Assembly: GCF_024359525.1 (NCBI RefSeq)
Contig: NZ_JAKZEU010000001.1
Span: forward strand, 310,001-374,000
Length of the DNA: 64,000 nt
Direction: 5' to 3'
Source: Paracoccus albicereus
GTDB taxonomy: Bacteria > Pseudomonadota > Alphaproteobacteria > Rhodobacterales > Rhodobacteraceae
This document shows positions 1 through 64,000 of the stretch, in pieces. Numbering within the stretch: the first letter of the stretch is position 1; every line of letters begins with the position of its first letter. The notes beneath the pieces are model-generated. The model had not been told where the DNA came from, ran no database searches, and saw nothing but the letters and a program-made list of their open reading frames with translations. A program made the position numbers and the translations under genes.

Positions 1-699
1 ACCGGACCCGAGCGGGTCGAGTTCCTTCAGGGACTGGTCACCAATCGTATCGGCGACGCGCCCTGCTATGCGGCGCTGCTGACGCCGCAGGGCAAATATC
101 TGGCCGATTTCCTGATCGTGCCCCGGGGCGACGCGCTGCTGTTGGACGTGGATTCGGGGCTGGCCGATGACCTGCTGCGGCGCTTGTCGATGTACAAGTT
201 GCGCAGCAAGGTCGACGTCGCAGGCAGCGACCTGAAGGTCATGCGCGGCACCGGCGACCTGCCCAAGGGCGCTGTCATTGATACGCGCCACGACGCGCTC
301 GGCTGGCGGCTTTATGGTGATCAGGGCGGCGACGACGGGACCGATTGGGACGCCATTCGCGTCGCCCATTGCATCCCGCAATCGGGGATCGAGCTGATCC
401 CGAACGACACCTTCATCCTCGAAGCCGGGTTCGAGCGGCTGCACGGCGTCGATTTCCGCAAGGGCTGCTTCGTCGGGCAGGAGGTCACGGCGCGGATGAA
501 GCACAAGACCGAATTGCGAAAGGGCCTGCGGACGGTCCTGATCCAGGGGTCGGCGCCAGTCGGCACGCCAATCCTGAAGGACGAGCGTGAGATCGGAACG
601 CTCTACACGCAAAGCGGCGGTCAGGCGATTGCGCAACTGCGCTTCGATCGGGTGGGCCCCGGAATGACGGCCGGAGAGGCCGAGATCCACGTGCCATGA
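1..699 (+). CDS. ygfZ: Folate-binding YgfZ/GcvT-fold protein (5' end cut by window)
   Basis: The frame is open from base 1, so the N-terminus lies outside the window. YgfZ proteins bind tetrahydrofolate on a GcvT-like fold and support assembly or repair of certain iron-sulfur enzymes. The family signature K-G-C-F-V-G-Q-E lies near base 460-485 and is followed by the usual basic stretch; the early segment LQGLVTNRI also fits the family. The stop codon overlaps the dinB start (ATGA), so the two are co-transcribed and probably translationally coupled. The role in iron-sulfur maturation is family knowledge; membership is seen directly from the signature. Confidence 0.9.
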   Translation, partial: TGPERVEFLQGLVTNRIGDAPCYAALLTPQGKYLADFLIVPRGDALLLDVDSGLADDLLRRLSMYKLRSKVDVAGSDLKVMRGTGDLPKGAVIDTRHDALGWRLYGDQGGDDGTDWDAIRVAHCIPQSGIELIPNDTFILEAGFERLHGVDFRKGCFVGQEVTARMKHKTELRKGLRTVLIQGSAPVGTPILKDEREIGTLYTQSGGQAIAQLRFDRVGPGMTAGEAEIHVP

Positions 700-1820
700 C
701 AGAAGGGGCTGGTGACGATCCGGCCCCCGACGCGGAGAGGATCCGCAAGATCGTGCATATCGACATGGATGCGTTCTTCGCTTCGGTCGAGCAGCGCGAC
801 AATCCTGAATTGCGCGGCAAGCCGGTCGCGGTCGGCGGATCGTCCCTGCGCGGTGTGGTGGCCGCCGCGAGCTATGAGGCGCGGCGCTTCGGCGTCCGCT
901 CGGCCATGCCATCCGTCACCGCGCGCCGGCTGTGTCCCGACCTGATCTTCGTGAAATCGCGCTTCGACACCTATCGCGAGGTCAGCCAGCAGATCCGCGC
1001 CATCTTCGCCCGCTTCACCCCGTTGATCGAGCCCTTGTCGCTGGACGAGGCCTATCTGGACCTGACCGATCATCTGGCGCCGGGGCAGACGGCGACCGCT
1101 GCGGCCGAGGAGATCCGCGCGCTGATCCGCGCAGAGACCGGCCTGACCGCCAGCGCCGGCGTCAGCTACAACAAGTTCCTGGCCAAGATCGCGTCCGACC
1201 AGAACAAGCCCGACGGACTTTGCGTCATCACCCCGGCGCGTGGCCCGGACTTTGTGGCCGGACTGCCGGTCGGCAAGTTCCACGGCATCGGTCCCGCGAC
1301 GGTGCGCAAGCTGGAATCCCACGGCATCCGCACAGGCGCCGACCTGCGCGCGTTGGGCGAAGCGGTGCTGCGCGAGCGTTTCGGCAAGTCCGGCGGCTGG
1401 TACTGGACGATCTCGAACGGGATCGACCATCGGCAGGTCAAGCCGAACCGAATCCGCAAGTCGATCGGTGCCGAGAACACCTTTTTCGAGAACCTGACGA
1501 CGCTTGAAGAGGCGGGCGAGCGTCTTGCCGATCTGGCCGCGAAAGTCTGGCGCCATGCCGTTCGGCATGAAACTCAGGGCCGAACGGTGACGCTGAAAAT
1601 CCGCTATGCCGATTTCACCACGCTGACCCGCGCGCGCAGCTTGCCGCACCCGGTCGAGTCGGAGGCGGAATTGCTGAGCATCGCGATCGATCTCGCGACC
1701 ACTGTGATGCCGGACCCCCGTGGGGTGCGCCTGCTGGGTGTGACGCTGTCGGGACTGCTGCGAAATGAGCCCGCGCCGGCCCGCAAGGACGGGCAGCTGG
1801 ACCTGTTCGCCGAGGATTAG
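696..1820 (+). CDS. dinB: DNA polymerase IV (Y-family translesion polymerase)
   Basis: 374 aa, normal for Pol IV. The palm carries the metal-binding acidic residues: D23 and D25 in HIDMDAFFASVEQ, and D117-E118 in LSLDEAYLD. F28 is the expected steric-gate residue against ribonucleotides. The stretch NKFLAKIASDQNKPDG and the following helix-hairpin-helix are typical. The extreme C-terminus reads QLDLFAED, a good beta-clamp binding motif, which would tether the polymerase to the sliding clamp. The start overlaps the ygfZ stop by 4 bp. No LexA box can be located because the operon promoter lies outside the window. Function, mutagenic bypass of DNA lesions, is well established for the family. Confidence 0.96.
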   Translation: MTEGAGDDPAPDAERIRKIVHIDMDAFFASVEQRDNPELRGKPVAVGGSSLRGVVAAASYEARRFGVRSAMPSVTARRLCPDLIFVKSRFDTYREVSQQIRAIFARFTPLIEPLSLDEAYLDLTDHLAPGQTATAAAEEIRALIRAETGLTASAGVSYNKFLAKIASDQNKPDGLCVITPARGPDFVAGLPVGKFHGIGPATVRKLESHGIRTGADLRALGEAVLRERFGKSGGWYWTISNGIDHRQVKPNRIRKSIGAENTFFENLTTLEEAGERLADLAAKVWRHAVRHETQGRTVTLKIRYADFTTLTRARSLPHPVESEAELLSIAIDLATTVMPDPRGVRLLGVTLSGLLRNEPAPARKDGQLDLFAED

Positions 1821-3193
1821 GGCGCAGGCGGCGGGGGACCGTTATCAGCGACCGGCGCGGGCGGCTGATCAGGTGCGCCATCGTCGGCGAGCGTGCCCGC
1901 CTCGAACCGACCTTCATAGACATCGCCATTGGGGAATTCGGCCCGGCCCTCGCCATCCATCTCGCCGGCTTTCCAGCCGCCGGTATAGGTAAAGCCGTCC
2001 GCGCCGGTATAGGTGCCCTGACCTTCCCGCAGGTCGGCGACATAGCCCCCCTCGTAGACCGCGCCATCCGGATAGGTCGCGCGACCCTGCCCGTCGCGGC
2101 GGTCGGCTTTCCAGTCGCCCGTATAGACCATGCCGTCGGGATAGGTCATCGTGCCCCGCCCCTGGGCCTTGGCATCGACGAAGGCGCCCTCGTAGACGAT
2201 CCCGTTGGGATAGGTGGCGCGGCCCTGCCCGGTCACCCGACCCTCGGTCCACTCGCCCTCGTAGGTCGCACCATCGGCGTAGGTGATGCGGCCCTGCCCG
2301 TGTGGCTTGTCGGCCTGCATTTGGCCTTCATAGACCGCGCCATCGGGATAGGTCACGCGACCCTCGCCCTGCTTCACGCCGTCGACCCATCCACCGCTGT
2401 AGACATAGCCGTCCGCGCGGGTCAGCGTGCCCTGCCCGTCGCGTTTGTCATCCTTGAACCGGCCCTCATAGACATCGCCGTTGGCGTAGGTGGCGACCCC
2501 CTGCCCCTCGCGCCGGCCATCGACCATCTGGCCGGTATAGCTGATCCCGGACGCCTCCGTCAGCGTGCCGGTCCCCTCCATCCGGTCAGCGGCCCAGATA
2601 CCGTCATAGACCATCCCGTCAGGCATGGTCAGCTTGCCCTTGCCCGCGCGCATTCCCGACAACAGCGAGCCTTCGTAGACCGCGCCGTCGGGATAGGTGA
2701 TGCGGCCGGTGCCTTCCTTCTCGCCGTTGCGCCACTGGCCCTCGTAACGATAGCCGCTGGTCTCGACGATCCGGCCCTGGCCGTCGCGCTGGCCGTCCTT
2801 GAATTCGCCTTCGTAAACCGCGCCGTTGGCATAGGTGGCGACGCCCGTGCCCTGGATCTTGCCGGCAACCCATTCGCCTTCGTAGCTGCCGCCGCCGGGA
2901 TAGGTGATCTTGCCCCGACCGTCGGGCAGCGCGTCCGCGAAATGGCCTTCATAGACTGATCCGTCCGGGAACTGTGCGACGCCCTGACCCTGAATTCGGC
3001 CCTCGACCCAATCACCCTCGTAGCGATAACCGTTCGGCATCGTGTAGACGCCGCGCCCGTGCTGGCGCCCGTTGCGGCTGTCGCCTTCATAGACGCTGCC
3101 ATCGTCGTAGCGCTTGGTGACACTGGTCTGCGCCGCGAGCGGCGCGGCCGTGATCGCCGCCAGTGCCAGCCCCGCCATCGCTGCCTTCAGCAT
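1817..3193 (-). CDS. Exported MORN-repeat protein with 18 tandem repeats
   Basis: 458 aa. Residues 1-22 form a signal peptide (basic start, hydrophobic core, cut near PLAAQ). From about residue 30 to 440 there are 18 consecutive units, each 23 residues, of the MORN pattern (P/A)-D-G-x-x-Y-E-G-x-W/F...G-x-G. A Trp follows the YEG motif in units 2, 4, 6 and 8 and then in 11, 13, 15 and 17, so a two-unit alternation changes phase around units 9-10. The tail is Pro/Ala rich. MORN repeats form elongated beta-hairpin stacks and often bind lipids or proteins; the role here is unknown. It converges on dinB with a 4-bp overlap and is divergent from nadE. Confidence 0.88.
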   Translation of the reverse strand: MLKAAMAGLALAAITAAPLAAQTSVTKRYDDGSVYEGDSRNGRQHGRGVYTMPNGYRYEGDWVEGRIQGQGVAQFPDGSVYEGHFADALPDGRGKITYPGGGSYEGEWVAGKIQGTGVATYANGAVYEGEFKDGQRDGQGRIVETSGYRYEGQWRNGEKEGTGRITYPDGAVYEGSLLSGMRAGKGKLTMPDGMVYDGIWAADRMEGTGTLTEASGISYTGQMVDGRREGQGVATYANGDVYEGRFKDDKRDGQGTLTRADGYVYSGGWVDGVKQGEGRVTYPDGAVYEGQMQADKPHGQGRITYADGATYEGEWTEGRVTGQGRATYPNGIVYEGAFVDAKAQGRGTMTYPDGMVYTGDWKADRRDGQGRATYPDGAVYEGGYVADLREGQGTYTGADGFTYTGGWKAGEMDGEGRAEFPNGDVYEGRFEAGTLADDGAPDQPPAPVADNGPPPPAP

Positions 3194-3318
3194 TCCATCG
3201 AACCTTCACTTCCCGTCGAACGGGTGTAGCGCAGCCAGCAGGCGCAGGCAAAGCCGACTTTTCCTTGCGGCCCCCATCGCCTATCACGACCTGGGGAATG
3301 CCTGCCCGGAGAGACGCG

Positions 3319-4992
3319 ATGAGCACCGACACCTTCCGCCTGACAATCGGCCAATTGAACGCCACGGTCGGCGATCTAGCAGGCAATGCCGACCGCGCCC
3401 GTGAGGCCTGGGAACAGGCGAAGACGGCAGGTGCGCAGATGCTGGCCCTGCCCGAGATGTTCATCACCGGCTACCAGACGCAGGATCTGGTCGTGAAGCC
3501 CGCCTTCACCGAAGATGCGGTGGCGGCCATCGAAGCACTGGCGCGCGACTGCGCCGACGGTCCCGCGATCGGCATCGGCGGTCCGTGGCGAAACCGCGGC
3601 AAGCTCTACAACGCCTATTTCATCCTGCAGCACGGCAAGATCGCCGCGCGGGTGCTGAAACATCACCTGCCCTACAAGCAGCTTTTCGATGAAATGCGGC
3701 TGTTCGATCGCGGTCCGATCAGCGGGCCATACCGGATCGGGCCGCTGCGCATCGGCTCGCCCATCTGTGAGGACAGCTGGTATGCCGACGTAGCCGAAAC
3801 GCTTGCCGAGACAGGCGCAGAGATCCTGCTGGTGCCCAACGGCAGCCCCTATCATCGCGAAAAACTGGACCTGCGCATGGGCCACATGGTCAGCCGCGTG
3901 GTCGAGACCGGCTTGCCGCTGGTCTATGTGAACCTCGTCGGCGGTCAGGACGACCAGCTTTACGATGGGGCCAGCTTCGTGCTGAATCCGGGCGAGACCG
4001 GCGGTTGTGACAAGGTCGTGCAGCTTGCACCCTTCACCGAGGAACTGGCGCATCTGGACTTCACGCTGACGGACGACGGCTGGCGGTGCGAACCCGGCAA
4101 GATGGCACCGCAGCCCGATGCCTGGGAACAGGATTACAACGCGATGATGCTGGGTCTGCGCGAATATCTGCGCAAATCGCGGATCAGTCGCGTGCTGCTG
4201 GGCATGTCGGGCGGCATCGATTCCGCGCTGGTCGCGACCATCGCGGCCGACGCGATCGGACCGGACAACGTGCGCTGCGTGATGCTGCCCAGCGAATACA
4301 CGTCGCAGGGCAGCCTGGACGATGCGACCGATTGCGCAAAGCGGCTCGGCGTGCGGCTGGACACGGTGCATATCGAGGGCGCGCGCGATGCCGTGGGCGA
4401 CGCGCTGGCGCACCTGATGGAAGGTACCAAGCCCGACACGACCGAAGAGAACATCCAGTCCCGCCTGCGTGGCCTGATGCTGATGGCGATTTCGAACAAG
4501 TTCGGGGAAATGCTGCTGACCACCGGCAACAAGTCCGAGGTCGCGGTCGGCTATGCCACGATCTACGGCGACATGGCGGGCGGCTATAACCCGATCAAGG
4601 ATCTCTACAAGACCCGGGTCTTTCAGACCTGCCGTTGGCGGAACGAAAATCACCGCGACTGGATGATGGGTCCAAAAGGTGAGGTGATCCCGCCGCGGAT
4701 CATCTCAAAGCCCCCCTCGGCCGAGCTGCGCCCGGATCAGAAGGACGAGGATTCACTTCCGCCTTACGACATTCTTGACGCGATCCTCGAAGGTCTGGTC
4801 GAAAAGGATCAGTCGCTGAGCGATCTGGTCGCGCAGGGCTTCGAGGAAGAGACCGTCAAGAAGGTCGAGACGCTGCTCTATGGCAGCGAATGGAAGCGGT
4901 ATCAGGCCGCGCCCGGACCGCGCATCTCGACCAAGGCGTTCTGGCTGGATCGGCGCTATCCCCTGGTCAACCGCTGGCGCGACCGGCTGTAA
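3319..4992 (+). CDS. nadE: Glutamine-dependent NAD+ synthetase
   Basis: 557 aa from the ATG at 3319, which has a purine-rich GGAGAG just upstream; an in-frame upstream extension adds non-family sequence overlapping the promoter of the divergent MORN gene. The N-terminal nitrilase-like glutaminase domain shows the E46-K114-C150 triad (LPEMF, LKHHLP, SPICED). The C-terminal synthetase domain has the ATP pyrophosphatase loop SGGIDS at 297-302. The enzyme converts deamido-NAD+ to NAD+ using ammonia channelled from glutamine, the last step of NAD biosynthesis in the cytoplasm. Length and domain order match two-domain bacterial NadE. It appears monocistronic. Confidence 0.96.
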   Translation: MSTDTFRLTIGQLNATVGDLAGNADRAREAWEQAKTAGAQMLALPEMFITGYQTQDLVVKPAFTEDAVAAIEALARDCADGPAIGIGGPWRNRGKLYNAYFILQHGKIAARVLKHHLPYKQLFDEMRLFDRGPISGPYRIGPLRIGSPICEDSWYADVAETLAETGAEILLVPNGSPYHREKLDLRMGHMVSRVVETGLPLVYVNLVGGQDDQLYDGASFVLNPGETGGCDKVVQLAPFTEELAHLDFTLTDDGWRCEPGKMAPQPDAWEQDYNAMMLGLREYLRKSRISRVLLGMSGGIDSALVATIAADAIGPDNVRCVMLPSEYTSQGSLDDATDCAKRLGVRLDTVHIEGARDAVGDALAHLMEGTKPDTTEENIQSRLRGLMLMAISNKFGEMLLTTGNKSEVAVGYATIYGDMAGGYNPIKDLYKTRVFQTCRWRNENHRDWMMGPKGEVIPPRIISKPPSAELRPDQKDEDSLPPYDILDAILEGLVEKDQSLSDLVAQGFEEETVKKVETLLYGSEWKRYQAAPGPRISTKAFWLDRRYPLVNRWRDRL

Positions 4993-5010
4993 GCACGAAG
5001 GCTGCGGCAA

Positions 5011-6177
5011 TCAGAACGCGGGCTTGATCCAGGCCGCGTTGCGCTTGGACGATCGCACGCAGGCATCGACGAAGCCCATCCCCTCCAGCCCCTCCTGCAG
5101 GCCCGGGAAATGCACCGCCGCGTCTGGCGCGGAACCGTCGCGATGGGCGATGATTGCGCGCGCGGCCTCGGCGTAGATGTTGGCAAAGGCCTCCAGATAG
5201 CCCTCCGGGTGCCCCGCCGGGATACGGCTGACGCGACCTGCTTCCGGACCCGTCGCCGCGCCATTGCGGGACAGGCGATAGCGCGGCTGACCGAGCGCGC
5301 CGACCCTCAGGTAGTTCGGGTCCTCTTGGCTCCACTCGATGCCCGCGCGCGTGCCGAAGACGCGCAGGCGCAGGTTGTTTTCCTGCCCCGCAGCCACCTG
5401 GCTGCACCACAGCATCCCGCGCGCGCCGCCTTCGAACCGCATCAGCACATGGCCGTTGTCATCGACGCGCCGCCCCGGCACGAAGGCTTGAAGATCGGCC
5501 GCCAGCGCCTCACAGCGCAGGCCGGTGACATAGCTTGCCAGATTGTAGGCATGGGTGCCGATATCGCCGGTTGCCCCGCCCAGACCGGTCTTTTCGGGAT
5601 CGGTGCGCCAGACGGCCTGCGTCTCTTCCAACGGCTCGGCCAGCCAGTCCTGCGCGTATTCGACCTGCACCACGCGGATCTCGCCCAGTTCGCCCGCTTC
5701 GATCATCGCGCGGGCCTGCCGGATCATCGGGTAACCGGTGTAGTTATGGGTCAACACGAACAGCGCATCCTTGCCCTTCGAGGCGCGCACCAGCTTGCGC
5801 GCATCGTTCAGGCTTGCGGATAGCGGCTTGTCGCAGATGACGTGGATACCACGCTTCAGAAATTCCAGCGCGACGGGGACATGCATGTGGTTGGGCGTGA
5901 CGATCGCCACCGCCTCGATCCCGTCCTTGCGACGTGCCTCGCGCTTCGCCATTTCGGCGAAGTCGGCATAGGATCGGGACGGATCGACCCCAAGCTCGGC
6001 GGCCGAGGCCGCCCCGCGATCGGGATCGGACGAGAACGCGCCCGCTACGAGCTGAAACTGGTCGTCCATACGCGCGGCGATTCGATGCACCGCCCCGATG
6101 AAGGCACCCTGGCCACCGCCGACCATGCCCAGCCGGACACGGGCCGGACGGCCCGCATTTTGGTTCGTGTCAGCCAT
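5011..6177 (-). CDS. Gfo/Idh/MocA-family sugar dehydrogenase, last gene of the thu operon
   Basis: 388 aa. The N-terminal Rossmann fold opens with GMVGGGQGAFIGAVHR (NAD(P) binding), and the family motif appears as CDKPLS in place of the usual EKP. GDIGTHAYNL near residue 220 corresponds to the catalytic D-x-x-x-H region. Related enzymes oxidise or reduce sugars, inositols and keto-sugars. It starts 15 bp after thuB ends and closes the operon, so it probably acts on a product of ThuA/ThuB or on an alternative glycoside. The canonical rhizobial thuEFGKAB operon ends at thuB, so this extra dehydrogenase is an addition. The exact substrate cannot be read from the sequence. Confidence 0.88.
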   Translation of the reverse strand: MADTNQNAGRPARVRLGMVGGGQGAFIGAVHRIAARMDDQFQLVAGAFSSDPDRGAASAAELGVDPSRSYADFAEMAKREARRKDGIEAVAIVTPNHMHVPVALEFLKRGIHVICDKPLSASLNDARKLVRASKGKDALFVLTHNYTGYPMIRQARAMIEAGELGEIRVVQVEYAQDWLAEPLEETQAVWRTDPEKTGLGGATGDIGTHAYNLASYVTGLRCEALAADLQAFVPGRRVDDNGHVLMRFEGGARGMLWCSQVAAGQENNLRLRVFGTRAGIEWSQEDPNYLRVGALGQPRYRLSRNGAATGPEAGRVSRIPAGHPEGYLEAFANIYAEAARAIIAHRDGSAPDAAVHFPGLQEGLEGMGFVDACVRSSKRNAAWIKPAF

Positions 6178-6192
6178 GTCGAGTCCTCTCCG

Positions 6193-7257
6193 TCAGATCC
6201 GCTGCTTGCGGCCGTCATCCATCGCCGATTGTTCGGCCAGATCCAGCCATCTTTGCAAGGCCGCGCCGCGGGCGAAATCGGGCTCCATCGGACCCTGACC
6301 GCGGATCGCCGCAATGAAATGGTCATAGACCTCGGGTGGCGTCGGCGTCTCGATGTCCTTCCAGATCGCCGGTGCCAGATCCTCACCCAGACAGGCGCGC
6401 AGGTGACTGACCCTGTTGCGGAACGTAACCTCGACGCCGCCCAGCGTGCCGTGGACACGCAGCAGAAGGTCGTTGTGATAGCCGCTGGCAAAGCGCGTCG
6501 CTGCGATCGTCCCGATCGCGCCGTTATCGAGCACCAGCTGCATCGTCGCGCTGTCGTTCGCGTCCAGAACATAGTCGCCGATCCGCCCGTCCGGTGCCTT
6601 GTCATAGGTCTTGAGCAGGCACGACACTTCGGCGGCATTGTGCCCGGCGACGAAGGTGGTGAAATCGAGGATGTGGATACCGACATCCCCCAGCACGCCC
6701 TTGGACCCGTGGGCGCTGGACAGGCGCCACAGCCATTGCTCTTCGGTCCGCCATTCACCCCAGCTGGGCTGGGTCAGCCAGCTTTGAAGGTAACTCGCTT
6801 CGAAATGGCGCACCTCGCCGATCGCGCCTTCGCGGACCATCTGCGCGGCAGCCTGAAGGGCGGCGACCTTGCGATAGGTCAGGTGAACCATGTTGACGAC
6901 GCCGGCGCGGGCCGCGGCGTCCGCCATCTCGCGGGCATGTGCCTCGTTCGTGGCCAGGGGCTTTTCGCATAGCACATGCTTGCCTGCCGCCAGAAGCGGC
7001 ATCGTGGTCGCGTAATGGACAGCGTCCGGCGTCACGTTGCTGACGGCGTCGAACTGCCCCCAATCCAGCGCTTCGTCCAGCGTGGTGAACCGCTGTTCGA
7101 TCTCGTGCGTGTCACAGAAGGTCTGCAATTGCGCGGGGTTGCGGTCCACGCCCGCCACCACTTCGACACCGGGAATGGTCTTGAAGTGAATGACGTGGTT
7201 CTTGGCCATGCCGCCGGTGCCCAGCACCAGCAGCCTGATCGGATCGTCGTGCGCCAT
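6193..7257 (-). CDS. thuB: ThuB-like disaccharide 3-dehydrogenase (Gfo/Idh/MocA family)
   Basis: 354 aa. The Rossmann motif LGTGGMAKNHV is at the N-terminus, the EKP motif reads CEKPLATNEAHA near residue 97, and GDVGIHILDF carries the catalytic D-x-x-x-H pattern near residue 198. In rhizobia ThuB with ThuA is needed to use trehalose, with oxidation at C3 of the disaccharide. Position immediately after thuA (5-bp gap) and behind a sugar ABC transporter supports this assignment. Related disaccharides such as sucrose, maltitol or palatinose are equally possible substrates. Confidence 0.85.
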   Translation of the reverse strand: MAHDDPIRLLVLGTGGMAKNHVIHFKTIPGVEVVAGVDRNPAQLQTFCDTHEIEQRFTTLDEALDWGQFDAVSNVTPDAVHYATTMPLLAAGKHVLCEKPLATNEAHAREMADAAARAGVVNMVHLTYRKVAALQAAAQMVREGAIGEVRHFEASYLQSWLTQPSWGEWRTEEQWLWRLSSAHGSKGVLGDVGIHILDFTTFVAGHNAAEVSCLLKTYDKAPDGRIGDYVLDANDSATMQLVLDNGAIGTIAATRFASGYHNDLLLRVHGTLGGVEVTFRNRVSHLRACLGEDLAPAIWKDIETPTPPEVYDHFIAAIRGQGPMEPDFARGAALQRWLDLAEQSAMDDGRKQRI

Positions 7258-7262
7258 CGCCG

Positions 7263-8048
7263 TTACCGCAGCCCCTGTTCGCCTGCCTTGTGCAGTTTGG
7301 GGCCGCGTTCGGTGATCTTCTCGGGCGCTTGATCGACCGGACGGTTCGGCGCCACGGTCGGATCGTCGATGCGCTTGGCCGGGTTGTAGGCCCAGCGAAC
7401 ACCGTTCGCGATCACCCGCTGGATGTTGGCGTCGTGATAGGTGGGATAGGTCTCGTGGCCCGGCTGGAAGTAGAAAACGTTGCCCGCGCCACGCCGCCAG
7501 GTCAGGCCAGAGCGGAAGACCTCGCCACCCTGGAACCAGCCGATGAACACGGTTTCCATCGGTTCAGGCACGCCGAAGGGCTCGCCATACATCTCTTCGT
7601 TAACCAGTTCGAAGGATTCGGGCACACCCGCAGCGATGGGGTGGTTACGACTTGTCGTCCAGATCCGCTCCCGCTCGCCGGCCTCGCGCCAGTAGAGGTT
7701 ACAGGGCGTTCCCATCAACCGCTTGAACGGTTTAGAAAAATGCGCCGAATGCAGGAAGATGATGCCCATGCCGCCCCAGACGGCTTCGCAGACACGCTCG
7801 GCAATGGCGTCATCGACATCGCCATGCGCGGCATGACCCCACCAGGTCAGAACATCGGTCTGCGCCAGTCTTTCCTTGGTCAGCCCGTGTTCGGGTTCCT
7901 GCAGGGTCGCGGTCGTCGCCTCGATCCCGTTCTCTCGGTTCAGGGCGGCCGCGATCGTGCCGTGCATCAGGTCGGGATAGACCTTCTTCACGACGTCGCT
8001 TTTGTGTTCGTGGACGTTTTCGCCCCAGACGGTGACGCGAATGGTCAT
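7263..8048 (-). CDS. thuA: ThuA trehalose-utilization protein
   Basis: 261 aa with a class-I glutamine-amidotransferase-like fold. The sequence closely follows rhizobial ThuA as I recall it: WGENVHEHK at the start, HGTIAAALN, GMGIIFLHS, KRLMGTPC, EEMYGEPFGVPEP and FYFQPGHETYPTYH. The family takes part in trehalose and related disaccharide catabolism together with ThuB; its precise chemistry is not settled. It lies between thuK and thuB in a leftward operon. The last roughly 30 residues (polar, Pro/Lys rich) extend beyond the conserved domain. Confidence 0.93.
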   Translation of the reverse strand: MTIRVTVWGENVHEHKSDVVKKVYPDLMHGTIAAALNRENGIEATTATLQEPEHGLTKERLAQTDVLTWWGHAAHGDVDDAIAERVCEAVWGGMGIIFLHSAHFSKPFKRLMGTPCNLYWREAGERERIWTTSRNHPIAAGVPESFELVNEEMYGEPFGVPEPMETVFIGWFQGGEVFRSGLTWRRGAGNVFYFQPGHETYPTYHDANIQRVIANGVRWAYNPAKRIDDPTVAPNRPVDQAPEKITERGPKLHKAGEQGLR

Positions 8049-8083
8049 GGATCTTCCTTTCGGTTTTCTTTCTTCCAGCGCTT

Positions 8084-9088
8084 CTAGCGCCGGATCGGTT
8101 TTTCGTCGGGCCCGAAGCGATGCAGGTCCTGCGGTCGCGGCCGCAGACCAACGCGTGTCCCTAGCGGCACGTTCAACTTTCCGGACCGGCGAACGATCAC
8201 CGGCTCATCGGTGCCGATATCGACGAAGAGATAATGGTCCGAGCCCAGATCCTCGGCATGGACGACCTCGCCCTGCCACGGCCCGCCTTCGTCCAGATCG
8301 ATGTGTTCGGCGCGGATGCCCAGGGTGGTCGCGCCCTCGGCCTGCGCCTTCTCGCCCGTGATGAAGTTCATTTTCGGGCTGCCGATGAAGCCCGCGACGA
8401 AGATCGAGTTCGGGTTGTCGTACAGTTCGGCCGGGGTGCCGACCTGCATCAGCTTGCCGTCGCGCAGCACGGCGATCCGGTCGGCCAGCGTCATCGCCTC
8501 GACCTGATCGTGGGTGACGTAGATCATCGTCACGTCATTCATGTCATGGTGCAGCTTCGCGATTTCCAGCCGGGTCTGAACCCGCAGCGCAGCGTCGAGG
8601 TTTGACAGCGGTTCATCGAACAGGAACACACGCGGGTCGCGCACGATGGCGCGGCCGATCGCCACCCGCTGGCGCTGCCCGCCGGACAGCTGACGCGGCA
8701 GGCGGTCCAGCAGGTGATCGATCTGCAGCATCTTTGCAGCGTTGCGGACCCGGCGGTCGATCTCACCCTTGTCGGATTTCGCGAGCTTCATGCCGAAGGC
8801 CATGTTGTCGTAGACCTTCATGTGCGGATAAAGTGCGTAGCTTTGGAATACCATCGCGATCCCGCGTTCGGACGGCACGACGTTGTTCACGCGCTGGCCG
8901 TCGAACATCATGTCGCCGGTGGTGATCTCCTCCAGTCCCGAGATCAGGCGCAAAAGCGTGGACTTGCCGCAGCCTGACGGGCCGACGAAGACCATGAACT
9001 CGCCCTTCTCGATCGTCAGGTCGATCCCCTTGATGACATCGACGGCGCCGTAGGACTTGGTGACGTTGTTCAGTTCGATCTTTGCCAT
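8084..9088 (-). CDS. thuK: Sugar ABC transporter ATPase (MalK/UgpC type)
   Basis: 334 aa, cytoplasmic ATPase of a CUT1 sugar importer. Walker [10 protein letters not shown] lies near residue 37, the Q-loop in [12 protein letters not shown], the signature LSGGQRQRV near 136, Walker B VFLFDEP with the D-loop, and the switch His in THDQVEAM. The C-terminal 100 residues form the MalK-type OB-fold regulatory domain (IRAEHID). It follows thuG by 6 bp. MalK-like ATPases can be shared between importers; the symbol rests on gene order with thuA and thuB. Confidence 0.93.
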
Positions 9089-9094
9089 CTGGAT

Positions 9095-9924
<830 letters not shown>

Positions 9925-9928
<4 letters not shown>

Positions 9929-10920
9929 CTGCTCTTCTCCCCGGAAAGATCGACCTTGCCGATCCAGATATAGGCCGCGACGAAGACCGCGATGATCCCG
10001 AAAAGCAGCGTCGATTGCGCGGCGCCATAGGCAAACTTGTCGAAATCGATCATGTTTTCCCGGCTGATGACTGACATCGTCTTGGTGGCCGAGGAGTTGG
10101 GCGTGAGCACGTAGACGAGGTCGAAGATGCGCAGCGCATCCAGCATCCGGAAGATGACCGCGACCATCAGCGCGGGGCGGATCAGCGGAAGGGTGACCTT
10201 GAAAAAAACCTTGACGGGATGAATGCCGTCGATCTTGGCCGCTTCGTACATGTCGCGCGGGACCATCTGAAGACCGGCGAGGATCAGCAGCGCCATGAAG
10301 GGTGTCGTCTTCCAGATATCGACGATCAGCACCGCCTTCATCGCGGTCTCGGTGCTCGCGGTCCAGGCGATGCGCTGGCTGATCAGCCCGAGGTTTAGCA
10401 GGATGTCATTGAGGATCCCGAACTGGTCGTTCAGCATCCAGCCCCACATCTTGGCCGAGACGATCGTGGGGATCGCCCACGGGATCAGGATCGCGGCGCG
10501 CACGAAGCCGCGCCCCTTGAATTCCGCGTTCAGGACCAGCGCGACGATCAGGCCGAAGACCGTCTCGAACGCGACCGAGACGACCGAGAATCGGACCGTG
10601 TTCCAGACCGCGTTCCACCAGTCGGGATCGACCAGCGTGCCGCGATAGATGGTGCGGCCGGAACTGAGTTCGCGGACCTGCAGGTAATTCTGAAAGCCGA
10701 TGAACTTGGCGTCGTAGAGATTGCTCAGCGTCGCGTCGGTCAGCGAGAAGTAGATCGTCCGCATCAGCGGCCAGGCGGCGACGCAGAACAGTGCGATGAG
10801 CATCGGCGCAAGGAACCAGAAGGCGGCGCGCTGACGCTGGCGCTGCAGACTGGGCGAGCCCTTGTGCGGCTCGGCCGGCGTCGCCAGGGCGGGCGCCGTG
10901 TTGGGGTTGATGTCCGGCAT
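9925..10920 (-). CDS. thuF: Sugar ABC transporter permease (MalF type)
   Basis: 331 aa. A polar N-terminal tail of about 30 residues precedes a hydrophobic segment (FWFLAPMLIALFCVAAWPL), followed by a periplasmic loop and further membrane helices. The EAA loop reads MYEAAKIDGIHPVKVFFKVTLPL near residue 235. It forms the transport channel with the MalG-type subunit. A 133-bp gap containing two strong hairpins separates it from the binding-protein gene upstream, while it overlaps the next gene by 4 bp. Confidence 0.92.
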
Positions 10921-10948
10921 GATCCTGTCCCTTCCCGCCGATCCTTGG

Positions 10949-11005
10949 CCCCGCGATCATGCGCGGGGGTCGGATCCGGCCTTTCGACACCCGGTCATCG
11001 ACCGG
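10949..11005 (-). repeat. Two intergenic hairpins between thuE and thuF
   Basis: Bases 10949-10955 and 10962-10968 form a 7-bp CCCCGCG/CGCGGGG stem with a 6-base loop. Bases 10991-10996 and 11000-11005 form a 6-bp CCGGTC/GACCGG stem with a 3-base loop. No T-run follows on the transcribed strand, so these are unlikely to be complete terminators. By analogy with malE-malF they may protect the binding-protein mRNA from 3' decay and lower expression of the downstream genes. Confidence 0.55.
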
Positions 11006-11053
11006 AACGGATCGCCGGGCCGCGTGTGCGCGACCCGGCTGCGTCGTCGGGGC

Positions 11054-12334
11054 CTACCAGCCGCCGCCCTTGATGTCCTCAAGGTCGATCTCGAGGATCT
11101 CCAGCGATTCCGCCGCGGTCGCGCGACCCGACAGGGTGTCGTGCACCGCCGACCAGAATTTGGCCGAGACCTCGTTGTATTTGCCCTTGGTGGGCGCCGA
11201 AGGACGCGGGACCGAATTCTCGAAGACTTCCTTCCAGGCGGGCAGGAAGGGCATGTTGTCGATCAGTTCCTGATCCTCGTAGAGTTCAGGGACGGTCGGC
11301 AGCTTGGATTCCAGAAGCGACCGGGTGCGTTGCGTTTCGGGACTGGCGAGGAACAGGGCGAGGTCGATCGCGATGTCCTGTTTGGTCGAGTATTTCGACA
11401 CGGCCACGTTCCAGCCGCCCAGTGTCGCCGCGGATTGCGCGCCCTCGCCATCGCCCATCGGCAATGGAGCCACGTCGAACTTGCCCTTCACGGCAGAATC
11501 GTCACCCTGGCTCAGCGTGTAGGCATAGGGCCAGTTCCGCATGAAGACCGCGTTTCCGGTCTGCCAGACGCCGCGCGCCTCTTCTTCCTGGTAGGACAGG
11601 ACCCCCTCGGGCGAGATCGTTCCGACCCAGGCCGCTGCCTGTTCCAAGGCCGCGACCGCCTGCGGGTTATTGATCGAAATGGTGCCGTCGGGCTCGACGA
11701 TCTGGCCACCACCGAAGGATTTCACCCATTCCAGCGCGTCACAGGTCAGTCCTTCGTAAGCGTTACCCTGCCAGACGAAACCCCACAGATCATTCGCGCC
11801 CTCGGCACGCTCGGCGTCCTGAATTTCCTGCGCGGTCGCCGTCAGTTCGGCCCAGGTGGTCGGAACCTCCTTGCCATGCTTTTCCAGCAGGTCCTTGCGG
11901 TAATAAAGCGCCGGAGCATCGGTGAAGAGCGGCAGCGCCACCAGCTTGCCGTCCGAGGTCTGGCTTTCGATCACCGATTCGAAATGCTGCGGCGCAAGGT
12001 CCTTTGCCGCTTCGGTCAGGTCGACGAAATGATCGGCAAGCTGCGGGGCCCAGATCACATCCGTCTGGTAGAGGTCGATGTCAGAGGTGCCCGCTGCCAG
12101 CCAAAGCCGATATTGTGCGAACTGATCCGAGGTCGAAGACGGCATCGTCACGATACTGACCGTGTGGCCGGTCTCTTCTTCCCACGGCTTGACGGTTTCC
12201 TTGAACGCCTCGACGGCGTTGCCGACCGAGCCGATCACATAATTGATCTCTTCGGCAGATGCGGGCGCACCCATCACCGTCATCAATGCGAGGACGCCAG
12301 CGCCGCGCAGAGATTGAGAAAGCCGTTTGGACAT
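11054..12334 (-). CDS. thuE: Periplasmic sugar-binding protein of the thu ABC transporter
   Basis: 426 aa from the ATG at 12334, which follows an AAGGGGGG ribosome-binding site; an in-frame extension to 12409 would put 25 polar residues before the signal peptide and is rejected. Residues 1-26 are a Sec signal peptide ending APASA. The mature protein is a CUT1-type family-1 extracellular binding protein, as shown by WAELTATAQEIQ, LWGFVWQGNAYEGL and the NWPYAY segment. It would capture a disaccharide and deliver it to the permease pair. It is the first gene of the operon and is directly behind the promoter and LacI-type operator at 12444-12491. Confidence 0.9.
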   Translation of the reverse strand: MSKRLSQSLRGAGVLALMTVMGAPASAEEINYVIGSVGNAVEAFKETVKPWEEETGHTVSIVTMPSSTSDQFAQYRLWLAAGTSDIDLYQTDVIWAPQLADHFVDLTEAAKDLAPQHFESVIESQTSDGKLVALPLFTDAPALYYRKDLLEKHGKEVPTTWAELTATAQEIQDAERAEGANDLWGFVWQGNAYEGLTCDALEWVKSFGGGQIVEPDGTISINNPQAVAALEQAAAWVGTISPEGVLSYQEEEARGVWQTGNAVFMRNWPYAYTLSQGDDSAVKGKFDVAPLPMGDGEGAQSAATLGGWNVAVSKYSTKQDIAIDLALFLASPETQRTRSLLESKLPTVPELYEDQELIDNMPFLPAWKEVFENSVPRPSAPTKGKYNEVSAKFWSAVHDTLSGRATAAESLEILEIDLEDIKGGGW

Positions 12335-12712
12335 TAATTTCCCCCCTTGGTTTTGTCGGGACAGATGATCCGGCCTCTTCCTTGCCGGTGCATCCCCCCG
12401 ATGCCGCAACCATCCGCCCGCCGGACAGTAAAGCCCAGCCCCGTGATAGCGTTAACACTTTATCTATATGGCGCGTTCGCCCATGGCGCAACATTCGTTT
12501 AGCCGGCCTGCGCAATGAAGCGACCGAACTTCCTGAATGACTTCCCGTCTGGCAGATATCTGTGCGGGTGAATTGAATGACTCGCCGCATCGGCAGAGCG
12601 CGCAGGGCAGCATCCAAGCTGAGGGATCCAAGATGCGCCGTCACCGACGTGATGCACCGCGCCTCGGTGGACACACCGTTTGTATGCGTTGGCCGACTTG
12701 CTGGATTGTCGG
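12335..12712. other. 378-bp intergenic region, thu leader and promoter
   Basis: This gap separates thuE from the end of flgI. The left part holds the thu promoter, operator and a leader of about 120 nt. The rest, roughly 12492-12712, contains no convincing gene: the short frames lack family features and good ribosome-binding sites. No flagellar terminator with a T-run was found after flgI. No regulator gene is present. Confidence 0.6.
12444..12491 (-). promoter_or_regulatory. thu operon promoter with LacI-type operator
   Basis: On the minus strand a -35-like TTGCGC (12486-12491) is followed after 17 bp by a -10-like TATAGA (12463-12468). About 6 bp further, where transcription would begin, lies an imperfect palindrome with a central CG, on the plus strand TGATAGCGTTAACA (12444-12457); 10 of 14 positions agree with its own reverse complement. 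Central-CG palindromes of this form are typical of LacI/GalR-family operators. Overlap with the start site suggests repression relieved by sugar. Boxes and palindrome are seen; the regulator is inferred and not in this window. Confidence 0.65.
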
Positions 12713-13813
12713 TCAGTCGACGATCAGTTCCGCGTGCAATGCGCCGGCCGAATGGATCGTCTTCAGGATGTCGATCATGTCACGGGGACGGACGCCCAAA
12801 GCGTTAAGCCCGGCCACGACCTCGGTCAGGGATGTTTCTCCCGAGACTTCCGCAAAGCCGAGACCCGGCTCTTCGGTGATCTCGGCGAATGTCCGGGGCA
12901 CCGTCACCGTCTCGCCTTCGGCGAAGGGGTTGGGCTGGGACACCATCGGGGTTTCGGCAACCTTCAGCGTCAGATTGCCCTGCGAGACCGCGACGCGCGA
13001 AATGCGCACCCGCTCGCCCATCACGATCGTTCCCGACCTGTGGTCGATCACCACCTTGGCCCGATCCTCGGGTTGAACGACGATGTTCTCGATCCGACCC
13101 AGGACCCTAGCCGGATTGACCTGGCCAAGGCGCTGGAAATCGACGCTGACGGTTCCCCCGTCCAGCGCGCTGGCGATGCCGGCACCGAATTCCCGGTTGA
13201 TCGCGTCCTCGATCCGAGCTGCGGTGGTAAAGTCGGCGTTGCGCAACGCGATGCGGATGTCCTGAATCTGCGCGAAGTCGAAATCGACCTCGCGCTCGAC
13301 CCGGGCGCCGACAGGGATCGTGCCCGCGGTGGGCACGCCCTCGACGACGCGCGACGCCTCGCCGCTGACGGCGACCCCGCCCGAGATGATTGACCCCTGG
13401 GCGACGGCGTAGATGTTTCCATCCGCTGCCTTCAGCGGCGTCATCACCAGCGTCCCGCCAAGCAGGCTCTTGGCGTCGCCGATGGTCGAGACGTTGACAT
13501 CGACGCGGCTTCCCGACCGCGCAAAGGGAGGAAGATCGGCGGTGACGATCACCGCGGCGACGTTTTTCGATCGCAACGCATCCTCGGTGACATTGACGCC
13601 CAGCCGTTCCAGCAGACCGGCCAGCATGTCTTCCGCGAAGGGGGCGTTGCGGAAACTGTCGCCGGTGCCGTCGAGCCCGACGACAAGGCCATAGCCCACC
13701 AGATCGTTGCCCCGCACGCCGTCAAAATTGGCCAGATCCTTGATCCGGACTGGGGTCGCCGCAGCCATCAGCGGCATCAGGCATAGTGCGACAAGGGCGA
13801 TCAGTCGGTTCAT
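12713..13813 (-). CDS. flgI: Flagellar P-ring protein FlgI
   Basis: 366 aa with a signal peptide (MNRLIALVALCLMPLMAAA). The mature start VRIKDLANFDGVRGNDLVGYGLVVGLDGTGD is the strongly conserved FlgI opening, and the C-terminus TEVVAGLNALGVRPRDMIDILKTIHSAGALHAELIVD is equally typical. FlgI assembles in the periplasm around the rod as a bushing in the peptidoglycan layer. Its start overlaps the flgL stop (ATGA). It is the last gene of this flagellar run; flgA and flgH, often nearby, are not in the window. Confidence 0.96.
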   Translation of the reverse strand: MNRLIALVALCLMPLMAAATPVRIKDLANFDGVRGNDLVGYGLVVGLDGTGDSFRNAPFAEDMLAGLLERLGVNVTEDALRSKNVAAVIVTADLPPFARSGSRVDVNVSTIGDAKSLLGGTLVMTPLKAADGNIYAVAQGSIISGGVAVSGEASRVVEGVPTAGTIPVGARVEREVDFDFAQIQDIRIALRNADFTTAARIEDAINREFGAGIASALDGGTVSVDFQRLGQVNPARVLGRIENIVVQPEDRAKVVIDHRSGTIVMGERVRISRVAVSQGNLTLKVAETPMVSQPNPFAEGETVTVPRTFAEITEEPGLGFAEVSGETSLTEVVAGLNALGVRPRDMIDILKTIHSAGALHAELIVD

Positions 13814-14826
13814 CGCAGAAAATCCACAAGCTTCAGGGAGGACAATCGGGCAGTGACGGCGTAAAGCGTCTGCATCTGCGCCTCGACCTCTTTCAGCGCG
13901 CTTGCCGTGGTATAGGGATCAGCGAGAACGATGTTGTTACGCGCCGTCTCGAGAGAGGCACGGGCAGAGGCGTTTCCGGTCGCTGCCCCTTCAAGGCGTT
14001 CCTGCAGCGAACCGACGCGTCCCTGAACGCTGGTCAAGCGCGCGCTCGCGTCGATGAGGATCGACGCGGAAGCGTCGGCCAATGCCCGCTGTTCCGTCGC
14101 GCGACCCGCGACGGCGCCCTGCGCCGAGACCGCAGACAGCGCCAGACCTTTCAGCGTTGCACGGATCGCGGGATCGCTGGCATCGGTCGTGAAGCTCAGC
14201 CGCTCGGTTTCGGCGACGGTGATCTCGCGGCTTGTGCCGATGCTTCCGCGATAGGCGAAATCAAGGAAACCACCGCCACCGGGCGGCGCATCAAACCAGT
14301 CGCTGACGACCTGGCGGATGTCCGACGCATTGGGTAGCGTGGCCGTCTGCAGCGCCAGCTCGTCCAGGATTGACTGTGCATCGATCAGCGGCGGCCGATC
14401 CGTTTCGGTTCCCGACAGGATATGCGAACCTTGGACCTCGGTATTCAGTTGCGAGATCGCTCCGCGAAAGTCCGCCGCGGCCTCGGCGGCCTGATCGGCG
14501 AAAGTCAGGTCAGTGCCCCAGCTGCCGTTCAGCAGCAGTCGGCTCACCTGCTGATCCGCAGTGTCGCGCAACTCGGCGAGAACCGTCTGCAGCGCCGAAG
14601 CGATTGCGCCGACCTCGCCCTCAAGTTGCTGGTAGGCCGTGACGGCCTGAAGACGGCTCTCGATACCCGATAGCGCGCGTGTATTGCCACCCAGACGTTG
14701 TGCCACGTCCGAGACGCGACCCGACGTCAGTTCGTCGGTCAGCGTAATGAGGGTAGTCTTCAGCCGGCTGGACGAAGATTGCAGCGTGTAGGCCCGGGCC
14801 TGATCGCCGATCGTGCGCATCACCAT
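13810..14826 (-). CDS. flgL: Flagellar hook-filament junction protein FlgL (HAP3)
   Basis: 338 aa from ATG 14826, placed 7 nt after an AGGA sequence; a GTG at 14832 overlapping the flgK stop is too close to that site. The protein resembles flagellin at both ends: N-terminal helices with the LITLTDELTSGRVSDVAQRLGG stretch, and a C-terminal helix with NIVLADPYTTASALKEVEAQMQTLYAVTARL. It connects the hook to the flagellin filament and is exported by the flagellar type III apparatus. It sits between flgK and flgI with overlaps on both sides. Confidence 0.88.
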   Translation of the reverse strand: MVMRTIGDQARAYTLQSSSSRLKTTLITLTDELTSGRVSDVAQRLGGNTRALSGIESRLQAVTAYQQLEGEVGAIASALQTVLAELRDTADQQVSRLLLNGSWGTDLTFADQAAEAAADFRGAISQLNTEVQGSHILSGTETDRPPLIDAQSILDELALQTATLPNASDIRQVVSDWFDAPPGGGGFLDFAYRGSIGTSREITVAETERLSFTTDASDPAIRATLKGLALSAVSAQGAVAGRATEQRALADASASILIDASARLTSVQGRVGSLQERLEGAATGNASARASLETARNNIVLADPYTTASALKEVEAQMQTLYAVTARLSSLKLVDFLR

Positions 14827-14828
14827 GG

Positions 14829-16277
14829 TCACATCCTCAGGATCGCGTTCAACATGTCGTCGATGGTCTGGATGACCTTCGCGTTGGCCGCATAGGCCTG
14901 TTCGTATTGCAGCAGACGGCTGAGTTCGGCATCGGAGTCGACGCCGTCGGCCATCAGGCGCGTCGAAAGCGTGCCGGCGCGGGCGCTGCGGGCTGCCAGA
15001 TCGGCATCGGCATTGACCCGGCGGGTGGCGATCTGCGCCTCGGCACGGGACACAAAACCGTCCAGTCGGGCAGCGCCTGCAAAGGTTGTACCATCGGCCA
15101 TGGCGCGGCTGGCGCTGAGAACACCTGACATACGGTCCAGCAATGCAGCATCGCCGCTTGCGCCGGGCGCGGTCGCGCCAAGGCCCGCGCGGATTTTCCA
15201 GACATCGCCGCCCGCGGACGGATCGACAGCGTCGCTCAACGCAAGCCGCGACGAAAGGCCATCGATGGCACCGAGCGTTGCGCCGACGCCGCCATCGGTG
15301 AAAAGGCTCGGCTGGCCGGGCGCGCGCGACAGGTCGATACCGGGGTCGGCCATCCGGTCGTGCAGGTCCAGCGCCACCGCGTCGATCTCACGCTGAAACT
15401 GGGGGGCCAGATCGTCGCGAATGGCGAAGCCTGCCGCAAGCGAGCCACCGGCGAAGAGCGACATCCGTTCAGTGGGGAGTTCCTTGCCGTCGACGACCAG
15501 TCGCCCGACCGGAGGCGTGCCGACGCTCATCCCTGCCGTCAATTGACCAGCCGGCGAAAAATCAATCCGCACCGGCTCGGTCCCGTCGAGCAGGACCGCA
15601 CCACCCAGGGTGAAGATCGCCACCTTGCCGCCCTGGCGCTCGGCCTCCTGGACCGGAACGATCTGTGCGATGCGGTCGATCACGTTTTGGCGCTGATCCT
15701 GCAGAGCCGAGACGTCAACACCACTGGCCGACAGTTTCGCGATCCGCGTGTTCAGGTCGGCCACGAGCGTCAGATTGGCGTTGAGATTGGCGACATCGCT
15801 GGCGATCTGATGATCGGCTTCGGACCGGGCCGTCTGGATCCCGTCACCGATCGCGTTAAGCCGACGTGCAAGGGTGTCGGCACTGGCCACAACCTTGGCC
15901 AGGCGCAATTCCTCATCAGGCTTTGCCGAGGCCGAGACCAGTGCCGACTGGAAATCGCCCAGCGCGTTTCCCAGCGAGCCCGGTGAACCCGTCAATCCGA
16001 TGAGCGATTCCATCGTGCTGAGAAAGGCCGCGCGACCTTCGGCCTCGGTTTGGGACCCGAGCGCGTTTCGCGTCTCGCCGACCAGCGCCGAATTGACCAC
16101 GCGCGCGATCCCGTCGACGCGCACCCCACCGGTGAAGCCTTGCGAGGATAATCCCATTTCCCGTCGACCGTAGCCTTCGGTCATCACGTTCGCGATGTTG
16201 TTTGCGACCGTTTCCGACCCACGCGCATTCATCGTGAGTCCGCTGACGGCATTCGAGAGGGCGCGTGTGATGCTCAT
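14829..16277 (-). CDS. flgK: Flagellar hook-associated protein FlgK (HAP1)
   Basis: 482 aa. The N-terminus SITRALSNAVSGLTMNARGSETVANNIANVMTEGY contains the rod/hook N-terminal motif, and the C-terminal SRLLQYEQAYAANAKVIQTIDDMLNAIL is the shared flagellar C-terminal coiled-coil domain. FlgK is the first junction protein on the hook. It starts 41 bp downstream of the flgE stop and its end abuts flgL. Length is in the normal range for alphaproteobacterial FlgK. Confidence 0.95.
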   Translation of the reverse strand: MSITRALSNAVSGLTMNARGSETVANNIANVMTEGYGRREMGLSSQGFTGGVRVDGIARVVNSALVGETRNALGSQTEAEGRAAFLSTMESLIGLTGSPGSLGNALGDFQSALVSASAKPDEELRLAKVVASADTLARRLNAIGDGIQTARSEADHQIASDVANLNANLTLVADLNTRIAKLSASGVDVSALQDQRQNVIDRIAQIVPVQEAERQGGKVAIFTLGGAVLLDGTEPVRIDFSPAGQLTAGMSVGTPPVGRLVVDGKELPTERMSLFAGGSLAAGFAIRDDLAPQFQREIDAVALDLHDRMADPGIDLSRAPGQPSLFTDGGVGATLGAIDGLSSRLALSDAVDPSAGGDVWKIRAGLGATAPGASGDAALLDRMSGVLSASRAMADGTTFAGAARLDGFVSRAEAQIATRRVNADADLAARSARAGTLSTRLMADGVDSDAELSRLLQYEQAYAANAKVIQTIDDMLNAILRM

Positions 16278-16318
16278 GGATCTGATCCTCGGCTTCGGAT
16301 GGTGGGCGCGGCGTGGCC

Positions 16319-17635
16319 TTAGCGCTTGATGTTGGTGGTTTCCTGCAGCATCTCGTCCACGGTCTGGATGACCTTGGCGTTGGACGAATAGGCCCGCTGC
16401 GTCACGATCAGGTCGGTCAGCTCGCTTGCGACATCTGTGGTCGATTCCTCGCGCGCGTAGCCGACGACGCTGCCGGTCGGTCCGTCACCCGCATCCCACA
16501 GGAAGAAGGAACCGGATGTAGGCGAGACCTGAAACGCCTGATTATCCAGAGAGATGAGCCCATTCGGATTGGGAACGTCGATCAGGGGAATCTGGTAGAG
16601 CGTCTTGATGAAACCGGTGTCGTAGGTCGCGCGGACCATGCCGTTTTCATCCACCTCGATCGAACTCAGATTGCCGACCGGCGATCCGTCCTTGGTGATG
16701 TTGGTGGGCGAGAAGCTGCTGGCCAGCTGGCGCAACCCGGTCTGGGCGCCTGGGCGCCCCATATCCACGCTCATCGGGCCACCCTGGACGTTGAAGGTCA
16801 GGAGCCCGGTCGCGGCGTCATAGGCGCCTGCGCCCAGCGGCGTGACCGAGGCGATGCTGCCGCCGAGCGACGCCGAGTCGTCGAAGACGATCTCGACCTC
16901 GGCGACGAGGTTCGAAGCGGGGTCCATGGCTGAATCGCGGACCTGCATGATCCAGGTGTTCGACATGCCGGCGGTCGTCGACGGCTGCGGCAGGAAGGTG
17001 ACGTCGAGCGAGTCGGACGTTCCGATATTGCCGTAATACTCGATCTTGAGATCCAGCGGCGCACCGGAGGCGCCGACGGCGGTTTCCGTAGCGGGAAGGT
17101 TCACGCCAAGATTGATGTTCCGCGTCGGATCGCCCGCGGTCTGGTTCACGCTGATCTGGACTGGCTCCAGCCCCCCCATTGCGTCACGCGGCATGATCGG
17201 AATGCTTCCGTCCGATTGCGCGGGCCAGCCCAGCAGCACCAGGCCGCTATCCGTTCTAAGCACGCCCGCAGCATCGGCGCGGAAGGCGCCTGTCCGCGTC
17301 ATCATCAGCGGCAGGTCAGTTCTGCCATTATTGAAGTCGACCGCCGAGGTGACGGGCAGCATGCCCCGCCCGGCGATGGCCAGGTCGAGCGGATGCGACG
17401 TCGTCGCCAGACCACCCTGCTGTTCGATGATGCGCGCTGTACTGGTGCGGACGCCGCCGGCTGAATAGATGCCCGCGGTCCGGACCTGGTTCAGCACCAT
17501 CGCATCGAACCCCGTTTCGACCCGCTTGTAGCCATAGGTCCCGGAATTCGCGATGTTGTCGGAGATCGAGGCGAGCTTGGTGGCATTGGCGGTCAGGCCG
17601 GAGACCCCGGCACTGAGGGCGGTCGACATGGACAT
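16319..17635 (-). CDS. flgE: Flagellar hook protein FlgE
   Basis: 438 aa from the ATG at 17635, 9 nt after GAAGGA; TTG 17644 and ATG 17629 are alternative starts. The N-terminal ALSAGVSGLTANATKLASISDNIANSGTYGYKR is the rod/hook motif, and the C-terminal AREESTTDVASELTDLIVTQRAYSSNAKVIQTVDEMLQET is the conserved terminal coiled coil. The middle holds variable hook domains. FlgE polymerises into the universal joint between basal body and filament. A one-mismatch CtrA-type site lies 51-65 bp upstream, so it may have its own promoter in addition to read-through from motB. Confidence 0.95.
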   Translation of the reverse strand: MSMSTALSAGVSGLTANATKLASISDNIANSGTYGYKRVETGFDAMVLNQVRTAGIYSAGGVRTSTARIIEQQGGLATTSHPLDLAIAGRGMLPVTSAVDFNNGRTDLPLMMTRTGAFRADAAGVLRTDSGLVLLGWPAQSDGSIPIMPRDAMGGLEPVQISVNQTAGDPTRNINLGVNLPATETAVGASGAPLDLKIEYYGNIGTSDSLDVTFLPQPSTTAGMSNTWIMQVRDSAMDPASNLVAEVEIVFDDSASLGGSIASVTPLGAGAYDAATGLLTFNVQGGPMSVDMGRPGAQTGLRQLASSFSPTNITKDGSPVGNLSSIEVDENGMVRATYDTGFIKTLYQIPLIDVPNPNGLISLDNQAFQVSPTSGSFFLWDAGDGPTGSVVGYAREESTTDVASELTDLIVTQRAYSSNAKVIQTVDEMLQETTNIKR

Positions 17636-17685
17636 GGATGGCAATCCTTCAGATCGGTCGTTTCCAGGACCATGCGCGATTCCGT

Positions 17686-17700
17686 TTAAGATTCGCCTAA
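17686..17700 (-). promoter_or_regulatory. Candidate CtrA-binding site upstream of flgE
   Basis: On the minus strand the site reads TTAG-N7-TTAA, one mismatch from the CtrA consensus TTAA-N7-TTAA. It lies in the 85-bp motB-flgE gap, 51 bp from the chosen flgE start, and stands out as an AT-rich patch in GC-rich DNA. CtrA controls fla2-type flagellar genes in Rhodobacterales and relatives. Binding is inferred only. Confidence 0.5.
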
Positions 17701-17720
17701 CGCGCCTCGATACCGGGCCA

Positions 17721-18482
17721 TCACCTGAGTAAAATCACTTCTATCCGGTTGTTGGCCGGGTCCATGGGGTTTTGGGACCGGTTGCGCCGGTCTGCATAGC
17801 CGGTGACACGCTGGATCCGGCGCGCGTCGAGACCCGCTTCCTCCATCAGGTTACGCACCGTGTGCGCGCGCGCGTCGGAAAGCGGCCAGACCGGCGACTG
17901 GCGCAGCACATCCGGATAGGCGCGGACATGCCCCGAGATTGCGATGTCGTTACGGACGTTGCCCAGCACGCTGGCGACGATGATCATCAGATCGCGCATC
18001 GCTGGCTGCGGCTGTGCCGTATCTTCGTGAAACAGAGGCGCTTCGGTGAGGTCGGTCAGTTCGATCACCAGTCCTTCGTCCGTCATTCGGGTAACGACGT
18101 GACGCAGCAGGTTTGTCAGTTGCGCCGATTCCGCGCCCGAGCCGGTCAACTGATCCTGGATGCTCTGCGCCATCTGCTCGAAGCTTGTATCGTCGGCACC
18201 GCCCGGCAGATCGGACGATGCCTCCCCCTTGCCGTTTTCCAGCCCGTCGCCGGCACCGTTCGTCGTCTGGACGATGGTCGGATCGAAATAGTCCGCCAGT
18301 CCCTGACGCTGCTTTTCGGTGGTCGCGTTCAACAGCCACATCAAGAGGAAGAAAGCCATCATCGCGGTGACGAAATCGGCATAGGCGACTTTCCAGGCGC
18401 CGCCATGATGACCGCCCCCGCCCGCTACAGTCACCCGCTTGATGATGATCGGCGCAGTCGCGCCGTTACGTGCAGCAGGCAT
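17721..18482 (-). CDS. motB: Flagellar stator protein MotB
   Basis: 253 aa. A short basic N-terminus precedes one transmembrane helix (YADFVTAMMAFFLLMWLLNAT) with D36 at the position of the proton-binding aspartate of MotB. A plug/linker region follows, then an OmpA-like peptidoglycan-binding domain ending with SDARAHTVRNLMEEAGLDARRIQRVTGYADR and NNRIEVILLR. It anchors the stator to the cell wall and conducts protons together with MotA, whose gene is not in this window. It is the first gene of the leftward run motB-flgE-flgK-flgL-flgI. Confidence 0.93.
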   Translation of the reverse strand: MPAARNGATAPIIIKRVTVAGGGGHHGGAWKVAYADFVTAMMAFFLLMWLLNATTEKQRQGLADYFDPTIVQTTNGAGDGLENGKGEASSDLPGGADDTSFEQMAQSIQDQLTGSGAESAQLTNLLRHVVTRMTDEGLVIELTDLTEAPLFHEDTAQPQPAMRDLMIIVASVLGNVRNDIAISGHVRAYPDVLRQSPVWPLSDARAHTVRNLMEEAGLDARRIQRVTGYADRRNRSQNPMDPANNRIEVILLR

Positions 18483-18570
18483 CGCGCCACCCCGGTCAAG
18501 TTCAGTACACCCACGTCGAAAATCCCATGGGTGGGGGGATGGAACAAGTTAACGGCTCAAATGCGAGACA

Positions 18571-19794
18571 TTAGGCCTCGTAGCGGCGGCGATCCTCGAT
18601 CACCAGCCCATCATTGGGCAGGCTGCCGGGCGCCACGACCTCGACCCGGCCGCGCAGCTTCAGCGTATCGGCGACCGAGGCGGCATAGGCATCGATCACG
18701 CCACCAGGCGATTCAAGCTGGACGAGCAACGTGTCCATGTCGTCCTCGCGATCGGCGATGACACGCGCCCGGGCGATCTCGGGGTGACGAGCGACCAGTG
18801 CGGCGACCTGTTCCGGGCGCACGAACATGCCCTTGATCTTGGTCGTCTGATCGGCGCGACCCATCCAGCCGCGGATGCGCGTGTTGGTCCGTCCGCAAGG
18901 GCTGATCCCCGGCATCACCGCTGAGAGGTCGCCTGTTGCGAAACGGATCAGCGGGTAGTCGGCGTTGAGCGTGGTCACGACGACCTCGCCCACCTCGCCC
19001 TCGCCCACGGGGTCGCCGGTGCCGGGTCGGACGATCTCGACCACCACGCCCTCGTCGACGATCATCCCCTCCATCGCGTCGGTCTCGTAGGCGATGCTGC
19101 CCAGATCGGCGGTGGCGTAGCATTGCAACGTTGTGATGCCGCGATCGGCATAGGTCCTGCGAAGCGCCGGGAACAACGCGCCGCCGCCGACGACCGCACG
19201 CCGGAAGCCCAAGGTCACGTCCAACTCGTCGGCGCGATCCAGAATCACCTTCAGGAAGTCAGGCGTGCCTGCGTAGACGGTCGTCCCAATATCGGCAGCA
19301 GCGCGGACTTGCAGGTCCACCTGGCCAGTGCCGGCAGGCAGAACCGACGCGTGAACGGCGCGTGCGCCCGCTTCGAACATCATGCCTGCGGGCGTGAGAT
19401 GATAGGAAAAACAGTTGTGGACGATATCGCCGCTGCCGACGCCGGCCGCATGCAGGAACCGGCCCATCCGCCACCAGTCGCCGCCCGATCGGCCAGGTTC
19501 GTAGATCGGTCCGGGACTTTGAAAGATATGCTCGAACTCGGCCGCAGGCCGGGTGGTAAAACCGCCGAACGGAGGCGACGTCCGCTGCGCTGCGGACAAT
19601 TCGGCCTTGCGGATCAAGGGCAAGGTCGCCAGCGCCGCGACCGAGGTGATCGCCTCTGCATCGATGTCGCCCAGCAGGTCGGCGATTGCCGGCGCCTTTC
19701 GCGCATCACGGATCGCCTGCGGAAGCGCGCTCGCCAGCGCCTTGGTCCGCTCTTCCGGGTCGCGAGTTTCAAGCTCGTCGTAATAGCCTGTCAT
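18571..19794 (-). CDS. Phenylacetate-CoA ligase-like AMP-forming enzyme (PaaK family)
   Basis: 407 aa. The frame shows the adenylate-forming fold of the PaaK branch: AGTPDFLKVILD, the acceptor segment ECYA-like LQCYATADLGSIAYE, the hinge region RFATGDLS, and C-terminal GRADQTTKIKGMFVRPEQVAALV. PaaK-like enzymes activate aryl acids with ATP and CoA. It is the last gene of the liv-type importer operon, 16 bp after livF. A true phenylacetate role is doubtful because no paa ring-oxidation genes are nearby; it more likely activates the imported carboxylic acid. Confidence 0.85.
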   Translation of the reverse strand: MTGYYDELETRDPEERTKALASALPQAIRDARKAPAIADLLGDIDAEAITSVAALATLPLIRKAELSAAQRTSPPFGGFTTRPAAEFEHIFQSPGPIYEPGRSGGDWWRMGRFLHAAGVGSGDIVHNCFSYHLTPAGMMFEAGARAVHASVLPAGTGQVDLQVRAAADIGTTVYAGTPDFLKVILDRADELDVTLGFRRAVVGGGALFPALRRTYADRGITTLQCYATADLGSIAYETDAMEGMIVDEGVVVEIVRPGTGDPVGEGEVGEVVVTTLNADYPLIRFATGDLSAVMPGISPCGRTNTRIRGWMGRADQTTKIKGMFVRPEQVAALVARHPEIARARVIADREDDMDTLLVQLESPGGVIDAYAASVADTLKLRGRVEVVAPGSLPNDGLVIEDRRRYEA

Positions 19795-19810
19795 GGCGCG
19801 GTCCTTTCCG

Positions 19811-20632
19811 TCACGACAGCCACCTTTTCCTGCGACGGTAGCTGCGCACGTCGCGAAAGCTCTTGCGACCCTCGTCCGACATGCCGAGGTAGAACTCCTT
19901 CACGTCGGGGTTTTCGCGCAAAGCCGCTGCCGGGCCATCCATCACCACGCGGCCGCTTTCCAGGATGTAGCCGTAATGGGCGAAGCGCAGCGCGACGTTG
20001 GTGTTCTGTTCGGCCAGAAGGAAGGTCACGCCCTCGCCTTCATTCACCGCCTTCACGATCTCGAAGATCTGCTCGACCAGTTGCGGGGCAAGACCCATGC
20101 TGGGTTCGTCGAGCAGGATCGTCTCGGGCCGGCTCATCAGCGCGCGGCCGATCGCGATCATCTGCTGCTCGCCGCCCGACGTGTAGCCGGCCTGCGAACG
20201 TCGCCTTTCGCGCAGCCGGGGGAAATAACCATAGACCATCTCCAGATCGGCCTTGATCGCCGCCGATCCGTCGCCGCGCGTATAGGCGCCGGTCATCAGA
20301 TTTTCCTCGACCGTGAGATGCTCGAAACAGTGCCGCCCCTCCATCACCTGGATCACGCCGCGCTTCACCAGGGCGGCCGGGTTCAGGTCGGCCACACGCG
20401 CGCCGCGATAGGTGATGCTGCCTTTGGTGACGGCACCGCGCTCTGACGCGAGCAGGTTGGAAATCGCCTTCAGCGTCGTCGTTTTTCCAGCGCCGTTGCC
20501 GCCAAGCAGCGCGATGATACCGCCCTTGGGCACAGACAGGCTGACCCCCTTCAGGACGAGGATCACGTGATTGTAGATCACCTCGATATTGTTCACTTCA
20601 AGCAGGGTTTCGCTATTCTCGACGTCGAACAT
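19811..20632 (-). CDS. livF: Branched-chain-type ABC transporter ATPase (LivF)
   Basis: 273 aa from ATG 20632, which has CCGGAG upstream; an in-frame extension to 20731 would add an Arg-rich tail overlapping the preceding gene and is rejected. Walker A GGNGAGKTT lies near residue 40, the signature TSGGEQQMIAIGRAL and Walker B ILLDEPSMGLAP follow, and the C-terminal DVKEFYLGM is typical of LivF. A basic extension of about 18 residues (RSYRRRKRWLS) follows that end. With LivG it forms the ATPase pair of a HAAT-class importer. Confidence 0.92.
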   Translation of the reverse strand: MFDVENSETLLEVNNIEVIYNHVILVLKGVSLSVPKGGIIALLGGNGAGKTTTLKAISNLLASERGAVTKGSITYRGARVADLNPAALVKRGVIQVMEGRHCFEHLTVEENLMTGAYTRGDGSAAIKADLEMVYGYFPRLRERRRSQAGYTSGGEQQMIAIGRALMSRPETILLDEPSMGLAPQLVEQIFEIVKAVNEGEGVTFLLAEQNTNVALRFAHYGYILESGRVVMDGPAAALRENPDVKEFYLGMSDEGRKSFRDVRSYRRRKRWLS

Positions 20633-20693
20633 CTGATGCTCCGGCGGTGCGGGAACCCGGCGACGGCGCTGCCGCCGCCGGACTGATCGGTCC

Positions 20694-21977
20694 TCAGCAG
20701 TCGCGTGGCGTGACGCCCGCTTCCTGCGCATAGGCTTCGGAATCCTCGGCGATCAGCGGGTCCAGAACCTCGTTGTCAGGCTCGGTGAACTCGGTGATCA
20801 GGTTCCAGGTCTTCGCCTCGGCATCCCATTGCTGGACGCGCGCCATGCCGTTGCCGCCGTGGTTCGCGCAGCTGAGCTGGAAGGCGGGGCCGAAGTCGGG
20901 CAGGCCGATCTCGGTCAGCCGTTCGTCGGTCATGTCGAGGTTTTCAAATCCATCGCGCAGCTGTTCGGGCGTGATGGCCGAGGTGCCGGCCAGCTCCTGT
21001 GCCTTGCGAATCGCCTCGGCGATCACGACGGCGGCGTAAAGCCCGCGGGAATAGACCGCAGAGCCGACATGCTCGCCGCCCTGGCTGGCCTTGCCGGGAT
21101 CAATGACGTGAGTCTTCAGGTCGTCATAAAGCGGATAGTCCATGCCCACGCCGTTGAAGGTCATCGACTTGTAGCCGTTCGCGCCCGCGCCGGCCGGGGT
21201 CACGTCGATTTCAGACCCGGCCCACCAGATGCCGATGAAGTTTTCCATCGGGAAGCGGATGTTGGCGGCCTCCTGGATGGCAACCTGGTTCATCACGCCC
21301 CAGCCCCACATCAGCACGTAGTCGGGCTGGTCGCGGCGGATCTGCAGCCATTGGCTTTTCTGTTCCTGGCCCGGCGCCTCGATCGGGATTTCCGACAGGG
21401 TGAAGCCGTGCTTCTCGGCCAGTTCCTGCAACGTCCGGATCGGCTCCTTCCCGTAGGCCGAGTTGTGATAGACCAGCGCGATCTTCTTGCCCGACAGGTC
21501 GCCGCCGTTTTCATCCAGCAGATACTTGATCGCGACGGATGCGCCGTCCCAGTAGTTCGCGGGCGCGTTGAACACCCATTCGAAGACTTTGCCGTTCTTG
21601 GCCGAGGTGCGGCCGTAGCCGGGGGTGTAGAGGACCTTCTTGTCCACGCCGACCTTGGGGATCAGCTGGTAGGTGATCCCGGTGGACAGCGGGTTGAAGA
21701 CCAGCGCGCCCTCCTTGGTCGCCTCGTAGCATTCGACGCCCTTCTCGGTGTTGTAGGCGGTCTCGCATTCCGGGACCTGGATCAGCTCGCCGCCGATGCC
21801 GCCGTCGCGTTCGTTCAAGAGCGTGAAGTAGTCGTTGAAACCGTCCGCATATTGGGTGCCGTTCGCGCCATAGGGGCCGGTGCGGTAACTGAGGTTCGGA
21901 ACGATCAGGTCGGCGCTCGCCGGGGCCGCGGTCAGCGCGACGGCGGCAGCGAGGGCGGTCAGGGTCAGTCGTTTCAT
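20694..21977 (-). CDS. Periplasmic substrate-binding protein of HAAT-type ABC importer
   Basis: 427 aa with signal peptide MKRLTLTALAAAVALTAAPASA. The mature protein has the LivJ/LivK-like type-I periplasmic-binding fold: YFTLLNERDGGIGGE near the N-terminus, KIALVYHNSAYGKEPIRTLQELAE in the first lobe, and GLYAAVVIAEAIRKAQ in the second. Such proteins bind amino acids, but members encoded with CoA ligases bind carboxylic or aromatic acids. The three Cys residues of the mature part (ETAYN... region, QLSCANH and the C-terminal DC) could pair. It lies between livM and livF. Confidence 0.9.
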   Translation of the reverse strand: MKRLTLTALAAAVALTAAPASADLIVPNLSYRTGPYGANGTQYADGFNDYFTLLNERDGGIGGELIQVPECETAYNTEKGVECYEATKEGALVFNPLSTGITYQLIPKVGVDKKVLYTPGYGRTSAKNGKVFEWVFNAPANYWDGASVAIKYLLDENGGDLSGKKIALVYHNSAYGKEPIRTLQELAEKHGFTLSEIPIEAPGQEQKSQWLQIRRDQPDYVLMWGWGVMNQVAIQEAANIRFPMENFIGIWWAGSEIDVTPAGAGANGYKSMTFNGVGMDYPLYDDLKTHVIDPGKASQGGEHVGSAVYSRGLYAAVVIAEAIRKAQELAGTSAITPEQLRDGFENLDMTDERLTEIGLPDFGPAFQLSCANHGGNGMARVQQWDAEAKTWNLITEFTEPDNEVLDPLIAEDSEAYAQEAGVTPRDC

Positions 21978-22026
21978 TCAGGTCTCCTCCCAGAGAAAAT
22001 GATGCCGGTGTCCCGGTTCTTCGATG

Positions 22027-23103
22027 TCAGTGTGGAAACGGCCAAAGTCGCAGCTTTTCCTTGGCCAGCGCCCAGAGGCGGGCGATCCCGTGCGGCTCTG
22101 CGATCAGGAAGATCACGATCATCGCGCCCACGATCATCAGCTCGACATGGGCGGCCAGATCGGTCGGCCAGCCCAGCCCGCCGGTCATCAGGTTCTTCAG
22201 GAACACCGGCATCAGGACCAGGAAGGCCGCGCCGGCGAAACTGCCGAAGATGCTGCCAAGTCCGCCGATGATGATCATGAAGAGGACGAGAAAGCTCTTG
22301 TTGATGCCGAACGCCTCGCCGACCTCGGCCGCGCCCAGATAAACCGCGAACAGCAGCGCGCCGGCGATGCCGACGAAGAAGGACGACACCGCAAAGGCCG
22401 ACAGCTTCGCGGTCAGCGGGTTCACCCCGATGATCTCGGCCGCGATGTCCATGTCGCGGATCGCCATCCATTTCCGGCCCAGCGTCCCGCGCGTCAGGTT
22501 GCGCGCCAGCCAGGCCAGAACGAAGACGAAGCCGAGGCAGATGAGATATTTGGCCGGTGCGCTGGCGGCAGGGCCCGTCACTGCCTCGCCCAGCACGGTC
22601 CGGGTCGGCGCGGTGATCTGCCCCGAGGCAGAATAGTTGTAGAACCACGGCACCTTGTTGAAGAGCCAGACGAGGAAGAATTGCGCAGCCAGCGTCGCCA
22701 CCGCCAGATAGAACCCCTTGATGCGCAGGCTCGGCAGGCCGAACAGCATCCCCACCAGCGCGGTGATGCCGCCCGCAAGCAGGATGTGGATGACGATGCT
22801 GATCTCCGGGAAGGCGGTCATCAGCTTGTAGACGGCATAGGCGCCGACCGCCATGAACCCCCCGGTGCCCAGCGACACCTGCCCCGCATAGCCGGTCAGG
22901 ATGTTCAGGCCGATGGCCGCGATCGAATAGATCAGGAACGGCAGGATCACCGCGCTGGCCCAGTAATCGTCGATCACGAATGGCACGACCAGAACCGCGA
23001 CCGCGATCAGCGCGTAATAGGCCCAGCGGTCCAGCCGGATCGGGAAGGTCTGGCCATCCTCGCGGTAGCCGGTCTTGAAGTCGCCTGCCTCGCGGTAGAT
23101 CAT
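22027..23103 (-). CDS. livM: Branched-chain-type ABC permease LivM
   Basis: 358 aa. About 30 soluble residues precede multiple membrane helices. The family hallmark GLNILTGYAGQVSLGTGGFMAVGAYA lies near residues 70-95, and the EAA-like coupling helix is in GRKWMAIRDMDIAAEIIGVN around 215-235. It forms the permease heterodimer with LivH, encoded immediately upstream with a 5-bp gap. Confidence 0.93.
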   Translation of the reverse strand: MIYREAGDFKTGYREDGQTFPIRLDRWAYYALIAVAVLVVPFVIDDYWASAVILPFLIYSIAAIGLNILTGYAGQVSLGTGGFMAVGAYAVYKLMTAFPEISIVIHILLAGGITALVGMLFGLPSLRIKGFYLAVATLAAQFFLVWLFNKVPWFYNYSASGQITAPTRTVLGEAVTGPAASAPAKYLICLGFVFVLAWLARNLTRGTLGRKWMAIRDMDIAAEIIGVNPLTAKLSAFAVSSFFVGIAGALLFAVYLGAAEVGEAFGINKSFLVLFMIIIGGLGSIFGSFAGAAFLVLMPVFLKNLMTGGLGWPTDLAAHVELMIVGAMIVIFLIAEPHGIARLWALAKEKLRLWPFPH

Positions 23104-23108
23104 GACGC

Positions 23109-24092
23109 TTACACCCTTTCGATGATCTTCTCGCCGAACAGGCCCTGCGGCCTGAAGACGAGGAACAGCAGCGCCAGCACGTAGGCGAACCAGTTTTCCG
23201 TCGCGCCGCCGACCAGCGGGCCGACCCAGAACTCGAACAGCTTTTCACCCACGCCGATGATCAGGCCGCCGACGATGGCGCCGGGGATCGAGGTGAAGCC
23301 GCCCAGCATCAGCACCGGCAACGCCTTCAGCGCGATCAGGGACAGGCTGAACTGCACGCCCGACTTGGTGCCCCACATGATCCCCGCGACCAGCGCAACG
23401 AAGCCTGCGATAGACCAGACCATGATCCAGATGAAGCGCAGCGAGATGCCGACGGACAGCGCTGCCTGATGGTCGTCAGCGACCGCCCGCATCGCGCGAC
23501 CCTGCTTGGTGTATTGCGAGAACGCGACGAGAGCCGCGACCAACAGCGCCGCGATCATCGTCGCCCAGATGTCCAGCCGGTCGATGAAGAAGCCGTAGCC
23601 GAACCATTCGGCCGTTACCGCCTCGACCGAATCCGAAATACCCTGCGGCAAGCCGACGTCCAGCGTCTTGATGTCCGCGCCCCACATCACGTCGCCCAGG
23701 CCTTCCAGGAAATAGGCAAGCCCGATTGTCGCCATGAACAGGATGATCGGCTCCTGCCCGACGAGGTGTTTCAGCACCAGCGTCTCGATCAGGATCGCGA
23801 GGCCGATCATCACCAGAACGGTCAGTGCGATCGCCGCGATAGACGGCAGGGTCCATCCGAAGCTTTCGACATGCGTGCCGAAGATTGCATTGATCAGATG
23901 CGCGAAGGGCACCTGCCCCTGCTGGATCCCGACCAGGGTCAAGGCCGCGAACAGCGCCAGCACGCCCTGCGCATAGTTGAAGACACCAGACGCCTTGAAG
24001 ATCAGCACGAAACCCAGGGCGACCAGCGAATACATGACGCCGGTCATCAGGCCGTTCAGGAACACCTCGGCGGCGAAGAACAGCTGGTCCAT
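23109..24092 (-). CDS. livH: Branched-chain-type ABC permease LivH
   Basis: 327 aa polytopic membrane protein. The N-terminal LNGLMTGVMYSLVALGFVLIFKASGVFNYAQG is the LivH signature, and the coupling loop appears in RAMRAVADDHQAALSVGIS. It pairs with LivM. The gene follows livG by 18 bp and precedes livM by 5 bp. The substrate is not defined by the sequence; operon context suggests an organic acid activated by the neighbouring ligases. Confidence 0.93.
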   Translation of the reverse strand: MDQLFFAAEVFLNGLMTGVMYSLVALGFVLIFKASGVFNYAQGVLALFAALTLVGIQQGQVPFAHLINAIFGTHVESFGWTLPSIAAIALTVLVMIGLAILIETLVLKHLVGQEPIILFMATIGLAYFLEGLGDVMWGADIKTLDVGLPQGISDSVEAVTAEWFGYGFFIDRLDIWATMIAALLVAALVAFSQYTKQGRAMRAVADDHQAALSVGISLRFIWIMVWSIAGFVALVAGIMWGTKSGVQFSLSLIALKALPVLMLGGFTSIPGAIVGGLIIGVGEKLFEFWVGPLVGGATENWFAYVLALLFLVFRPQGLFGEKIIERV

Positions 24093-24110
24093 CAGACGTC
24101 TCCCGTGCGA

Positions 24111-24923
24111 TCAGTCATGGGCCACGCCCAGATAGGCGTCGATCACGGCCTGACTGGCCCGCACTTCAGCCGGTGTGCCGTCGCCGATCTTGCGGCCGTA
24201 ATCCATCACCACGACGCGGTCGGACAGGTCCATCACCACACCCATGTCATGCTCGATCAGCGCGATCGTGGTGCCGAACTCGTCATTCACGTCGAGGATG
24301 AAGCGCGACATGTCCTCTTTCTCCTCGACGTTCATGCCGGCCATTGGCTCGTCGAGCAGCAGAAGCTGCGGCTCGGCCGCCAGCGCGCGGGCCAGTTCCA
24401 CCCGCTTCTTCAGGCCATAGGGCAGCCGGCCAACCGGCGTCTTTCGGATGTTCTGGATCTCCAGAAAGTCGATGATCCGCTCGACCGCCGCGCGGTTCTC
24501 GATCTCTTCGCGCTCGGCCGCGCCCCACCAGATCGCCTGGCTCAGGAAACCCGCCTTCATCCGGTTCAGCCGCCCGGTCATGATGTTGTCCAGAACCGAC
24601 ATGCCCTCGAACAAGGCGATGTTCTGGAAGGTCCGGGCGATCCCGAGACGGGCGACCTGATAGGGCTTCATCGGGCCGCGCTTTTCGCCGCGGAACCAGA
24701 CCTCGCCTTCCTGCGGGATATAGAAGCCCGAGATCACGTTCAGCATCGAGGATTTGCCCGCGCCGTTCGGGCCGATGATCGCCCGGATCTCGCCCTCGCG
24801 GATATCGAAGCTGATGTTCTTGATCGCCTCGACTCCGCCGAAGCGCAGGGTGATGTTCTTCAGGTCCATCAGCACCGGGCGGGTGTCGACGATCGCTGCA
24901 TCCAAGACGGCCGCCTCGCTCAT
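24111..24923 (-). CDS. livG: Branched-chain-type ABC transporter ATPase (LivG)
   Basis: 270 aa. Walker A GPNGAGKSS near residue 53, a Q-loop in ARTFQNIALF, the degenerate signature LPYGLKKRVELARAL, Walker B LLLLDEPMAGMN, and switch His in ALIEHDMGVVMDLSDRVVVMDYG. The C-terminal AVIDAYLGVAHD is typical of LivG. It overlaps the upstream acyl-CoA synthetase by 4 bp (ATGA), supporting co-translation. Confidence 0.93.
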   Translation of the reverse strand: MSEAAVLDAAIVDTRPVLMDLKNITLRFGGVEAIKNISFDIREGEIRAIIGPNGAGKSSMLNVISGFYIPQEGEVWFRGEKRGPMKPYQVARLGIARTFQNIALFEGMSVLDNIMTGRLNRMKAGFLSQAIWWGAAEREEIENRAAVERIIDFLEIQNIRKTPVGRLPYGLKKRVELARALAAEPQLLLLDEPMAGMNVEEKEDMSRFILDVNDEFGTTIALIEHDMGVVMDLSDRVVVMDYGRKIGDGTPAEVRASQAVIDAYLGVAHD

Positions 24924-26896
24924 TCCGCTGCCACCTTCCGTGCCTCGGACTGGCCCATAACCTCGGCCTCCTCGATCCTCAGCGTCGCGCGGATCTTGCC
25001 CTTTCGCCCGTCCTCGTAGGTCACCTCGGTCTCTGTCTTCACGCTATCGGACCCGTCATACAGCGCAGTCACCAGATCGGCGTATTTGTCGTTGATGACC
25101 GCGCGGCGGACCTTGCGGGTTCGGGTCATTTCGCCGTCGTCGGGGTCCAGTTCCTTGTGCAGCACCAGGAATCGCCGGATCTGGCAGCCGGCCAGCATCG
25201 GATCGTCGGCGATGGAGCGGTTCACCGCCTCCACATGCTCGCGGATCGAGGCGTAGACGCGCGGATGGCCAGCCAATTCCTGGTAGGAGGCGTAGGCGAT
25301 GTTGTTGCGCTCGGCCCAGTTGCCCACCGCGTTCAGGTCGATGTTGATCATCGCCGCGCAGAAATCGCGACCATTGCCGATCACCACCGCCTCCAGAATG
25401 TCGGGATAGAACTTCAACTTGTTCTCGACATACTTGGGCGCAAACATCGTCCCGTCGGCCATCTTGCCCACGTCCTTGGCGCGGTCGATGATCCGCAGGT
25501 GACCGCTGTCTTCTTCGAAGAAGCCGGCATCGCCGGTGGCCACCCATCCCTCGGCATCCTTGGTCGACGCGGTGCTTTCGGCGTTCTGGTAATATTCGAC
25601 GAACGTCCCGGGCGAGCGGTAGAAGACCTCACCGGTCTCGCCGATCCTGACCTCCACGCCGGGACTGGGCACGCCCACGGTATCGCTGCGGACCTCGCCA
25701 TCAGGCTGCTGGGTGATGAAGACGCTCGCTTCGGTCTGACCGTAGAGCTGCTTCAGGTTGATCCCCAGACTGCGGTAGAAATCGAAGATCTCGGGCCCGA
25801 TCGCCTCGCCCGCCGTATAGCCGACGCGGATACGCGAATATCCCATGGTGTTCTTCAGCGGGCCGTAGACCAGCAGCTTGCCCAGATTATAGGTCAGGCG
25901 GTCGCCCGCGCCGACGCGGCGTCCGTCGAGGATCGCAGGACCGACGCGGCGCGCGACCGCCATGAAGCGATGGAACAGCCAGCGCTTCAGGCGGCTCGCA
26001 TCCTCCATCCGGATCATCACGTTGGTCAATTGGCCTTCGAAAACGCGAGGCGGTGCGAAGAAGTAGCTTGGCCCGATCTCGCGCAGGTCGGTCATCATCG
26101 TATGCGCGCCCTCGGGACAACTGACGCAGAACCCGGTCCAGTAGGCTTGCCCGATGGAAAAGATGAAATCGCCGACCCAGGCCATCGGCAGGTAGGCAAG
26201 AACCTCATCCTTCGGTCCAAGGCCGTCGAACTCGGCGGAATTCTTGGCCGTCTCGATGATGTTGCGGTTGGACAGGACGACGCCCTTCGGCCGACCGGTC
26301 GTCCCCGAGGTGTACAGCATCACGCAGGTGCTGTCGTAATCCAGCGCCGCGATCCGCCGGTCCAGTTCCGCCGCGATATCGGCGCGCGCCGCGCGGCCCT
26401 TGGCCTGCACGTCGGCCAGCGCATCCATTCGGCCGTGGTCGTATTTCCGAAGGCCGCGCGGATCGGTGTAGATGATCCGATCGACGCTGTGTGCCGAGGC
26501 CTCGGCCTCGATCACCTTGTCCACCTGTTCCTGATCACCGCACAGAACGAACCGTGCGCCACAATGGCCCAGCACATAGGCCATCTCGTCCGCGACCGCG
26601 TCCTGATACAGCGGCACAGGCACCGCACCGCACATCTGCGCCGCAACCATCGCCCAGTAATGCATCGGCCGGTTGCGTCCGATCAGCGCGACATGGTCAC
26701 CGGGTGCAAGCCCAAGCTCCAGCAGACCCAGTGCCAGCGCCCGGACCTCATCGGCCGCTTCGGACCAGGTCCAGCTTTGCCAGATCCCGAATTCCTTTTC
26801 CCGATACGCCGGCCGCGTACCCAGTTGGGCCGCGTTCCGCGCCAGAAGCGCGGGGATCGAACGCAACTGTGCCGTCGCGGCCGGCGTCTCGGTCAT
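24920..26896 (-). CDS. AMP-forming long-chain acyl-CoA synthetase-like ligase
   Basis: 658 aa. The AMP-binding P-loop reads MLYTSGTTGRPKGVVLSN near residue 195; LKQLYGQTEASVFITQQ and WVATGDAGFFEEDSGHLRIIDRAKD are the A5-A8 core motifs. Length and the YVENKLKFYPDILEAVVIGNGRDF region suit the long-chain or large acyl-CoA synthetase class. It starts the transporter operon with a GGGGGGAAGAGG ribosome-binding site. Enzymes encoded first in such HAAT operons likely trap the imported acid as a CoA thioester. The true acid is unknown. Confidence 0.88.
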   Translation of the reverse strand: MTETPAATAQLRSIPALLARNAAQLGTRPAYREKEFGIWQSWTWSEAADEVRALALGLLELGLAPGDHVALIGRNRPMHYWAMVAAQMCGAVPVPLYQDAVADEMAYVLGHCGARFVLCGDQEQVDKVIEAEASAHSVDRIIYTDPRGLRKYDHGRMDALADVQAKGRAARADIAAELDRRIAALDYDSTCVMLYTSGTTGRPKGVVLSNRNIIETAKNSAEFDGLGPKDEVLAYLPMAWVGDFIFSIGQAYWTGFCVSCPEGAHTMMTDLREIGPSYFFAPPRVFEGQLTNVMIRMEDASRLKRWLFHRFMAVARRVGPAILDGRRVGAGDRLTYNLGKLLVYGPLKNTMGYSRIRVGYTAGEAIGPEIFDFYRSLGINLKQLYGQTEASVFITQQPDGEVRSDTVGVPSPGVEVRIGETGEVFYRSPGTFVEYYQNAESTASTKDAEGWVATGDAGFFEEDSGHLRIIDRAKDVGKMADGTMFAPKYVENKLKFYPDILEAVVIGNGRDFCAAMINIDLNAVGNWAERNNIAYASYQELAGHPRVYASIREHVEAVNRSIADDPMLAGCQIRRFLVLHKELDPDDGEMTRTRKVRRAVINDKYADLVTALYDGSDSVKTETEVTYEDGRKGKIRATLRIEEAEVMGQSEARKVAAE

Positions 26897-27059
26897 CCTC
26901 TTCCCCCCGGCGGTCGTATCAAGGTGCCGCCTTTCGTCCCGCGATCTCCTCTCCGCCGGACAGGTGCAAACCTTGCCACCAATCTTTGCGCGATTATGTC
27001 CCGATTCCTACGAATTGTTACCGCTTCCGCGACGCCACGTGCGGTGCTAGCCCTTGGCC

Positions 27060-28925
27060 ATGAGGGCCGACGATCCGCGCAGCGATCTGATCATCTCCGG
27101 GCTGAACCTGATCGGCCAGGCGCTGTCGGTTTTCGACGCGGACCTGCGGCTTGCGGTGTCGAACCGGCCCTATCAGGCGATGTTCGACCTGCCCGACGAT
27201 CTGACCCGGCTGGGCACGCGGTTCGAGGACACGATCCGCTTTCTGGTCGGGCGGGGCGAATACGGTCCCCAGGACGATCCAGAGGCGGCGGTGGCGCTGC
27301 GCGTGGAACAGGCGCGCAGCTTCCAGCCGCATTATTTCGAACGACAGCGCGCGAATGGACGGTGGATCGCGGTCGAGGGCGCACCGCTTTCGCAGGGGGG
27401 ATGGGTCACGGTCTATACGGACATCACCGAGATCCGCCGGCAGGAAGGCTTGCTGCACGCGCGGTCCGAGGAATTGACCGAGCAGGTGCTGGATCACGCA
27501 GAGCGGCTGTCTGCTGCGAACCGTGAACTGGCCGCGACCAACGCTGCCCTGCAAGAGGCGCAGCGCGTGTTGACCCAGACGGAGGCCCGCACCCGGCAGG
27601 TCACCGAGATGATCCCGGCCCACATCGCGCATGTGGACAGCGCCTATCGCTACACCTTCTCGAACAGGCAGCTTTCCGCAGTCTTTCCCGGCGCGAGCGC
27701 GACCGTAGTGGGCCTGAGCGTGGCAGAGGCCCTGGGCGATGAGACCTTCGGTGCGCTTCGTCCCAGCCTCGACCGGGCGCTCGACGGCGAGCCGCAGGTC
27801 TTCGAGATCAACCACGCCGATTCGGGCCGTCGCGTCCGCATCGCGTTGACCCCGGACCGGGCCGGCGGGCGCGGCGTGTACGTTCTGTCCACCGATGTCA
27901 GCGCCGAAGTTCAGGCACGCGAGGCGCTAGCCCATGCCGCTCGCCGCAACCTCGCCGCACAGCTCACCTCAGGGATGGCGCATGATTTCGGCAACCTGCT
28001 GACGATCATCCTCGGCCTGCAGGGTCGGCTTGCCCGCGCCGATCTGCCCGAGGCAGCACGGGACGAGGTACAGGCGACGCTGGCCGCCGCCCGGCGTGGC
28101 GTCGCGCTGCTGGACCGTCTGTCAGGCATTTCCGGCCCGCGCAGTCTGTCCCTGCAGCCGGTGGACCTGCCCGCGCTGCTGGCGGAGACGGCGACGCTGG
28201 CGCGGCCATCCCTGAGCGACGGTGTCACCCTGACGATAGAGGCCGACCTGCCGCCCGGACTTTTGCTGCTGGACCCCGGCGGCCTGCAGGACTCGCTTCT
28301 GAACCTGATCCTGAACGCCGATCATGCGCTGACCGGTCCGGGCGAGATCACGCTGGTTGCCAGTGCGGCAGGTCGCTGGCTGGACATCCGGGTCGAAGAC
28401 ACCGGCCCTGGCTTCACACCCGAGGCGCTGAGCCGGGCGGTCGAGCCGTTCTTCTCGACCGGTCGGCATCGCGGGTCCGGCTTGGGCCTGCCGATGGTCT
28501 ACGATCACACGAAACTGGCGGGCGGCTCGCTGCGGCTCGACAATACGGCGTCCGGCGCGCGCGTGCGCTTGCGCCTACCCTTGCGCCCGGTGGTGCGGCA
28601 GATGGTGCTGCTGGCCGAAGATGACGACACGATCCGCGCCGATGTGCGCGAGATGCTGACCGGCCTTGGCCACGCTGTAATCGAGGCTGCGAGCCTGAAC
28701 GAGGCGCAGGCGATGACCGATTTGCCCGGCCTGACCCTGATCCTCAGCGATCTGCAACTGGGCGATGGTTCGGGCGAGCGATTGACCTCGCTGGGCCTGC
28801 CCTGCGTCCTGATGACGTCCCTTCCGCCCGGGGATCCTGCGCGTAGCGGCCTGGCCTGCTCGGTGATCGGCAAACCCGTCGATCCGGCCCGCCTTGCCCT
28901 GGCAATCACGGAGGCCACATCATGA
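27060..28925 (+). CDS. PAS hybrid histidine kinase with C-terminal receiver
   Basis: 621 aa from ATG 27060 (an in-frame TTG is at 27054; neither has a strong ribosome-binding site). A PAS_7-type domain covers about residues 5-120 (GQALSVFDADLRLAVSNRPYQAMF), then a coiled coil, a second PAS around 175-285, the phospho-acceptor helix LTSGMAHDFGNLL with H308, a HATPase domain (NLILNADHAL, VEDTGPGF, GSGLGLPMV), and a receiver domain with Asp564 in LSDLQLGD. No membrane segment is visible, so it senses a cytoplasmic cue. It overlaps the following response-regulator gene by 4 bp and is divergent from the ligase-importer operon, its likely target. Confidence 0.93.
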   Translation: MRADDPRSDLIISGLNLIGQALSVFDADLRLAVSNRPYQAMFDLPDDLTRLGTRFEDTIRFLVGRGEYGPQDDPEAAVALRVEQARSFQPHYFERQRANGRWIAVEGAPLSQGGWVTVYTDITEIRRQEGLLHARSEELTEQVLDHAERLSAANRELAATNAALQEAQRVLTQTEARTRQVTEMIPAHIAHVDSAYRYTFSNRQLSAVFPGASATVVGLSVAEALGDETFGALRPSLDRALDGEPQVFEINHADSGRRVRIALTPDRAGGRGVYVLSTDVSAEVQAREALAHAARRNLAAQLTSGMAHDFGNLLTIILGLQGRLARADLPEAARDEVQATLAAARRGVALLDRLSGISGPRSLSLQPVDLPALLAETATLARPSLSDGVTLTIEADLPPGLLLLDPGGLQDSLLNLILNADHALTGPGEITLVASAAGRWLDIRVEDTGPGFTPEALSRAVEPFFSTGRHRGSGLGLPMVYDHTKLAGGSLRLDNTASGARVRLRLPLRPVVRQMVLLAEDDDTIRADVREMLTGLGHAVIEAASLNEAQAMTDLPGLTLILSDLQLGDGSGERLTSLGLPCVLMTSLPPGDPARSGLACSVIGKPVDPARLALAITEATS

Positions 28926-29623
28926 CCGATGCACCCTTGATCGCGATCCTCGATGACGAACCGCAGATCCGGTCGTTGCTGGTCGGCGCGCTGGAGGATG
29001 CGGGCTTCCGGACCGCCGCCTTCGCCCGCGCCGCTGATCTGGAGGCCGCCCTGCGCCGGATCAGCCCCGATGCCTGTCTGATTGATCTGGGCCTGCCCGA
29101 CAGCGACGGGCTCGCGCTGGTCCACCGACTGGCCACGGAATCCGGCGCAGCGATCATCATCGTATCGGGTCGGGCGCAGGTTCAGGATCGGGTGACCGGA
29201 CTGGAGCTCGGCGCGGACGACTACATCATCAAACCGTTCGAACCGGCCGAAGTGGTGGCCCGCATCAGGGCGCGCCTGCGCAAGCCCGCACCCGGTCCCG
29301 CGCGCAGCGATGCCGTGACGCGATTTGCCGGCTGGTCCGCCGATTTCGGACGCTACATCCTCACCTCGCCCGATGGGACCGAAACGCCGATCAGCCATGC
29401 CGAGGCCGAGGTGCTGCGCATCTTTCTCGATGCGCCGCGGCGCCTGATCACGCGCTCGCAGATGCTGGATCTGCTGGGCGGCGCGGCCGGCGACAGTTTC
29501 GACAGGGCGATGGACGTGCGCATCTCGCGCCTGCGCGGCAAGCTGGGGGAAGATCCGAAAAACCCGCGCCTGATCAAGACGATCTATGGCGCGGGTTACA
29601 TCTTCATGGCCGAAATCGAGTGA
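28922..29623 (+). CDS. OmpR/PhoB-family response regulator
   Basis: 233 aa. The receiver domain has D11-D12, phosphorylation site D55 in CLIDLGLPDSDG, S82 and K104 in YIIKPFEP. The C-terminal winged helix shows LITRSQMLDLL, FDRAMDVRISRLRGKLGEDPKNPRLIKTIYGAGYIF. It is the natural partner of the hybrid kinase. Likely targets are the divergent acyl-CoA ligase/liv operon across the 163-bp gap at 26897-27059; this is inferred from position. Confidence 0.94.
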   Translation: MTDAPLIAILDDEPQIRSLLVGALEDAGFRTAAFARAADLEAALRRISPDACLIDLGLPDSDGLALVHRLATESGAAIIIVSGRAQVQDRVTGLELGADDYIIKPFEPAEVVARIRARLRKPAPGPARSDAVTRFAGWSADFGRYILTSPDGTETPISHAEAEVLRIFLDAPRRLITRSQMLDLLGGAAGDSFDRAMDVRISRLRGKLGEDPKNPRLIKTIYGAGYIFMAEIE

Positions 29624-29636
29624 GCCAGCCTGATCC

Positions 29637-31100
29637 CTAGGCGTTCTCGCCAGCCTCGATGTCCCAGCCCGAGATCGCCTTGCTGTCCATGAACTCCTCA
29701 AGCCCGGCAATACCGCCTTCGCGCGCACGCCCGGACGCTTTGACGCCGCCGAAGGCCGAACCGCGACCCCGGCTTTCGCCATTCATCTCGACCATGCCGG
29801 ACCGCAACTTCCTGGCCAGACGATTGCGACGCGCGCCGTCCTGCGTCTGAACGTAATTGGTCAGCCCGTAGATCGTGTCGTTTGCGATCTCGACCGCCTC
29901 GTCCTCGGTGTCGAAGGGGATGATCGACAGGACCGGACCGAAGATTTCCTGCCGCGCAATCGTCATGTCGTTGGTGACGTCGGCAAAGACCGTCGGACGC
30001 ACGAAATAGCCGCGGTTGACGCCTTCGGGCAGGCCGGTGCCGCCGGCGACCAGCCGGGCGCCTTCGTCGATGCCCTTCTGGATCAGATCCTGGATCTTGT
30101 CCCATTGCTGCTTGCTGACCACGGGCCCGATATGCGGGCCTGCATCATGGGCAGACCCGACACGGGTGTCTTCGGCAACCTTGGCCGCCAGAGCCACCGC
30201 CTTGTCATAGGCGGGACGCTCGACCAGCATCCGGGTCGGCGCGTTGCAGGACTGGCCGCTGTTGTAGAAACAGTGCCGCGCGCCGCGGATCACCGCCTTT
30301 TCGTCGGCATCGGCAAATATCAGGTTCGCCCCCTTGCCGCCCAGTTCCAGCACCACCTTCTTGACCGTATCGGCCGCGGCCTTGGTGATCGCGATCCCGG
30401 CCCGGGTCGAGCCGGTGAAGCTGATCATGTCCACATCGGGATGGGTCGACAACTGCGTGCCGACGCCTTGGCCGTCACCATTCACCATGTTGAAGACGCC
30501 GGGCGGGAAACCGGCCTCATCCACCATCTCGGCAAAGACGATCGAGGACAGCGGCGCGATCTCGCTGGGCTTCAGGATCACCGTGTTGCCCGCAAGCAGC
30601 GCGGGCGTGACCTTCAGCGTGACCTGGTTCATCGGCCAGTTCCACGGCGTGATCAGGCCCACGACGCCTACAGGCTCCCACGCGATGCGGCTGCTGGGCG
30701 CGTGATCGCCCAGCGGACGGACGAACTCGAAGTCGCGGAACGTTTCGATGAAGGTCTCGATATGCCAGCTTCCGGCTTCAGCCTGATCGGCAAGCGACAT
30801 GTCGGCGGGCGCCCCCATCTCATGCGTGATCGCCGCAGCCATGTCGCCGGCGCGCTTCTTGTAGACGGCCAGCAACCGCTCCACCGCAGCAAGACGCTCG
30901 GCCGGCGGAGTGTCGGCCCAGGCCGGAAAGGCGGCCTTCGCCGCAGCGACCGCACGGTCGGTATCGGCCTGATCGCCCAAGCTGATGACCGCCACTGGCT
31001 CTTCGGTCGTGGGGTCGATCACCTCCAGATCCTGCGGTGCGGCCGGATCGACCCACGCACCGTCGATGTAGAACTTGCGCTTGTCTGCCAGGTCGGACAT
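29637..31100 (-). CDS. NAD(P)-dependent aldehyde dehydrogenase family protein
   Basis: 487 aa from ATG 31100, behind a strong GAGGAGG site; the frame is open upstream to 31220 but that extension is Arg-rich and rejected. Motifs: TPWNWPMNQVTLKVTPALLAGNTVILKPSE (cofactor region), FTGSTRAGIAI, catalytic base E in LELGGKGANL, catalytic Cys in FYNSGQSCNAPTRML, and EIFGPVLSI. Aldehydes are oxidised to acids in the cytoplasm. Substrate is open; broad-specificity family-member. It converges with the response regulator (13-bp gap) and is divergent from the peroxiredoxin gene. Confidence 0.93.
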   Translation of the reverse strand: MSDLADKRKFYIDGAWVDPAAPQDLEVIDPTTEEPVAVISLGDQADTDRAVAAAKAAFPAWADTPPAERLAAVERLLAVYKKRAGDMAAAITHEMGAPADMSLADQAEAGSWHIETFIETFRDFEFVRPLGDHAPSSRIAWEPVGVVGLITPWNWPMNQVTLKVTPALLAGNTVILKPSEIAPLSSIVFAEMVDEAGFPPGVFNMVNGDGQGVGTQLSTHPDVDMISFTGSTRAGIAITKAAADTVKKVVLELGGKGANLIFADADEKAVIRGARHCFYNSGQSCNAPTRMLVERPAYDKAVALAAKVAEDTRVGSAHDAGPHIGPVVSKQQWDKIQDLIQKGIDEGARLVAGGTGLPEGVNRGYFVRPTVFADVTNDMTIARQEIFGPVLSIIPFDTEDEAVEIANDTIYGLTNYVQTQDGARRNRLARKLRSGMVEMNGESRGRGSAFGGVKASGRAREGGIAGLEEFMDSKAISGWDIEAGENA

Positions 31101-31270
31101 CCGGACCTCCTCTTGATGCTGTCTGGGCTTCAAGGTGGCACCGCCGATCCGCCGCCGCAAGAGCGCCCGAGCAGCGGCGTTCGACGGAAACATTCGCCTT
31201 GTCAGGGCTTTCATTCGCAACGGCTCTGCCTATCTTCAGGGCCAAGGCCAACCAATCGAGGGGTTCAATC

Positions 31271-31927
31271 ATGTCCTTGCGCATCAATGACGTCGCGCCC
31301 GATCTGACGGTCAATACGACCGAAGGCGAGATCAAGATCCACGACTGGATCGGCGACGGCTATGCGGTGATCTTCAGCCATCCGCGCGACTTCACGCCGG
31401 TCTGCACGACCGAATTCGGTGCCGTGGCGCAGTTGGCCGGTGAGTTCGAGAATCGCAACACCAAGGTTCTTGGCGTCTCGGTCGACAGCCTCGATGATCA
31501 CGTCAAGTGGAAGAACGACATCGCCGAATTCGCTGGAAGTCCGGCGAACTTCGCGATGGTGGACGACCGCGATCTGGCGATGGCCAAGGCCTACGACATG
31601 CTGCCCGCTGAGTATTACCTGCCGACGGAAGGCCGGACGCCCGCCCATTCGGCAACGGTGCGCAGCGTTTTCATCATCGGGCCGGACAAGAAGGTTCGCC
31701 TGACGATGACCTATCCGATGACCATCGGGCGCAACTTTGCCGAGATCCTGCGCGCGCTTGATGCGGTGCGCAAGACCGATGGCGTGCCGATCGCCACACC
31801 CGCGAACTGGGTGCCGGGACAGGATGTGATCGTCGCGCTGAGCCTCGACGATGCAGAGGCCGAAAAGCGGTACGGCACTCTGGACAAGAAGCTGCCGTAT
31901 CTGCGCTTTGCCAAGGACCCGGCCTGA
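31271..31927 (+). CDS. 1-Cys peroxiredoxin (Prx6 type)
   Basis: 218 aa from ATG 31271. The peroxidatic Cys is C45 in the motif HPRDFTPVCTTEFG (P-x-x-x-T-x-x-C). The long C-terminal part (SATVRSVFIIGPDKKVRLTMTYPMTIGRNFAEILRALDA, then NWVPGQDVIV) is the Prx6-class extension. It reduces hydrogen peroxide and organic hydroperoxides in the cytoplasm. It stands alone but the three glycan genes follow in the same direction after 12 bp, possibly by read-through. Confidence 0.94.
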   Translation: MSLRINDVAPDLTVNTTEGEIKIHDWIGDGYAVIFSHPRDFTPVCTTEFGAVAQLAGEFENRNTKVLGVSVDSLDDHVKWKNDIAEFAGSPANFAMVDDRDLAMAKAYDMLPAEYYLPTEGRTPAHSATVRSVFIIGPDKKVRLTMTYPMTIGRNFAEILRALDAVRKTDGVPIATPANWVPGQDVIVALSLDDAEAEKRYGTLDKKLPYLRFAKDPA

Positions 31928-31939
31928 TCGGCGCCGCGG

Positions 31940-32812
31940 ATGGCGCGTTCCGACCGTCCGCTTTCGCGAAAGCTGATCCGGCTGGGCTTCCGGGCGATGG
32001 GTGCCGCGCGCGCCCATCGACAGGATATCTGGCCGGGTCTGTCCATCGACCGCGACAGAGGCCTAGTCCGTTGGCGGGGATCGACGCTTCTGGAACTGAC
32101 GACAACCGTTGCGATCGTGCCCCGAAGCCTGCCGATGATTGCGGTGGTCGGGTCAGGCCCATCCCTGAGAATTCAGCGGATCGAGGCGCTCGGCGACCGC
32201 ACCGCAATCCTCTGCAACGGCGCTGCTAGCCTTTCCGACCGCATCCGTCCCCTGGCCGTGGCCGTGGAGGATGAGCGGTTCGTCTTTCGCCATCAATTGA
32301 TGCTCGCGGCGTTGGATGCTTCCATCCCGCTCTTGCTGTCGCCCGCCGCAATCCGGGCCTGGGCCGAGGTTGACACGGCCAGTTTGCGGGGACGAACGGT
32401 GGCATTGATCGAAAATCTCGCCAAACCGGTGAACGCTTCGAGGCGCTCGCTGAGCGAGGTGCAGACCGACGTTGCCTCGGACGGGTCCACCTTTCTGTCG
32501 CGCGATCCTGATGCAGGGGTGGTCATCACCGGCACGGTTGCCTTCTCGGCGCTACAGTTTGCGCTTGCCGCGAGGCCCGGAAAAATTCTGCTGGCAGGTA
32601 TCGATCTCAGCAACGACGCGCAACCGCGCTTCTATGAGACAGGTGATAGCGCGCCTTCGGGGTTGAGCGCCGGCCTGACACGGATCCTCGCGGGCTTCGC
32701 GCTCGCATACCGAGAGGCACAAAAGCAGGGCACGGAGCTGACCTGCGCCTCACCGGTCTCCGCACTGCTACCGCTTGGCATCCCGTATGACGACACGCTA
32801 ACCTCGTCATGA
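31940..32812 (+). CDS. Putative sialyltransferase-like / DUF115-type protein
   Basis: 290 aa, no signal peptide or membrane segment. The clearest motif is VVGSGPSLRIQRIEAL near residue 70, followed by AILCNGAASL: the G-x-G-P-S-L nucleotide-binding start seen in DUF115 and CST-I-like sialyltransferases. GKILLAGIDLSND near residue 215 fits the second conserved block. It overlaps the following capsule-type gene by 4 bp, so it probably helps modify a surface polysaccharide. I recognise the motif but not a specific function. Confidence 0.6.
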   Translation: MARSDRPLSRKLIRLGFRAMGAARAHRQDIWPGLSIDRDRGLVRWRGSTLLELTTTVAIVPRSLPMIAVVGSGPSLRIQRIEALGDRTAILCNGAASLSDRIRPLAVAVEDERFVFRHQLMLAALDASIPLLLSPAAIRAWAEVDTASLRGRTVALIENLAKPVNASRRSLSEVQTDVASDGSTFLSRDPDAGVVITGTVAFSALQFALAARPGKILLAGIDLSNDAQPRFYETGDSAPSGLSAGLTRILAGFALAYREAQKQGTELTCASPVSALLPLGIPYDDTLTSS

Positions 32813-33945
32813 TGATCCAGCATCCGGCCTATCTGCAAACCGACGACGCGTTTTGCGACGGCGTGATGACATCGCTGCAGTGCGACGGGAAAACGCCACG
32901 TTCAGTCTCGCTTCGCCGGATATCGCTGCCCCGGGACACAGGTATCTGGTCGCTGGCCCGCACGTGGCGCGCATCGATGAGCTTCCCGCCGGGTGAAGGC
33001 ATGGTTCACAGGGTCGGCGCCGCAGGGCGAATGCAGGCGTTATCGCGCCAGTTACAGGATGGGCCCGTCGATTTCCTCTGCATCTGGCGCGGTCTGCTTG
33101 GCCGATCGCTGATGGGAACCTATCTTGCCCGGTCGCTGGGCGTGCCCTGCGCGTTCTTCGAGCGCGGGCCGCTTCCCGGCTGGTTGCAGATCGACCCGAA
33201 CGGCGTAAACGCCCGCAATTCCGTCCCGCGCGACGCCGCCTTCTTTCGGCGTTGGCGTGCGACATTCGAAGGGCCACAGGCCGACTGGCGCGACCTTCGC
33301 GCGACGCTGCAAGCGCGGACACCACGACGCGCCCTGTCCCGGCAGGACCGCCGGGAAGACTGGTCCGGCGAAGGCCCGTTCCTGTTCGTTCCCTTTCAGC
33401 TGAACGTGGCGAATGATCCCTTGCCCGACGCCGGATGGGCCGCCGATGCCGGCGACCTAGTCGAGGTACTGGCGCGCGCAAGCCTGTCACTGCCGAAAGG
33501 CTGGCATCTGCGGCTGAAGCCACATCCCAATGCCCGCGGCGATCTGGCCCGACTGGTCGACCGGCATCCGAACGCGAGGATGGTCATCGACCGCACGACG
33601 AATTCGCTTGATCAGCTGAAGGCGTCGCGCGGCGTCATCACGGTCAATTCCGCGATGGGCATCGAGGCGTTCTTCTTCGACAAGCCGGTCATCGTCTTGG
33701 GCGACAGCTATTACGGCGGGCTCGGCCGCACAGAACTGGCACCCTCGCCCGAGGCGCTGGCCTTGCTGTTGGCCGACCCCGATGCTCTACAGTTCGACGC
33801 GACCGCCCGCGACGATCTGATGACGTTTCTCTTCAACGACTATTTCGTCCGAGACGAGGATCTTCGCGCCGGCCACTTCACCGCGCAAGACCTTCTTGCG
33901 CGCCATGCAAGGCACGAAGCCTTGGCGGCTCGAGAAGAGCAGTGA
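32809..33945 (+). CDS. Capsular polysaccharide synthesis protein, KpsC/KpsS-like domain
   Basis: 378 aa. The C-terminal half matches the capsule-synthesis (KpsC/KpsS, Kdo-transferase) pattern: LFVPFQLNVANDPL, HLRLKPHPNARG, ASRGVITVNSAMGIEAFFFDKPVIVLGDSYY. The N-terminal half contains IWRGLLGRSLMGTYLARSLGVPCAFFERGPLPGW, also seen in this family. Such proteins add Kdo residues to a lipid acceptor for group-2 capsules, but the export genes kpsMTED are not nearby. The assignment is to the fold; the sugar is unknown. Confidence 0.72.
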   Translation: MMIQHPAYLQTDDAFCDGVMTSLQCDGKTPRSVSLRRISLPRDTGIWSLARTWRASMSFPPGEGMVHRVGAAGRMQALSRQLQDGPVDFLCIWRGLLGRSLMGTYLARSLGVPCAFFERGPLPGWLQIDPNGVNARNSVPRDAAFFRRWRATFEGPQADWRDLRATLQARTPRRALSRQDRREDWSGEGPFLFVPFQLNVANDPLPDAGWAADAGDLVEVLARASLSLPKGWHLRLKPHPNARGDLARLVDRHPNARMVIDRTTNSLDQLKASRGVITVNSAMGIEAFFFDKPVIVLGDSYYGGLGRTELAPSPEALALLLADPDALQFDATARDDLMTFLFNDYFVRDEDLRAGHFTAQDLLARHARHEALAAREEQ

Positions 33946-33984
33946 GGCAGATGTTGTCCATCGAGAGCGGATTCTGTCGCCGCC

Positions 33985-34710
33985 TCAGCGGCCGAGCCGC
34001 TTCATCCTTCTGATCAGGCCATGAACACCTGGTATTCGATGCCAGGGCTTTGGCGGCGCGATATCACTGCGCGATGACCGCTGGAGCGCAAGCGGCGTTC
34101 TGGTGGCGACAACCGTCAGTTCCGGATGAGCACGCCGAAACCAGTTATAGGCGCCATCGACATGCATCGGCCCGCCTGCGGGATCCCCCTCATTCCGCGC
34201 AAGCATTGCCTCGAAGTAAGGCACAACCGCTTTTGAGCATGCTCTGCTCACCCCCAGGAAATGGGAAAGATTGACTATACTATCCGGTCGCAATTCGAGC
34301 AGATCGGTCTGGATGACTTTTTCTTCGTGCCGAGGGGATAGCGTTCCGACAGACATGAACAGATCCCATGATCCACCATTTAAGTAAGGCCGCAATTGGC
34401 CGAACCGCTTGGCAAAATCAGAAACGAAACTTGCGTCATCTTCAAGAATCAGGGCGTGATCAACCTCGGTGGCAAGGATGTCTTGATGTACGCGAAGGTG
34501 GCTCTCAAAGCATCCTCTCGCACCGCGGCTAGGGAACTTACCTGCATCGTTCGGCCTGCTCGCCTCGAACAGGATCACACGGTTGTCGGTCAAGCTAAGA
34601 CCCAGATGGGCTAACTCCGCTTCCATCTCGTCCCGACGGTCCTTTCGCTCTGGCAGGTTGATAACGTAGATCCGCTGAAAAACAGCGAGCAAGTCAACTG
34701 TATCTGGCAT
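33985..34710 (-). CDS. Glycosyltransferase family 25 protein
   Basis: 241 aa. The N-terminus YVINLPERKDRRDEMEAELAHLGL is the GT25 signature, ARGCFESHLRVHQDILATEVDHALILEDDASF holds the donor-binding region with the E-D-D motif. GT25 enzymes transfer hexoses onto lipooligosaccharide or glycan cores. Base composition is visibly more AT-rich than neighbouring genes, especially 34240-34480, suggesting later acquisition. It is convergent with the capsule-type gene (39-bp gap) and ends the glycan group. Confidence 0.88.
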   Translation of the reverse strand: MPDTVDLLAVFQRIYVINLPERKDRRDEMEAELAHLGLSLTDNRVILFEASRPNDAGKFPSRGARGCFESHLRVHQDILATEVDHALILEDDASFVSDFAKRFGQLRPYLNGGSWDLFMSVGTLSPRHEEKVIQTDLLELRPDSIVNLSHFLGVSRACSKAVVPYFEAMLARNEGDPAGGPMHVDGAYNWFRRAHPELTVVATRTPLALQRSSRSDIAPPKPWHRIPGVHGLIRRMKRLGR

Positions 34711-34784
34711 GGGAACCCTCTCAGAGATGGCCGCGAGACCACGCGCCTCTCAAGCACGCTGACGTATCTATCCTGATAAACGCA

Positions 34785-34809
34785 GAACAGCCCCACAAGG
34801 GGGCTGTTC
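34785..34809 (-). terminator. Strong hairpin downstream of pnp
   Basis: A perfect 10-bp stem, GAACAGCCCC at 34785-34794 and GGGGCTGTTC at 34800-34809, with a 5-base loop, begins 20 bp after the pnp stop. On the minus strand the run after the stem is short and interrupted (TGCGTTTATC), so it is an imperfect intrinsic terminator or an mRNA 3'-end stabiliser. It lies between pnp and the GT25 gene, both leftward. Confidence 0.75.
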
Positions 34810-34829
34810 CGGATCATGTCGCGCGGCGC

Positions 34830-36971
34830 TCAGGCGTCGGCTTCTTCCTTGTTCTCGGTGATTTCCTCACCGGTCTCCTGGTCGACCATCTTCATGCCAA
34901 GGCGGACCTTGCCACGGTCGTCGAAGCCCAGAAGCTTGACCTTCACTTCCTGGCCTTCCTTCAGCGCGTCCGACGGATGGTTCAGGCGCTTGTTGGCGAT
35001 CTGGCTGACATGGACCAGCCCGTCGCGCTTGCCGAAGAAATTCACGAAAGCGCCGAAATCGACCAGTTTCACCACCTTGCCGGTGTAGATCTGGCCTTCT
35101 TCAGGCTCGGCCACGATCGAGTGGATCATGTCGTAGGCCTTCTTGATCGAATCCCCGTTGGCCGAAGCGATCTTGATGACGCCGTCGTCGTTGATGTCGA
35201 CCTTGGCGCCGGAAACCTCGACGATCTCGCGGATCACCTTGCCGCCCGAACCGATCACTTCGCGGATCTTGTCGGTCGGGATGGTCATCGTCTCGATACG
35301 CGGGGCGTGGGCCGAGAATTCGCGGCGACCCTCGGTCAGCGCCTTGCCCATCTCGGCCAGGATGTGCATCCGGCCGTCCTTGGCCTGCGCCAGCGCCTGT
35401 TCCATGATCTCGGGCGTGATGCCTGCGACCTTGATGTCCATCTGCAGCGAGGTGATGCCGCTTTCCGTGCCGGCGACCTTGAAGTCCATGTCGCCCAGAT
35501 GATCCTCGTCACCCAGGATGTCGGTCAGGACCGCATACTTGCCGTCGTCTTCCAGGATCAGGCCCATGGCCACACCCGCCACCGGCGACTTCAGCGGCAC
35601 GCCCGCATCCATCATCGACAGCGACCCACCGCAGACCGACGCCATCGAGGACGAACCGTTCGACTCCGTGATCTCGGACACGACGCGGATCGTGTAGGGG
35701 AAGTCCGTCGCCGCGGGCAGGACCGCCTGCAGCGCCCGCCACGCGAGCTTGCCGTGGCCGATCTCGCGACGACCCGGAGGACCAAAGCGCCCGACCTCGC
35801 CGACCGAGTACGGCGGGAAGTTGTAGTGCAGCAGGAAGTTCGAGCGCGAGTTGCCATGCAGCGCGTCGATGATCTGTTCGTCATCTCCGGTGCCCAGCGT
35901 GGTGACGACCAGACCCTGCGTCTCGCCGCGGGTGAACAGGGCCGAACCGTGCGTCCGCGGCAGGAAGCCGACTTCGCAATCGATCGGACGCACCGTCTTG
36001 GTGTCGCGACCGTCGATCCGGGCGCCGCCGTTGATGATGTCGCCGCGCAGGATGCCCGATTCCAGCTTCTTCAGGGCCGAACCAAGGTTCGGATCGGCCA
36101 GTTCGTCCTCGGACAGGCTTTCCTTGACCTTGGTCTTGGTCGCGGCGACCGCGTCCTGACGCTCGGCCTTGTCCTTGATCGCGTAGGCGGCGCGCATGTC
36201 GGCCTCGCCCAGCGATTTCACGCGGTCATAAAGCGCGCTGTAGTCCGGCGACTGGAAGTCGAACGGCTCTTTCGCGGCAGCTTCGGCCAGATCGACTATC
36301 AGGTCGATGACCGGCTGCATCTGCTCGTGGCCGAACTTGACCGCGCCCAGCATCTCGGCCTCGGACAGCTCATAGGCTTCCGATTCGACCATCATGACGG
36401 CGTCCTTGGTGCCGGCGACGACCAGATCCAGACGCTGTTCGGGATTGTTGCGCAGCTGGTCCATGTCCTGAACTTCGGGGTTCAGAATGTATTCGCCATC
36501 GCTGAAGCCGACGCGTGCCGCGCCGATGGGGCCCATGAAGGGCACGCCGGAAATCGTCAGCGCCGCCGAAGCCGCGATCATGGCGACGATGTCGGGATCG
36601 TTGACCAGGTCATGGCTCAGCACGGTGCAGATCACCAGCACTTCGTTCTTGAAGCCTTTGGCGAAAAGCGGGCGGATCGGACGGTCGATCAGGCGCGAGG
36701 TCAGCGTCTCTTTCTCGGTCGGACGGCCTTCACGCTTGAAGAACCCGCCGGGCACCTTGCCGGCGGCGTAGTATTTCTCGTTGTAGTGCACGGTCAGCGG
36801 GAAGAAGTCCTGACCGGGCTTCGGCTCGCGCGCGTAGGTGACGTTGGCCATGACGCTGGTCTCGCCCAGAGTGGCGATCACCGAGCCGTCAGCCTGACGG
36901 GCAACCTTGCCCGTTTCCAGCGTGAGCGTTTCCTGGCCCCACTGGATAGATTTTTTCACTTCATCAAACAT
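34830..36971 (-). CDS. pnp: Polyribonucleotide nucleotidyltransferase (PNPase)
   Basis: 713 aa, full length. Two RNase PH domains (the first opening with [21 protein letters not shown]; the second with [27 protein letters not shown] and [19 protein letters not shown]), then a KH domain with the GxxG loop IGSGGKVI, then an S1 domain ([31 protein letters not shown]). The enzyme degrades RNA 3' to 5' with phosphate and joins degradosomes. It is preceded by a leader hairpin and followed by a strong terminator-like hairpin. rpsO, its common partner, does not lie upstream in this window. Confidence 0.98.
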
Positions 36972-36984
36972 CTGGTTTCCTCAC

Positions 36985-37009
36985 GGGCGCACCGGCCCTC
37001 CGGCCGCCC
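36985..37009 (-). promoter_or_regulatory. Leader hairpin immediately upstream of pnp
   Basis: GGGCG-x2-CCGG-CCCT-CCGG-x-CGCCC folds into a bulged stem (pairs 36985-36989 with 37005-37009 and 36992-36995 with 37000-37003) 14 bp before the pnp ATG. In enterobacteria pnp controls itself through a leader stem cut by RNase III; a similar role here is inference. Confidence 0.4.
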
Positions 37010-37149
37010 TTGTCAAATGGCGGCCCCATTGCCGCCGCCCCAATCCTGATGCGTCGCCCCGGGGCCGGGCCTCACGTCGCAGATGGCGGGCCTTTACAGC
37101 AAATGGTGCAGTTTGGGAAGGCCCGCGGGCCCGGGCGTCAAAGCGCCCG

Positions 37150-37557
37150 TCAGGGGCGCGTCGCTATGTTCAGGGTCCAGTCTTTGGCGGTGCCGGTATC
37201 GATCTCGACGAAGCGCGCGTCCAGATAGCCGCGCAGCAGGCAATTCGCGTTGCCCTCGATCCGGAAGCGCTTGGGGGCCACGCAGAGCGGCACCGAACCC
37301 GACAGCGCCTCCTTGCCGAAAACGTCGGTTGCGAAGACATAGAGGTAGCGCGCCGGCAGATCTCCGCGGATCAGGGTTGCGCATTGGTTCGGCGCGACGC
37401 GCCACCAACCTTCGGACCGAAAATCATCGTCATGGGGCTGGCCAAGCGCGATGTTGAGGACGTCGAAACTCTGATTGCATAGCCTGAACTCGGCACGCGC
37501 GGCCGGCGCGGCGAGGGCTATCGCGAAACCAAATGTCGCAAGACTCAGGCAACGCAT
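37150..37557 (-). CDS. DUF1036 family exported protein
   Basis: 135 aa from ATG 37557; an in-frame upstream extension to 37635 is rejected because it precedes the signal peptide MRCLSLATFGFAIALAAPAARA. The mature start EFRLCNQSFDVLNIALG, WWRVAPNQCATL and CVAPKRFRIEGNANCLLRGY match the DUF1036 pattern of small periplasmic proteins with conserved Cys. Function is unknown. A GC-rich hairpin (37143-37148 with 37154-37159) overlaps its stop codon. It is divergent from the ExbB operon across 156 bp. Confidence 0.72.
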   Translation of the reverse strand: MRCLSLATFGFAIALAAPAARAEFRLCNQSFDVLNIALGQPHDDDFRSEGWWRVAPNQCATLIRGDLPARYLYVFATDVFGKEALSGSVPLCVAPKRFRIEGNANCLLRGYLDARFVEIDTGTAKDWTLNIATRP

Positions 37558-37713
37558 CGCGAAATCCTGGCGGCGCGCACTAGGCGGCGAAACGTCCTGT
37601 GCGCTGCACGCGCCATTCAGCAACCTTTGAAGCAAGTGGTCCGTCGATCAGGCTTATCAGCCTTCATAATCATGTTATGCATTGGCGACGTTCAAGATTC
37701 GAGAGGTTCGACC

Positions 37714-38202
37714 GTGGCTGTTCTCGCTCGCTGCAAGCTCGCCGCCCTGACGTTTCTGCTCGCCACCGCGCCTGCGATGGCTCAGGTCGAGGCGCCTGCT
37801 GACGATGGGTCCGGCGATGCGGCGGCGACACAAGATGCGGGTCGGATCGTGCTGGAACTGAACGGCGCGACCGACACCGACGCGGGTGCCTGCCGGATGA
37901 CCTTCGTGGCGACCAATGACAGCGGCGAGGCGTTCGAGCGAACCGCCTGGCAGGTGGGCGTCTTCGATGGCGAGGGGATCGTGCGTTCGATCCTGGTCCT
38001 TGAATTCGGGGCGCTGAGCGACGGCAAGACCAAGATCGTGCTGTTCGATCTGCCCGGCAGCGGCTGCGCCGACATCTCGCGCGTCGTCGTGAACGATGTC
38101 GCCCAGTGCCAGCCCGAAGGCGCGGCCGAAACCGAGCTTGCCGACACCTGCCTCGATGCGCTCTCGACGCGCTCGCGCACCGAACTCGACTTCGGCATCT
38201 GA
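37714..38202 (+). CDS. Secreted/periplasmic protein of unknown function, first gene of the ExbB operon
   Basis: 162 aa from GTG 37714, 7 nt after GAGAGG; an upstream in-frame ATG at 37627 has no good site. Residues 1-24 form a signal peptide ending PAMAQ. The mature part has a beta-rich look (IVLELNGATDTDAGACRMTFVATNDSGEAF, VFDGEGIVRSILVLEFGAL) and four Cys that could form disulfides. I do not recognise the family. It is followed after 5 bp by exbB, so it probably serves the same envelope machine, perhaps as the periplasmic partner. Confidence 0.7.
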   Translation: MAVLARCKLAALTFLLATAPAMAQVEAPADDGSGDAAATQDAGRIVLELNGATDTDAGACRMTFVATNDSGEAFERTAWQVGVFDGEGIVRSILVLEFGALSDGKTKIVLFDLPGSGCADISRVVVNDVAQCQPEGAAETELADTCLDALSTRSRTELDFGI

Positions 38203-38207
38203 ACCCG

Positions 38208-38852
38208 ATGCAGTTCGAGTTTCTGTCCGGCCTTTCCGCGTCGACCTATGTCGTGTTCGCCGCGCTTGTCGCGCTGTCGATCGTTTCGGTCACGGTCACG
38301 ATCTTCAAGGTGATGCAGTTCTCGCGCATGGGCGTCGGTCATGCGCAGCCCGCCGAGGCTGTGCTGGATGACTGGCTGCAGGGCCGTCCGGACGAGGCGA
38401 TGCGCCGGGCCTCGTCAAACGACTCCGTCCTGACCCGGGTACTGGGCGCCGTCATGGCGGGGCTGCGCGCCCGTCCCGGCGACCCGGCCTATGCCGAAGA
38501 ACTGGGCCGCCAGTCGGCTCTGGTAGAACTGGCTGCGCTGAACGGACGCATGAGGTTGCTGGAATCCGTCGTTCAGGCCGCGCCGCTTCTGGGATTGCTG
38601 GGCACGGTGATCGGGATGATCGACGCCTTCTCTGCCCTGTCGGTCGCTGAAACCGCTGTCGATCCGGCGCAGCTTGCCGGTGGGATCTGGACCGCGCTGA
38701 CCACGACGGCGATGGGCCTCGCCATCGCGCTGGTCACATATTTCATCAGCAACTGGCTGGAATCGCGGATCGAGGCCGAGCATCAAGGGATCGAGATGGC
38801 GATCTCGGCTGCGATCCACGGGCGCGTCACCGGCACCGGCCAGCGGCGCTGA
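38208..38852 (+). CDS. exbB: ExbB/TolQ-family proton-channel subunit
   Basis: 214 aa from ATG 38208. The first transmembrane helix lies near residues 11-35 (TYVVFAALVALSIVSVTVTIF), and the conserved pair of helices is AAPLLGLLGTVIGMIDAF and WTALTTTAMGLAIALVTYFI, with the Thr residues used in proton flow in ExbB/TolQ. It would form the pentamer around an ExbD dimer in the inner membrane. It is embedded in a five-gene operon with two ExbD genes. Motility (MotA) is excluded by length and the ExbD partners. Confidence 0.92.
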   Translation: MQFEFLSGLSASTYVVFAALVALSIVSVTVTIFKVMQFSRMGVGHAQPAEAVLDDWLQGRPDEAMRRASSNDSVLTRVLGAVMAGLRARPGDPAYAEELGRQSALVELAALNGRMRLLESVVQAAPLLGLLGTVIGMIDAFSALSVAETAVDPAQLAGGIWTALTTTAMGLAIALVTYFISNWLESRIEAEHQGIEMAISAAIHGRVTGTGQRR

Positions 38853-38854
38853 TC

Positions 38855-39319
38855 ATGGCCGGCGTCGCGATCCACCGGATCGAGCTGCCGCGCCGCGCCC
38901 GTGGCCGCACCTTCACTCTGACCGCGCTGGCCGATGCGATGTTTCAGCTGCTGATCTTCTTCATGCTGTCGTCGAACCTGACGCCCTATTCGCTGATGCC
39001 GTTGCGCAGCGGCGCGCTGGCGGCCGATGCCAGTGGCGGGGATGACGCGGACGGCGAGGCGTCCCGGACGGATGTCGTGTCCGCGCAGGACACCGCGATC
39101 TGGTCGGTCAGCCGCGATTCCATCGTGTCGAGCGGACAGCGCTTTGGGTTCGACCGTCTGGGTGACCTTGCCGCCGCGATGCAGGCGGGCGGCACCGAAC
39201 GGGTTCTGCTGGTGACGCGACCCGGCGCGCAGGTTCAGGGCATGGTCGCGGTGCTTGAAGCTGTAGCCGCCCATGGGATCACCGACGTTCAGGTCGCAAG
39301 CGGCGGGACGGGTTCATGA
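38855..39319 (+). CDS. exbD: ExbD/TolR-family protein with conserved Asp
   Basis: 154 aa. A short basic cytoplasmic tail is followed by one helix, LTALADAMFQLLIFFMLSS, carrying D27 at the position of the proton-carrying Asp of ExbD/TolR. A periplasmic domain of about 100 residues follows, ending with GMVAVLEAVAAHGITDVQVAS, typical of ExbD. It starts 3 bp after exbB and overlaps the second exbD by 4 bp (ATGA). It would be the active partner of the ExbD pair. Confidence 0.92.
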   Translation: MAGVAIHRIELPRRARGRTFTLTALADAMFQLLIFFMLSSNLTPYSLMPLRSGALAADASGGDDADGEASRTDVVSAQDTAIWSVSRDSIVSSGQRFGFDRLGDLAAAMQAGGTERVLLVTRPGAQVQGMVAVLEAVAAHGITDVQVASGGTGS

Positions 39320-39723
39320 GCGTCGTGCTGCCGCGCCGCCGCCGCTCACCTAGGATCGATGTGTCGATCGCGATCGTCAACATCGTCCTGCTGCTGATCT
39401 TCTTCTTTCTGGTCACCGGACAGGTCACTGCAGATGAACGGGTCGAGGGTGTGGCACTGCCCAAAACCAGCGCATTGCCGCTGGACCAGCTGCCGCGCCC
39501 GATCCTGATCGTCGAGTCCGGCGGCGGCCTGCTGCTGAACGGCGAGCCGGTCGCAGCCGACCTGCTTGGCGTGGCGCTGGATGCCTTGCCCCAGCCGGTC
39601 ACGCTGCACCTTTTGATCGACCGCACGGCGCCCGCCGACGGTCTGGTCGCGTTGCTGAACCATCCTGCACTCGACGACAGGGCGGTCAAGCTGGTGACGC
39701 TGCGCGACAGGGCGGCGCGATGA
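39316..39723 (+). CDS. Second ExbD-family protein, Asn in place of the channel Asp
   Basis: 135 aa. Basic tail RRRRSPRIDVS, then helix IAIVNIVLLLIFFFLVTG. Aligned on the LLIFF motif, N22 (codon AAC at 39379) occupies the position of D27 in the first ExbD. The periplasmic part ending DGLVALLNHPALDDRAVKLVTLRD fits ExbD. Loss of the acidic residue should stop proton carriage by this chain, so it may form an asymmetric dimer with the first ExbD. An alternative Asp (D15) lies nearer the cytoplasmic end. The alignment was made by eye. Confidence 0.85.
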   Translation: MSVVLPRRRRSPRIDVSIAIVNIVLLLIFFFLVTGQVTADERVEGVALPKTSALPLDQLPRPILIVESGGGLLLNGEPVAADLLGVALDALPQPVTLHLLIDRTAPADGLVALLNHPALDDRAVKLVTLRDRAAR

Positions 39724-40808
39724 TCGGTGGACTGGTCGAACGCCGCAAACACTGGCTTCAGGCTTTGGTCCTGTCGCTGGGGCTGCACGGCGTAGGCGCG
39801 GCGGCGATCCTCGATGTGATCCCGTCGCTGCCGCGGCGCACTGACGAGACCATTTCGCTGCAGATCGAGATCGCGCCGCTGGACGTCACCACCGGCTCGG
39901 TCGGGGCGGCGACGCTGACGCCTGCGCAACCGGTCCCGACCGCCGAGGGAGAGGCGGTGATGCCAGAGCAAGCGGTACCGGCAGGTGCAGACGCGGTGAC
40001 GCCGACACAGACCGATATCCTCAGCCCGGCAGAGGATCTTCGTTCCGTGATCGCCCCGACGCCGGTGGCACCGCAGTCTAACGCGACCGCCAATCTGCCC
40101 GGCATCGACATCGCGCTTGCACCCACGACACAATCGCGCGCCAACGGCGCGGAGGGCAGCGGCGCAGATGCGGCAGCGTTGGATGCGGGTCTCGCCGCGC
40201 TGATCGGCTCGATCCGGCAGCAGGTGGCCGAGCCATGCCTGATCGCCTTGCCCCGCAACGTGGAGGATGGAGGTCTGCGTGTCACGCTGCTGGGCGAGGA
40301 TGAGGCGCGCTTCGCGCCGCTGATCGAGGCGGTTGATCCGCCGCAGGGCGTTGCACTCAGCCAGCAGCCGCTTCTCGTGGATGCCCGCCAGTGCCCGGCG
40401 GTGAACTTCGCGCGTGCCTATCGAAGCTATCCGGTTTTTCCGCTGCGCATCGCACTCGACACCACTACCCTTGCCGCGGGCGAGCCCCTGACCGGCACGA
40501 TCAGCGGCATTGCGGACGGTGATACGCTGGCGCTGCTGCTGATCGACGACAACGGCGTGGTGCAGGACCTGACCAGATTTTTCACCGCCGGCAGGGGATC
40601 GGCAACCGCCTTCGACGTGCCCGCGCGGCGGGCCGGCGATCCGCGCGAGACCGCGCAGTTGCTGATCGCCCTGACCAGTCCCGTGCCGATCGAGACGGTT
40701 TCACTGCGAGACGGACAGCTAGCCGAGGACGTCTTCGCAGCACTGTCGGCCGAGATCGGCGATCCTGCCGCGATCAAGATCGGCCTCGCCAGTTTCGACC
40801 TGCGCTGA
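39720..40808 (+). CDS. TonB-like anchored protein with unfamiliar C-terminal domain
   Basis: 362 aa. One N-terminal helix, LQALVLSLGLHGVGAAAIL, contains S19-x-x-x-H23, the SxxxH pattern by which TonB engages ExbB-ExbD. A Pro/Ala/Thr-rich linker covers about 45-150. The C-terminal 200 residues (LIGSIRQQVAEPCLIALPR, YRSYPVFPLRIALD, DTLALLLIDDNGVVQDLTRFF) do not look like a TonB or TolA C-terminus; faint similarity to DUF4384-type domains is possible. It ends the ExbB operon, and its stop is 3 bp from that of clpV. A role as a force transducer is inferred from the helix and the operon. Confidence 0.7.
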   Translation: MIGGLVERRKHWLQALVLSLGLHGVGAAAILDVIPSLPRRTDETISLQIEIAPLDVTTGSVGAATLTPAQPVPTAEGEAVMPEQAVPAGADAVTPTQTDILSPAEDLRSVIAPTPVAPQSNATANLPGIDIALAPTTQSRANGAEGSGADAAALDAGLAALIGSIRQQVAEPCLIALPRNVEDGGLRVTLLGEDEARFAPLIEAVDPPQGVALSQQPLLVDARQCPAVNFARAYRSYPVFPLRIALDTTTLAAGEPLTGTISGIADGDTLALLLIDDNGVVQDLTRFFTAGRGSATAFDVPARRAGDPRETAQLLIALTSPVPIETVSLRDGQLAEDVFAALSAEIGDPAAIKIGLASFDLR

Positions 40809-40811
40809 ATC

Positions 40812-43442
40812 TCAGGCGAAGTCGTAGGCGAAGCGGCCGTCCTCGACCCGAATCGTCACGTCCGACATTCCGCGCGACTCGACCATCCGCGACAGAACCT
40901 GCCGCGACAGGTCGGGCAGGATCGAATTGGTGATGATGTTGTCGATCATCCGTCCACCGCTGTCGGGATCGCGACACTGTGCGACGATATGCTCGATCAC
41001 GGCATCATCCCAACCCAACCGAGCGCCATGCGCCTCGCGCAGTCGGCGCACGATGGCGCCCAGTTTCAGCCGCGCGATGCCAGCCAGCACCTCGGACCCA
41101 AGCGGGAAATAGGGGATCGTCACGATCCGGCCCAGAAGCGCGGGGGGAAACACCTTCAGCAACTCGGGCTTCAGGGCCGCATCCAGCGTCTCAGGATCGG
41201 GTGCGGTGTCGCTTCCCTCTGCCATCCGCATGATCACGTCGGTCCCGACATTCGAGGTCAGCAGGATGAGCGTGTTCTTGAAGTCGATCGCACGGCCGTT
41301 GCCATCCTCCATCATGCCCTTGTCGAAGACCTGGAAGAACAGTTCGTGGACGTCGGGATGCGCCTTCTCGATCTCGTCAAGCAACACCACGGAATAGGGT
41401 TTGCGCCGCACCGCTTCGGTCAATCGCCCACCCTCGCCATAGCCGACATAGCCCGGCGGCGCGCCTTTCAGCAGGCTGACCGAATGCGCTTCCTGAAACT
41501 CGGACATGTTGATGGTGATGACGCTCTGCTCGCCACCGTAAAGCTGTTCGGCCAGGGCCAGCGCGGTTTCCGTCTTGCCGACGCCCGAGGGGCCGACGAG
41601 CATGAAGACACCGATGGGCTTGGCCGGGTTAGAAAGACCCGCGCGGCTGGTCTCCACCCGCCGTGCGATCATCTGCAATCCATGATCCTGCCCGATCACC
41701 CGTTCGCGCAGATGGTCGGCAAGGCCAAGGATCGCCTGCAATTCGTCAGCGACCATTCGCCCGGCGGGGATACCGGTCCAATCGCTGATGACGGTTGCGA
41801 CGGCCTGTTCGTCGACATGGGACCGGACCATCCGGTCGTCGGGGTTCCTCGCATCCAGGGCAGCCGCGGCTTCAGCCATCGCGGCGCGGATCGCACCGAC
41901 GTCGTCGTGCCCTTCGGCCAGCTTGGCGCGAAGCGCCACGATCCGATCCACCGTCTCTTTTTCCTCGGCATACATCGCCTCGAACGCGGCCAGCCTCTCG
42001 CGCAGCGTTTCGGCCTCGGCACGCGCGTCTGCCAGACGATCCTCGTCCGTCTCGCCCAGATCGCGCGCAGCTTCCTTGGCTGCGATCTCGGCTTCAAGCG
42101 AAGCGATGTCTTCGCGCAAATCGGCGATGCGTGCCGGCGTGGAGGACATGCCGACCGCGACACGGGCGCAGGCCGTGTCCAGAAGAGAGACCGCCTTGTC
42201 CGGCAATTGTCGCGCCGGCAGATAGCGCGCAGACAGCTTGACCGCCGCCACGATCGCAGCGTCGGAAATGCGGACGCCGTGATGTTCCTCCATCGGGCGC
42301 AGGATGCCCCGGATCATGTGACAACACTGGTCGATCCCAGGCTCGGCGATCTGAATCGGCTGGAAGCGCCGGGTCAGCGCGGGATCCTTTTCGAAATAGG
42401 TCCGGTATTCGGCCCAGGTCGTCGCGCCGATCGTCCGCAGCGTGCCGCGCGCCAGCGCCGGCTTCATCAGGTTGGCGGCATCGCCCGTCCCCTGCGCACC
42501 GCCGGCGCCGACCAGCGTATGCGCCTCGTCGATGAACAGGATGATCGGGGTCGGGCTGGCCTGGACCTCATCGATCAGCGATTTCAGCCGCTGCTCGAAC
42601 TCGCCGCGCATGCTGGCGCCGGCCTGCATCGCCTGGATGTCGAGCATGTGCAGCCGTGTCCCCTTCAGCGCGGGCGGTACGTCGCCCGTTGCAAGACGCT
42701 GGGCAAAGCCTTCGACAATGGCTGTCTTGCCCACCCCTGCCTCACCGGTCAGGATCGGGTTGTTCTGCCGCCGCCGCATCAGCACGTCGATGATCTGGCG
42801 GATCTCGTCCTCGCGTCCGACGACCCGATCCATCTTGCCGGATTGCGCCTCGGCGGTCATGTCGGTCGAGAACCGGCCCAGCGCCGTCGTCGCGCCTTCA
42901 CCTTGTGCCGCCCCCGGCGTCCCCGCGCCCAGCAGCCCCGATCCGTCCATCGGGCGCATCGTCTCTTCTTCGCTGTCGGCCCACAAAGTCCGGCTGTCCT
43001 GGCCCAACCGGTCGGGGCCGATTTCGGCGAGGGTCGGCGAGGCGAGCGTCATCTCGCGCCGCAGGTTCGCATCGTTCAGTAAAGCCGTTAGCGCATGGCC
43101 CGTCCGGATCTGCGCTTCGCCGAAGAACAGTGTCGCGTAGGTCCAGGCGTGATTCAGCGTGGCCCCGAGACTGGCAGAGATCCCGGGCGTCTCGGTCACG
43201 CCCTTCTTCAGGCTCCCCATCGCCCGGTCGAGATCCTTCAGCACCTGCCCGCGATCCAGCGACAATGCGGCAAGCGTCACCGAGATATCGGAATTGCGGT
43301 TCGACACCGCATGGAAGAGCCAGTGGCAGATTTCGACATGACGATTCCCCTCGCCCCGCGCGTGCCGCATCGCCTGGATGAAGGCGTCGTAGCCCGCGCG
43401 GTTCATCTTGCCGGCAAAGGTTTCGATCGTGATCTCGGTCAT
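40812..43442 (-). CDS. clpV: Type VI secretion ATPase ClpV (TssH)
   Basis: 876 aa from ATG 43442, which overlaps the tssG stop (ATGA); a longer frame upstream is an out-of-family extension. A Clp N-domain spans residues 1-150, first AAA module with GEAGVGKTAIVEG and FIDEAHTL, a middle coiled coil with regions rich in Glu/Ala/Arg, then a second AAA module with GPSGVGKTETALALAEQLYGGE and LLDEIEKAHPDV. The C-terminus lacks the ClpB disaggregase end. ClpV disassembles contracted TssB/TssC sheaths for reuse. It is the last gene of the T6SS operon. Confidence 0.95.
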   Translation of the reverse strand: MTEITIETFAGKMNRAGYDAFIQAMRHARGEGNRHVEICHWLFHAVSNRNSDISVTLAALSLDRGQVLKDLDRAMGSLKKGVTETPGISASLGATLNHAWTYATLFFGEAQIRTGHALTALLNDANLRREMTLASPTLAEIGPDRLGQDSRTLWADSEEETMRPMDGSGLLGAGTPGAAQGEGATTALGRFSTDMTAEAQSGKMDRVVGREDEIRQIIDVLMRRRQNNPILTGEAGVGKTAIVEGFAQRLATGDVPPALKGTRLHMLDIQAMQAGASMRGEFEQRLKSLIDEVQASPTPIILFIDEAHTLVGAGGAQGTGDAANLMKPALARGTLRTIGATTWAEYRTYFEKDPALTRRFQPIQIAEPGIDQCCHMIRGILRPMEEHHGVRISDAAIVAAVKLSARYLPARQLPDKAVSLLDTACARVAVGMSSTPARIADLREDIASLEAEIAAKEAARDLGETDEDRLADARAEAETLRERLAAFEAMYAEEKETVDRIVALRAKLAEGHDDVGAIRAAMAEAAAALDARNPDDRMVRSHVDEQAVATVISDWTGIPAGRMVADELQAILGLADHLRERVIGQDHGLQMIARRVETSRAGLSNPAKPIGVFMLVGPSGVGKTETALALAEQLYGGEQSVITINMSEFQEAHSVSLLKGAPPGYVGYGEGGRLTEAVRRKPYSVVLLDEIEKAHPDVHELFFQVFDKGMMEDGNGRAIDFKNTLILLTSNVGTDVIMRMAEGSDTAPDPETLDAALKPELLKVFPPALLGRIVTIPYFPLGSEVLAGIARLKLGAIVRRLREAHGARLGWDDAVIEHIVAQCRDPDSGGRMIDNIITNSILPDLSRQVLSRMVESRGMSDVTIRVEDGRFAYDFA

Positions 43443-44407
43443 GCGGCCTCTTGCGTCGGAAGATATTCGGGATCGAGCGCGAAGCGAGCCGCCTCGACCA
43501 TCGTATCGGGGTCGAGATCGGAGGCAGGTGCTAGGGCGGCCATCCAGCCAAGCCGTCCGGCCTGCCCCAGGCTGGTCTGACCGATCTCGGTCGCGGGCAG
43601 CGACAGGGCCACCTCGACCACCATCGAACGTCCGAGGTACCAGAAAACGATGTCCGCCAGGCGTTGATAGCCAGGCTGGCCGGGCAGGTAGCGTCCGTAT
43701 TCCTCCAGCGAGCGGGCCGACAGATGCAGCGCGATCTTGTCGTTCACTGACTGCACCCGGGCGCCCAGATACATGTCGCGGCCCAGCGAGCAGCCCTGCT
43801 GGCCGAGCGTGCTGGTATCGCCGGGCTCGAACTCCATCCACAGCGGCACATGTTCCTCGACCGAAACGGCGATCTGAAGATGCGTCTCGATCATCTGGCG
43901 CAGCCGAACGGGGCAGCGGACGCGGCCCCCGAACAGTGAAACCATCGGCAGACGCGCGATGTCGGGAAGACCGTCATGGTCACGGAAGGCAGGCGTGCCG
44001 ACGCCCGCGACCGCCGCGACATAGCGGTTGAAGCGATCCTCGGTCGGATGATCGTATTGCGTGATCGCGTGGCTGTCGGACCACGCCCTGAAGAACAACT
44101 GCAGAAAGCGAGTCGCCAGCAGGTCGGTGAAGGCCACGAAGCTGTCGTCGCCGCCTTCAAGCCAGCGCGCGACCTCTTCAGTCGTGTTCAGCGGAAGCGG
44201 CCCCTGCGGCCCGAAAAGACCCAGGACCTGCGCGCGCAGCGCATCGGCGCGAGGCGGCGCGAAGTCGCCCGCCGGAAAGGCAAGCGACGGGTCCTGCCCG
44301 ATCCGCACCGTTTCATCCGATAGCCGCCGGTTGCGTCCGATCGGCGGTTTGTCGGGCGCGGCGCGTTCCAGATCGCGCAGCAGGGAGAGGAAGCCCTGCC
44401 CGCTCAC
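43439..44407 (-). CDS. tssG: Type VI secretion baseplate subunit TssG
   Basis: 322 aa. Recognisable TssG features are the N-terminal FLSLLRDLERAAPDKPPIGRNRR, EVARWLEGGDD, LFFRAWSDSHAI and PVRLRQMIETHLQIAVSVEEHVPLWMEF. TssG builds the baseplate wedge with TssE, TssF and TssK. Its start overlaps the tssF stop and its stop overlaps clpV, so all three are translationally coupled. TssK, normally in the same wedge, is not encoded in the window. Confidence 0.93.
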   Translation of the reverse strand: MSGQGFLSLLRDLERAAPDKPPIGRNRRLSDETVRIGQDPSLAFPAGDFAPPRADALRAQVLGLFGPQGPLPLNTTEEVARWLEGGDDSFVAFTDLLATRFLQLFFRAWSDSHAITQYDHPTEDRFNRYVAAVAGVGTPAFRDHDGLPDIARLPMVSLFGGRVRCPVRLRQMIETHLQIAVSVEEHVPLWMEFEPGDTSTLGQQGCSLGRDMYLGARVQSVNDKIALHLSARSLEEYGRYLPGQPGYQRLADIVFWYLGRSMVVEVALSLPATEIGQTSLGQAGRLGWMAALAPASDLDPDTMVEAARFALDPEYLPTQEAA

Positions 44408-46317
44408 AACAGCGCTCCCGACCCGGTGCGCGGCGGCCAGCGCATGACCTCACCCCGTTGCTGGCTGATCGTCACCGACCGCGTGAAACTGTTCACGCTG
44501 GCATATTCAGCGAAGAAACGGTCCAGAACGGCGGCGAGCAGGATCATCCCGCTGCCCTCGAATGCGGTCTCATCGAAGGTCACGGCGATTTCCAGGCCGC
44601 GGGCCGGAAAATAGCCGTCGGCGCGGCGGATCGAGCGGACGACGGGCCGGGTCTTCAGTTCGATGATGCCCTGAATCTGCGTTTCGGTGATCGTGTCCGA
44701 CAAATCCGCGAACAGGCTCAGCAATTCGCGCAGCGCGGCCGCGCCATCCCGACCAGGACGATCGTCCAGCCCGAAATGGTTCAGCGACAGGTAGGAGATC
44801 AGGCGCCAATAGACGTCGCCCTGCACGGCGCGATGTGGCGCGGCGCGGTCGATGTCCAGCATCGACTCGCGCGGCGGCGTGGGTCCAGCGACACAGGCCA
44901 GCGCCACGGTCGTGTCGCGCGCCAGATGGAAATCATCGGTGCCACCCGCGATCGGCAGGTATTCAGGCAGGTGGCGATTGGAACAGAGCGTCCGGATCTG
45001 CAGCCGCTGCGCGCGAATGCCGCCGTCCTCTGCCGGTGGTTCATAAAGCGCGACGTAGGTTTCGGTGCCGCGATAGCGGTGACGCAACCCGAAGCGACGT
45101 TCCTGCGGGGTCAGCCGCCGCGGCTTGCGCCGGGCTGTGTAGTACAGCGCCTGGCGCGGCGCGGTCTGACCGTCGGGCAGCGCGTAGAGGGGGCGGACAG
45201 GGACTTTCCCCGCACCGCTGTCGTAATGCGCGAAGACGCCAGTGATCCGTTGAACCTCGTAATGGGTCAGCGGGCTGGAATCTGGTGTGACGACGAATTC
45301 ATGGCGCTTCGGGTCAAGCCTGATCTGGCTTGCCGTTTCCTCGAACAGGTTGATGGCGGGGGCGCAGTTCAGCCGCGCGTGACCGCGCCCGACGCGAGCA
45401 GCCAGCCGTTCATCGCTGCGCCGGAATTCCAGCACCAGGTCGCATTCCTGCGCAGTGATCCGCGTCATCAGCGGGCCGAGACCGGTCAGCCGCAGACCCA
45501 GATACTTGCGCGGAAAGACGAACGCCTCGCGCAGTTCCGCGAAACCGTCGAACAGCCGCGTGTCGCGCGAGAACAGCCGTTCGTCACGGCCAAAGCCGAT
45601 CTGTTCGATCTGGTCGGGTGCCAGTCGCAGAAAGACGGGATCGCCGTTCTGGTCCAGCCAGCGAAGGCTAGCCCGCAATCGGTCGCAGTGGATCTGTTCG
45701 TAAAGCGGCACCGCATGGGCCATGTCGCCAGTCAAGTGGATGATCAGGCTGTCGGGTCGCAGATCGGCCAAAGTCCCCTTGGTGGTTCGCGCGATCGCAA
45801 TCTGCAGGCCGGCCTTGGTCGCGGGATCGGGGTCCTGCCCCAGGGCGCCCAGCGGGCCGGGTCCGGCAAGATAGGTGATGTCGCCGATCGCCAGCGGCCG
45901 CAGCGTCAGCGAGGCCGCCAGTGCAAAGCGACAGGCGACGCGTCCGTCCGTGTCCGAGAAACGCGCGTCGAGATAATCACCCGCCGCGAATTCGCGCGGC
46001 TCGTCCGTGTCGCGACCTTCGGCGGGGGGTTGCGCCTGGACAAGCATCACGGATGGCGTCGGCGCCAGGGCGTCCGGGAAGATCTGTTCCAGCAGTTCGG
46101 TGGTGAAGGTGCGGAATTCCTCGTCCAGCTTCAGCTGCACACGCGCGGCAAGGAAAGCCGTCCCTTCCAGCAGACCTGCAACCGCGGGATCCGTGTTGTC
46201 ACGCAGCAGGCCGCCCAAACGGTCGGCGATGCCCGGATATTCGGCTGCAAATTCGGCCGATCGTTCGTAAAGCAGCGCAAGTTCGCGGTTGTAGGCGTCG
46301 CGAAAGGCCTTCTTCAT
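44404..46317 (-). CDS. tssF: Type VI secretion baseplate subunit TssF
   Basis: 637 aa. The N-terminus FRDAYNRELALLYERSAEFAAEYPGIADRLGG is the classic TssF opening, followed by DPAVAGLLEGTAFLAARVQLKLDEEFRTFTTELLEQIFP. The C-terminal FAEYASVNSFTRSVTISQQRGEVMRWPPR is equally characteristic. It forms the baseplate wedge with TssG and resembles phage T4 gp6. It starts 10 bp after tssE and overlaps tssG by 4 bp. Confidence 0.96.
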   Translation of the reverse strand: MKKAFRDAYNRELALLYERSAEFAAEYPGIADRLGGLLRDNTDPAVAGLLEGTAFLAARVQLKLDEEFRTFTTELLEQIFPDALAPTPSVMLVQAQPPAEGRDTDEPREFAAGDYLDARFSDTDGRVACRFALAASLTLRPLAIGDITYLAGPGPLGALGQDPDPATKAGLQIAIARTTKGTLADLRPDSLIIHLTGDMAHAVPLYEQIHCDRLRASLRWLDQNGDPVFLRLAPDQIEQIGFGRDERLFSRDTRLFDGFAELREAFVFPRKYLGLRLTGLGPLMTRITAQECDLVLEFRRSDERLAARVGRGHARLNCAPAINLFEETASQIRLDPKRHEFVVTPDSSPLTHYEVQRITGVFAHYDSGAGKVPVRPLYALPDGQTAPRQALYYTARRKPRRLTPQERRFGLRHRYRGTETYVALYEPPAEDGGIRAQRLQIRTLCSNRHLPEYLPIAGGTDDFHLARDTTVALACVAGPTPPRESMLDIDRAAPHRAVQGDVYWRLISYLSLNHFGLDDRPGRDGAAALRELLSLFADLSDTITETQIQGIIELKTRPVVRSIRRADGYFPARGLEIAVTFDETAFEGSGMILLAAVLDRFFAEYASVNSFTRSVTISQQRGEVMRWPPRTGSGALL

Positions 46318-46327
46318 CGTTCCGCCC

Positions 46328-46903
46328 TCACCGGACGGACTCGGCGGGCAACATGCGCAGCTTGCCCGCGCCCATGTCCACCTCTGCCACGAAGTCCATC
46401 GGGATGTCGGCAGGTGAGGCGATCATCTCGGCCACGATGTCGAAGAATAGGCGCTGATCGGACTGACTGCTGCGGTCAGTCGCGCGCACCTCGATCGTCC
46501 GGGGATTGAGCCTCGTTTCGTGACGGATCAGCGTTTCGCGGATCGCCTCCGCGATGCGCCGTGCGGTCTCGTTGCTGCGCGTCAGGCTGGACAGGTCACG
46601 GAAGCCGTAATTGATCACCGACCGCTCGACATAGGGCGCATCGCCAAGGTCGATCGCGGCGTCGAGCCGCACGGTGTTCAGAAGACTCGCGATGTCCAGC
46701 GCAAGATCGCGGCGAAGGCTTGCCTCATCACTGCCCTCTCGGCTGGCGCGACGGCGGGCCGAGATCATCCGCGCATCACCCTGGCGCTGGCTTGCGGGCG
46801 CGGCGTCGCGCGCATCGCCCGCCGCAGCAGCGGCGCGGAAGATCTGCAGAACCGACATGCGGCGATCCCGGATCAGGCGGTCACTTGGATCAGTGGAGGG
46901 CAT
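46328..46903 (-). CDS. tssE: Type VI secretion baseplate subunit TssE (gp25-like)
   Basis: 191 aa. The gp25/lysozyme-like core starts near residue 65: LRRDLALDIASLLNTVRLDAAIDLGDAPYVERSVINYGFRDL, and continues through IAEAIRETLIRHETRLNPRTIEV. The N-terminal 60 residues are polar and longer than usual. TssE helps start sheath polymerisation. It lies 84 bp downstream of hcp and 10 bp before tssF. Confidence 0.93.
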   Translation of the reverse strand: MPSTDPSDRLIRDRRMSVLQIFRAAAAAGDARDAAPASQRQGDARMISARRRASREGSDEASLRRDLALDIASLLNTVRLDAAIDLGDAPYVERSVINYGFRDLSSLTRSNETARRIAEAIRETLIRHETRLNPRTIEVRATDRSSQSDQRLFFDIVAEMIASPADIPMDFVAEVDMGAGKLRMLPAESVR

Positions 46904-46987
46904 GAGCGCTGATGGTGCAAAGGCCCCGGCGCGGGTTCAGCGCCGCGCCGGGGCCATGACATGCGGAACCGCAAGGATCCCGACGGA

Positions 46988-47485
46988 TCAGGCGTTCCAT
47001 TCCTTGTTCTCGGCGATGTCCCAACCGGCCATCGTTTCGGCACCCGCCGCGCCGGACTCCTCCTGCAGCGTGTAGACGACTTCGAACTTGCGGAAGTTCA
47101 GCGTCAGAGTTTCCTGGATCCGGTCCAGACCATCCTTCTGACCACCGGTATTGTAGCTGGTGATCATGATGTTCTGCAGCTTGATGCGGAAATACTCGAC
47201 CGGCGCCCCGCCGCCCGATTTCCGCACGATCAGTTCGCCGTTCTCGATATGCTCACCCGAGGTGCAACGCTTGATCAGATCGTTCGAGGCGAGATCGACG
47301 TATTTCGTCAGCGTGATATCGGAGACGTTCACTTTCCCGCCGCCGCCGCCTTTGCCCAGGTGGGTCGTGCCGGACTGGGTCAGACCCCAGGACCAGGCAA
47401 GCACGTCGATATTGTCGCGGTGACGATCATCTTGGGACTCGCCCTTGATGTTGTTGGAAAGCTTCAGAAAGATATCAACAGCCAT
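46988..47485 (-). CDS. hcp: Type VI secretion tube protein Hcp (TssD)
   Basis: 165 aa. MAVDIFLKLSNNIKGES, IDVLAWSWGLTQSG, SDITLTKYVDLASNDLIKRC and NIMITSYNTGGQKDGLDRIQETLTLNF are the standard Hcp motifs. Hcp hexamers stack to make the inner tube and are secreted. It is preceded by a strong AGGAGA site and by a hairpin in the tssC-hcp gap, fitting the high, separate expression typical of Hcp. No effector gene follows it. Confidence 0.97.
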   Translation of the reverse strand: MAVDIFLKLSNNIKGESQDDRHRDNIDVLAWSWGLTQSGTTHLGKGGGGGKVNVSDITLTKYVDLASNDLIKRCTSGEHIENGELIVRKSGGGAPVEYFRIKLQNIMITSYNTGGQKDGLDRIQETLTLNFRKFEVVYTLQEESGAAGAETMAGWDIAENKEWNA

Positions 47486-47529
47486 AGCGATTTCTCCTGT
47501 GTCTTCAGCTGTGCGTCAATTCCGTGCAG

Positions 47530-47548
47530 CCGTCGCGACGTGCGACGG
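47530..47548 (-). repeat. Hairpin in the tssC-hcp intergenic gap
   Basis: Bases 47530-47536 (CCGTCGC) pair with 47542-47548 (GCGACGG) around a 5-base loop, 45 bp upstream of the hcp start. On the transcribed strand no T-run follows, so it is not a full terminator. It may be a processing or stability element that lets hcp accumulate above its operon neighbours. Confidence 0.5.
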
Positions 47549-47559
47549 TTGCCTTTTCG

Positions 47560-49050
47560 TCAATTGCCCTTCGGCAGCTTGGACACGAGGCTCATCCCGA
47601 TATCCATTCCCTCAAGCTGGAAATGCGGCTTCAGATAGAACTTGCCGACATAGTAGCCCGGATTTTCCTCGTCCTCGACGACCTCGACCTTGGCGCCCGC
47701 CAGCGGTTTCTTGGCCTTTTCGCGCTCGCTCGCGCTTTCGGGATTGCCCGAGACATACTTGTTCACCCAGGTCTGCAGCTGTGTCTGCAGTTGCAGACGA
47801 TCGGGGTTCTGGCCGATCTTGTCGCGAACCATAACCTTCAGGTAGTGACTGAAGCGTGACACGGCGAAGATGTAGGGCAGACGCGACGACATGTTGTCGG
47901 AAGCTGTCGCCATGTCATCCGTGTACTTCTTCGGACGATACAGCGTCTGCGCGCCGATGAAGGCAGCCTTGTCGGTATGCTTGCGGTGGATCAGCCCGAT
48001 CAGGCCCGCTTTCGACAATTCGCCTTCACGCCGATCGGTGATCGACACTTCGGTCGGGCATTTCAGGTCTTTCGAGCCGTCGCCCGTGTCGAAAGCGTGG
48101 GTCGGCAGATTCAGAACCTCGCCGCCTGACTGAACGCCGCGGATCTGGACCGTCCAGCCGTATTCCTTGTGCGCGCGGTTGATGTTCACCGCCATCGCAT
48201 GGGCCGCGTTCATCCAGGCGTATTGCCGGCCGTCATGACCATCGGTCTCTTCCTCAAAATCGAATTCCGGGACGACCGAATTGCTGTTCTGGCCATAGGG
48301 TTCGCGCGACAGGACGCGCGGCAGGGTCAGCGCGATGTAGCGGCTGTCCTCGCTGTCGCGAAGGCTGTTCCACGCAGCGTAATCCGGCGTGTCGAAGATT
48401 TCCGACAGATCGGGCGGGGTGCCGATCTCGTTCCAGCTGTCCATGCCCAGAAGTTCGGGCGCGGCCGAGCTGATGAACGGCGCGTGAGCCGCTGCAGCGA
48501 CCTTGCCGATCGCTCGCAACAATCCGACATCGGCGGTCGACTGATCGAAATAGTAGTCGCCGATGATCGCACCGAAGGGCTTGCCGCCCAGCGTACCGAA
48601 TTCCTGTTCGTAGATCTTCAGGTGCAGCGGCGACTTGTCCCATTTCGCCCCCGGATAGCGACGCATCATCGCCGCCAGTTCCTGTTTCGAGGCGTTGAGC
48701 ACCTTGACCCGAAGGCTGGCATCGGTTTCCGAATTGTTGACCGTGTAAGCAAGACCGCGCCACGAAGCTTCCAGTTTCTGGAATTCCTCGTCATGCATGA
48801 TCGCGTTCAATTGGTCGGTCAGCTTGCGGTCCATCCGGGCCAGCATCGAGGTGACCGTGTCGATCACATCCTCGCCGATCAGCGACTGGTCGGCCAGCGC
48901 CTCGTCCACCAGCGCCGCGACGGCGTTGTCGACCTCTTTGGCGGCGACTTCCGTGCGCGGCTTGATGGTCTGGCGCAGAATGTCGGAGAATTCGTCGAGT
49001 TCGCCCAGATCGCGGGTCGCGTCGCCCTGACGTTGCGTGTTCTCGGCCAT
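47560..49050 (-). CDS. tssC: Type VI secretion sheath protein TssC
   Basis: 496 aa from ATG 49050, which overlaps the tssB stop by one base (TGATG); a GTG one codon upstream is an alternative. Sheath motifs are FQKLEASWRGLAYTVNNSETD, FGAIIGDYYFD, DVGLLRAIGKVAAAAHAPFISSAAPELLG and the C-terminal GFYLKPHFQLEGMD-like segment. TssC forms the contractile sheath with TssB around Hcp. The C-terminal SLVSKLPKG is typical. Confidence 0.97.
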   Translation of the reverse strand: MAENTQRQGDATRDLGELDEFSDILRQTIKPRTEVAAKEVDNAVAALVDEALADQSLIGEDVIDTVTSMLARMDRKLTDQLNAIMHDEEFQKLEASWRGLAYTVNNSETDASLRVKVLNASKQELAAMMRRYPGAKWDKSPLHLKIYEQEFGTLGGKPFGAIIGDYYFDQSTADVGLLRAIGKVAAAAHAPFISSAAPELLGMDSWNEIGTPPDLSEIFDTPDYAAWNSLRDSEDSRYIALTLPRVLSREPYGQNSNSVVPEFDFEEETDGHDGRQYAWMNAAHAMAVNINRAHKEYGWTVQIRGVQSGGEVLNLPTHAFDTGDGSKDLKCPTEVSITDRREGELSKAGLIGLIHRKHTDKAAFIGAQTLYRPKKYTDDMATASDNMSSRLPYIFAVSRFSHYLKVMVRDKIGQNPDRLQLQTQLQTWVNKYVSGNPESASEREKAKKPLAGAKVEVVEDEENPGYYVGKFYLKPHFQLEGMDIGMSLVSKLPKGN

Positions 49051-49574
49051 CACTCGTCCTCCGCCGTGCTGGACTTCGCCTTTTCACGCTCGGCCAGCGC
49101 GGCCATCAGTTCGGGATCGTTCAGCAATTGCCGGATCTGGTCCTGAGCCTTGGGTTTGCTGCTGAGATAACGCTGGAGATTGGCGAGGTGTTCACGCGCC
49201 TCCAGCAATTTCTTCAGGGCCGGGACCTGGCGCGCGATGGCGGCGGGTTCGAAGTCGGCCATCTTGGTGAATTCCAGCGATACCCCGACACGCTGACCGT
49301 CCTCGCCACCCAGCCGGTTCTCGACGTGGGTCGACAAGGCAGGTGCGATGCTGGCCATGTACTCGTCCAGCGACGCCGCCGTCACATCGACGAAGTCACG
49401 CTCTTCCATCGGCGCCTTATCGACCTTCGAGGCGTTGCCCGACAGGTCCGACAACACACCCATCACGAAGGGCAGTTCGACCATCTTCTCGCTGTCGTAG
49501 GGATCCTCGTACGAGATGTTCACGCGCGGCGGGCGATTTCTCTTGATGAAATCCGTGGCTTTGTCAGCGGCCAT
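49050..49574 (-). CDS. tssB: Type VI secretion sheath protein TssB
   Basis: 174 aa. NRPPRVNISYEDPYDSEKMVELPFVMGVLSDLSGN is the classic TssB start, followed by ERDFVDVTAASLDEYMASIAPAL and the ClpV-binding C-terminal region LLNDPELMAALAE. It is preceded by CAGGAG 7 nt before the start. A 111-bp gap separates it from tssA upstream, so a local promoter is possible, although no clear -35/-10 pair was found. Confidence 0.97.
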   Translation of the reverse strand: MAADKATDFIKRNRPPRVNISYEDPYDSEKMVELPFVMGVLSDLSGNASKVDKAPMEERDFVDVTAASLDEYMASIAPALSTHVENRLGGEDGQRVGVSLEFTKMADFEPAAIARQVPALKKLLEAREHLANLQRYLSSKPKAQDQIRQLLNDPELMAALAEREKAKSSTAEDE

Positions 49575-49685
49575 TACAGAACTCCTGGACGATCATCGGG
49601 ACGAAACGCGCAAATGCCGGTGGAGTCAACAAGCGCGGGCTATGCTTTAACGATAGGGCGGAATTCGGCCTTGATCTTCGGCACG

Positions 49686-51011
49686 TCATTCCGAGGTGGG
49701 TCGCGGAATAAGCTCGGCCACGATGGCCTGAAAACCCTTGTCCATCAAGCCGCGGGCGCGCGCCAACAGGATCGGGATCGGGCTTGCTGGTTCGACACGC
49801 TGGTAGAAGCTTTCGACGCCCAGCAGGATCGCGGCAAGCTGGCTGCGATCTGTCGGTTGCGACAGAGGGGCCGAGACATCCTCGACCGGCGGCTCCTCGA
49901 AACCACCCTCGACCGATTGCGACAGCGCGCGCAGACGATCCATCGGCAGCGAGAATCCGGTCTCGCGACCAAAGCTAATCACGGCCCGCCCCGCTTCGCC
50001 CGGCATCAGCACCTCCAGCGCCTCGATCAGCGGACGCCCGACCAAGAGGCGGGCTTGCGTGACCAGAAGAAGTGCGGGTGATGACGGTTCATTGCGGGCC
50101 AGCCAGCGTTCGGCGGCGGTCAGGGCCGCGCGGACGGCCGCGCGGTCGGCGATCGAGACCGCAGGCAGGGCCCCTGCTCCGGTTGCTGACGTTGCTGGTT
50201 CCGGCTGATCCTGATCCGTTTCGATCGCAGCAGGCTGCGACACGGTTGCCCGGGACAGGTCTGGCTGCGCCTTGGCGATCAGATCCAGCATCGCGGCAAG
50301 CGTGACCTGTGTATCCTGAAACGCGGGACGGATCCGTCCGCCTTCCTCGCTGCCCGACAATTGCGCGATGTCGGCCAGCGCGTCGGCCGCCTGTGACAAA
50401 GCCGCATGGGTCCGCTCGATCGAAGCGCGATGGGCGGCACCGGACAGCGCCGACAGGACAGCGTCCCGGTCCGGCACCTCTTCGCCCGCTCGTGGCTGCG
50501 CCTGACCCTGCGCGATCATCATCCGGCGCCACGTCGCGTCGGCGCGACCGTTCAGCGCAAGGTGCTGCAGCGGCATGATGATGGCGGTCACCGACCCGAG
50601 CGCATCCAGCGCAGCGCGCCGATCGGACAGGGCCGAGGCAGGTGTCGGATGAACCGACGCACCGTGCGCTCGCATCAGCGCCGCAACGACAACCAACGTA
50701 TCGGCAAAATCGGCCGGTCGAGCGGCGAGGATCTGGAACCGAGCGAGCAGGGACAGCAACCGCAGGTCGCGCGAACGACGCAGAAGCGCGGTGATTGCCT
50801 GCGTCTCGGCCGACAGATTGATCGATTTCGGATCGAAGACACGGTCGATACTGCCCTCGACCCCTGCCATGCCGGGGATGACGTAGCGCTCGGGCAGCCG
50901 CGCCTCTGCCTCATAGTAATAGTCGGCGAAGGCCGGATCATCGTTGGCCGCAAGATCGGGCCCGCAGGGGGGCGCGTCGGGCAGAGGGTCGAGGATCCAG
51001 TCGAGAGTCAT
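49686..51011 (-). CDS. tssA: Type VI secretion cap/assembly protein TssA
   Basis: 441 aa from ATG 51011, 10 bp after tagH; the frame continues upstream to 51326 but only with Arg/Cys-rich antisense-like sequence. The N-terminal ImpA_N domain is evident in WILDPLPDAPPCGPDLAANDDPAFADYYYEAEARLPER and SRDLRLLSLLARFQILAARPADFADTLVVVAALM. The C-terminus (RVEPASPIPILLARARGLMDKGFQAIVAELIPR) is typical of the shorter TssA class. TssA coordinates baseplate and sheath assembly. Confidence 0.92.
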   Translation of the reverse strand: MTLDWILDPLPDAPPCGPDLAANDDPAFADYYYEAEARLPERYVIPGMAGVEGSIDRVFDPKSINLSAETQAITALLRRSRDLRLLSLLARFQILAARPADFADTLVVVAALMRAHGASVHPTPASALSDRRAALDALGSVTAIIMPLQHLALNGRADATWRRMMIAQGQAQPRAGEEVPDRDAVLSALSGAAHRASIERTHAALSQAADALADIAQLSGSEEGGRIRPAFQDTQVTLAAMLDLIAKAQPDLSRATVSQPAAIETDQDQPEPATSATGAGALPAVSIADRAAVRAALTAAERWLARNEPSSPALLLVTQARLLVGRPLIEALEVLMPGEAGRAVISFGRETGFSLPMDRLRALSQSVEGGFEEPPVEDVSAPLSQPTDRSQLAAILLGVESFYQRVEPASPIPILLARARGLMDKGFQAIVAELIPRPTSE

Positions 51012-51021
51012 GCCCGCTCCG

Positions 51022-52224
51022 CTATCTGCCGCCACGGCTGGCGCCCGGGTCGCCGCGACCCTCGACATCGCGGTAGACAGCCGCGAAATGATCGAGGAAT
51101 TCATCCAGCATTCCATTGTCGTGCCGCGCCGCCTTGGCGTCCCATCGTTCCACGAACAACTCCCACGCCTTGGCCTTGCGGTTGCCGCCAAGACGGCGGG
51201 TGTCCGCATCGGCCTCGATCCCTTCCGGGCTGAGGTCGGACAGCAATGCACCCAAAGCCGGCTGCAGCGCCGCGAACAATGCCGCCTGATGCAGGCGCAG
51301 GTCGCGCAGGGCCTCATCCAGCCCATCCGGCGCAGTCATGAAGCCGTCGCGCGGCTTCAGGAACAGCGCCTCGACCGCCTGCGCCGGGTCGGGGAGGAAC
51401 TTCAGCGGGTTGTTGTCGGTGGCCGCGCGCATGGTCCGTTCGCCCGTGCGCGCGAATTGCTTGGCGGCGGCGCGATCCTGCAGCGCCATCATGATCTGCT
51501 GCACGACGGAATGCATCGTCCGGCCCAACGCGGTCGCCAGCGCGCTTGCATCGACATCCCCGTACAGTTCCGGCGGCAGGCCGACCCCCTTGCAGAAAGC
51601 GCGGACGAAATCGGCATCGGGCGTGGGCTGGGACGGTGGCTTGACCCCTGTCGTCTCACGCGCAGACGAACCTGCCTGTGGCGCTGGCTGGACCGCGGCG
51701 GGCGACGGCCTTGGTGCACCGGTCGGAATGAAATCGCTGGCGAAATCATCCATCGGGCGCAGCGGCCGGGCGGGCAGCGGCTCCACCGGTTCGAACCCGC
51801 CGCCGATCGCCCAAGGGTCGTCATCCACGCGCGGCGCATGAGAGCGGTCGGGCAACGAGTCACTGCTGATCCGATGTGCTTCCCCGTCTCCACCGGAAGC
51901 CGCGCCTCCTTGACCAAACAGGGCTACGATCAGGTATTGCCCGACCTGAAAGCGATCGCCGTCCTGCAGGGGGTGCGGGCCGTCCATCCTATAGCGCTGA
52001 CCCTGCAGAAACGTCCCGTTGGTCGAGACGTCGCGCAACCACCATCCGCGAGCGTCGTGATAGACATCGAAATGATGGCCCGAAATGTGGCGGCTTGCAT
52101 CGGGAAGCACCCAATCCATCGCCCGCGAGCGTCCGCCAGACAGTCCGCTTTGCGGCACCACGATCCGCGATGGACCGCCATCGTCCATCGTCTGGTGGTT
52201 TTCGATCTGCAGGACAAGCGACAT
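51022..52224 (-). CDS. tagH: T6SS-associated FHA-domain protein TagH
   Basis: 400 aa from ATG 52224; a TTG at 52242 overlapping the upstream stop is possible. An FHA domain spans about 1-95: RIVVPQSGLSGGRS, ASRHISGHHFDVYHDARGWWLRDVSTNGTFLQGQ, with the conserved R, S-x-x-H and N-G residues that bind phosphothreonine. A Pro-rich linker follows, then the TagH C-terminal domain (FLKPRDGFMTAPDGLDEALRDLRLHQAALFAALQPALGALL). TagH proteins act in post-translational control of T6SS firing, usually with PpkA and PppA, whose genes are absent here. Confidence 0.9.
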   Translation of the reverse strand: MSLVLQIENHQTMDDGGPSRIVVPQSGLSGGRSRAMDWVLPDASRHISGHHFDVYHDARGWWLRDVSTNGTFLQGQRYRMDGPHPLQDGDRFQVGQYLIVALFGQGGAASGGDGEAHRISSDSLPDRSHAPRVDDDPWAIGGGFEPVEPLPARPLRPMDDFASDFIPTGAPRPSPAAVQPAPQAGSSARETTGVKPPSQPTPDADFVRAFCKGVGLPPELYGDVDASALATALGRTMHSVVQQIMMALQDRAAAKQFARTGERTMRAATDNNPLKFLPDPAQAVEALFLKPRDGFMTAPDGLDEALRDLRLHQAALFAALQPALGALLSDLSPEGIEADADTRRLGGNRKAKAWELFVERWDAKAARHDNGMLDEFLDHFAAVYRDVEGRGDPGASRGGR

Positions 52225-52238
52225 GGGCTGACGGGATC

Positions 52239-52841
52239 TCAATAGACGCGGAACAGGGATTCGGCCATGTCGATGAACCGTGCCAGATAGACCGAACGGG
52301 CGCGCAGATCGGACCGGGCGAGACAGGACAGCACGGCGCTGTTGACCGAGCGCGGCGCGCGGTGCAGCGCCGCAGGCATCGGATCATTCGGCGCCACCGG
52401 CCCGCCCGACCAGGCGACGGCCAGCCCCAGCAGGACCGAGGGTGACCGCGACGGCGCCCACAATGCCTCTAGCGCGATCCGCTGGCGCATCGCGGTCGAT
52501 GGATGGTCCAGCCAGGCCGCGATCAATTCCATCATCGGCCGCTCCATCGGGTCGAGATGCTCGGCCATCAGGCGTAGACACTCGTATCCCCAGCGAACAG
52601 CCATCTGCGGCAAGGCGGCGAAAGCGGTATAGGTCACGGCCTCTTCCGGCGTGGTCGAGGATCGGAGGCGACCCAGAAACGCCAGCGCATCTTCGCCCGG
52701 ACGCGGGCGTTGCTGGGTCAGTTCGGCGATCTGCGGAAGATTGAGAAACAGTTCCTGCGGCGCGTCGTAGCGCAGCGACCCCATCGGCGGCCGGGTCTTT
52801 TCGGCATCGGACCGCGCGGGCGGCAGGCTGTTGTCGTTCAT
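52239..52841 (-). CDS. DUF6931-like protein, first gene of the T6SS operon
   Basis: 200 aa, soluble, mainly helical. RPRPGEDALAFLGRLRSSTTPEEAVTYTAFAALPQMAVRWGYECLR and the C-terminal helices match, as far as I recall, the T6SS-associated DUF6931 group. No catalytic motif is visible. Its stop lies just before the tagH start (and overlaps a possible TTG), so it is co-expressed with tagH. It is divergent from the lipid kinase across 164 bp. The role is unknown; gene position suggests regulation or assembly. Confidence 0.65.
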   Translation of the reverse strand: MNDNSLPPARSDAEKTRPPMGSLRYDAPQELFLNLPQIAELTQQRPRPGEDALAFLGRLRSSTTPEEAVTYTAFAALPQMAVRWGYECLRLMAEHLDPMERPMMELIAAWLDHPSTAMRQRIALEALWAPSRSPSVLLGLAVAWSGGPVAPNDPMPAALHRAPRSVNSAVLSCLARSDLRARSVYLARFIDMAESLFRVY

Positions 52842-53005
52842 GGCGTCATGAAAACCGAAGGCTGCGATCCGCCGCAGGATGGCGGGAAGCCAGCGTCAAG
52901 GTCAAGGCATCGTCGCCCACGGTCCCTTCGGAGGTTGCCGAGAAACCCGATTACGCCCGACCGCGTTGGTGCGGCGTTGTCCCATCAGCCTCAGGATCGC
53001 ATGCC

Positions 53006-53965
53006 ATGCCCCAGAACGACCAAAGTTTCGATCTGTCAGCGGCACGTGTCTGCGCGGTTCTCAACAAGGGTTCCGGACGCAAGAACGGCGACCAGAACGA
53101 GCGCATGCTGCGCGAACGGCTCGAGGGTCGCTCAGCCGCATTCGAGATCCGGAAACCTGCCCACGGCTCGCAGATCGGCAAGGTCGCCAAGCAGGCGATC
53201 GCGGACGGATTCGACGTGATCCTGGCCGTCGGCGGGGATGGAACGCAGGCGGCGGTCGCACAGGCACTGGCCAGAACCGATGCGGTGATGGGTGTGATCC
53301 CCACCGGGACCTTCAACTATTTTGCCCGTGAGTTGCGATGCGGCGAGGATGTCGAAGGCGGGATCGACACCATCCTTGATGCCCGCTTGTCGACAATCAG
53401 CGTCGGCGAGGTGAATGGGCGCATCTTTCTCAACAATGTCAGTTTCGGCGCCTATCCCGAAATCCTGCAGCGTCGTGAGGCGATCTACCGTCGCTGGGGT
53501 CGTTCCCGCGTGGCGGCCTATTGGTCCGTCCTTGCCGCGCTGAAGGACATGCGCCACCCCATGTCGTTGACGGCAAGCGTCGACGGCGTCGAGCGGCATT
53601 ACGAGACGGCGCTGGCCTTCATCGGCAAAAGCGCATTCCAGCTGGAAACCTTCGGTCTCGACGAAGGTGCCCAGGCGGTTCGGGACGGTCACCTCGCGCT
53701 GTTCGTCGCAAAGGCCAACGGTCCCATGGCCCTGATCCGCGCCGCGCTGAGGCTCGCCTTCGGAAAAACCGCACGCGACGACGATTTCGATCTGATCACG
53801 TCTGACGAGATCGAGATCGACACGGGTCGTGGCAAGCGGCTGATCGCGCATGACGGCGAGAAGTCCCGCGTCCGCGGTCCGTTCAAGCTGCGCGCGCTGC
53901 CCGAAGCCTTGAACGTGCTGGTTCCCGCCCAGATCCGCGATACGGGACGGGCGGCGCCTTCGTGA
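53006..53965 (+). CDS. Diacylglycerol/lipid kinase-family protein
   Basis: 319 aa. ILAVGGDGTQAAVAQAL is the ATP-binding GGDGT motif of the DAGK catalytic domain, and GVIPTGTFNYFAREL is the accompanying P-x-G-T-x-N motif. The C-terminal beta-sandwich domain contains HDGEKSRVRGPFKLRALPEALNVL. Such enzymes phosphorylate diacylglycerol or related lipids at the membrane. It overlaps the metallophosphoesterase gene by 4 bp (GTGA). This pair is common in alphaproteobacteria. Confidence 0.88.
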   Translation: MPQNDQSFDLSAARVCAVLNKGSGRKNGDQNERMLRERLEGRSAAFEIRKPAHGSQIGKVAKQAIADGFDVILAVGGDGTQAAVAQALARTDAVMGVIPTGTFNYFARELRCGEDVEGGIDTILDARLSTISVGEVNGRIFLNNVSFGAYPEILQRREAIYRRWGRSRVAAYWSVLAALKDMRHPMSLTASVDGVERHYETALAFIGKSAFQLETFGLDEGAQAVRDGHLALFVAKANGPMALIRAALRLAFGKTARDDDFDLITSDEIEIDTGRGKRLIAHDGEKSRVRGPFKLRALPEALNVLVPAQIRDTGRAAPS

Positions 53966-54774
53966 GCCGCCCCGTGACCCGGATCGCCTTCCTCACCGAC
54001 CTTCACTTCGGCCTGGAGCGTCACGAACTGCGCGACGCTTTGGTCCGCGCGGTCAACGAAGCGCGCCCTGCACTGGTCGTGTGTGGCGGCGATATCGCGC
54101 ACCGTGCGCGCCCGGGCCTTCTGGCTGCCGGTCGGCGCTTTCTTGATTCGCTGACCGCGCCCTGGACAGTCGTGCCGGGCAATCACGACGTTCCCCTGTA
54201 CAACGTGCTGGGACGGTTCGCCCATCCGTTCCGTGACTTCCGAAACAAGCTGTCACGCGAGGCCGAGTTTGTCCGCAGGCTGGATGATGTCTGTGTGATC
54301 GGTGCCAACACCACCGATCCCCATCGCTGGCAGCGAGGCGGCTTGGGCCCCGCACAAATCGAGAGGGTTTGCCGACTCGCCGCGCCCGAAGCGGCGAAGG
54401 GCCGCAGTGTCGTCGTTGCCGTGCACCATCCGCTGGAACAGCATCCCGACGTGGACAAGGTCCTGACAGTCAACGCGGCCGAGGCGATGGAGCGGTTCGC
54501 GCAAAGCGGCGTGAATGTGCTTCTGTCAGGCCATCTGCATCGCTGGTTCGCGGAATATTTCATCGAAGGGCAGGATCGGAAGATCCTGCAGATCCAGGGG
54601 GGCACCGCCCTTTGCGACCGCACGACCGACCTTCAGAACGAGTTCGTCACCCTGGATTTCGATGGTCTCGACCTGAGCTTGCGTCGCTACGTCGCACGCG
54701 GCGAAAGCCTTGCCTTCATCGGACGTGATCCACAGCATCTGTCGCGGGCGAGTGGCTTCTGGCGGCTGCTCTAG
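53962..54774 (+). CDS. Metallophosphoesterase
   Basis: 270 aa from GTG 53962 overlapping the previous stop. The five calcineurin-type motifs are present: FLTDLHFG, VVCGGDIAH, VVPGNHDVP, VVAVHHPLEQ and LLSGHLHRWF, giving a di-metal centre. Likely a phosphodiesterase of the class III cyclic nucleotide/YfcE-like group, substrate unknown. It converges with smr, their stops overlapping by 4 bp. Confidence 0.9.
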   Translation: MSRPVTRIAFLTDLHFGLERHELRDALVRAVNEARPALVVCGGDIAHRARPGLLAAGRRFLDSLTAPWTVVPGNHDVPLYNVLGRFAHPFRDFRNKLSREAEFVRRLDDVCVIGANTTDPHRWQRGGLGPAQIERVCRLAAPEAAKGRSVVVAVHHPLEQHPDVDKVLTVNAAEAMERFAQSGVNVLLSGHLHRWFAEYFIEGQDRKILQIQGGTALCDRTTDLQNEFVTLDFDGLDLSLRRYVARGESLAFIGRDPQHLSRASGFWRLL

Positions 54775-55364
54775 CGACGCAAATAGACGTAATAGGCGCC
54801 TTCTCCGCCGTGGCGGAGATGGGCGGCACTGACCTGTTGCACCAGCGGCGCGAGCGGCGCGCTTCCCAGCCAATGCGGCACCTGATGGCGCAGCGCGCCG
54901 GGACGTGTCGGCAACGGACCGTGATCGCCGCGTCCCTTGCCCGTAATCACCAGGACAAGGCGCAGACCCCGCGCGCGGGCAGCATGGATGAAGTGGATCA
55001 GTTCCGGTTGTGCCTCGGCCAGCGTCATCCCGTGCAGGTCCAGGCGCGCCTCGGGGCGCAGCTTGCCCTGCGCCATGCGGCGGTAGGTCTTGGCGTCCAT
55101 GCGGACCGGGTTGCTGGCAAGCCTTTCTGCAGGCGACGGAGCCACAGTGGCGCGCGACGAAGGCTTGGGCAGAGCACTGCTGCCGCCAACACGAAACGGC
55201 GGTGGCTGGTAGGGGGCCGGTGTGACCTTTTTGGCGACGAAGCTTGAAATATCTGGCGCTTCGTCGTCAGCGGACGGGGACGAAGGTCGAAGCGGCGAAG
55301 CCGTTCGCGCAACGCGAGACCACAAGACGCGGTCCTCGCGCGAAAGACCCCGTCTGCGCGACAT
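54771..55364 (-). CDS. Smr-domain protein
   Basis: 197 aa from ATG 55364, overlapping the preceding stop (ATGA). The C-terminal Smr domain starts at LDLHGMTLAEAQPELIHFIHAARARGLRLVLVITGKGRGDHGPLP, with the LDLHG and TGKG motifs, and ends GGEGAYYVYLRR. The N-terminal 100 residues are disordered and Ser/Pro rich. Smr domains are nucleases or RNA/DNA-binding units in MutS2 and ribosome-rescue proteins. Stand-alone alphaproteobacterial forms are not well characterised. Confidence 0.88.
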   Translation of the reverse strand: MSRRRGLSREDRVLWSRVARTASPLRPSSPSADDEAPDISSFVAKKVTPAPYQPPPFRVGGSSALPKPSSRATVAPSPAERLASNPVRMDAKTYRRMAQGKLRPEARLDLHGMTLAEAQPELIHFIHAARARGLRLVLVITGKGRGDHGPLPTRPGALRHQVPHWLGSAPLAPLVQQVSAAHLRHGGEGAYYVYLRR

Positions 55365-56026
55365 CAGCCGGTCGCGACCAGCCGCCAATTCGGGTCGTCC
55401 TGACCCATCTCGCGCCCGAAGGTCCAGATGTCACGCTGCTTGCGAGGCGCCTTTGGATCACCTTCGACCACGTTGCCGTCCGCATCCTTCGTGGCAGCGA
55501 TCATCTCGCCCACAAAACGCACGGTCAGCTCGCCTTCCGAACTTGCATCGTCAAACTCGGCGCTGGAGAGCGCCGTTTCGCGGACACCGAGGAACTGCGC
55601 CTCGACGGTGTGACCGCGAGCCTTGCGATCATCGATCACCGACTGGAATGCCGCCGCCACTTCATCGGTCAGGAACGGTCGAACCTCGCTCAGATCGCCG
55701 CGTTCGAAGGCCATCAGGATCATCTCGTAGGCCGACTTGGCCCCACCAAGGAAACTGCCGACGTTGAACGAAGGCTCGATCGACTTCATCTTTTCAAGCG
55801 CCAGTGCAGTGGGGCTGCCAGCTTCGGCATGATCCGCAATATCCGCATCGGGGCCGTCCTGACGACCTTCGATCACCTCGAAACGCTGACGATTGGCGCT
55901 CTGCTGGGCCTCGGGCTGCTGGGGCTGTTCGAACCCGTCGCGTGTCCCCAGCACGTTGCGCAGCCGCAGGATCAGAAAGATCGCGATCGCTGCCAGCACC
56001 AGAAGCTGGATGGTGGGGTTCGACAT
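55364..56026 (-). CDS. Tim44-like/TimA family membrane-anchored protein
   Basis: 220 aa from ATG 56026 (a TTG lies one codon upstream). An N-terminal helix, IQLLVLAAIAIFLILRLRNVLGTR, anchors it in the inner membrane. The Tim44-like domain starts at about 85: FNVGSFLGGAKSAYEMILMAFERGDLSEVRPFLTDEVAAAFQSVIDDRKARGHTVEAQFLG and ends RDIWTFGREMGQDDPNWRLVATG. Bacterial Tim44-like proteins have been linked to membrane protein biogenesis. It is divergent from fxsA, as is usual in Rhodobacterales, close to secB. Confidence 0.9.
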   Translation of the reverse strand: MSNPTIQLLVLAAIAIFLILRLRNVLGTRDGFEQPQQPEAQQSANRQRFEVIEGRQDGPDADIADHAEAGSPTALALEKMKSIEPSFNVGSFLGGAKSAYEMILMAFERGDLSEVRPFLTDEVAAAFQSVIDDRKARGHTVEAQFLGVRETALSSAEFDDASSEGELTVRFVGEMIAATKDADGNVVEGDPKAPRKQRDIWTFGREMGQDDPNWRLVATG

Positions 56027-56138
56027 CAACGGACACCTCGTCTGCTGGGCGCCGGTTGGTATCGGCGCGATTGGACATTATGTAGGGTCTCGACCGGGCC
56101 AAGTCCAGTTTGCGCTCGGCCGGGATGGGGAGGGTTCC

Positions 56139-56675
56139 ATGCGTCTGGTCGCGCTGTTTCTGATCGTGCCGCTGATCGAGATCTGGCTGTTCATTACCAT
56201 CGGCGGGCAGATCGGTGTCTGGCCCACGATCGGTCTCGTCGTCCTCAGCGCGGTTGTCGGCGCGACGCTGGTGCGCGCGCAGGGCGCACGCGCCTGGACA
56301 GAGCTTCAGGGTTCGATCACCGAATTCCGCGATCCCGGTCGGCCGCTGGCACATGGGGCGATGATCCTGCTGGCCGGTGCGATGCTGATGACACCGGGAT
56401 TCTTTACCGACACGCTGGGCCTTCTGCTGCTGGTGCCGCCGGTGCGGGACTGGGTGATCGCCCGTGCAGGGCGGCGCGTCCAGATGTCGCGCACGCCGCG
56501 TGATCCGCACCGCCCGCCATTCGGCGACGGCGTGATTGATGCCGATTTCGTCGAGCTCGACCCTGACGAAACGCACGACCGATACCGCCACGACGCGCCC
56601 CGACCCGATATGCTGTCCGACGACGAGGTGGTGCGCCGCCCCACCCAGGGGCAGTCCGGCTGGACGCGGCATTGA
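56139..56675 (+). CDS. fxsA: FxsA family membrane protein
   Basis: 178 aa from ATG 56139 with GGGGAGGG upstream; an open frame extends further upstream but overlaps the divergent gene. LFLIVPLIEIWLFITIGGQIGVWPTIGLVVLSAVVGATLVRAQG and HGAMILLAGAMLMTPGFFTDTLGLLLLVPPVRDWV are the FxsA membrane segments. The polar C-terminus is variable. In E. coli FxsA counters exclusion of phage T7 by F; its cellular role is otherwise unclear. Confidence 0.92.
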   Translation: MRLVALFLIVPLIEIWLFITIGGQIGVWPTIGLVVLSAVVGATLVRAQGARAWTELQGSITEFRDPGRPLAHGAMILLAGAMLMTPGFFTDTLGLLLLVPPVRDWVIARAGRRVQMSRTPRDPHRPPFGDGVIDADFVELDPDETHDRYRHDAPRPDMLSDDEVVRRPTQGQSGWTRH

Positions 56676-56729
56676 GGCTGCACGTCGCGGCTGATAGAAG
56701 CATCGCGAACCCGAGGCAAAGAGGCTATC

Positions 56730-57269
56730 ATGGCTGACGAAGACACCAACGCCGCGAATGGCGAAGCGGCCGGAGCCGCGAACCCGGCGCTCCGCATGCA
56801 GATCCTCGCGCAATACATCCGCGATCTGTCTTTCGAAAACATCGTCGTCCAGAAGGGCGTGCCCGGCGGCGAGGTGAAGCCCGAGATCGGGGTACAGGTC
56901 AGTCTCGACGCGCGCAAACGCCCGACCGAGAACCAGTATGAGGTGATCTGCAAGTTCAAGGTCACGTCCACCAATTCCACTGGCGAGAAGCAGCCTCTGT
57001 TCCTGTGCGAGCTGGATTACGGCGGGGTGTTCCAGATCGAGGGCGTGCCCGAGGAGCAGTTGCATCCTTTCCTGATGATCGAGTGCCCGCGGATGCTGTT
57101 CCCCTTCGTGCGCCGCATCATTGCCGATGCGACACGCGATGGCGGCTTCCCGCCCTTCCTGATGGACCCGGTCGATTTCGTCGCTCTTTACCGGCAGGAA
57201 TTGCAGCGCCGGGCGCAAAGCCAGGCTGGCCAAGCCGAGTCGGCACCGGACGGCCAGCGCCTGTCCTGA
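56730..57269 (+). CDS. secB: Protein-export chaperone SecB
   Basis: 179 aa. MQILAQYIRDLSFENI, VQVSLDARKRP, QYEVICKFKVTSTN, PLFLCELDYGGVFQIEG and CPRMLFPFVRRIIADATRDGGFPPFLMDPVDFVALY are strongly conserved SecB motifs. SecB tetramers hold preproteins unfolded and pass them to SecA. It lies 54 bp after fxsA and 7 bp before the HD hydrolase gene. Confidence 0.97.
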   Translation: MADEDTNAANGEAAGAANPALRMQILAQYIRDLSFENIVVQKGVPGGEVKPEIGVQVSLDARKRPTENQYEVICKFKVTSTNSTGEKQPLFLCELDYGGVFQIEGVPEEQLHPFLMIECPRMLFPFVRRIIADATRDGGFPPFLMDPVDFVALYRQELQRRAQSQAGQAESAPDGQRLS

Positions 57270-57276
57270 TCGCGCC

Positions 57277-57894
57277 ATGACGCCCAAGAAAGGCTCGCGT
57301 GCCTGGCAGCGGATGCTGTCGGGCCGTCGGCTGGACCTGCTGGACCCGACGCCGGTCGATATCGAGATCGCCGACATCGCCCATGGTCTGGCCTTCGTTG
57401 CACGCTGGAACGGCCAGACATCCGGCGATTGGCCCTATTCCGTGGCCGAACATTCGCTGCTGGTCGAGACGATCTTCACAGCGATGAATCCCGGCACCCA
57501 GACTTGCTGGCGGCTGGCCGCGCTTCTTCATGACGCACCGGAATATGTGATCGGCGACATGATCTCGCCCGTGAAGGCTGCGCTAGGTCCTGACTACGCC
57601 GCGATGGATCAGCGCCTGACCGAGGCGATCCACAGGCGCTTCGGCCTGCCGGCGACCCTTCCCGCCGACATCAAGCGTGCCATCAAGGCAGCCGATCGCG
57701 TGTCCGCCCGGCTGGAGGCTGTGAGGATCGCCGGATTTTCCGATACGGAGGCTACGCGCCTCTTTCCGCTGCCGACGGGCGTCAGGCTTGGGGAGCTGAA
57801 AATAAAACTGCGCCCGCCTGCAGAGACGCGCGCAGATTATCTTGCGTGCTTTGATCGACTGATTGCCGAAATCGACCGTCAGGACCTGGTCTAG
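57277..57894 (+). CDS. HD-domain phosphohydrolase (YfbR-like)
   Basis: 205 aa. The metal-binding HD pattern appears as SVAEHSLLVE and AALLHDAPEYVIGDMISPVK (H, HD, D), consistent with a 5'-deoxynucleotidase/YfbR-like enzyme. The DIEIADIAHGLAFVARWNG start is typical of the alphaproteobacterial group. Substrate not confirmed. It ends 4 bp into the convergent H-NS gene. Confidence 0.85.
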   Translation: MTPKKGSRAWQRMLSGRRLDLLDPTPVDIEIADIAHGLAFVARWNGQTSGDWPYSVAEHSLLVETIFTAMNPGTQTCWRLAALLHDAPEYVIGDMISPVKAALGPDYAAMDQRLTEAIHRRFGLPATLPADIKRAIKAADRVSARLEAVRIAGFSDTEATRLFPLPTGVRLGELKIKLRPPAETRADYLACFDRLIAEIDRQDLV

Positions 57895-58202
57895 ATCGCC
57901 AGATCCTCGAGCTGCTTTCCCTTTTCGAGGTTCTCCTGCACCCAGCGAGGTTTCCGCCCACGGCCGGTCCAGGTCATCGTCGGATCGGCAGGATTGGCAT
58001 ACTTCGGCGGGATCGTGCCGGCACGGTTCGGGCGACCACCCGTCAGGTCGGTCAGATTGAAGCCGTGCTCGCGCGCGGCATCTTCAACGGCCTGCAACGC
58101 CTCGCGGCGTTTGCGATCTTCGTAAGAACTGATCGCGCGGTCGAGCTTGGCTCGAAGATCGCGCATTTCCTTGAGGCTGAGCTTTTCAAATTCGATCGTC
58201 AT
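57891..58202 (-). CDS. H-NS family DNA-binding protein (HvrA-like)
   Basis: 103 aa. An N-terminal coiled coil (residues 5-45) for oligomerisation is followed by the H-NS DNA-binding core YANPADPTMTWTGRGRKPRW at 68-87. HvrA-type members silence or modulate AT-rich promoters, including photosynthesis or nitrogen genes in Rhodobacter. It has a long AT-rich upstream region with an exact CtrA-type site 131 bp from its start and a partial inverted repeat at 58293-58316. Confidence 0.95.
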   Translation of the reverse strand: MTIEFEKLSLKEMRDLRAKLDRAISSYEDRKRREALQAVEDAAREHGFNLTDLTGGRPNRAGTIPPKYANPADPTMTWTGRGRKPRWVQENLEKGKQLEDLAI

Positions 58203-58319
58203 TTCCGTGTCCGTTTCGTCAGTAGATGGCTCTCAAGGACCCAACTATTTAACGCTAGCAGAAGTTTCAACGACGCAAAGCAAAAAAATATGATGGTCGG
58301 CATATTTTGACCGATCAAT

Positions 58320-58364
58320 ACACTGGCATTGGTTAACCTTTCATTAAGCTTAATTTGCCAGTGT
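58320..58364 (-). promoter_or_regulatory. AT-rich control region with exact CtrA-type site, upstream of the H-NS gene
   Basis: The sequence TTAACCTTTCATTAA at 58333-58347 is an exact TTAA-N7-TTAA site. It lies within a 9-bp inverted repeat, ACACTGGCA at 58320-58328 and TGCCAGTGT at 58356-58364, whose right arm touches the stop codon of the Sco gene. A 12-bp palindrome ATTAAGCTTAAT (58343-58354) overlaps it. The likely target is the leftward H-NS gene; binding is not shown. Confidence 0.55.
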
Positions 58365-59005
58365 TAAGATGCCGCTGCGTCGATAAAGCAGGCGGATCGT
58401 TCGGCCATTTCGTCTGCGCTGACGTCGCGCGGGAAGAACTCGACCGTGCCCTGTTTCGGAAGGATCAGATAACTATTGGCCAGATGATCAACCAGATAGT
58501 AGTCAGCGTCATCCTCGTTCAGCAATTTGTAGTAGTTGCGCCACCCCTTGGACACCGCGTCGATCTCGGCTTGCGAACCCGTCAGGCCGATCATGTCCGG
58601 CGCGACGGCATCAGCGAACTCACTCAAGGCTTCGGGCGTATCACAGGCAGGGTCTACCGTAACGAATACCGATTGAGCGTTTAATCCACGTTCTTGAAGT
58701 ATATCGACCGCCGCCGCATTTCGCGCCGTGTCCATCGGGCAAACATCGGGACAAAAAGTATAACCGAAATATAACAGGCTCGGCTGCGAGAAAACCTCAG
58801 CGTCCGTCACACGCTCGCCGTCCTGATTGGTCAGCGTGAAAGATGTGCCAAAACTGTCCATTCCACCTTGGACGTTGGACCGCATGCATTGCTGGAAACC
58901 GTCGGTGCCTGATGGGCGAATGACCAGCCAGCCTCCGACCAGAAGCACAGCAGCGGCAAGGGTCGAAGTCAGGATGAGAGTGCGAGTTTGGGCCATGTGC
59001 TTCAT
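58364..59005 (-). CDS. Sco1/SenC-family copper protein
   Basis: 213 aa. An N-terminal membrane anchor (TLILTSTLAAAVLLVGGWLVI) is followed by a thioredoxin-like domain with the copper motif TFCPDVCP (C85, C89) and H174 in LVDHLANSYLI. Sco proteins deliver copper to the CuA centre of cytochrome c oxidase or act as thiol-disulfide partners. An extra Cys pair (C40 and C207) is also present. ATG at 58996 is an alternative start. It is divergent from the PAS protein gene. Confidence 0.92.
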   Translation of the reverse strand: MKHMAQTRTLILTSTLAAAVLLVGGWLVIRPSGTDGFQQCMRSNVQGGMDSFGTSFTLTNQDGERVTDAEVFSQPSLLYFGYTFCPDVCPMDTARNAAAVDILQERGLNAQSVFVTVDPACDTPEALSEFADAVAPDMIGLTGSQAEIDAVSKGWRNYYKLLNEDDADYYLVDHLANSYLILPKQGTVEFFPRDVSADEMAERSACFIDAAAS

Positions 59006-59113
59006 ATCTTCAGGGCACGTTCATTGCGCTATCCAGCGGTGAAGTGCAACCCGATCGGATTGGTTTCTTGATTGTCCCGGGATTCCTGAAATACTCGCGC
59101 CTCAGTTGCGTCG

Positions 59114-59128
59114 TTAACCCATTTTTAA
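59114..59128 (+). promoter_or_regulatory. Exact CtrA-type site upstream of the PAS protein gene
   Basis: TTAACCCATTTTTAA is an exact TTAA-N7-TTAA site, followed by AC as in the extended consensus. It ends 46 bp before ATG 59174, a spacing similar to that of the flgE site. It lies in the gap shared with the divergent Sco gene. Binding by CtrA is inferred. Confidence 0.6.
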
Positions 59129-59173
59129 ACCTGTGGCCATAGCGTGCCGTCAGCGTTACGGGGGTTGTTTGTT

Positions 59174-60757
59174 ATGCTGCAGGGTATTCAGGCCGCGATC
59201 ATCGCATTAGGCGCGGGTCTGTCATCGGTCTTGCTGGCATGGTTCGTCATCCGCCGTCTCGACAACACTTCCAAGGGCATCCGCGCGTCGGACGGATTGG
59301 AAACGACGCTGCGACCGATGGTCTTTCTGTTTCGCGACAATCAGATGATCGACGCGACGCCGCCTGCCCGCGCGCTGCTTGCCAGTATCACCGGACCGGC
59401 CGATGATTGGCGGCGGCTCTGCACGTGGCTCGCAGCAAGGTTCCCGGATGTCCTTTCGCGGCTTGACGGTCTGGACCGCACTGATCGGGTCGAGGCGCGC
59501 GCGCAAGCCAGCAGCGGTCTCGCCGGACTGCATTTGCTGGCCGAACGCCTGAATAGCGGGCTGACGCGTCTGACGCTGTCCGATCCCGCGGCCGACAATG
59601 CCGGCATCGTCGTCGATGGTCTGGCGCTGGAGGCGATGGAGCAGGAACTGGAACTGCTGCGAGAATCGATGGACCGGACACCGATGCTCAGCTGGCGTCA
59701 GGATTCCGAAGGGCGCATAACATGGGCCAACGCTGCCTATCTGGATCAGGCCGAGGTGCTTTCGGGTGGCGCGATCGTCTGGCCGCTTCCGCGGCTGCTG
59801 GACGTTCCTGCGGGCGGGAGCCAGGGACGGCGCGCGCAACTGGATATCGGCGGTCGGGTCCGCTGGTACGACTGCCACAGCCACCAGCAGGGCGAACAGA
59901 CGATGATGTTCGCCTTGCCCGCCGATGCAGCCGTCCGGGCCGAGCGCAGCCTGCGCGAGTTCGTTCAGACGCTGACCAAGACCTTTGCCGATCTGCCGAT
60001 CGGACTCGCGATCTTCGATCGCGACCGCAAGCTGCAATTGTTCAACCCGGCCTTGATCGATCTGACCGGTCTGCCGGCGGGCTTCCTGACGGCGCGGCCC
60101 ACGCTGTTCGATTTTCTCGACCAGCTTCGGGAAGCGCGGATGGTGCCCGAACCCAAGGATTACCGCAGTTGGCGTCAGCAGATGAACACGCTGGAGACGG
60201 CTGCAGCGACAGGCCGTCATGTCGAAACGTGGTCGCTGCCGGGTGGGCAGACCTACCGGGTGACCGGCCGCCCCCACCCCGATGGCGCCGTGGCCTTCCT
60301 GTTCGAGGACATAACATCCGAAATTTCCATGACCCGGAAGTTCCGGGGTGAACTGATGCTGGGCAAGCACGTGCTCGACGGGATCGAAGACGGCGTGGCG
60401 GTTTTCGGACAGAACGGAAAGATGCTGATGGCCAACGATGCCTATGACAGGATCTGGGGTCAGCGCAGCGGCAACGCAGCCGAGGCGCTCATCCACTGGC
60501 AGCAGCGCATCGGCCAAAGCGGTGCCGGCTTCGAGGCGTTGCGCAAGCGACTTACAGACCATGGCGACAGCGTGGCGCTGCATCGTGGCGCAATGACGGG
60601 ACCGGATGGCGGGTTGTTATCGTGGACAGTCGCGCCCCTTGGATCGGGACGCGTTATGGTCCAGTTCCGCCCACCGGAGGCGCTTCGTCCGGTCACCGAA
60701 ACGCTGGTCGATGCGATGGCCGACGACACCGCACAGCCGCAGCGCGCCGCGATCTGA
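59174..60757 (+). CDS. Membrane-anchored multi-PAS protein without a kinase domain
   Basis: 527 aa from ATG 59174 (GTG 59144 is an alternative). One N-terminal helix IQAAIIALGAGLSSVLLAWFVI anchors it, then at least three PAS-type units: PMLSWRQDSEGRITWANAAYLDQ, LPIGLAIFDRDRKLQLFNPALIDLTGL and DGVAVFGQNGKMLMANDAYDRIWG. No HisKA, HATPase, GGDEF or EAL motif follows; the protein ends soon after the last PAS. The layout resembles the sensory part of DivL-like regulators, which would fit the CtrA-type site in front, but this is speculative. Confidence 0.8.
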   Translation: MLQGIQAAIIALGAGLSSVLLAWFVIRRLDNTSKGIRASDGLETTLRPMVFLFRDNQMIDATPPARALLASITGPADDWRRLCTWLAARFPDVLSRLDGLDRTDRVEARAQASSGLAGLHLLAERLNSGLTRLTLSDPAADNAGIVVDGLALEAMEQELELLRESMDRTPMLSWRQDSEGRITWANAAYLDQAEVLSGGAIVWPLPRLLDVPAGGSQGRRAQLDIGGRVRWYDCHSHQQGEQTMMFALPADAAVRAERSLREFVQTLTKTFADLPIGLAIFDRDRKLQLFNPALIDLTGLPAGFLTARPTLFDFLDQLREARMVPEPKDYRSWRQQMNTLETAAATGRHVETWSLPGGQTYRVTGRPHPDGAVAFLFEDITSEISMTRKFRGELMLGKHVLDGIEDGVAVFGQNGKMLMANDAYDRIWGQRSGNAAEALIHWQQRIGQSGAGFEALRKRLTDHGDSVALHRGAMTGPDGGLLSWTVAPLGSGRVMVQFRPPEALRPVTETLVDAMADDTAQPQRAAI

Positions 60758-60765
60758 GCTGACCG

Positions 60766-63700
60766 CTAGTAGTCACGCTCGTAATACAGGCCGATCGCGC
60801 TTTCACCGTCGCTGCCGGCGGAGGCACGTGCGCGCAGCGACTCGGTCACATCGAGGTTGAGGTTGATCTCGGTCTTGCCGTCATCGCCAACCGACAGGTC
60901 GGTATAGACATTCTCGGACAGGTATTTCCCCGCCCGCACCTGTACACCTCCGTCGTCGTCCGTCGTCACGTCCAGATCGTCGAGCCCTGTTTGACTGCGC
61001 AGGCGACCCACAATCCCCTCGCCGCCTCTCCCGGCCAGCACCGCGACGGCATTGGCCAGCTGAGCGGCCTGAAGCGCGCTGATATTGTCGAGCCCCCGCC
61101 CGAACAGCAGCTGCGACAGCACCTCTTCCTGCGGCATGTCGGGCGAGGATTCGAACGTGATGTCTGGATCACGCGCCTCACCGTCGATGATGATCCGCGT
61201 CGTGATCGAGTTCTCTTCCGTCACCGCGACCAGCCGAAGAATGGGGATCAGGCTGCCCTGAAGCTCGACCAAGCCCTCGGTCAGGACGAAACGCTTGCCC
61301 AGAAGATCGACACGACCGCGGATCAGTTCCAGATAGCCGATCGGCACCGGATTGCGGGTGGTGCCCTGAACTTGAAGCTGGCCGCCCATCTCGGCGTCGA
61401 CCCCGCGGCCCCGGATGAACACCTGGTTTGGCGCGTTGATGGTCAGGTCCAGCCGGGGCGGATTTGCGGGCGGCGTCGCGGGCGGACCGCTAAGCCCTGC
61501 ATCGCGCGACGCATCGCTGGGGAATGCCTCAAGCCCAGCCCGTGCTCGCGTCGCCCGGACCGGGCGGGTATCGCCGACATGTTCGATCTCGGGGATCGCC
61601 TTGGCGCCGCCCAGACCTGTCGAAGGGATGCGGATCTCGGCTTCGGCCACGTCGATACGGCCAGAGATCAACTGGCCATCACCGCCAGCAGTGAAGCGCA
61701 CATTGCCGTTGACCCGTGCTTCGTAGAGGTTGGGGTCTCGCGCGACCACATCCGCAAGCTGCACGGCAATATCGGTCGCGCCGCCCTGCAGGTCGACCGT
61801 CCCGTTGACGGTTGCCTGCCCCCCGGCCTCGACCCCGGCCGTCCCGTTGACTGCAATTGCGCCACCCGCGATGTCGGCAGTCACGTTCACAGGATCCAGC
61901 CGAACCCCGAGCTTCGGTTCGGCGATCGCGCCCCCGACAAGCTGGACGCGGCCGCTGATCGCATCAAGCGACGGCTGGCCCTGAACCCTAATGTCGAAGT
62001 TGATCGGACCCTCGATACTGCGCGTCCGGATCAGAGGATTCGCGACCGCTGCGTCGCTGACACCCGAGATGCGAAGATCGGTGTCCGAGAAGTCGCGCGC
62101 CGCACGGCCAGCGACCTGTGCGCGTGTCCCACCGGGCCCGGTCGCCGTAAGGTCTAGCACGAAGTTCGGTCCATCTTCACGAACGGTACCAGTCAGTTGT
62201 GCCGGCCCCGGAAAGCCCGGCTGCACCAGCGCGAGATCCGACAGGGTCGCGTTCAGATTGATACCTGTCTGCGGCGCCCCGTCGGCGTTGATCGTCACCT
62301 GAGGGTTGCGGACGACCAGTCGACTGACCGAAAGCTGTTCCCCGGTCTGCGAGGCTGCGACGTCGAACGTCGTCTGACCGCGCAGCAAGGCGTCTGCCCG
62401 CTCGTTGCCGATCGACAGGCCGCCGGCGCTTCCATTTGCGGTGATCTGGCGTGTGCCCCCTTCTTCGACGACACGTCCCTGCGCGTCGATGGACCCCGAA
62501 ATGCCGCGCCCGAGAAAGCGCAGATCGCCCGCACGCAAGGTTGCCGACAGGTCCGTCGATCCACCCCCGACACGGCCGGTCGCGGTGGCGTTCAGGTTTG
62601 CGTTCGCAATGCGCGTATCTTCGATGGTGAAGACACCACCCTGCTCGGTCCCCTGTAAGCTGAGTTGCGTGGGCCCGGAAAGGGCCGCATCCAGATCGGC
62701 CTGCCCCAGCGCCAGATCCTGGCCGGTTCCCTCGATGCTGACCTGGCGAACGCCCGATCCGTCATCGGCATAGGTCGCATCGGCGACGAACGAGCCCCGC
62801 CATCCAAGTCCCAACGCGCCAAGGTCCCGCAGGTCAACATTCGCCTGAAGATCGGTCTTGGTCCCGCCGTAGACACCGCTGGCTTCGATGACCGCCTGTT
62901 CGTTGTCGATCCGCGCCTCATCGATGGTAAAGATTCCACCGGTTTCCTCGGCCCGCACGCTCAGCCGGGTAGTGCCGGACAGAACCCCGTCGGCCTGGCT
63001 CTGCCCCAGTGCCAAATCGTCCCCCGTTCCGGTCAACTCCAACTGGCGGGTGCCCTCGCCGTCATCACGCACGCGCCCTTGCGCGGCCAGGCTGCCCTGC
63101 CAGCCGCGACCGAACGACGCAAGCGACGCGATGTTCAGGTCGGCGGTCAAGTCCGTTACGCCCTCACCGTAGACGCCCTGCGCCTGCGCGGTGAGCTGCT
63201 GGTTGGTGATGTCCAGATCGCGAATGGTGAAAACGCCGTCGCGTTCTTCGGCCGTCAGCTTCAGGTCGGTGGTACCGGTCAGGGCGCCATCGACGTTTTC
63301 CTGACCAAGCCGCAATTCCTGACCCTGTCCGGTCACGTCCAGAAAGCGCGTGCCGTTCTCTTCCCTTGCCTGAGCCTTGGCCTCGAGTGAGCCTGACCAA
63401 CCGCGCCCAAAGGCTGCGAGGTCGGGTACCGACAGATCCAGATCCGCATCAAGGCGTCCGGGCGCGAAGACGCCCTGACCCTCGGCGCGGATCTGAGGAT
63501 TGCCGAACTGGAACTGTTCGACCTCGTAGCCGCCCTCGGTCTCGCCCGCGATCACCGCAAGGCTGGTCCGGCCCTGAAGGGCGGCGTCAAGCTCGGTGAT
63601 GCCGGTGCGCAGATCCATGGCCTCGCCGCTGACTGTCAGACGGCGTTGTCCGGCGGGTCCGTTCAGGAACGCCTCGGCCTCGACCGAGCCGCCCAGCTCG

Positions 63701-64000
63701 GCATCCATGTCTGACAAGGCCGGCATCGAGATCGTCGCGCGGACATCGCTACTGCCCGACGTGATCGTGCCTTCCGCATTCGCAGTCAGCCGCTGTGCGT
63801 TGACCGACAATTCCGTCAGCTCGATCCCCGCTTCGTCACGGCGCGCCACGACCACGATTTCCGAGGCTCCACCAAGCAAGCGGTCGATCTGATCCTGATT
63901 GACCGTGATGTCGCTGCCGGTGACGTTCGCATCGATATCGAAGGCCTTGCTGAGAACTGTGTAATAGCCTTCGACCGAGGCATCCGCGCGTCCGGTGACG
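60766..64000 (-). CDS. tamB: Translocation and assembly module protein TamB (5' end cut by window)
   Basis: At least 1,078 residues; the frame stays open to the window end, so the N-terminus is missing. The bulk consists of repeated beta-strand segments of the AsmA/TamB type (DUF490 superfamily), with tandem variants of the pattern TGxGQDLALGQADLDAALSG. The C-terminal DUF490 domain ends LRARASAGSDGESAIGLYYERDY, the hallmark of TamB. It is anchored in the inner membrane and spans the periplasm to TamA, taking part in outer-membrane protein assembly or lipid transfer. The tamA gene would be expected upstream, beyond the right edge. Confidence 0.95.
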   Translation of the reverse strand, partial: VTGRADASVEGYYTVLSKAFDIDANVTGSDITVNQDQIDRLLGGASEIVVVARRDEAGIELTELSVNAQRLTANAEGTITSGSSDVRATISMPALSDMDAELGGSVEAEAFLNGPAGQRRLTVSGEAMDLRTGITELDAALQGRTSLAVIAGETEGGYEVEQFQFGNPQIRAEGQGVFAPGRLDADLDLSVPDLAAFGRGWSGSLEAKAQAREENGTRFLDVTGQGQELRLGQENVDGALTGTTDLKLTAEERDGVFTIRDLDITNQQLTAQAQGVYGEGVTDLTADLNIASLASFGRGWQGSLAAQGRVRDDGEGTRQLELTGTGDDLALGQSQADGVLSGTTRLSVRAEETGGIFTIDEARIDNEQAVIEASGVYGGTKTDLQANVDLRDLGALGLGWRGSFVADATYADDGSGVRQVSIEGTGQDLALGQADLDAALSGPTQLSLQGTEQGGVFTIEDTRIANANLNATATGRVGGGSTDLSATLRAGDLRFLGRGISGSIDAQGRVVEEGGTRQITANGSAGGLSIGNERADALLRGQTTFDVAASQTGEQLSVSRLVVRNPQVTINADGAPQTGINLNATLSDLALVQPGFPGPAQLTGTVREDGPNFVLDLTATGPGGTRAQVAGRAARDFSDTDLRISGVSDAAVANPLIRTRSIEGPINFDIRVQGQPSLDAISGRVQLVGGAIAEPKLGVRLDPVNVTADIAGGAIAVNGTAGVEAGGQATVNGTVDLQGGATDIAVQLADVVARDPNLYEARVNGNVRFTAGGDGQLISGRIDVAEAEIRIPSTGLGGAKAIPEIEHVGDTRPVRATRARAGLEAFPSDASRDAGLSGPPATPPANPPRLDLTINAPNQVFIRGRGVDAEMGGQLQVQGTTRNPVPIGYLELIRGRVDLLGKRFVLTEGLVELQGSLIPILRLVAVTEENSITTRIIIDGEARDPDITFESSPDMPQEEVLSQLLFGRGLDNISALQAAQLANAVAVLAGRGGEGIVGRLRSQTGLDDLDVTTDDDGGVQVRAGKYLSENVYTDLSVGDDGKTEINLNLDVTESLRARASAGSDGESAIGLYYERDY

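Follow-up and report, generated by a model that had tools for sequence, protein, structure and literature searches.

An ExbB-ExbD-ExbD operon of Paracoccus albicereus is a T6SS module with a transducer domain resembling the periplasmic domain of PpkA

What does an ExbB-ExbD energizer with a TonB-like transducer serve when it stands beside a T6SS cluster and no receptor? We addressed this question for an operon in a 64,000-nucleotide stretch of Paracoccus albicereus DNA (the window; positions are counted from its first letter). The five genes are real and lie, all on the + strand, at 37714-40808, where a sequence-only reading had placed them, and domain searches together with sequence reading bore out the products it had named (a secreted protein, ExbB, two ExbD proteins and a protein with an SxxxH motif). 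The first gene, op1 (37714..38202, GTG start), encodes a small secreted protein of 162 aa with a signal peptide recognized by eye; it is followed by the genes for ExbB (38208..38852; MotA/TolQ/ExbB proton channel subunit, PF01618, E 5e-27), ExbD1 (38855..39319; PF02472, E 6e-10), ExbD2 (39316..39723; PF02472, E 8.9e-7) and the TonB-like transducer (39720..40808), with successive spacings of 5 bp, 2 bp, a 4-bp overlap and a second 4-bp overlap. The convergent tssH lies 3 bp beyond the operon.

The Rhodobacterales-wide survey proposed by that reading was carried out on 72 named loci, 71 of them from Rhodobacterales. The order and strand of the five genes were kept in 65 of the 72, which is more than chance; the others lacked a detected op1 (L112, L130, L150), were incomplete (L136, L152, L176) or entered as a kinase match (L174). 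The 4-nt ExbD2/transducer overlap recurred in 57 of the 65, taking the ATG nearest to the ExbD2 end as the start. A DUF1036 protein gene (37150..37557, - strand; PF06282, E 1.5e-35; coding part from the ATG at 37557) is the divergent neighbor in the window, and such a gene was present in 53 of the 72 loci and, among the 65 complete operons, lay upstream of op1 in divergent orientation in 49. The op1 product (alignment of 45 of 63 sequences plus the window) is a predicted beta sandwich with four invariant Cys residues (AlphaFold2 pLDDT 85.5), and its best solved fold was IrmA (5ek5; Z 10.7, rmsd 3.2, 109 aligned). Because op1 also occurs in sister operons that end in TonB, it is not T6SS-specific.

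All three energizer proteins scored above their Pfam cut-offs (94.6 versus 22.9 bits for ExbB, 39.7 versus 25.4 for ExbD1 and 29.5 versus 25.4 for ExbD2) and thus belong to the ExbB/ExbD family, for which proton-driven 5:2 complexes are typical. The transmembrane Asp, Asp27 in ExbD1 of the window, was present in 69 of 70 ExbD1 rows including the window, the remaining row being a gap. ExbD2 of the window has Asn22 at this site, as did 68 of 70 ExbD2 rows including the window; the other two held Ser and, in a badly aligned row that perhaps reflects a frame break (L110), Ala. We dropped the idea that this Asn is peculiar to the T6SS module, since it was found in 7/7 sister operons, compared to 0/20 operons of a divergent second type (type 2), in which both ExbDs keep Asp (20/20). 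This natural Asp/Asn pair is well suited to asking if both protonation sites are required in an ExbD motor of two helices.

The transducer combines a TonB-type SxxxH anchor with a non-TonB C-terminus, in agreement with the earlier description. Its anchor helix (SLGLH, near residues 11-35) is followed by a Pro/Ala-rich linker and a novel C-terminal domain (about 40140-40805); SxxxH anchor helices are the N-terminal motif of TonB-type proteins. Among 65 transducer homologues, 51 had SxxxH in the first 45 residues, 10 had the His only and four had neither, the called start being displaced by 32 to 395 nt in all four. A TonB C-terminal domain was looked for and not found: the window transducer matched nothing in Pfam or NCBIfam at E 1, TonB_C and TonB_2 were matched by 0/56 homologous C-termini (Pfam, E 0.5), and an hhalign control against four TonB-type proteins gave a probability of 0.2%. 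AlphaFold2 modeled residues 141-362 with high confidence (pLDDT 92.8, pTM 0.88). The N-terminal sub-domain of the region (helix-strand-strand-helix-strand) looks BON-like from the order of its elements. Fold searches (Foldseek, VIA-align) returned mostly Ig-like sandwiches, matched over residues 99-222, the best of which (4kh9; Z 8.6, rmsd 3.4, 102 aligned) says little, and a PDB sequence search with the domain gave nothing significant. One locus (L029) encodes a fusion that joins a domain of the transducer/kinase type with a murein endopeptidase (PF03411).

The neighborhood of the operon is that of a T6SS. On the - strand follow tssH (ClpV; 40812..43442; TIGR03345, 1192 bits), tssG (43439-44407; PF06996), tssF (44404-46317; PF05947), tssE (gp25-like; 46328..46903; PF04965), the gene for the Hcp tube protein (46988..47485; 88% identity over 165 aa to the annotated Hcp of Paracoccus aminovorans BM109 plasmid p_II), tssC (47560-49053; TIGR03355), tssB (49050-49574; TIGR03358), a tssA-like gene (49686..51326; TIGR03363, 99 bits, below the curated cut-off of 160.85), tagH/Fha, encoding the expected PpkA substrate (51022..52242; PF20232, PF00498), and, as first gene of the T6SS run, a gene for a DUF6931 protein (52239..52841; PF22011, E 4e-37). 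An open reading frame on the + strand (46961-47638) was set aside as antisense to hcp. No TonB-dependent receptor, TolB or Pal was found among the 40 window open reading frames scanned with Pfam (one of them, at 46961, being this antisense frame), as had been claimed for the vicinity of the operon, and none was annotated in two further loci (L210, L211). Across the loci that we read, T6SS genes rather than iron-uptake receptors accompany the operon.

The link to the T6SS, raised earlier as a possibility, proved to be the main fact about this locus. Genes of the tss set lay within 10 kb in 56 of the 72 loci, a number that rises to 60 when kinase and phosphatase genes are counted as well; for the remaining 12 loci, TssC was encoded elsewhere in 11 of the 12 genomes. 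Among 198 genomes of the family, the transducer of this operon type (type 1) occurred in 11, all of which had TssC, compared to 45 of the 198 overall (hypergeometric P 2.9e-8, a value that overstates independence because genomes of one family are related). Thirteen transducer matches were obtained; G017 (E 7e-4, two internal stops) and G004 (a murein endopeptidase fusion) were not counted. A complete type-1 transducer was missing in 34 of the 45 T6SS-positive genomes. The five-gene operon is a T6SS module.

A more specific connection came from the kinase. When a transducer alignment (55 of 65 sequences plus the window) was compared by hhalign with an alignment of T6SS kinase C-termini (30 of 48), the C-terminal domain of the transducer matched that of PpkA with a probability of 99.6 and E 2.7e-24 over 200 columns. 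Judged by this profile comparison, the transducer domain is homologous to the periplasmic domain of PpkA. Of the complete operons, 44 had a kinase gene within reach, and in 39 of these it was convergent and no more than 1.5 kb from the end of the transducer gene; the two neighboring kinases scanned were Pkinase (PF00069). In the genome of the window itself, the kinase gene lies about 245 kb away (G000:C1:595 kb), beside those for PP2C, TssM, TssL and TssK. Linkage to the T6SS genes for PpkA, PppA and Fha, as expected of a TPP input module, was found. With 14 candidates scored per genome, a type-1 kinase matched in 9/11 type-1 genomes and 0/20 type-2 genomes; the two type-1 genomes without a match were 71 and 73% complete, and the type-2 profile matched no type-1 genome. 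Pfam (3 cases) and phmmer (6 cases) bore out the identity of the kinase. The type of kinase goes with the type of operon. Three genomes (G026, G175, G056) have TssC of the type-2 clade yet a type-1 operon and type-1 kinase, as though the kinase had travelled with the motor. Exb is not indispensable, because the kinase also occurs without matching exb or transducer genes: op1 and the kinase are retained in G121 and G315, which lack the type-1 exb genes, a Rhizobiaceae MAG (L174) has kinase and op1 with no exb within its locus, and a type-2 kinase is present in G122 and G197, neither of which gave a type-2 transducer match.

The divergent type-2 operon was found in 20/198 genomes, all 20 TssC-positive, and belongs to another T6SS lineage in which the pairing of transducer and kinase domains is, to judge from profile comparisons, repeated. 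It likewise reads op1-ExbB-ExbD-ExbD-transducer (e.g., L099, L100), has tss genes in the retrieved stretch in 16/20 cases and tss or kinase genes in 18/20, and its transducer shares a domain with its own kinase (hhalign probability 96.6%, E 6.4e-10; kinase alignment of 8 of 9 stretches, L198 left out). By contrast, the four cross-lineage pairs gave 0.06 to 1.4%, no match. The type-2 operon differs in the Asp of both ExbDs and in a domain without detectable homology to type 1, its C-termini containing DUF4384 in 10/10 and BON_like in 6/10 of those scanned. A search for sequence similarity linking the domains of type 1 and type 2 found none (one early comparison comprised two rows only).

Given the computed gene order, T6SS linkage, ExbB/ExbD family assignments, transducer-kinase homology and its repeat in a second lineage, we consider it fairly probable that a T6SS-dedicated motor driven by proton-motive force moves or switches the transducer and thereby controls PpkA activation, Fha phosphorylation and the building of the secretion apparatus. 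This inner-membrane motor, an assembly that we infer, would comprise an ExbB ring and an ExbD1/ExbD2 pair and would move the TonB-like transducer or switch its conformation. The transducer may pair with PpkA by direct contact or may compete with the kinase for a shared envelope ligand, a putative role for which op1 is a candidate. The module would then control, with a sign that is presumed, PpkA activation and through it Fha phosphorylation and assembly, providing a proton-driven input to the PpkA-PppA-Fha pathway in place of TagQRST (Pseudomonas) or RtkS (Serratia). A motor whose transducer shares the periplasmic domain of PpkA probably, therefore, has a role in the timing or placing of T6SS assembly, helping to decide when or where the apparatus is built. 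A bolder version strikes us as doubtful: that two Rhodobacteraceae lineages have a built-in envelope-spanning motor whose kinase-matched domain senses or stresses the envelope, triggers PpkA and replaces TssJ, type 1 being a half-stator with one proton-carrying ExbD helix. The T6SS is described as being powered by contraction of its sheath, with recycling by the ATPase ClpV; we know of no proton motor dedicated to the pathway that triggers it, and none was found in the open-licence PMC literature among the matches listed.

Replacement of TssJ also figures in an alternative that we rate as possible but unlikely, namely that op1 and the transducer powered by proton-motive force connect TssM/TssL with the outer membrane or assist in pushing the membrane complex across the envelope, the kinase-like domain being a docking site. 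TssJ (PF12790) was detected in 11 of the 45 T6SS-positive genomes, 0/11 of type 1 and 1/20 of type 2; that it was detected in none of the 11 type-1 genomes keeps this explanation alive. A Fisher test of TssJ against Exb on the 45 genomes (1/31/10/3, P 9e-7, the relatedness of the genomes again overstating independence) counted G159, whose operon is cut by a contig end, as Exb-positive; a second table left this genome out. Strict mutual exclusion fails, as G031 has both TssJ and Exb. Three genomes with a T6SS (G121, G131, G197) lack both of them. The split runs along T6SS clades and so may reflect few events, and the Pfam model could miss a TssJ that has diverged. No convincing lipoprotein gene emerged from a crude lipobox scan of the window, own-genome and P. 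aminovorans clusters, and the Acinetobacter T6SS is described as working without TssJ by means of other envelope proteins (PMC10564176). Bridging of this kind does not, however, need the sharing of a domain with the kinase.

It seems improbable that the motor instead drives local opening of peptidoglycan for the T6SS by activating a neighboring M23/SLT hydrolase. M23/SLT proteins were matched in 47/72 loci (caspase-like proteins in 63/72), and the L029 fusion joins the domain to a hydrolase; however, the hydrolase genes are on the opposite strand and outside the operon in the loci read, and the domain was seen far more often in kinases than in a hydrolase (this one case). Still less credible is an ordinary TonB/Tol-type uptake or envelope-upkeep system that lies beside the T6SS by chance. 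Sister operons with this gene order do end in true TonB (PF03544 and PF13103 in the two scanned by Pfam) and adjoin genes that, read by eye, are receptor-like, but the lack of TonB_C in all 56 C-termini and the T6SS association (11/11 genomes, 60/72 loci) argue against it, as does an ExbB tree (every fourth type-1 locus sampled) in which type-1 ExbBs form a clade separate from sister and type-2 ExbBs. Iron uptake and Tol-Pal, which the sequence-only reading had already discounted, were dropped because there is no TonB domain, no receptor and a T6SS neighborhood, TolB and Pal also being missing from the scanned neighbors. The T6SS-dedicated motor acting on PpkA is thus the reading that we favor, and the operon provides a defined means of testing how the state of the envelope is relayed to this kinase; because kinase and transducer domains are matched in each of two lineages, domain swaps would test the coupling directly.

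Compared with known systems, the ExbB and ExbDs belong to the same Pfam families as TolQ and TolR of TolQ-TolR-TolA, whereas ExbB reaches 50 bits on the TolQ model (cut-off 221) and the operon has two ExbD genes. The sister op1-ExbB-ExbD1-ExbD2-TonB operons of Rhodobacterales (L096-L098, L101-L104) share its gene order, ExbB/ExbD families, Asn-type ExbD2 and TonB-like anchor helix; the type-1 operon differs from them in its non-TonB C-terminal domain, the lack of a receptor nearby and its T6SS neighborhood. Precedents for envelope partners of PpkA are RtkS and TagR (PMC6082577), TssW (PMC12607579) and TagQRST (PMC11881912); for RtkS and TagQRST the signal is called unknown in these sources. 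Like TagQRST, RtkS and TssW, the type-1 operon is an envelope or periplasmic module of a T6SS cluster and is linked to Fha, a PP2C phosphatase and a membrane kinase whose periplasmic domain is specific to the lineage. It differs from them in that no ABC ATPase or outer membrane lipoprotein was seen in the operon, and in having an ExbB-ExbD motor and a transducer that itself appears to bear the periplasmic domain of the kinase.

The five-gene operon of the window (37714-40808, forward strand; genome size of 3.66 Mb) is tightly packed and encodes op1 (a secreted protein of 162 aa), ExbB, two ExbD proteins (ExbD1 and ExbD2), and a transducer of 362 aa, in which a single SxxxH helix at the N-terminus is connected to a globular C-terminus by a long linker rich in Pro and Ala. 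ExbB and both ExbDs passed Pfam cut-offs; in the Pfam/NCBIfam profile scan op1 had no match near the cut-off and the transducer no match whatever. A 3-bp gap separates the operon from the end of tssH, beyond which a T6SS run on the reverse strand (tssG, tssF, tssE, hcp, tssC, tssB, a tssA-like gene, tagH (Fha), and a DUF6931 gene) continues up to 52841. Other T6SS parts are located at ∼595-611 kb of the same contig (on which the window spans 310001-374000), namely a Ser/Thr kinase, PP2C, TssM, TssL, and TssK (VasE family), along with a 1981-aa protein with bactofilin matches. Giant proteins of ∼2000 aa are encoded within or close to several such T6SS clusters (fetched loci L066:5277-11222, L210:7868-14083, and L028:1-6225), with bactofilin matches in the two that were scanned. 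Elsewhere in the window, a 458-aa protein (1817-3193, reverse strand) exhibits strong MORN repeat matches (E 1.6e-98).

The operon, termed type 1, very probably belongs to the T6SS. A single-sequence search found the transducer in 13 of 198 family genomes, 11 of which were counted as true, and a profile search returned the same 11 at >200 bits with weaker matches in four others. TssC was present in 11/11 transducer genomes versus 45/198 overall (P 2.9e-8, assuming independent genomes); a twelfth genome, G159, is TssC-positive and has its operon's transducer cut by a contig end. At the class level (289 genomes), the transducer-domain profile matched only two genomes, both of the window's family. 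Scanning GTDB contigs yielded 72 loci, 71 from Rhodobacterales by record titles and one from a Rhizobiaceae MAG. All five genes shared order and strand in 65 of these, core tss genes lay ≤10 kb away in 56, and tss, kinase, or phosphatase genes did so in 60. TssC was present in 11 of the remaining 12 genomes, and in the twelfth the short contig that holds the locus (L136) also has a gene resembling tagH. Sixteen plasmid records matched the transducer, in Paracoccus, Sagittula, Thioclava, Rhodovulum, Leisingera, and Tritonibacter; two of them were inspected. On p_II of Paracoccus aminovorans BM109 an annotated T6SS cluster contains the operon, flanked by DUF1036 and tssH, with the transducer listed as a hypothetical protein. 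On a Leisingera sp. S132 plasmid the gene at the transducer's position is annotated as serine/threonine protein kinase, a label that presumably stems from a domain common to the two proteins. The latter plasmid also carries a type III secretion gene run (L211:30247-36558) ∼12 kb past the T6SS-Exb cluster. Upstream of DUF1036 we observed a caspase-like protein and an M23/SLT peptidase (L020:1866-5653 and relatives), with matches in 63/72 and 47/72 loci, respectively.

As the sequence-only reading had held of its C-terminus, the transducer is not a TonB: none of 56 homologous transducer C-termini matched the TonB domain, and profile comparison with four TonB-type proteins of sister operons (same op1-ExbB-ExbD1-ExbD2 order) gave 0.2%. 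The C-terminal 222 residues were predicted with high confidence (pLDDT 92.8, pTM 0.88) to consist of a helix-strand-strand-helix-strand-helix unit and, C-terminal to it, a beta sandwich, and the domain contains two invariant cysteines. The same domain forms the C-terminus of the T6SS kinase, behind its membrane helix (56 transducers versus 30 kinases: 99.6%, E 2.7e-24, 200 columns). This kinase is the convergent neighbor in 39 of the 44 complete operons that have it within reach, often with PP2C, TssM, and TssL beside it (48, 43, and 40 of 72 loci); these proteins represent PpkA, PppA, and the membrane complex of the threonine phosphorylation pathway. At L029:8085-9992, in genome G004, a murein endopeptidase (PF03411) is fused to this C-terminal domain; the T6SS of G004 is TssJ-type and sister to the type-1 clade.

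The pairing recurs in another Rhodobacteraceae T6SS lineage, which has a divergent op1-ExbB-ExbD-ExbD-transducer operon (type 2). The type-2 profile matched 22/198 genomes, all of which were inspected: 20 possess the operon (split over contig ends in G062 and G087), and in G122 and G197 the match is the kinase only. All 20 are TssC-positive, none has the type-1 operon, and their fetched stretches include tss genes in 16 and tss or kinase genes in 18. The type-2 transducer C-terminus is BON-like plus DUF4384 (6/10 and 10/10, respectively), and the type-2 kinase ends in the same domains, matched more weakly (1/8 and 2/8). The own-pair matches are strong (type-2 transducer versus type-2 kinase, 96.6%, E 6.4e-10), whereas four cross comparisons of the types gave 0.3, 1.4, 0.06, and 0.7%, so in both types the domain found on the motor is that of its cognate kinase. 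A conserved protein of ∼550 aa adjoins the type-2 op1 gene (L099:10372-12039 and L100:8116-9741), with no Pfam match in the copy scanned. In the TssC tree, the type-1 clade of ten genomes (support 1.0) includes eight with the operon, G159 with its cut operon, and G121 with op1 only. Genomes G026, G175, and G056 have type-2-clade TssC but the type-1 operon and kinase, a mismatch that suggests that kinase and motor were exchanged together.

The transmembrane Asp of ExbD1 is kept in 69/70 rows (one gap), and ExbD2 has Asn in 68/70, with Ser in one and one row unreadable. ExbD(D25N) is called inactive in a passage of PMC11658791. Were the two ExbDs to pair within a single ExbB ring, just one of their helices could carry a proton. 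The asymmetry is not a T6SS invention, since Asn-type ExbD2 occurs in 7/7 sister operons (L096-L098 and L101-L104) and type-2 operons have Asp in both ExbDs (20/20). The sister operons end in TonB in the two scanned, and by eye their neighbors partly resemble TonB-dependent receptors and hemin ABC transporters.

One could suppose that the module replaces TssJ. PF12790 was detected in 11/45 T6SS-positive genomes, 0/11 with the type-1 operon and 1/20 with type 2; with related genomes counted singly, a table of TssJ against an operon of either type reads 1/30/10/4 (P 3.1e-6), and counting G159 turns it into 1/31/10/3 (P 9e-7). No convincing lipoprotein gene emerged when the clusters of the window, its genome, and P. 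aminovorans were screened crudely for lipoboxes. A passage of PMC10564176 describes Acinetobacter as having a TssJ-less T6SS with other compensating proteins. We regard TssJ replacement as unlikely, and a role in wall remodelling as more improbable still.

We lean toward the motor being a kinase-input module. T6SS clusters L080 (genome G315), L267 (G121), and L174 retain op1 and the kinase, and exbB-exbD-exbD-transducer was not found in them; the motor can thus be absent, which limits the claim. Since op1, a small beta-sandwich protein with IrmA as its closest fold, stays with the kinase there, it is a candidate ligand. Like-domain pairing, or competition for one ligand, might allow the motor state to set kinase dimerization and, through it, Fha phosphorylation and assembly.

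In PpkA pathways, passages of PMC6082577, PMC12607579, and PMC11881912 describe TagR, RtkS, and TssW as envelope partners acting on the kinase; here the partner would be a proton-driven transducer that itself bears the kinase's domain. Among the papers listed in searches of the open-licence PMC literature, we found no description of such a combination as a T6SS trigger. ExbB-ExbD motors are known, as are PpkA input modules; to our knowledge, what would be new is their joining into a T6SS trigger.
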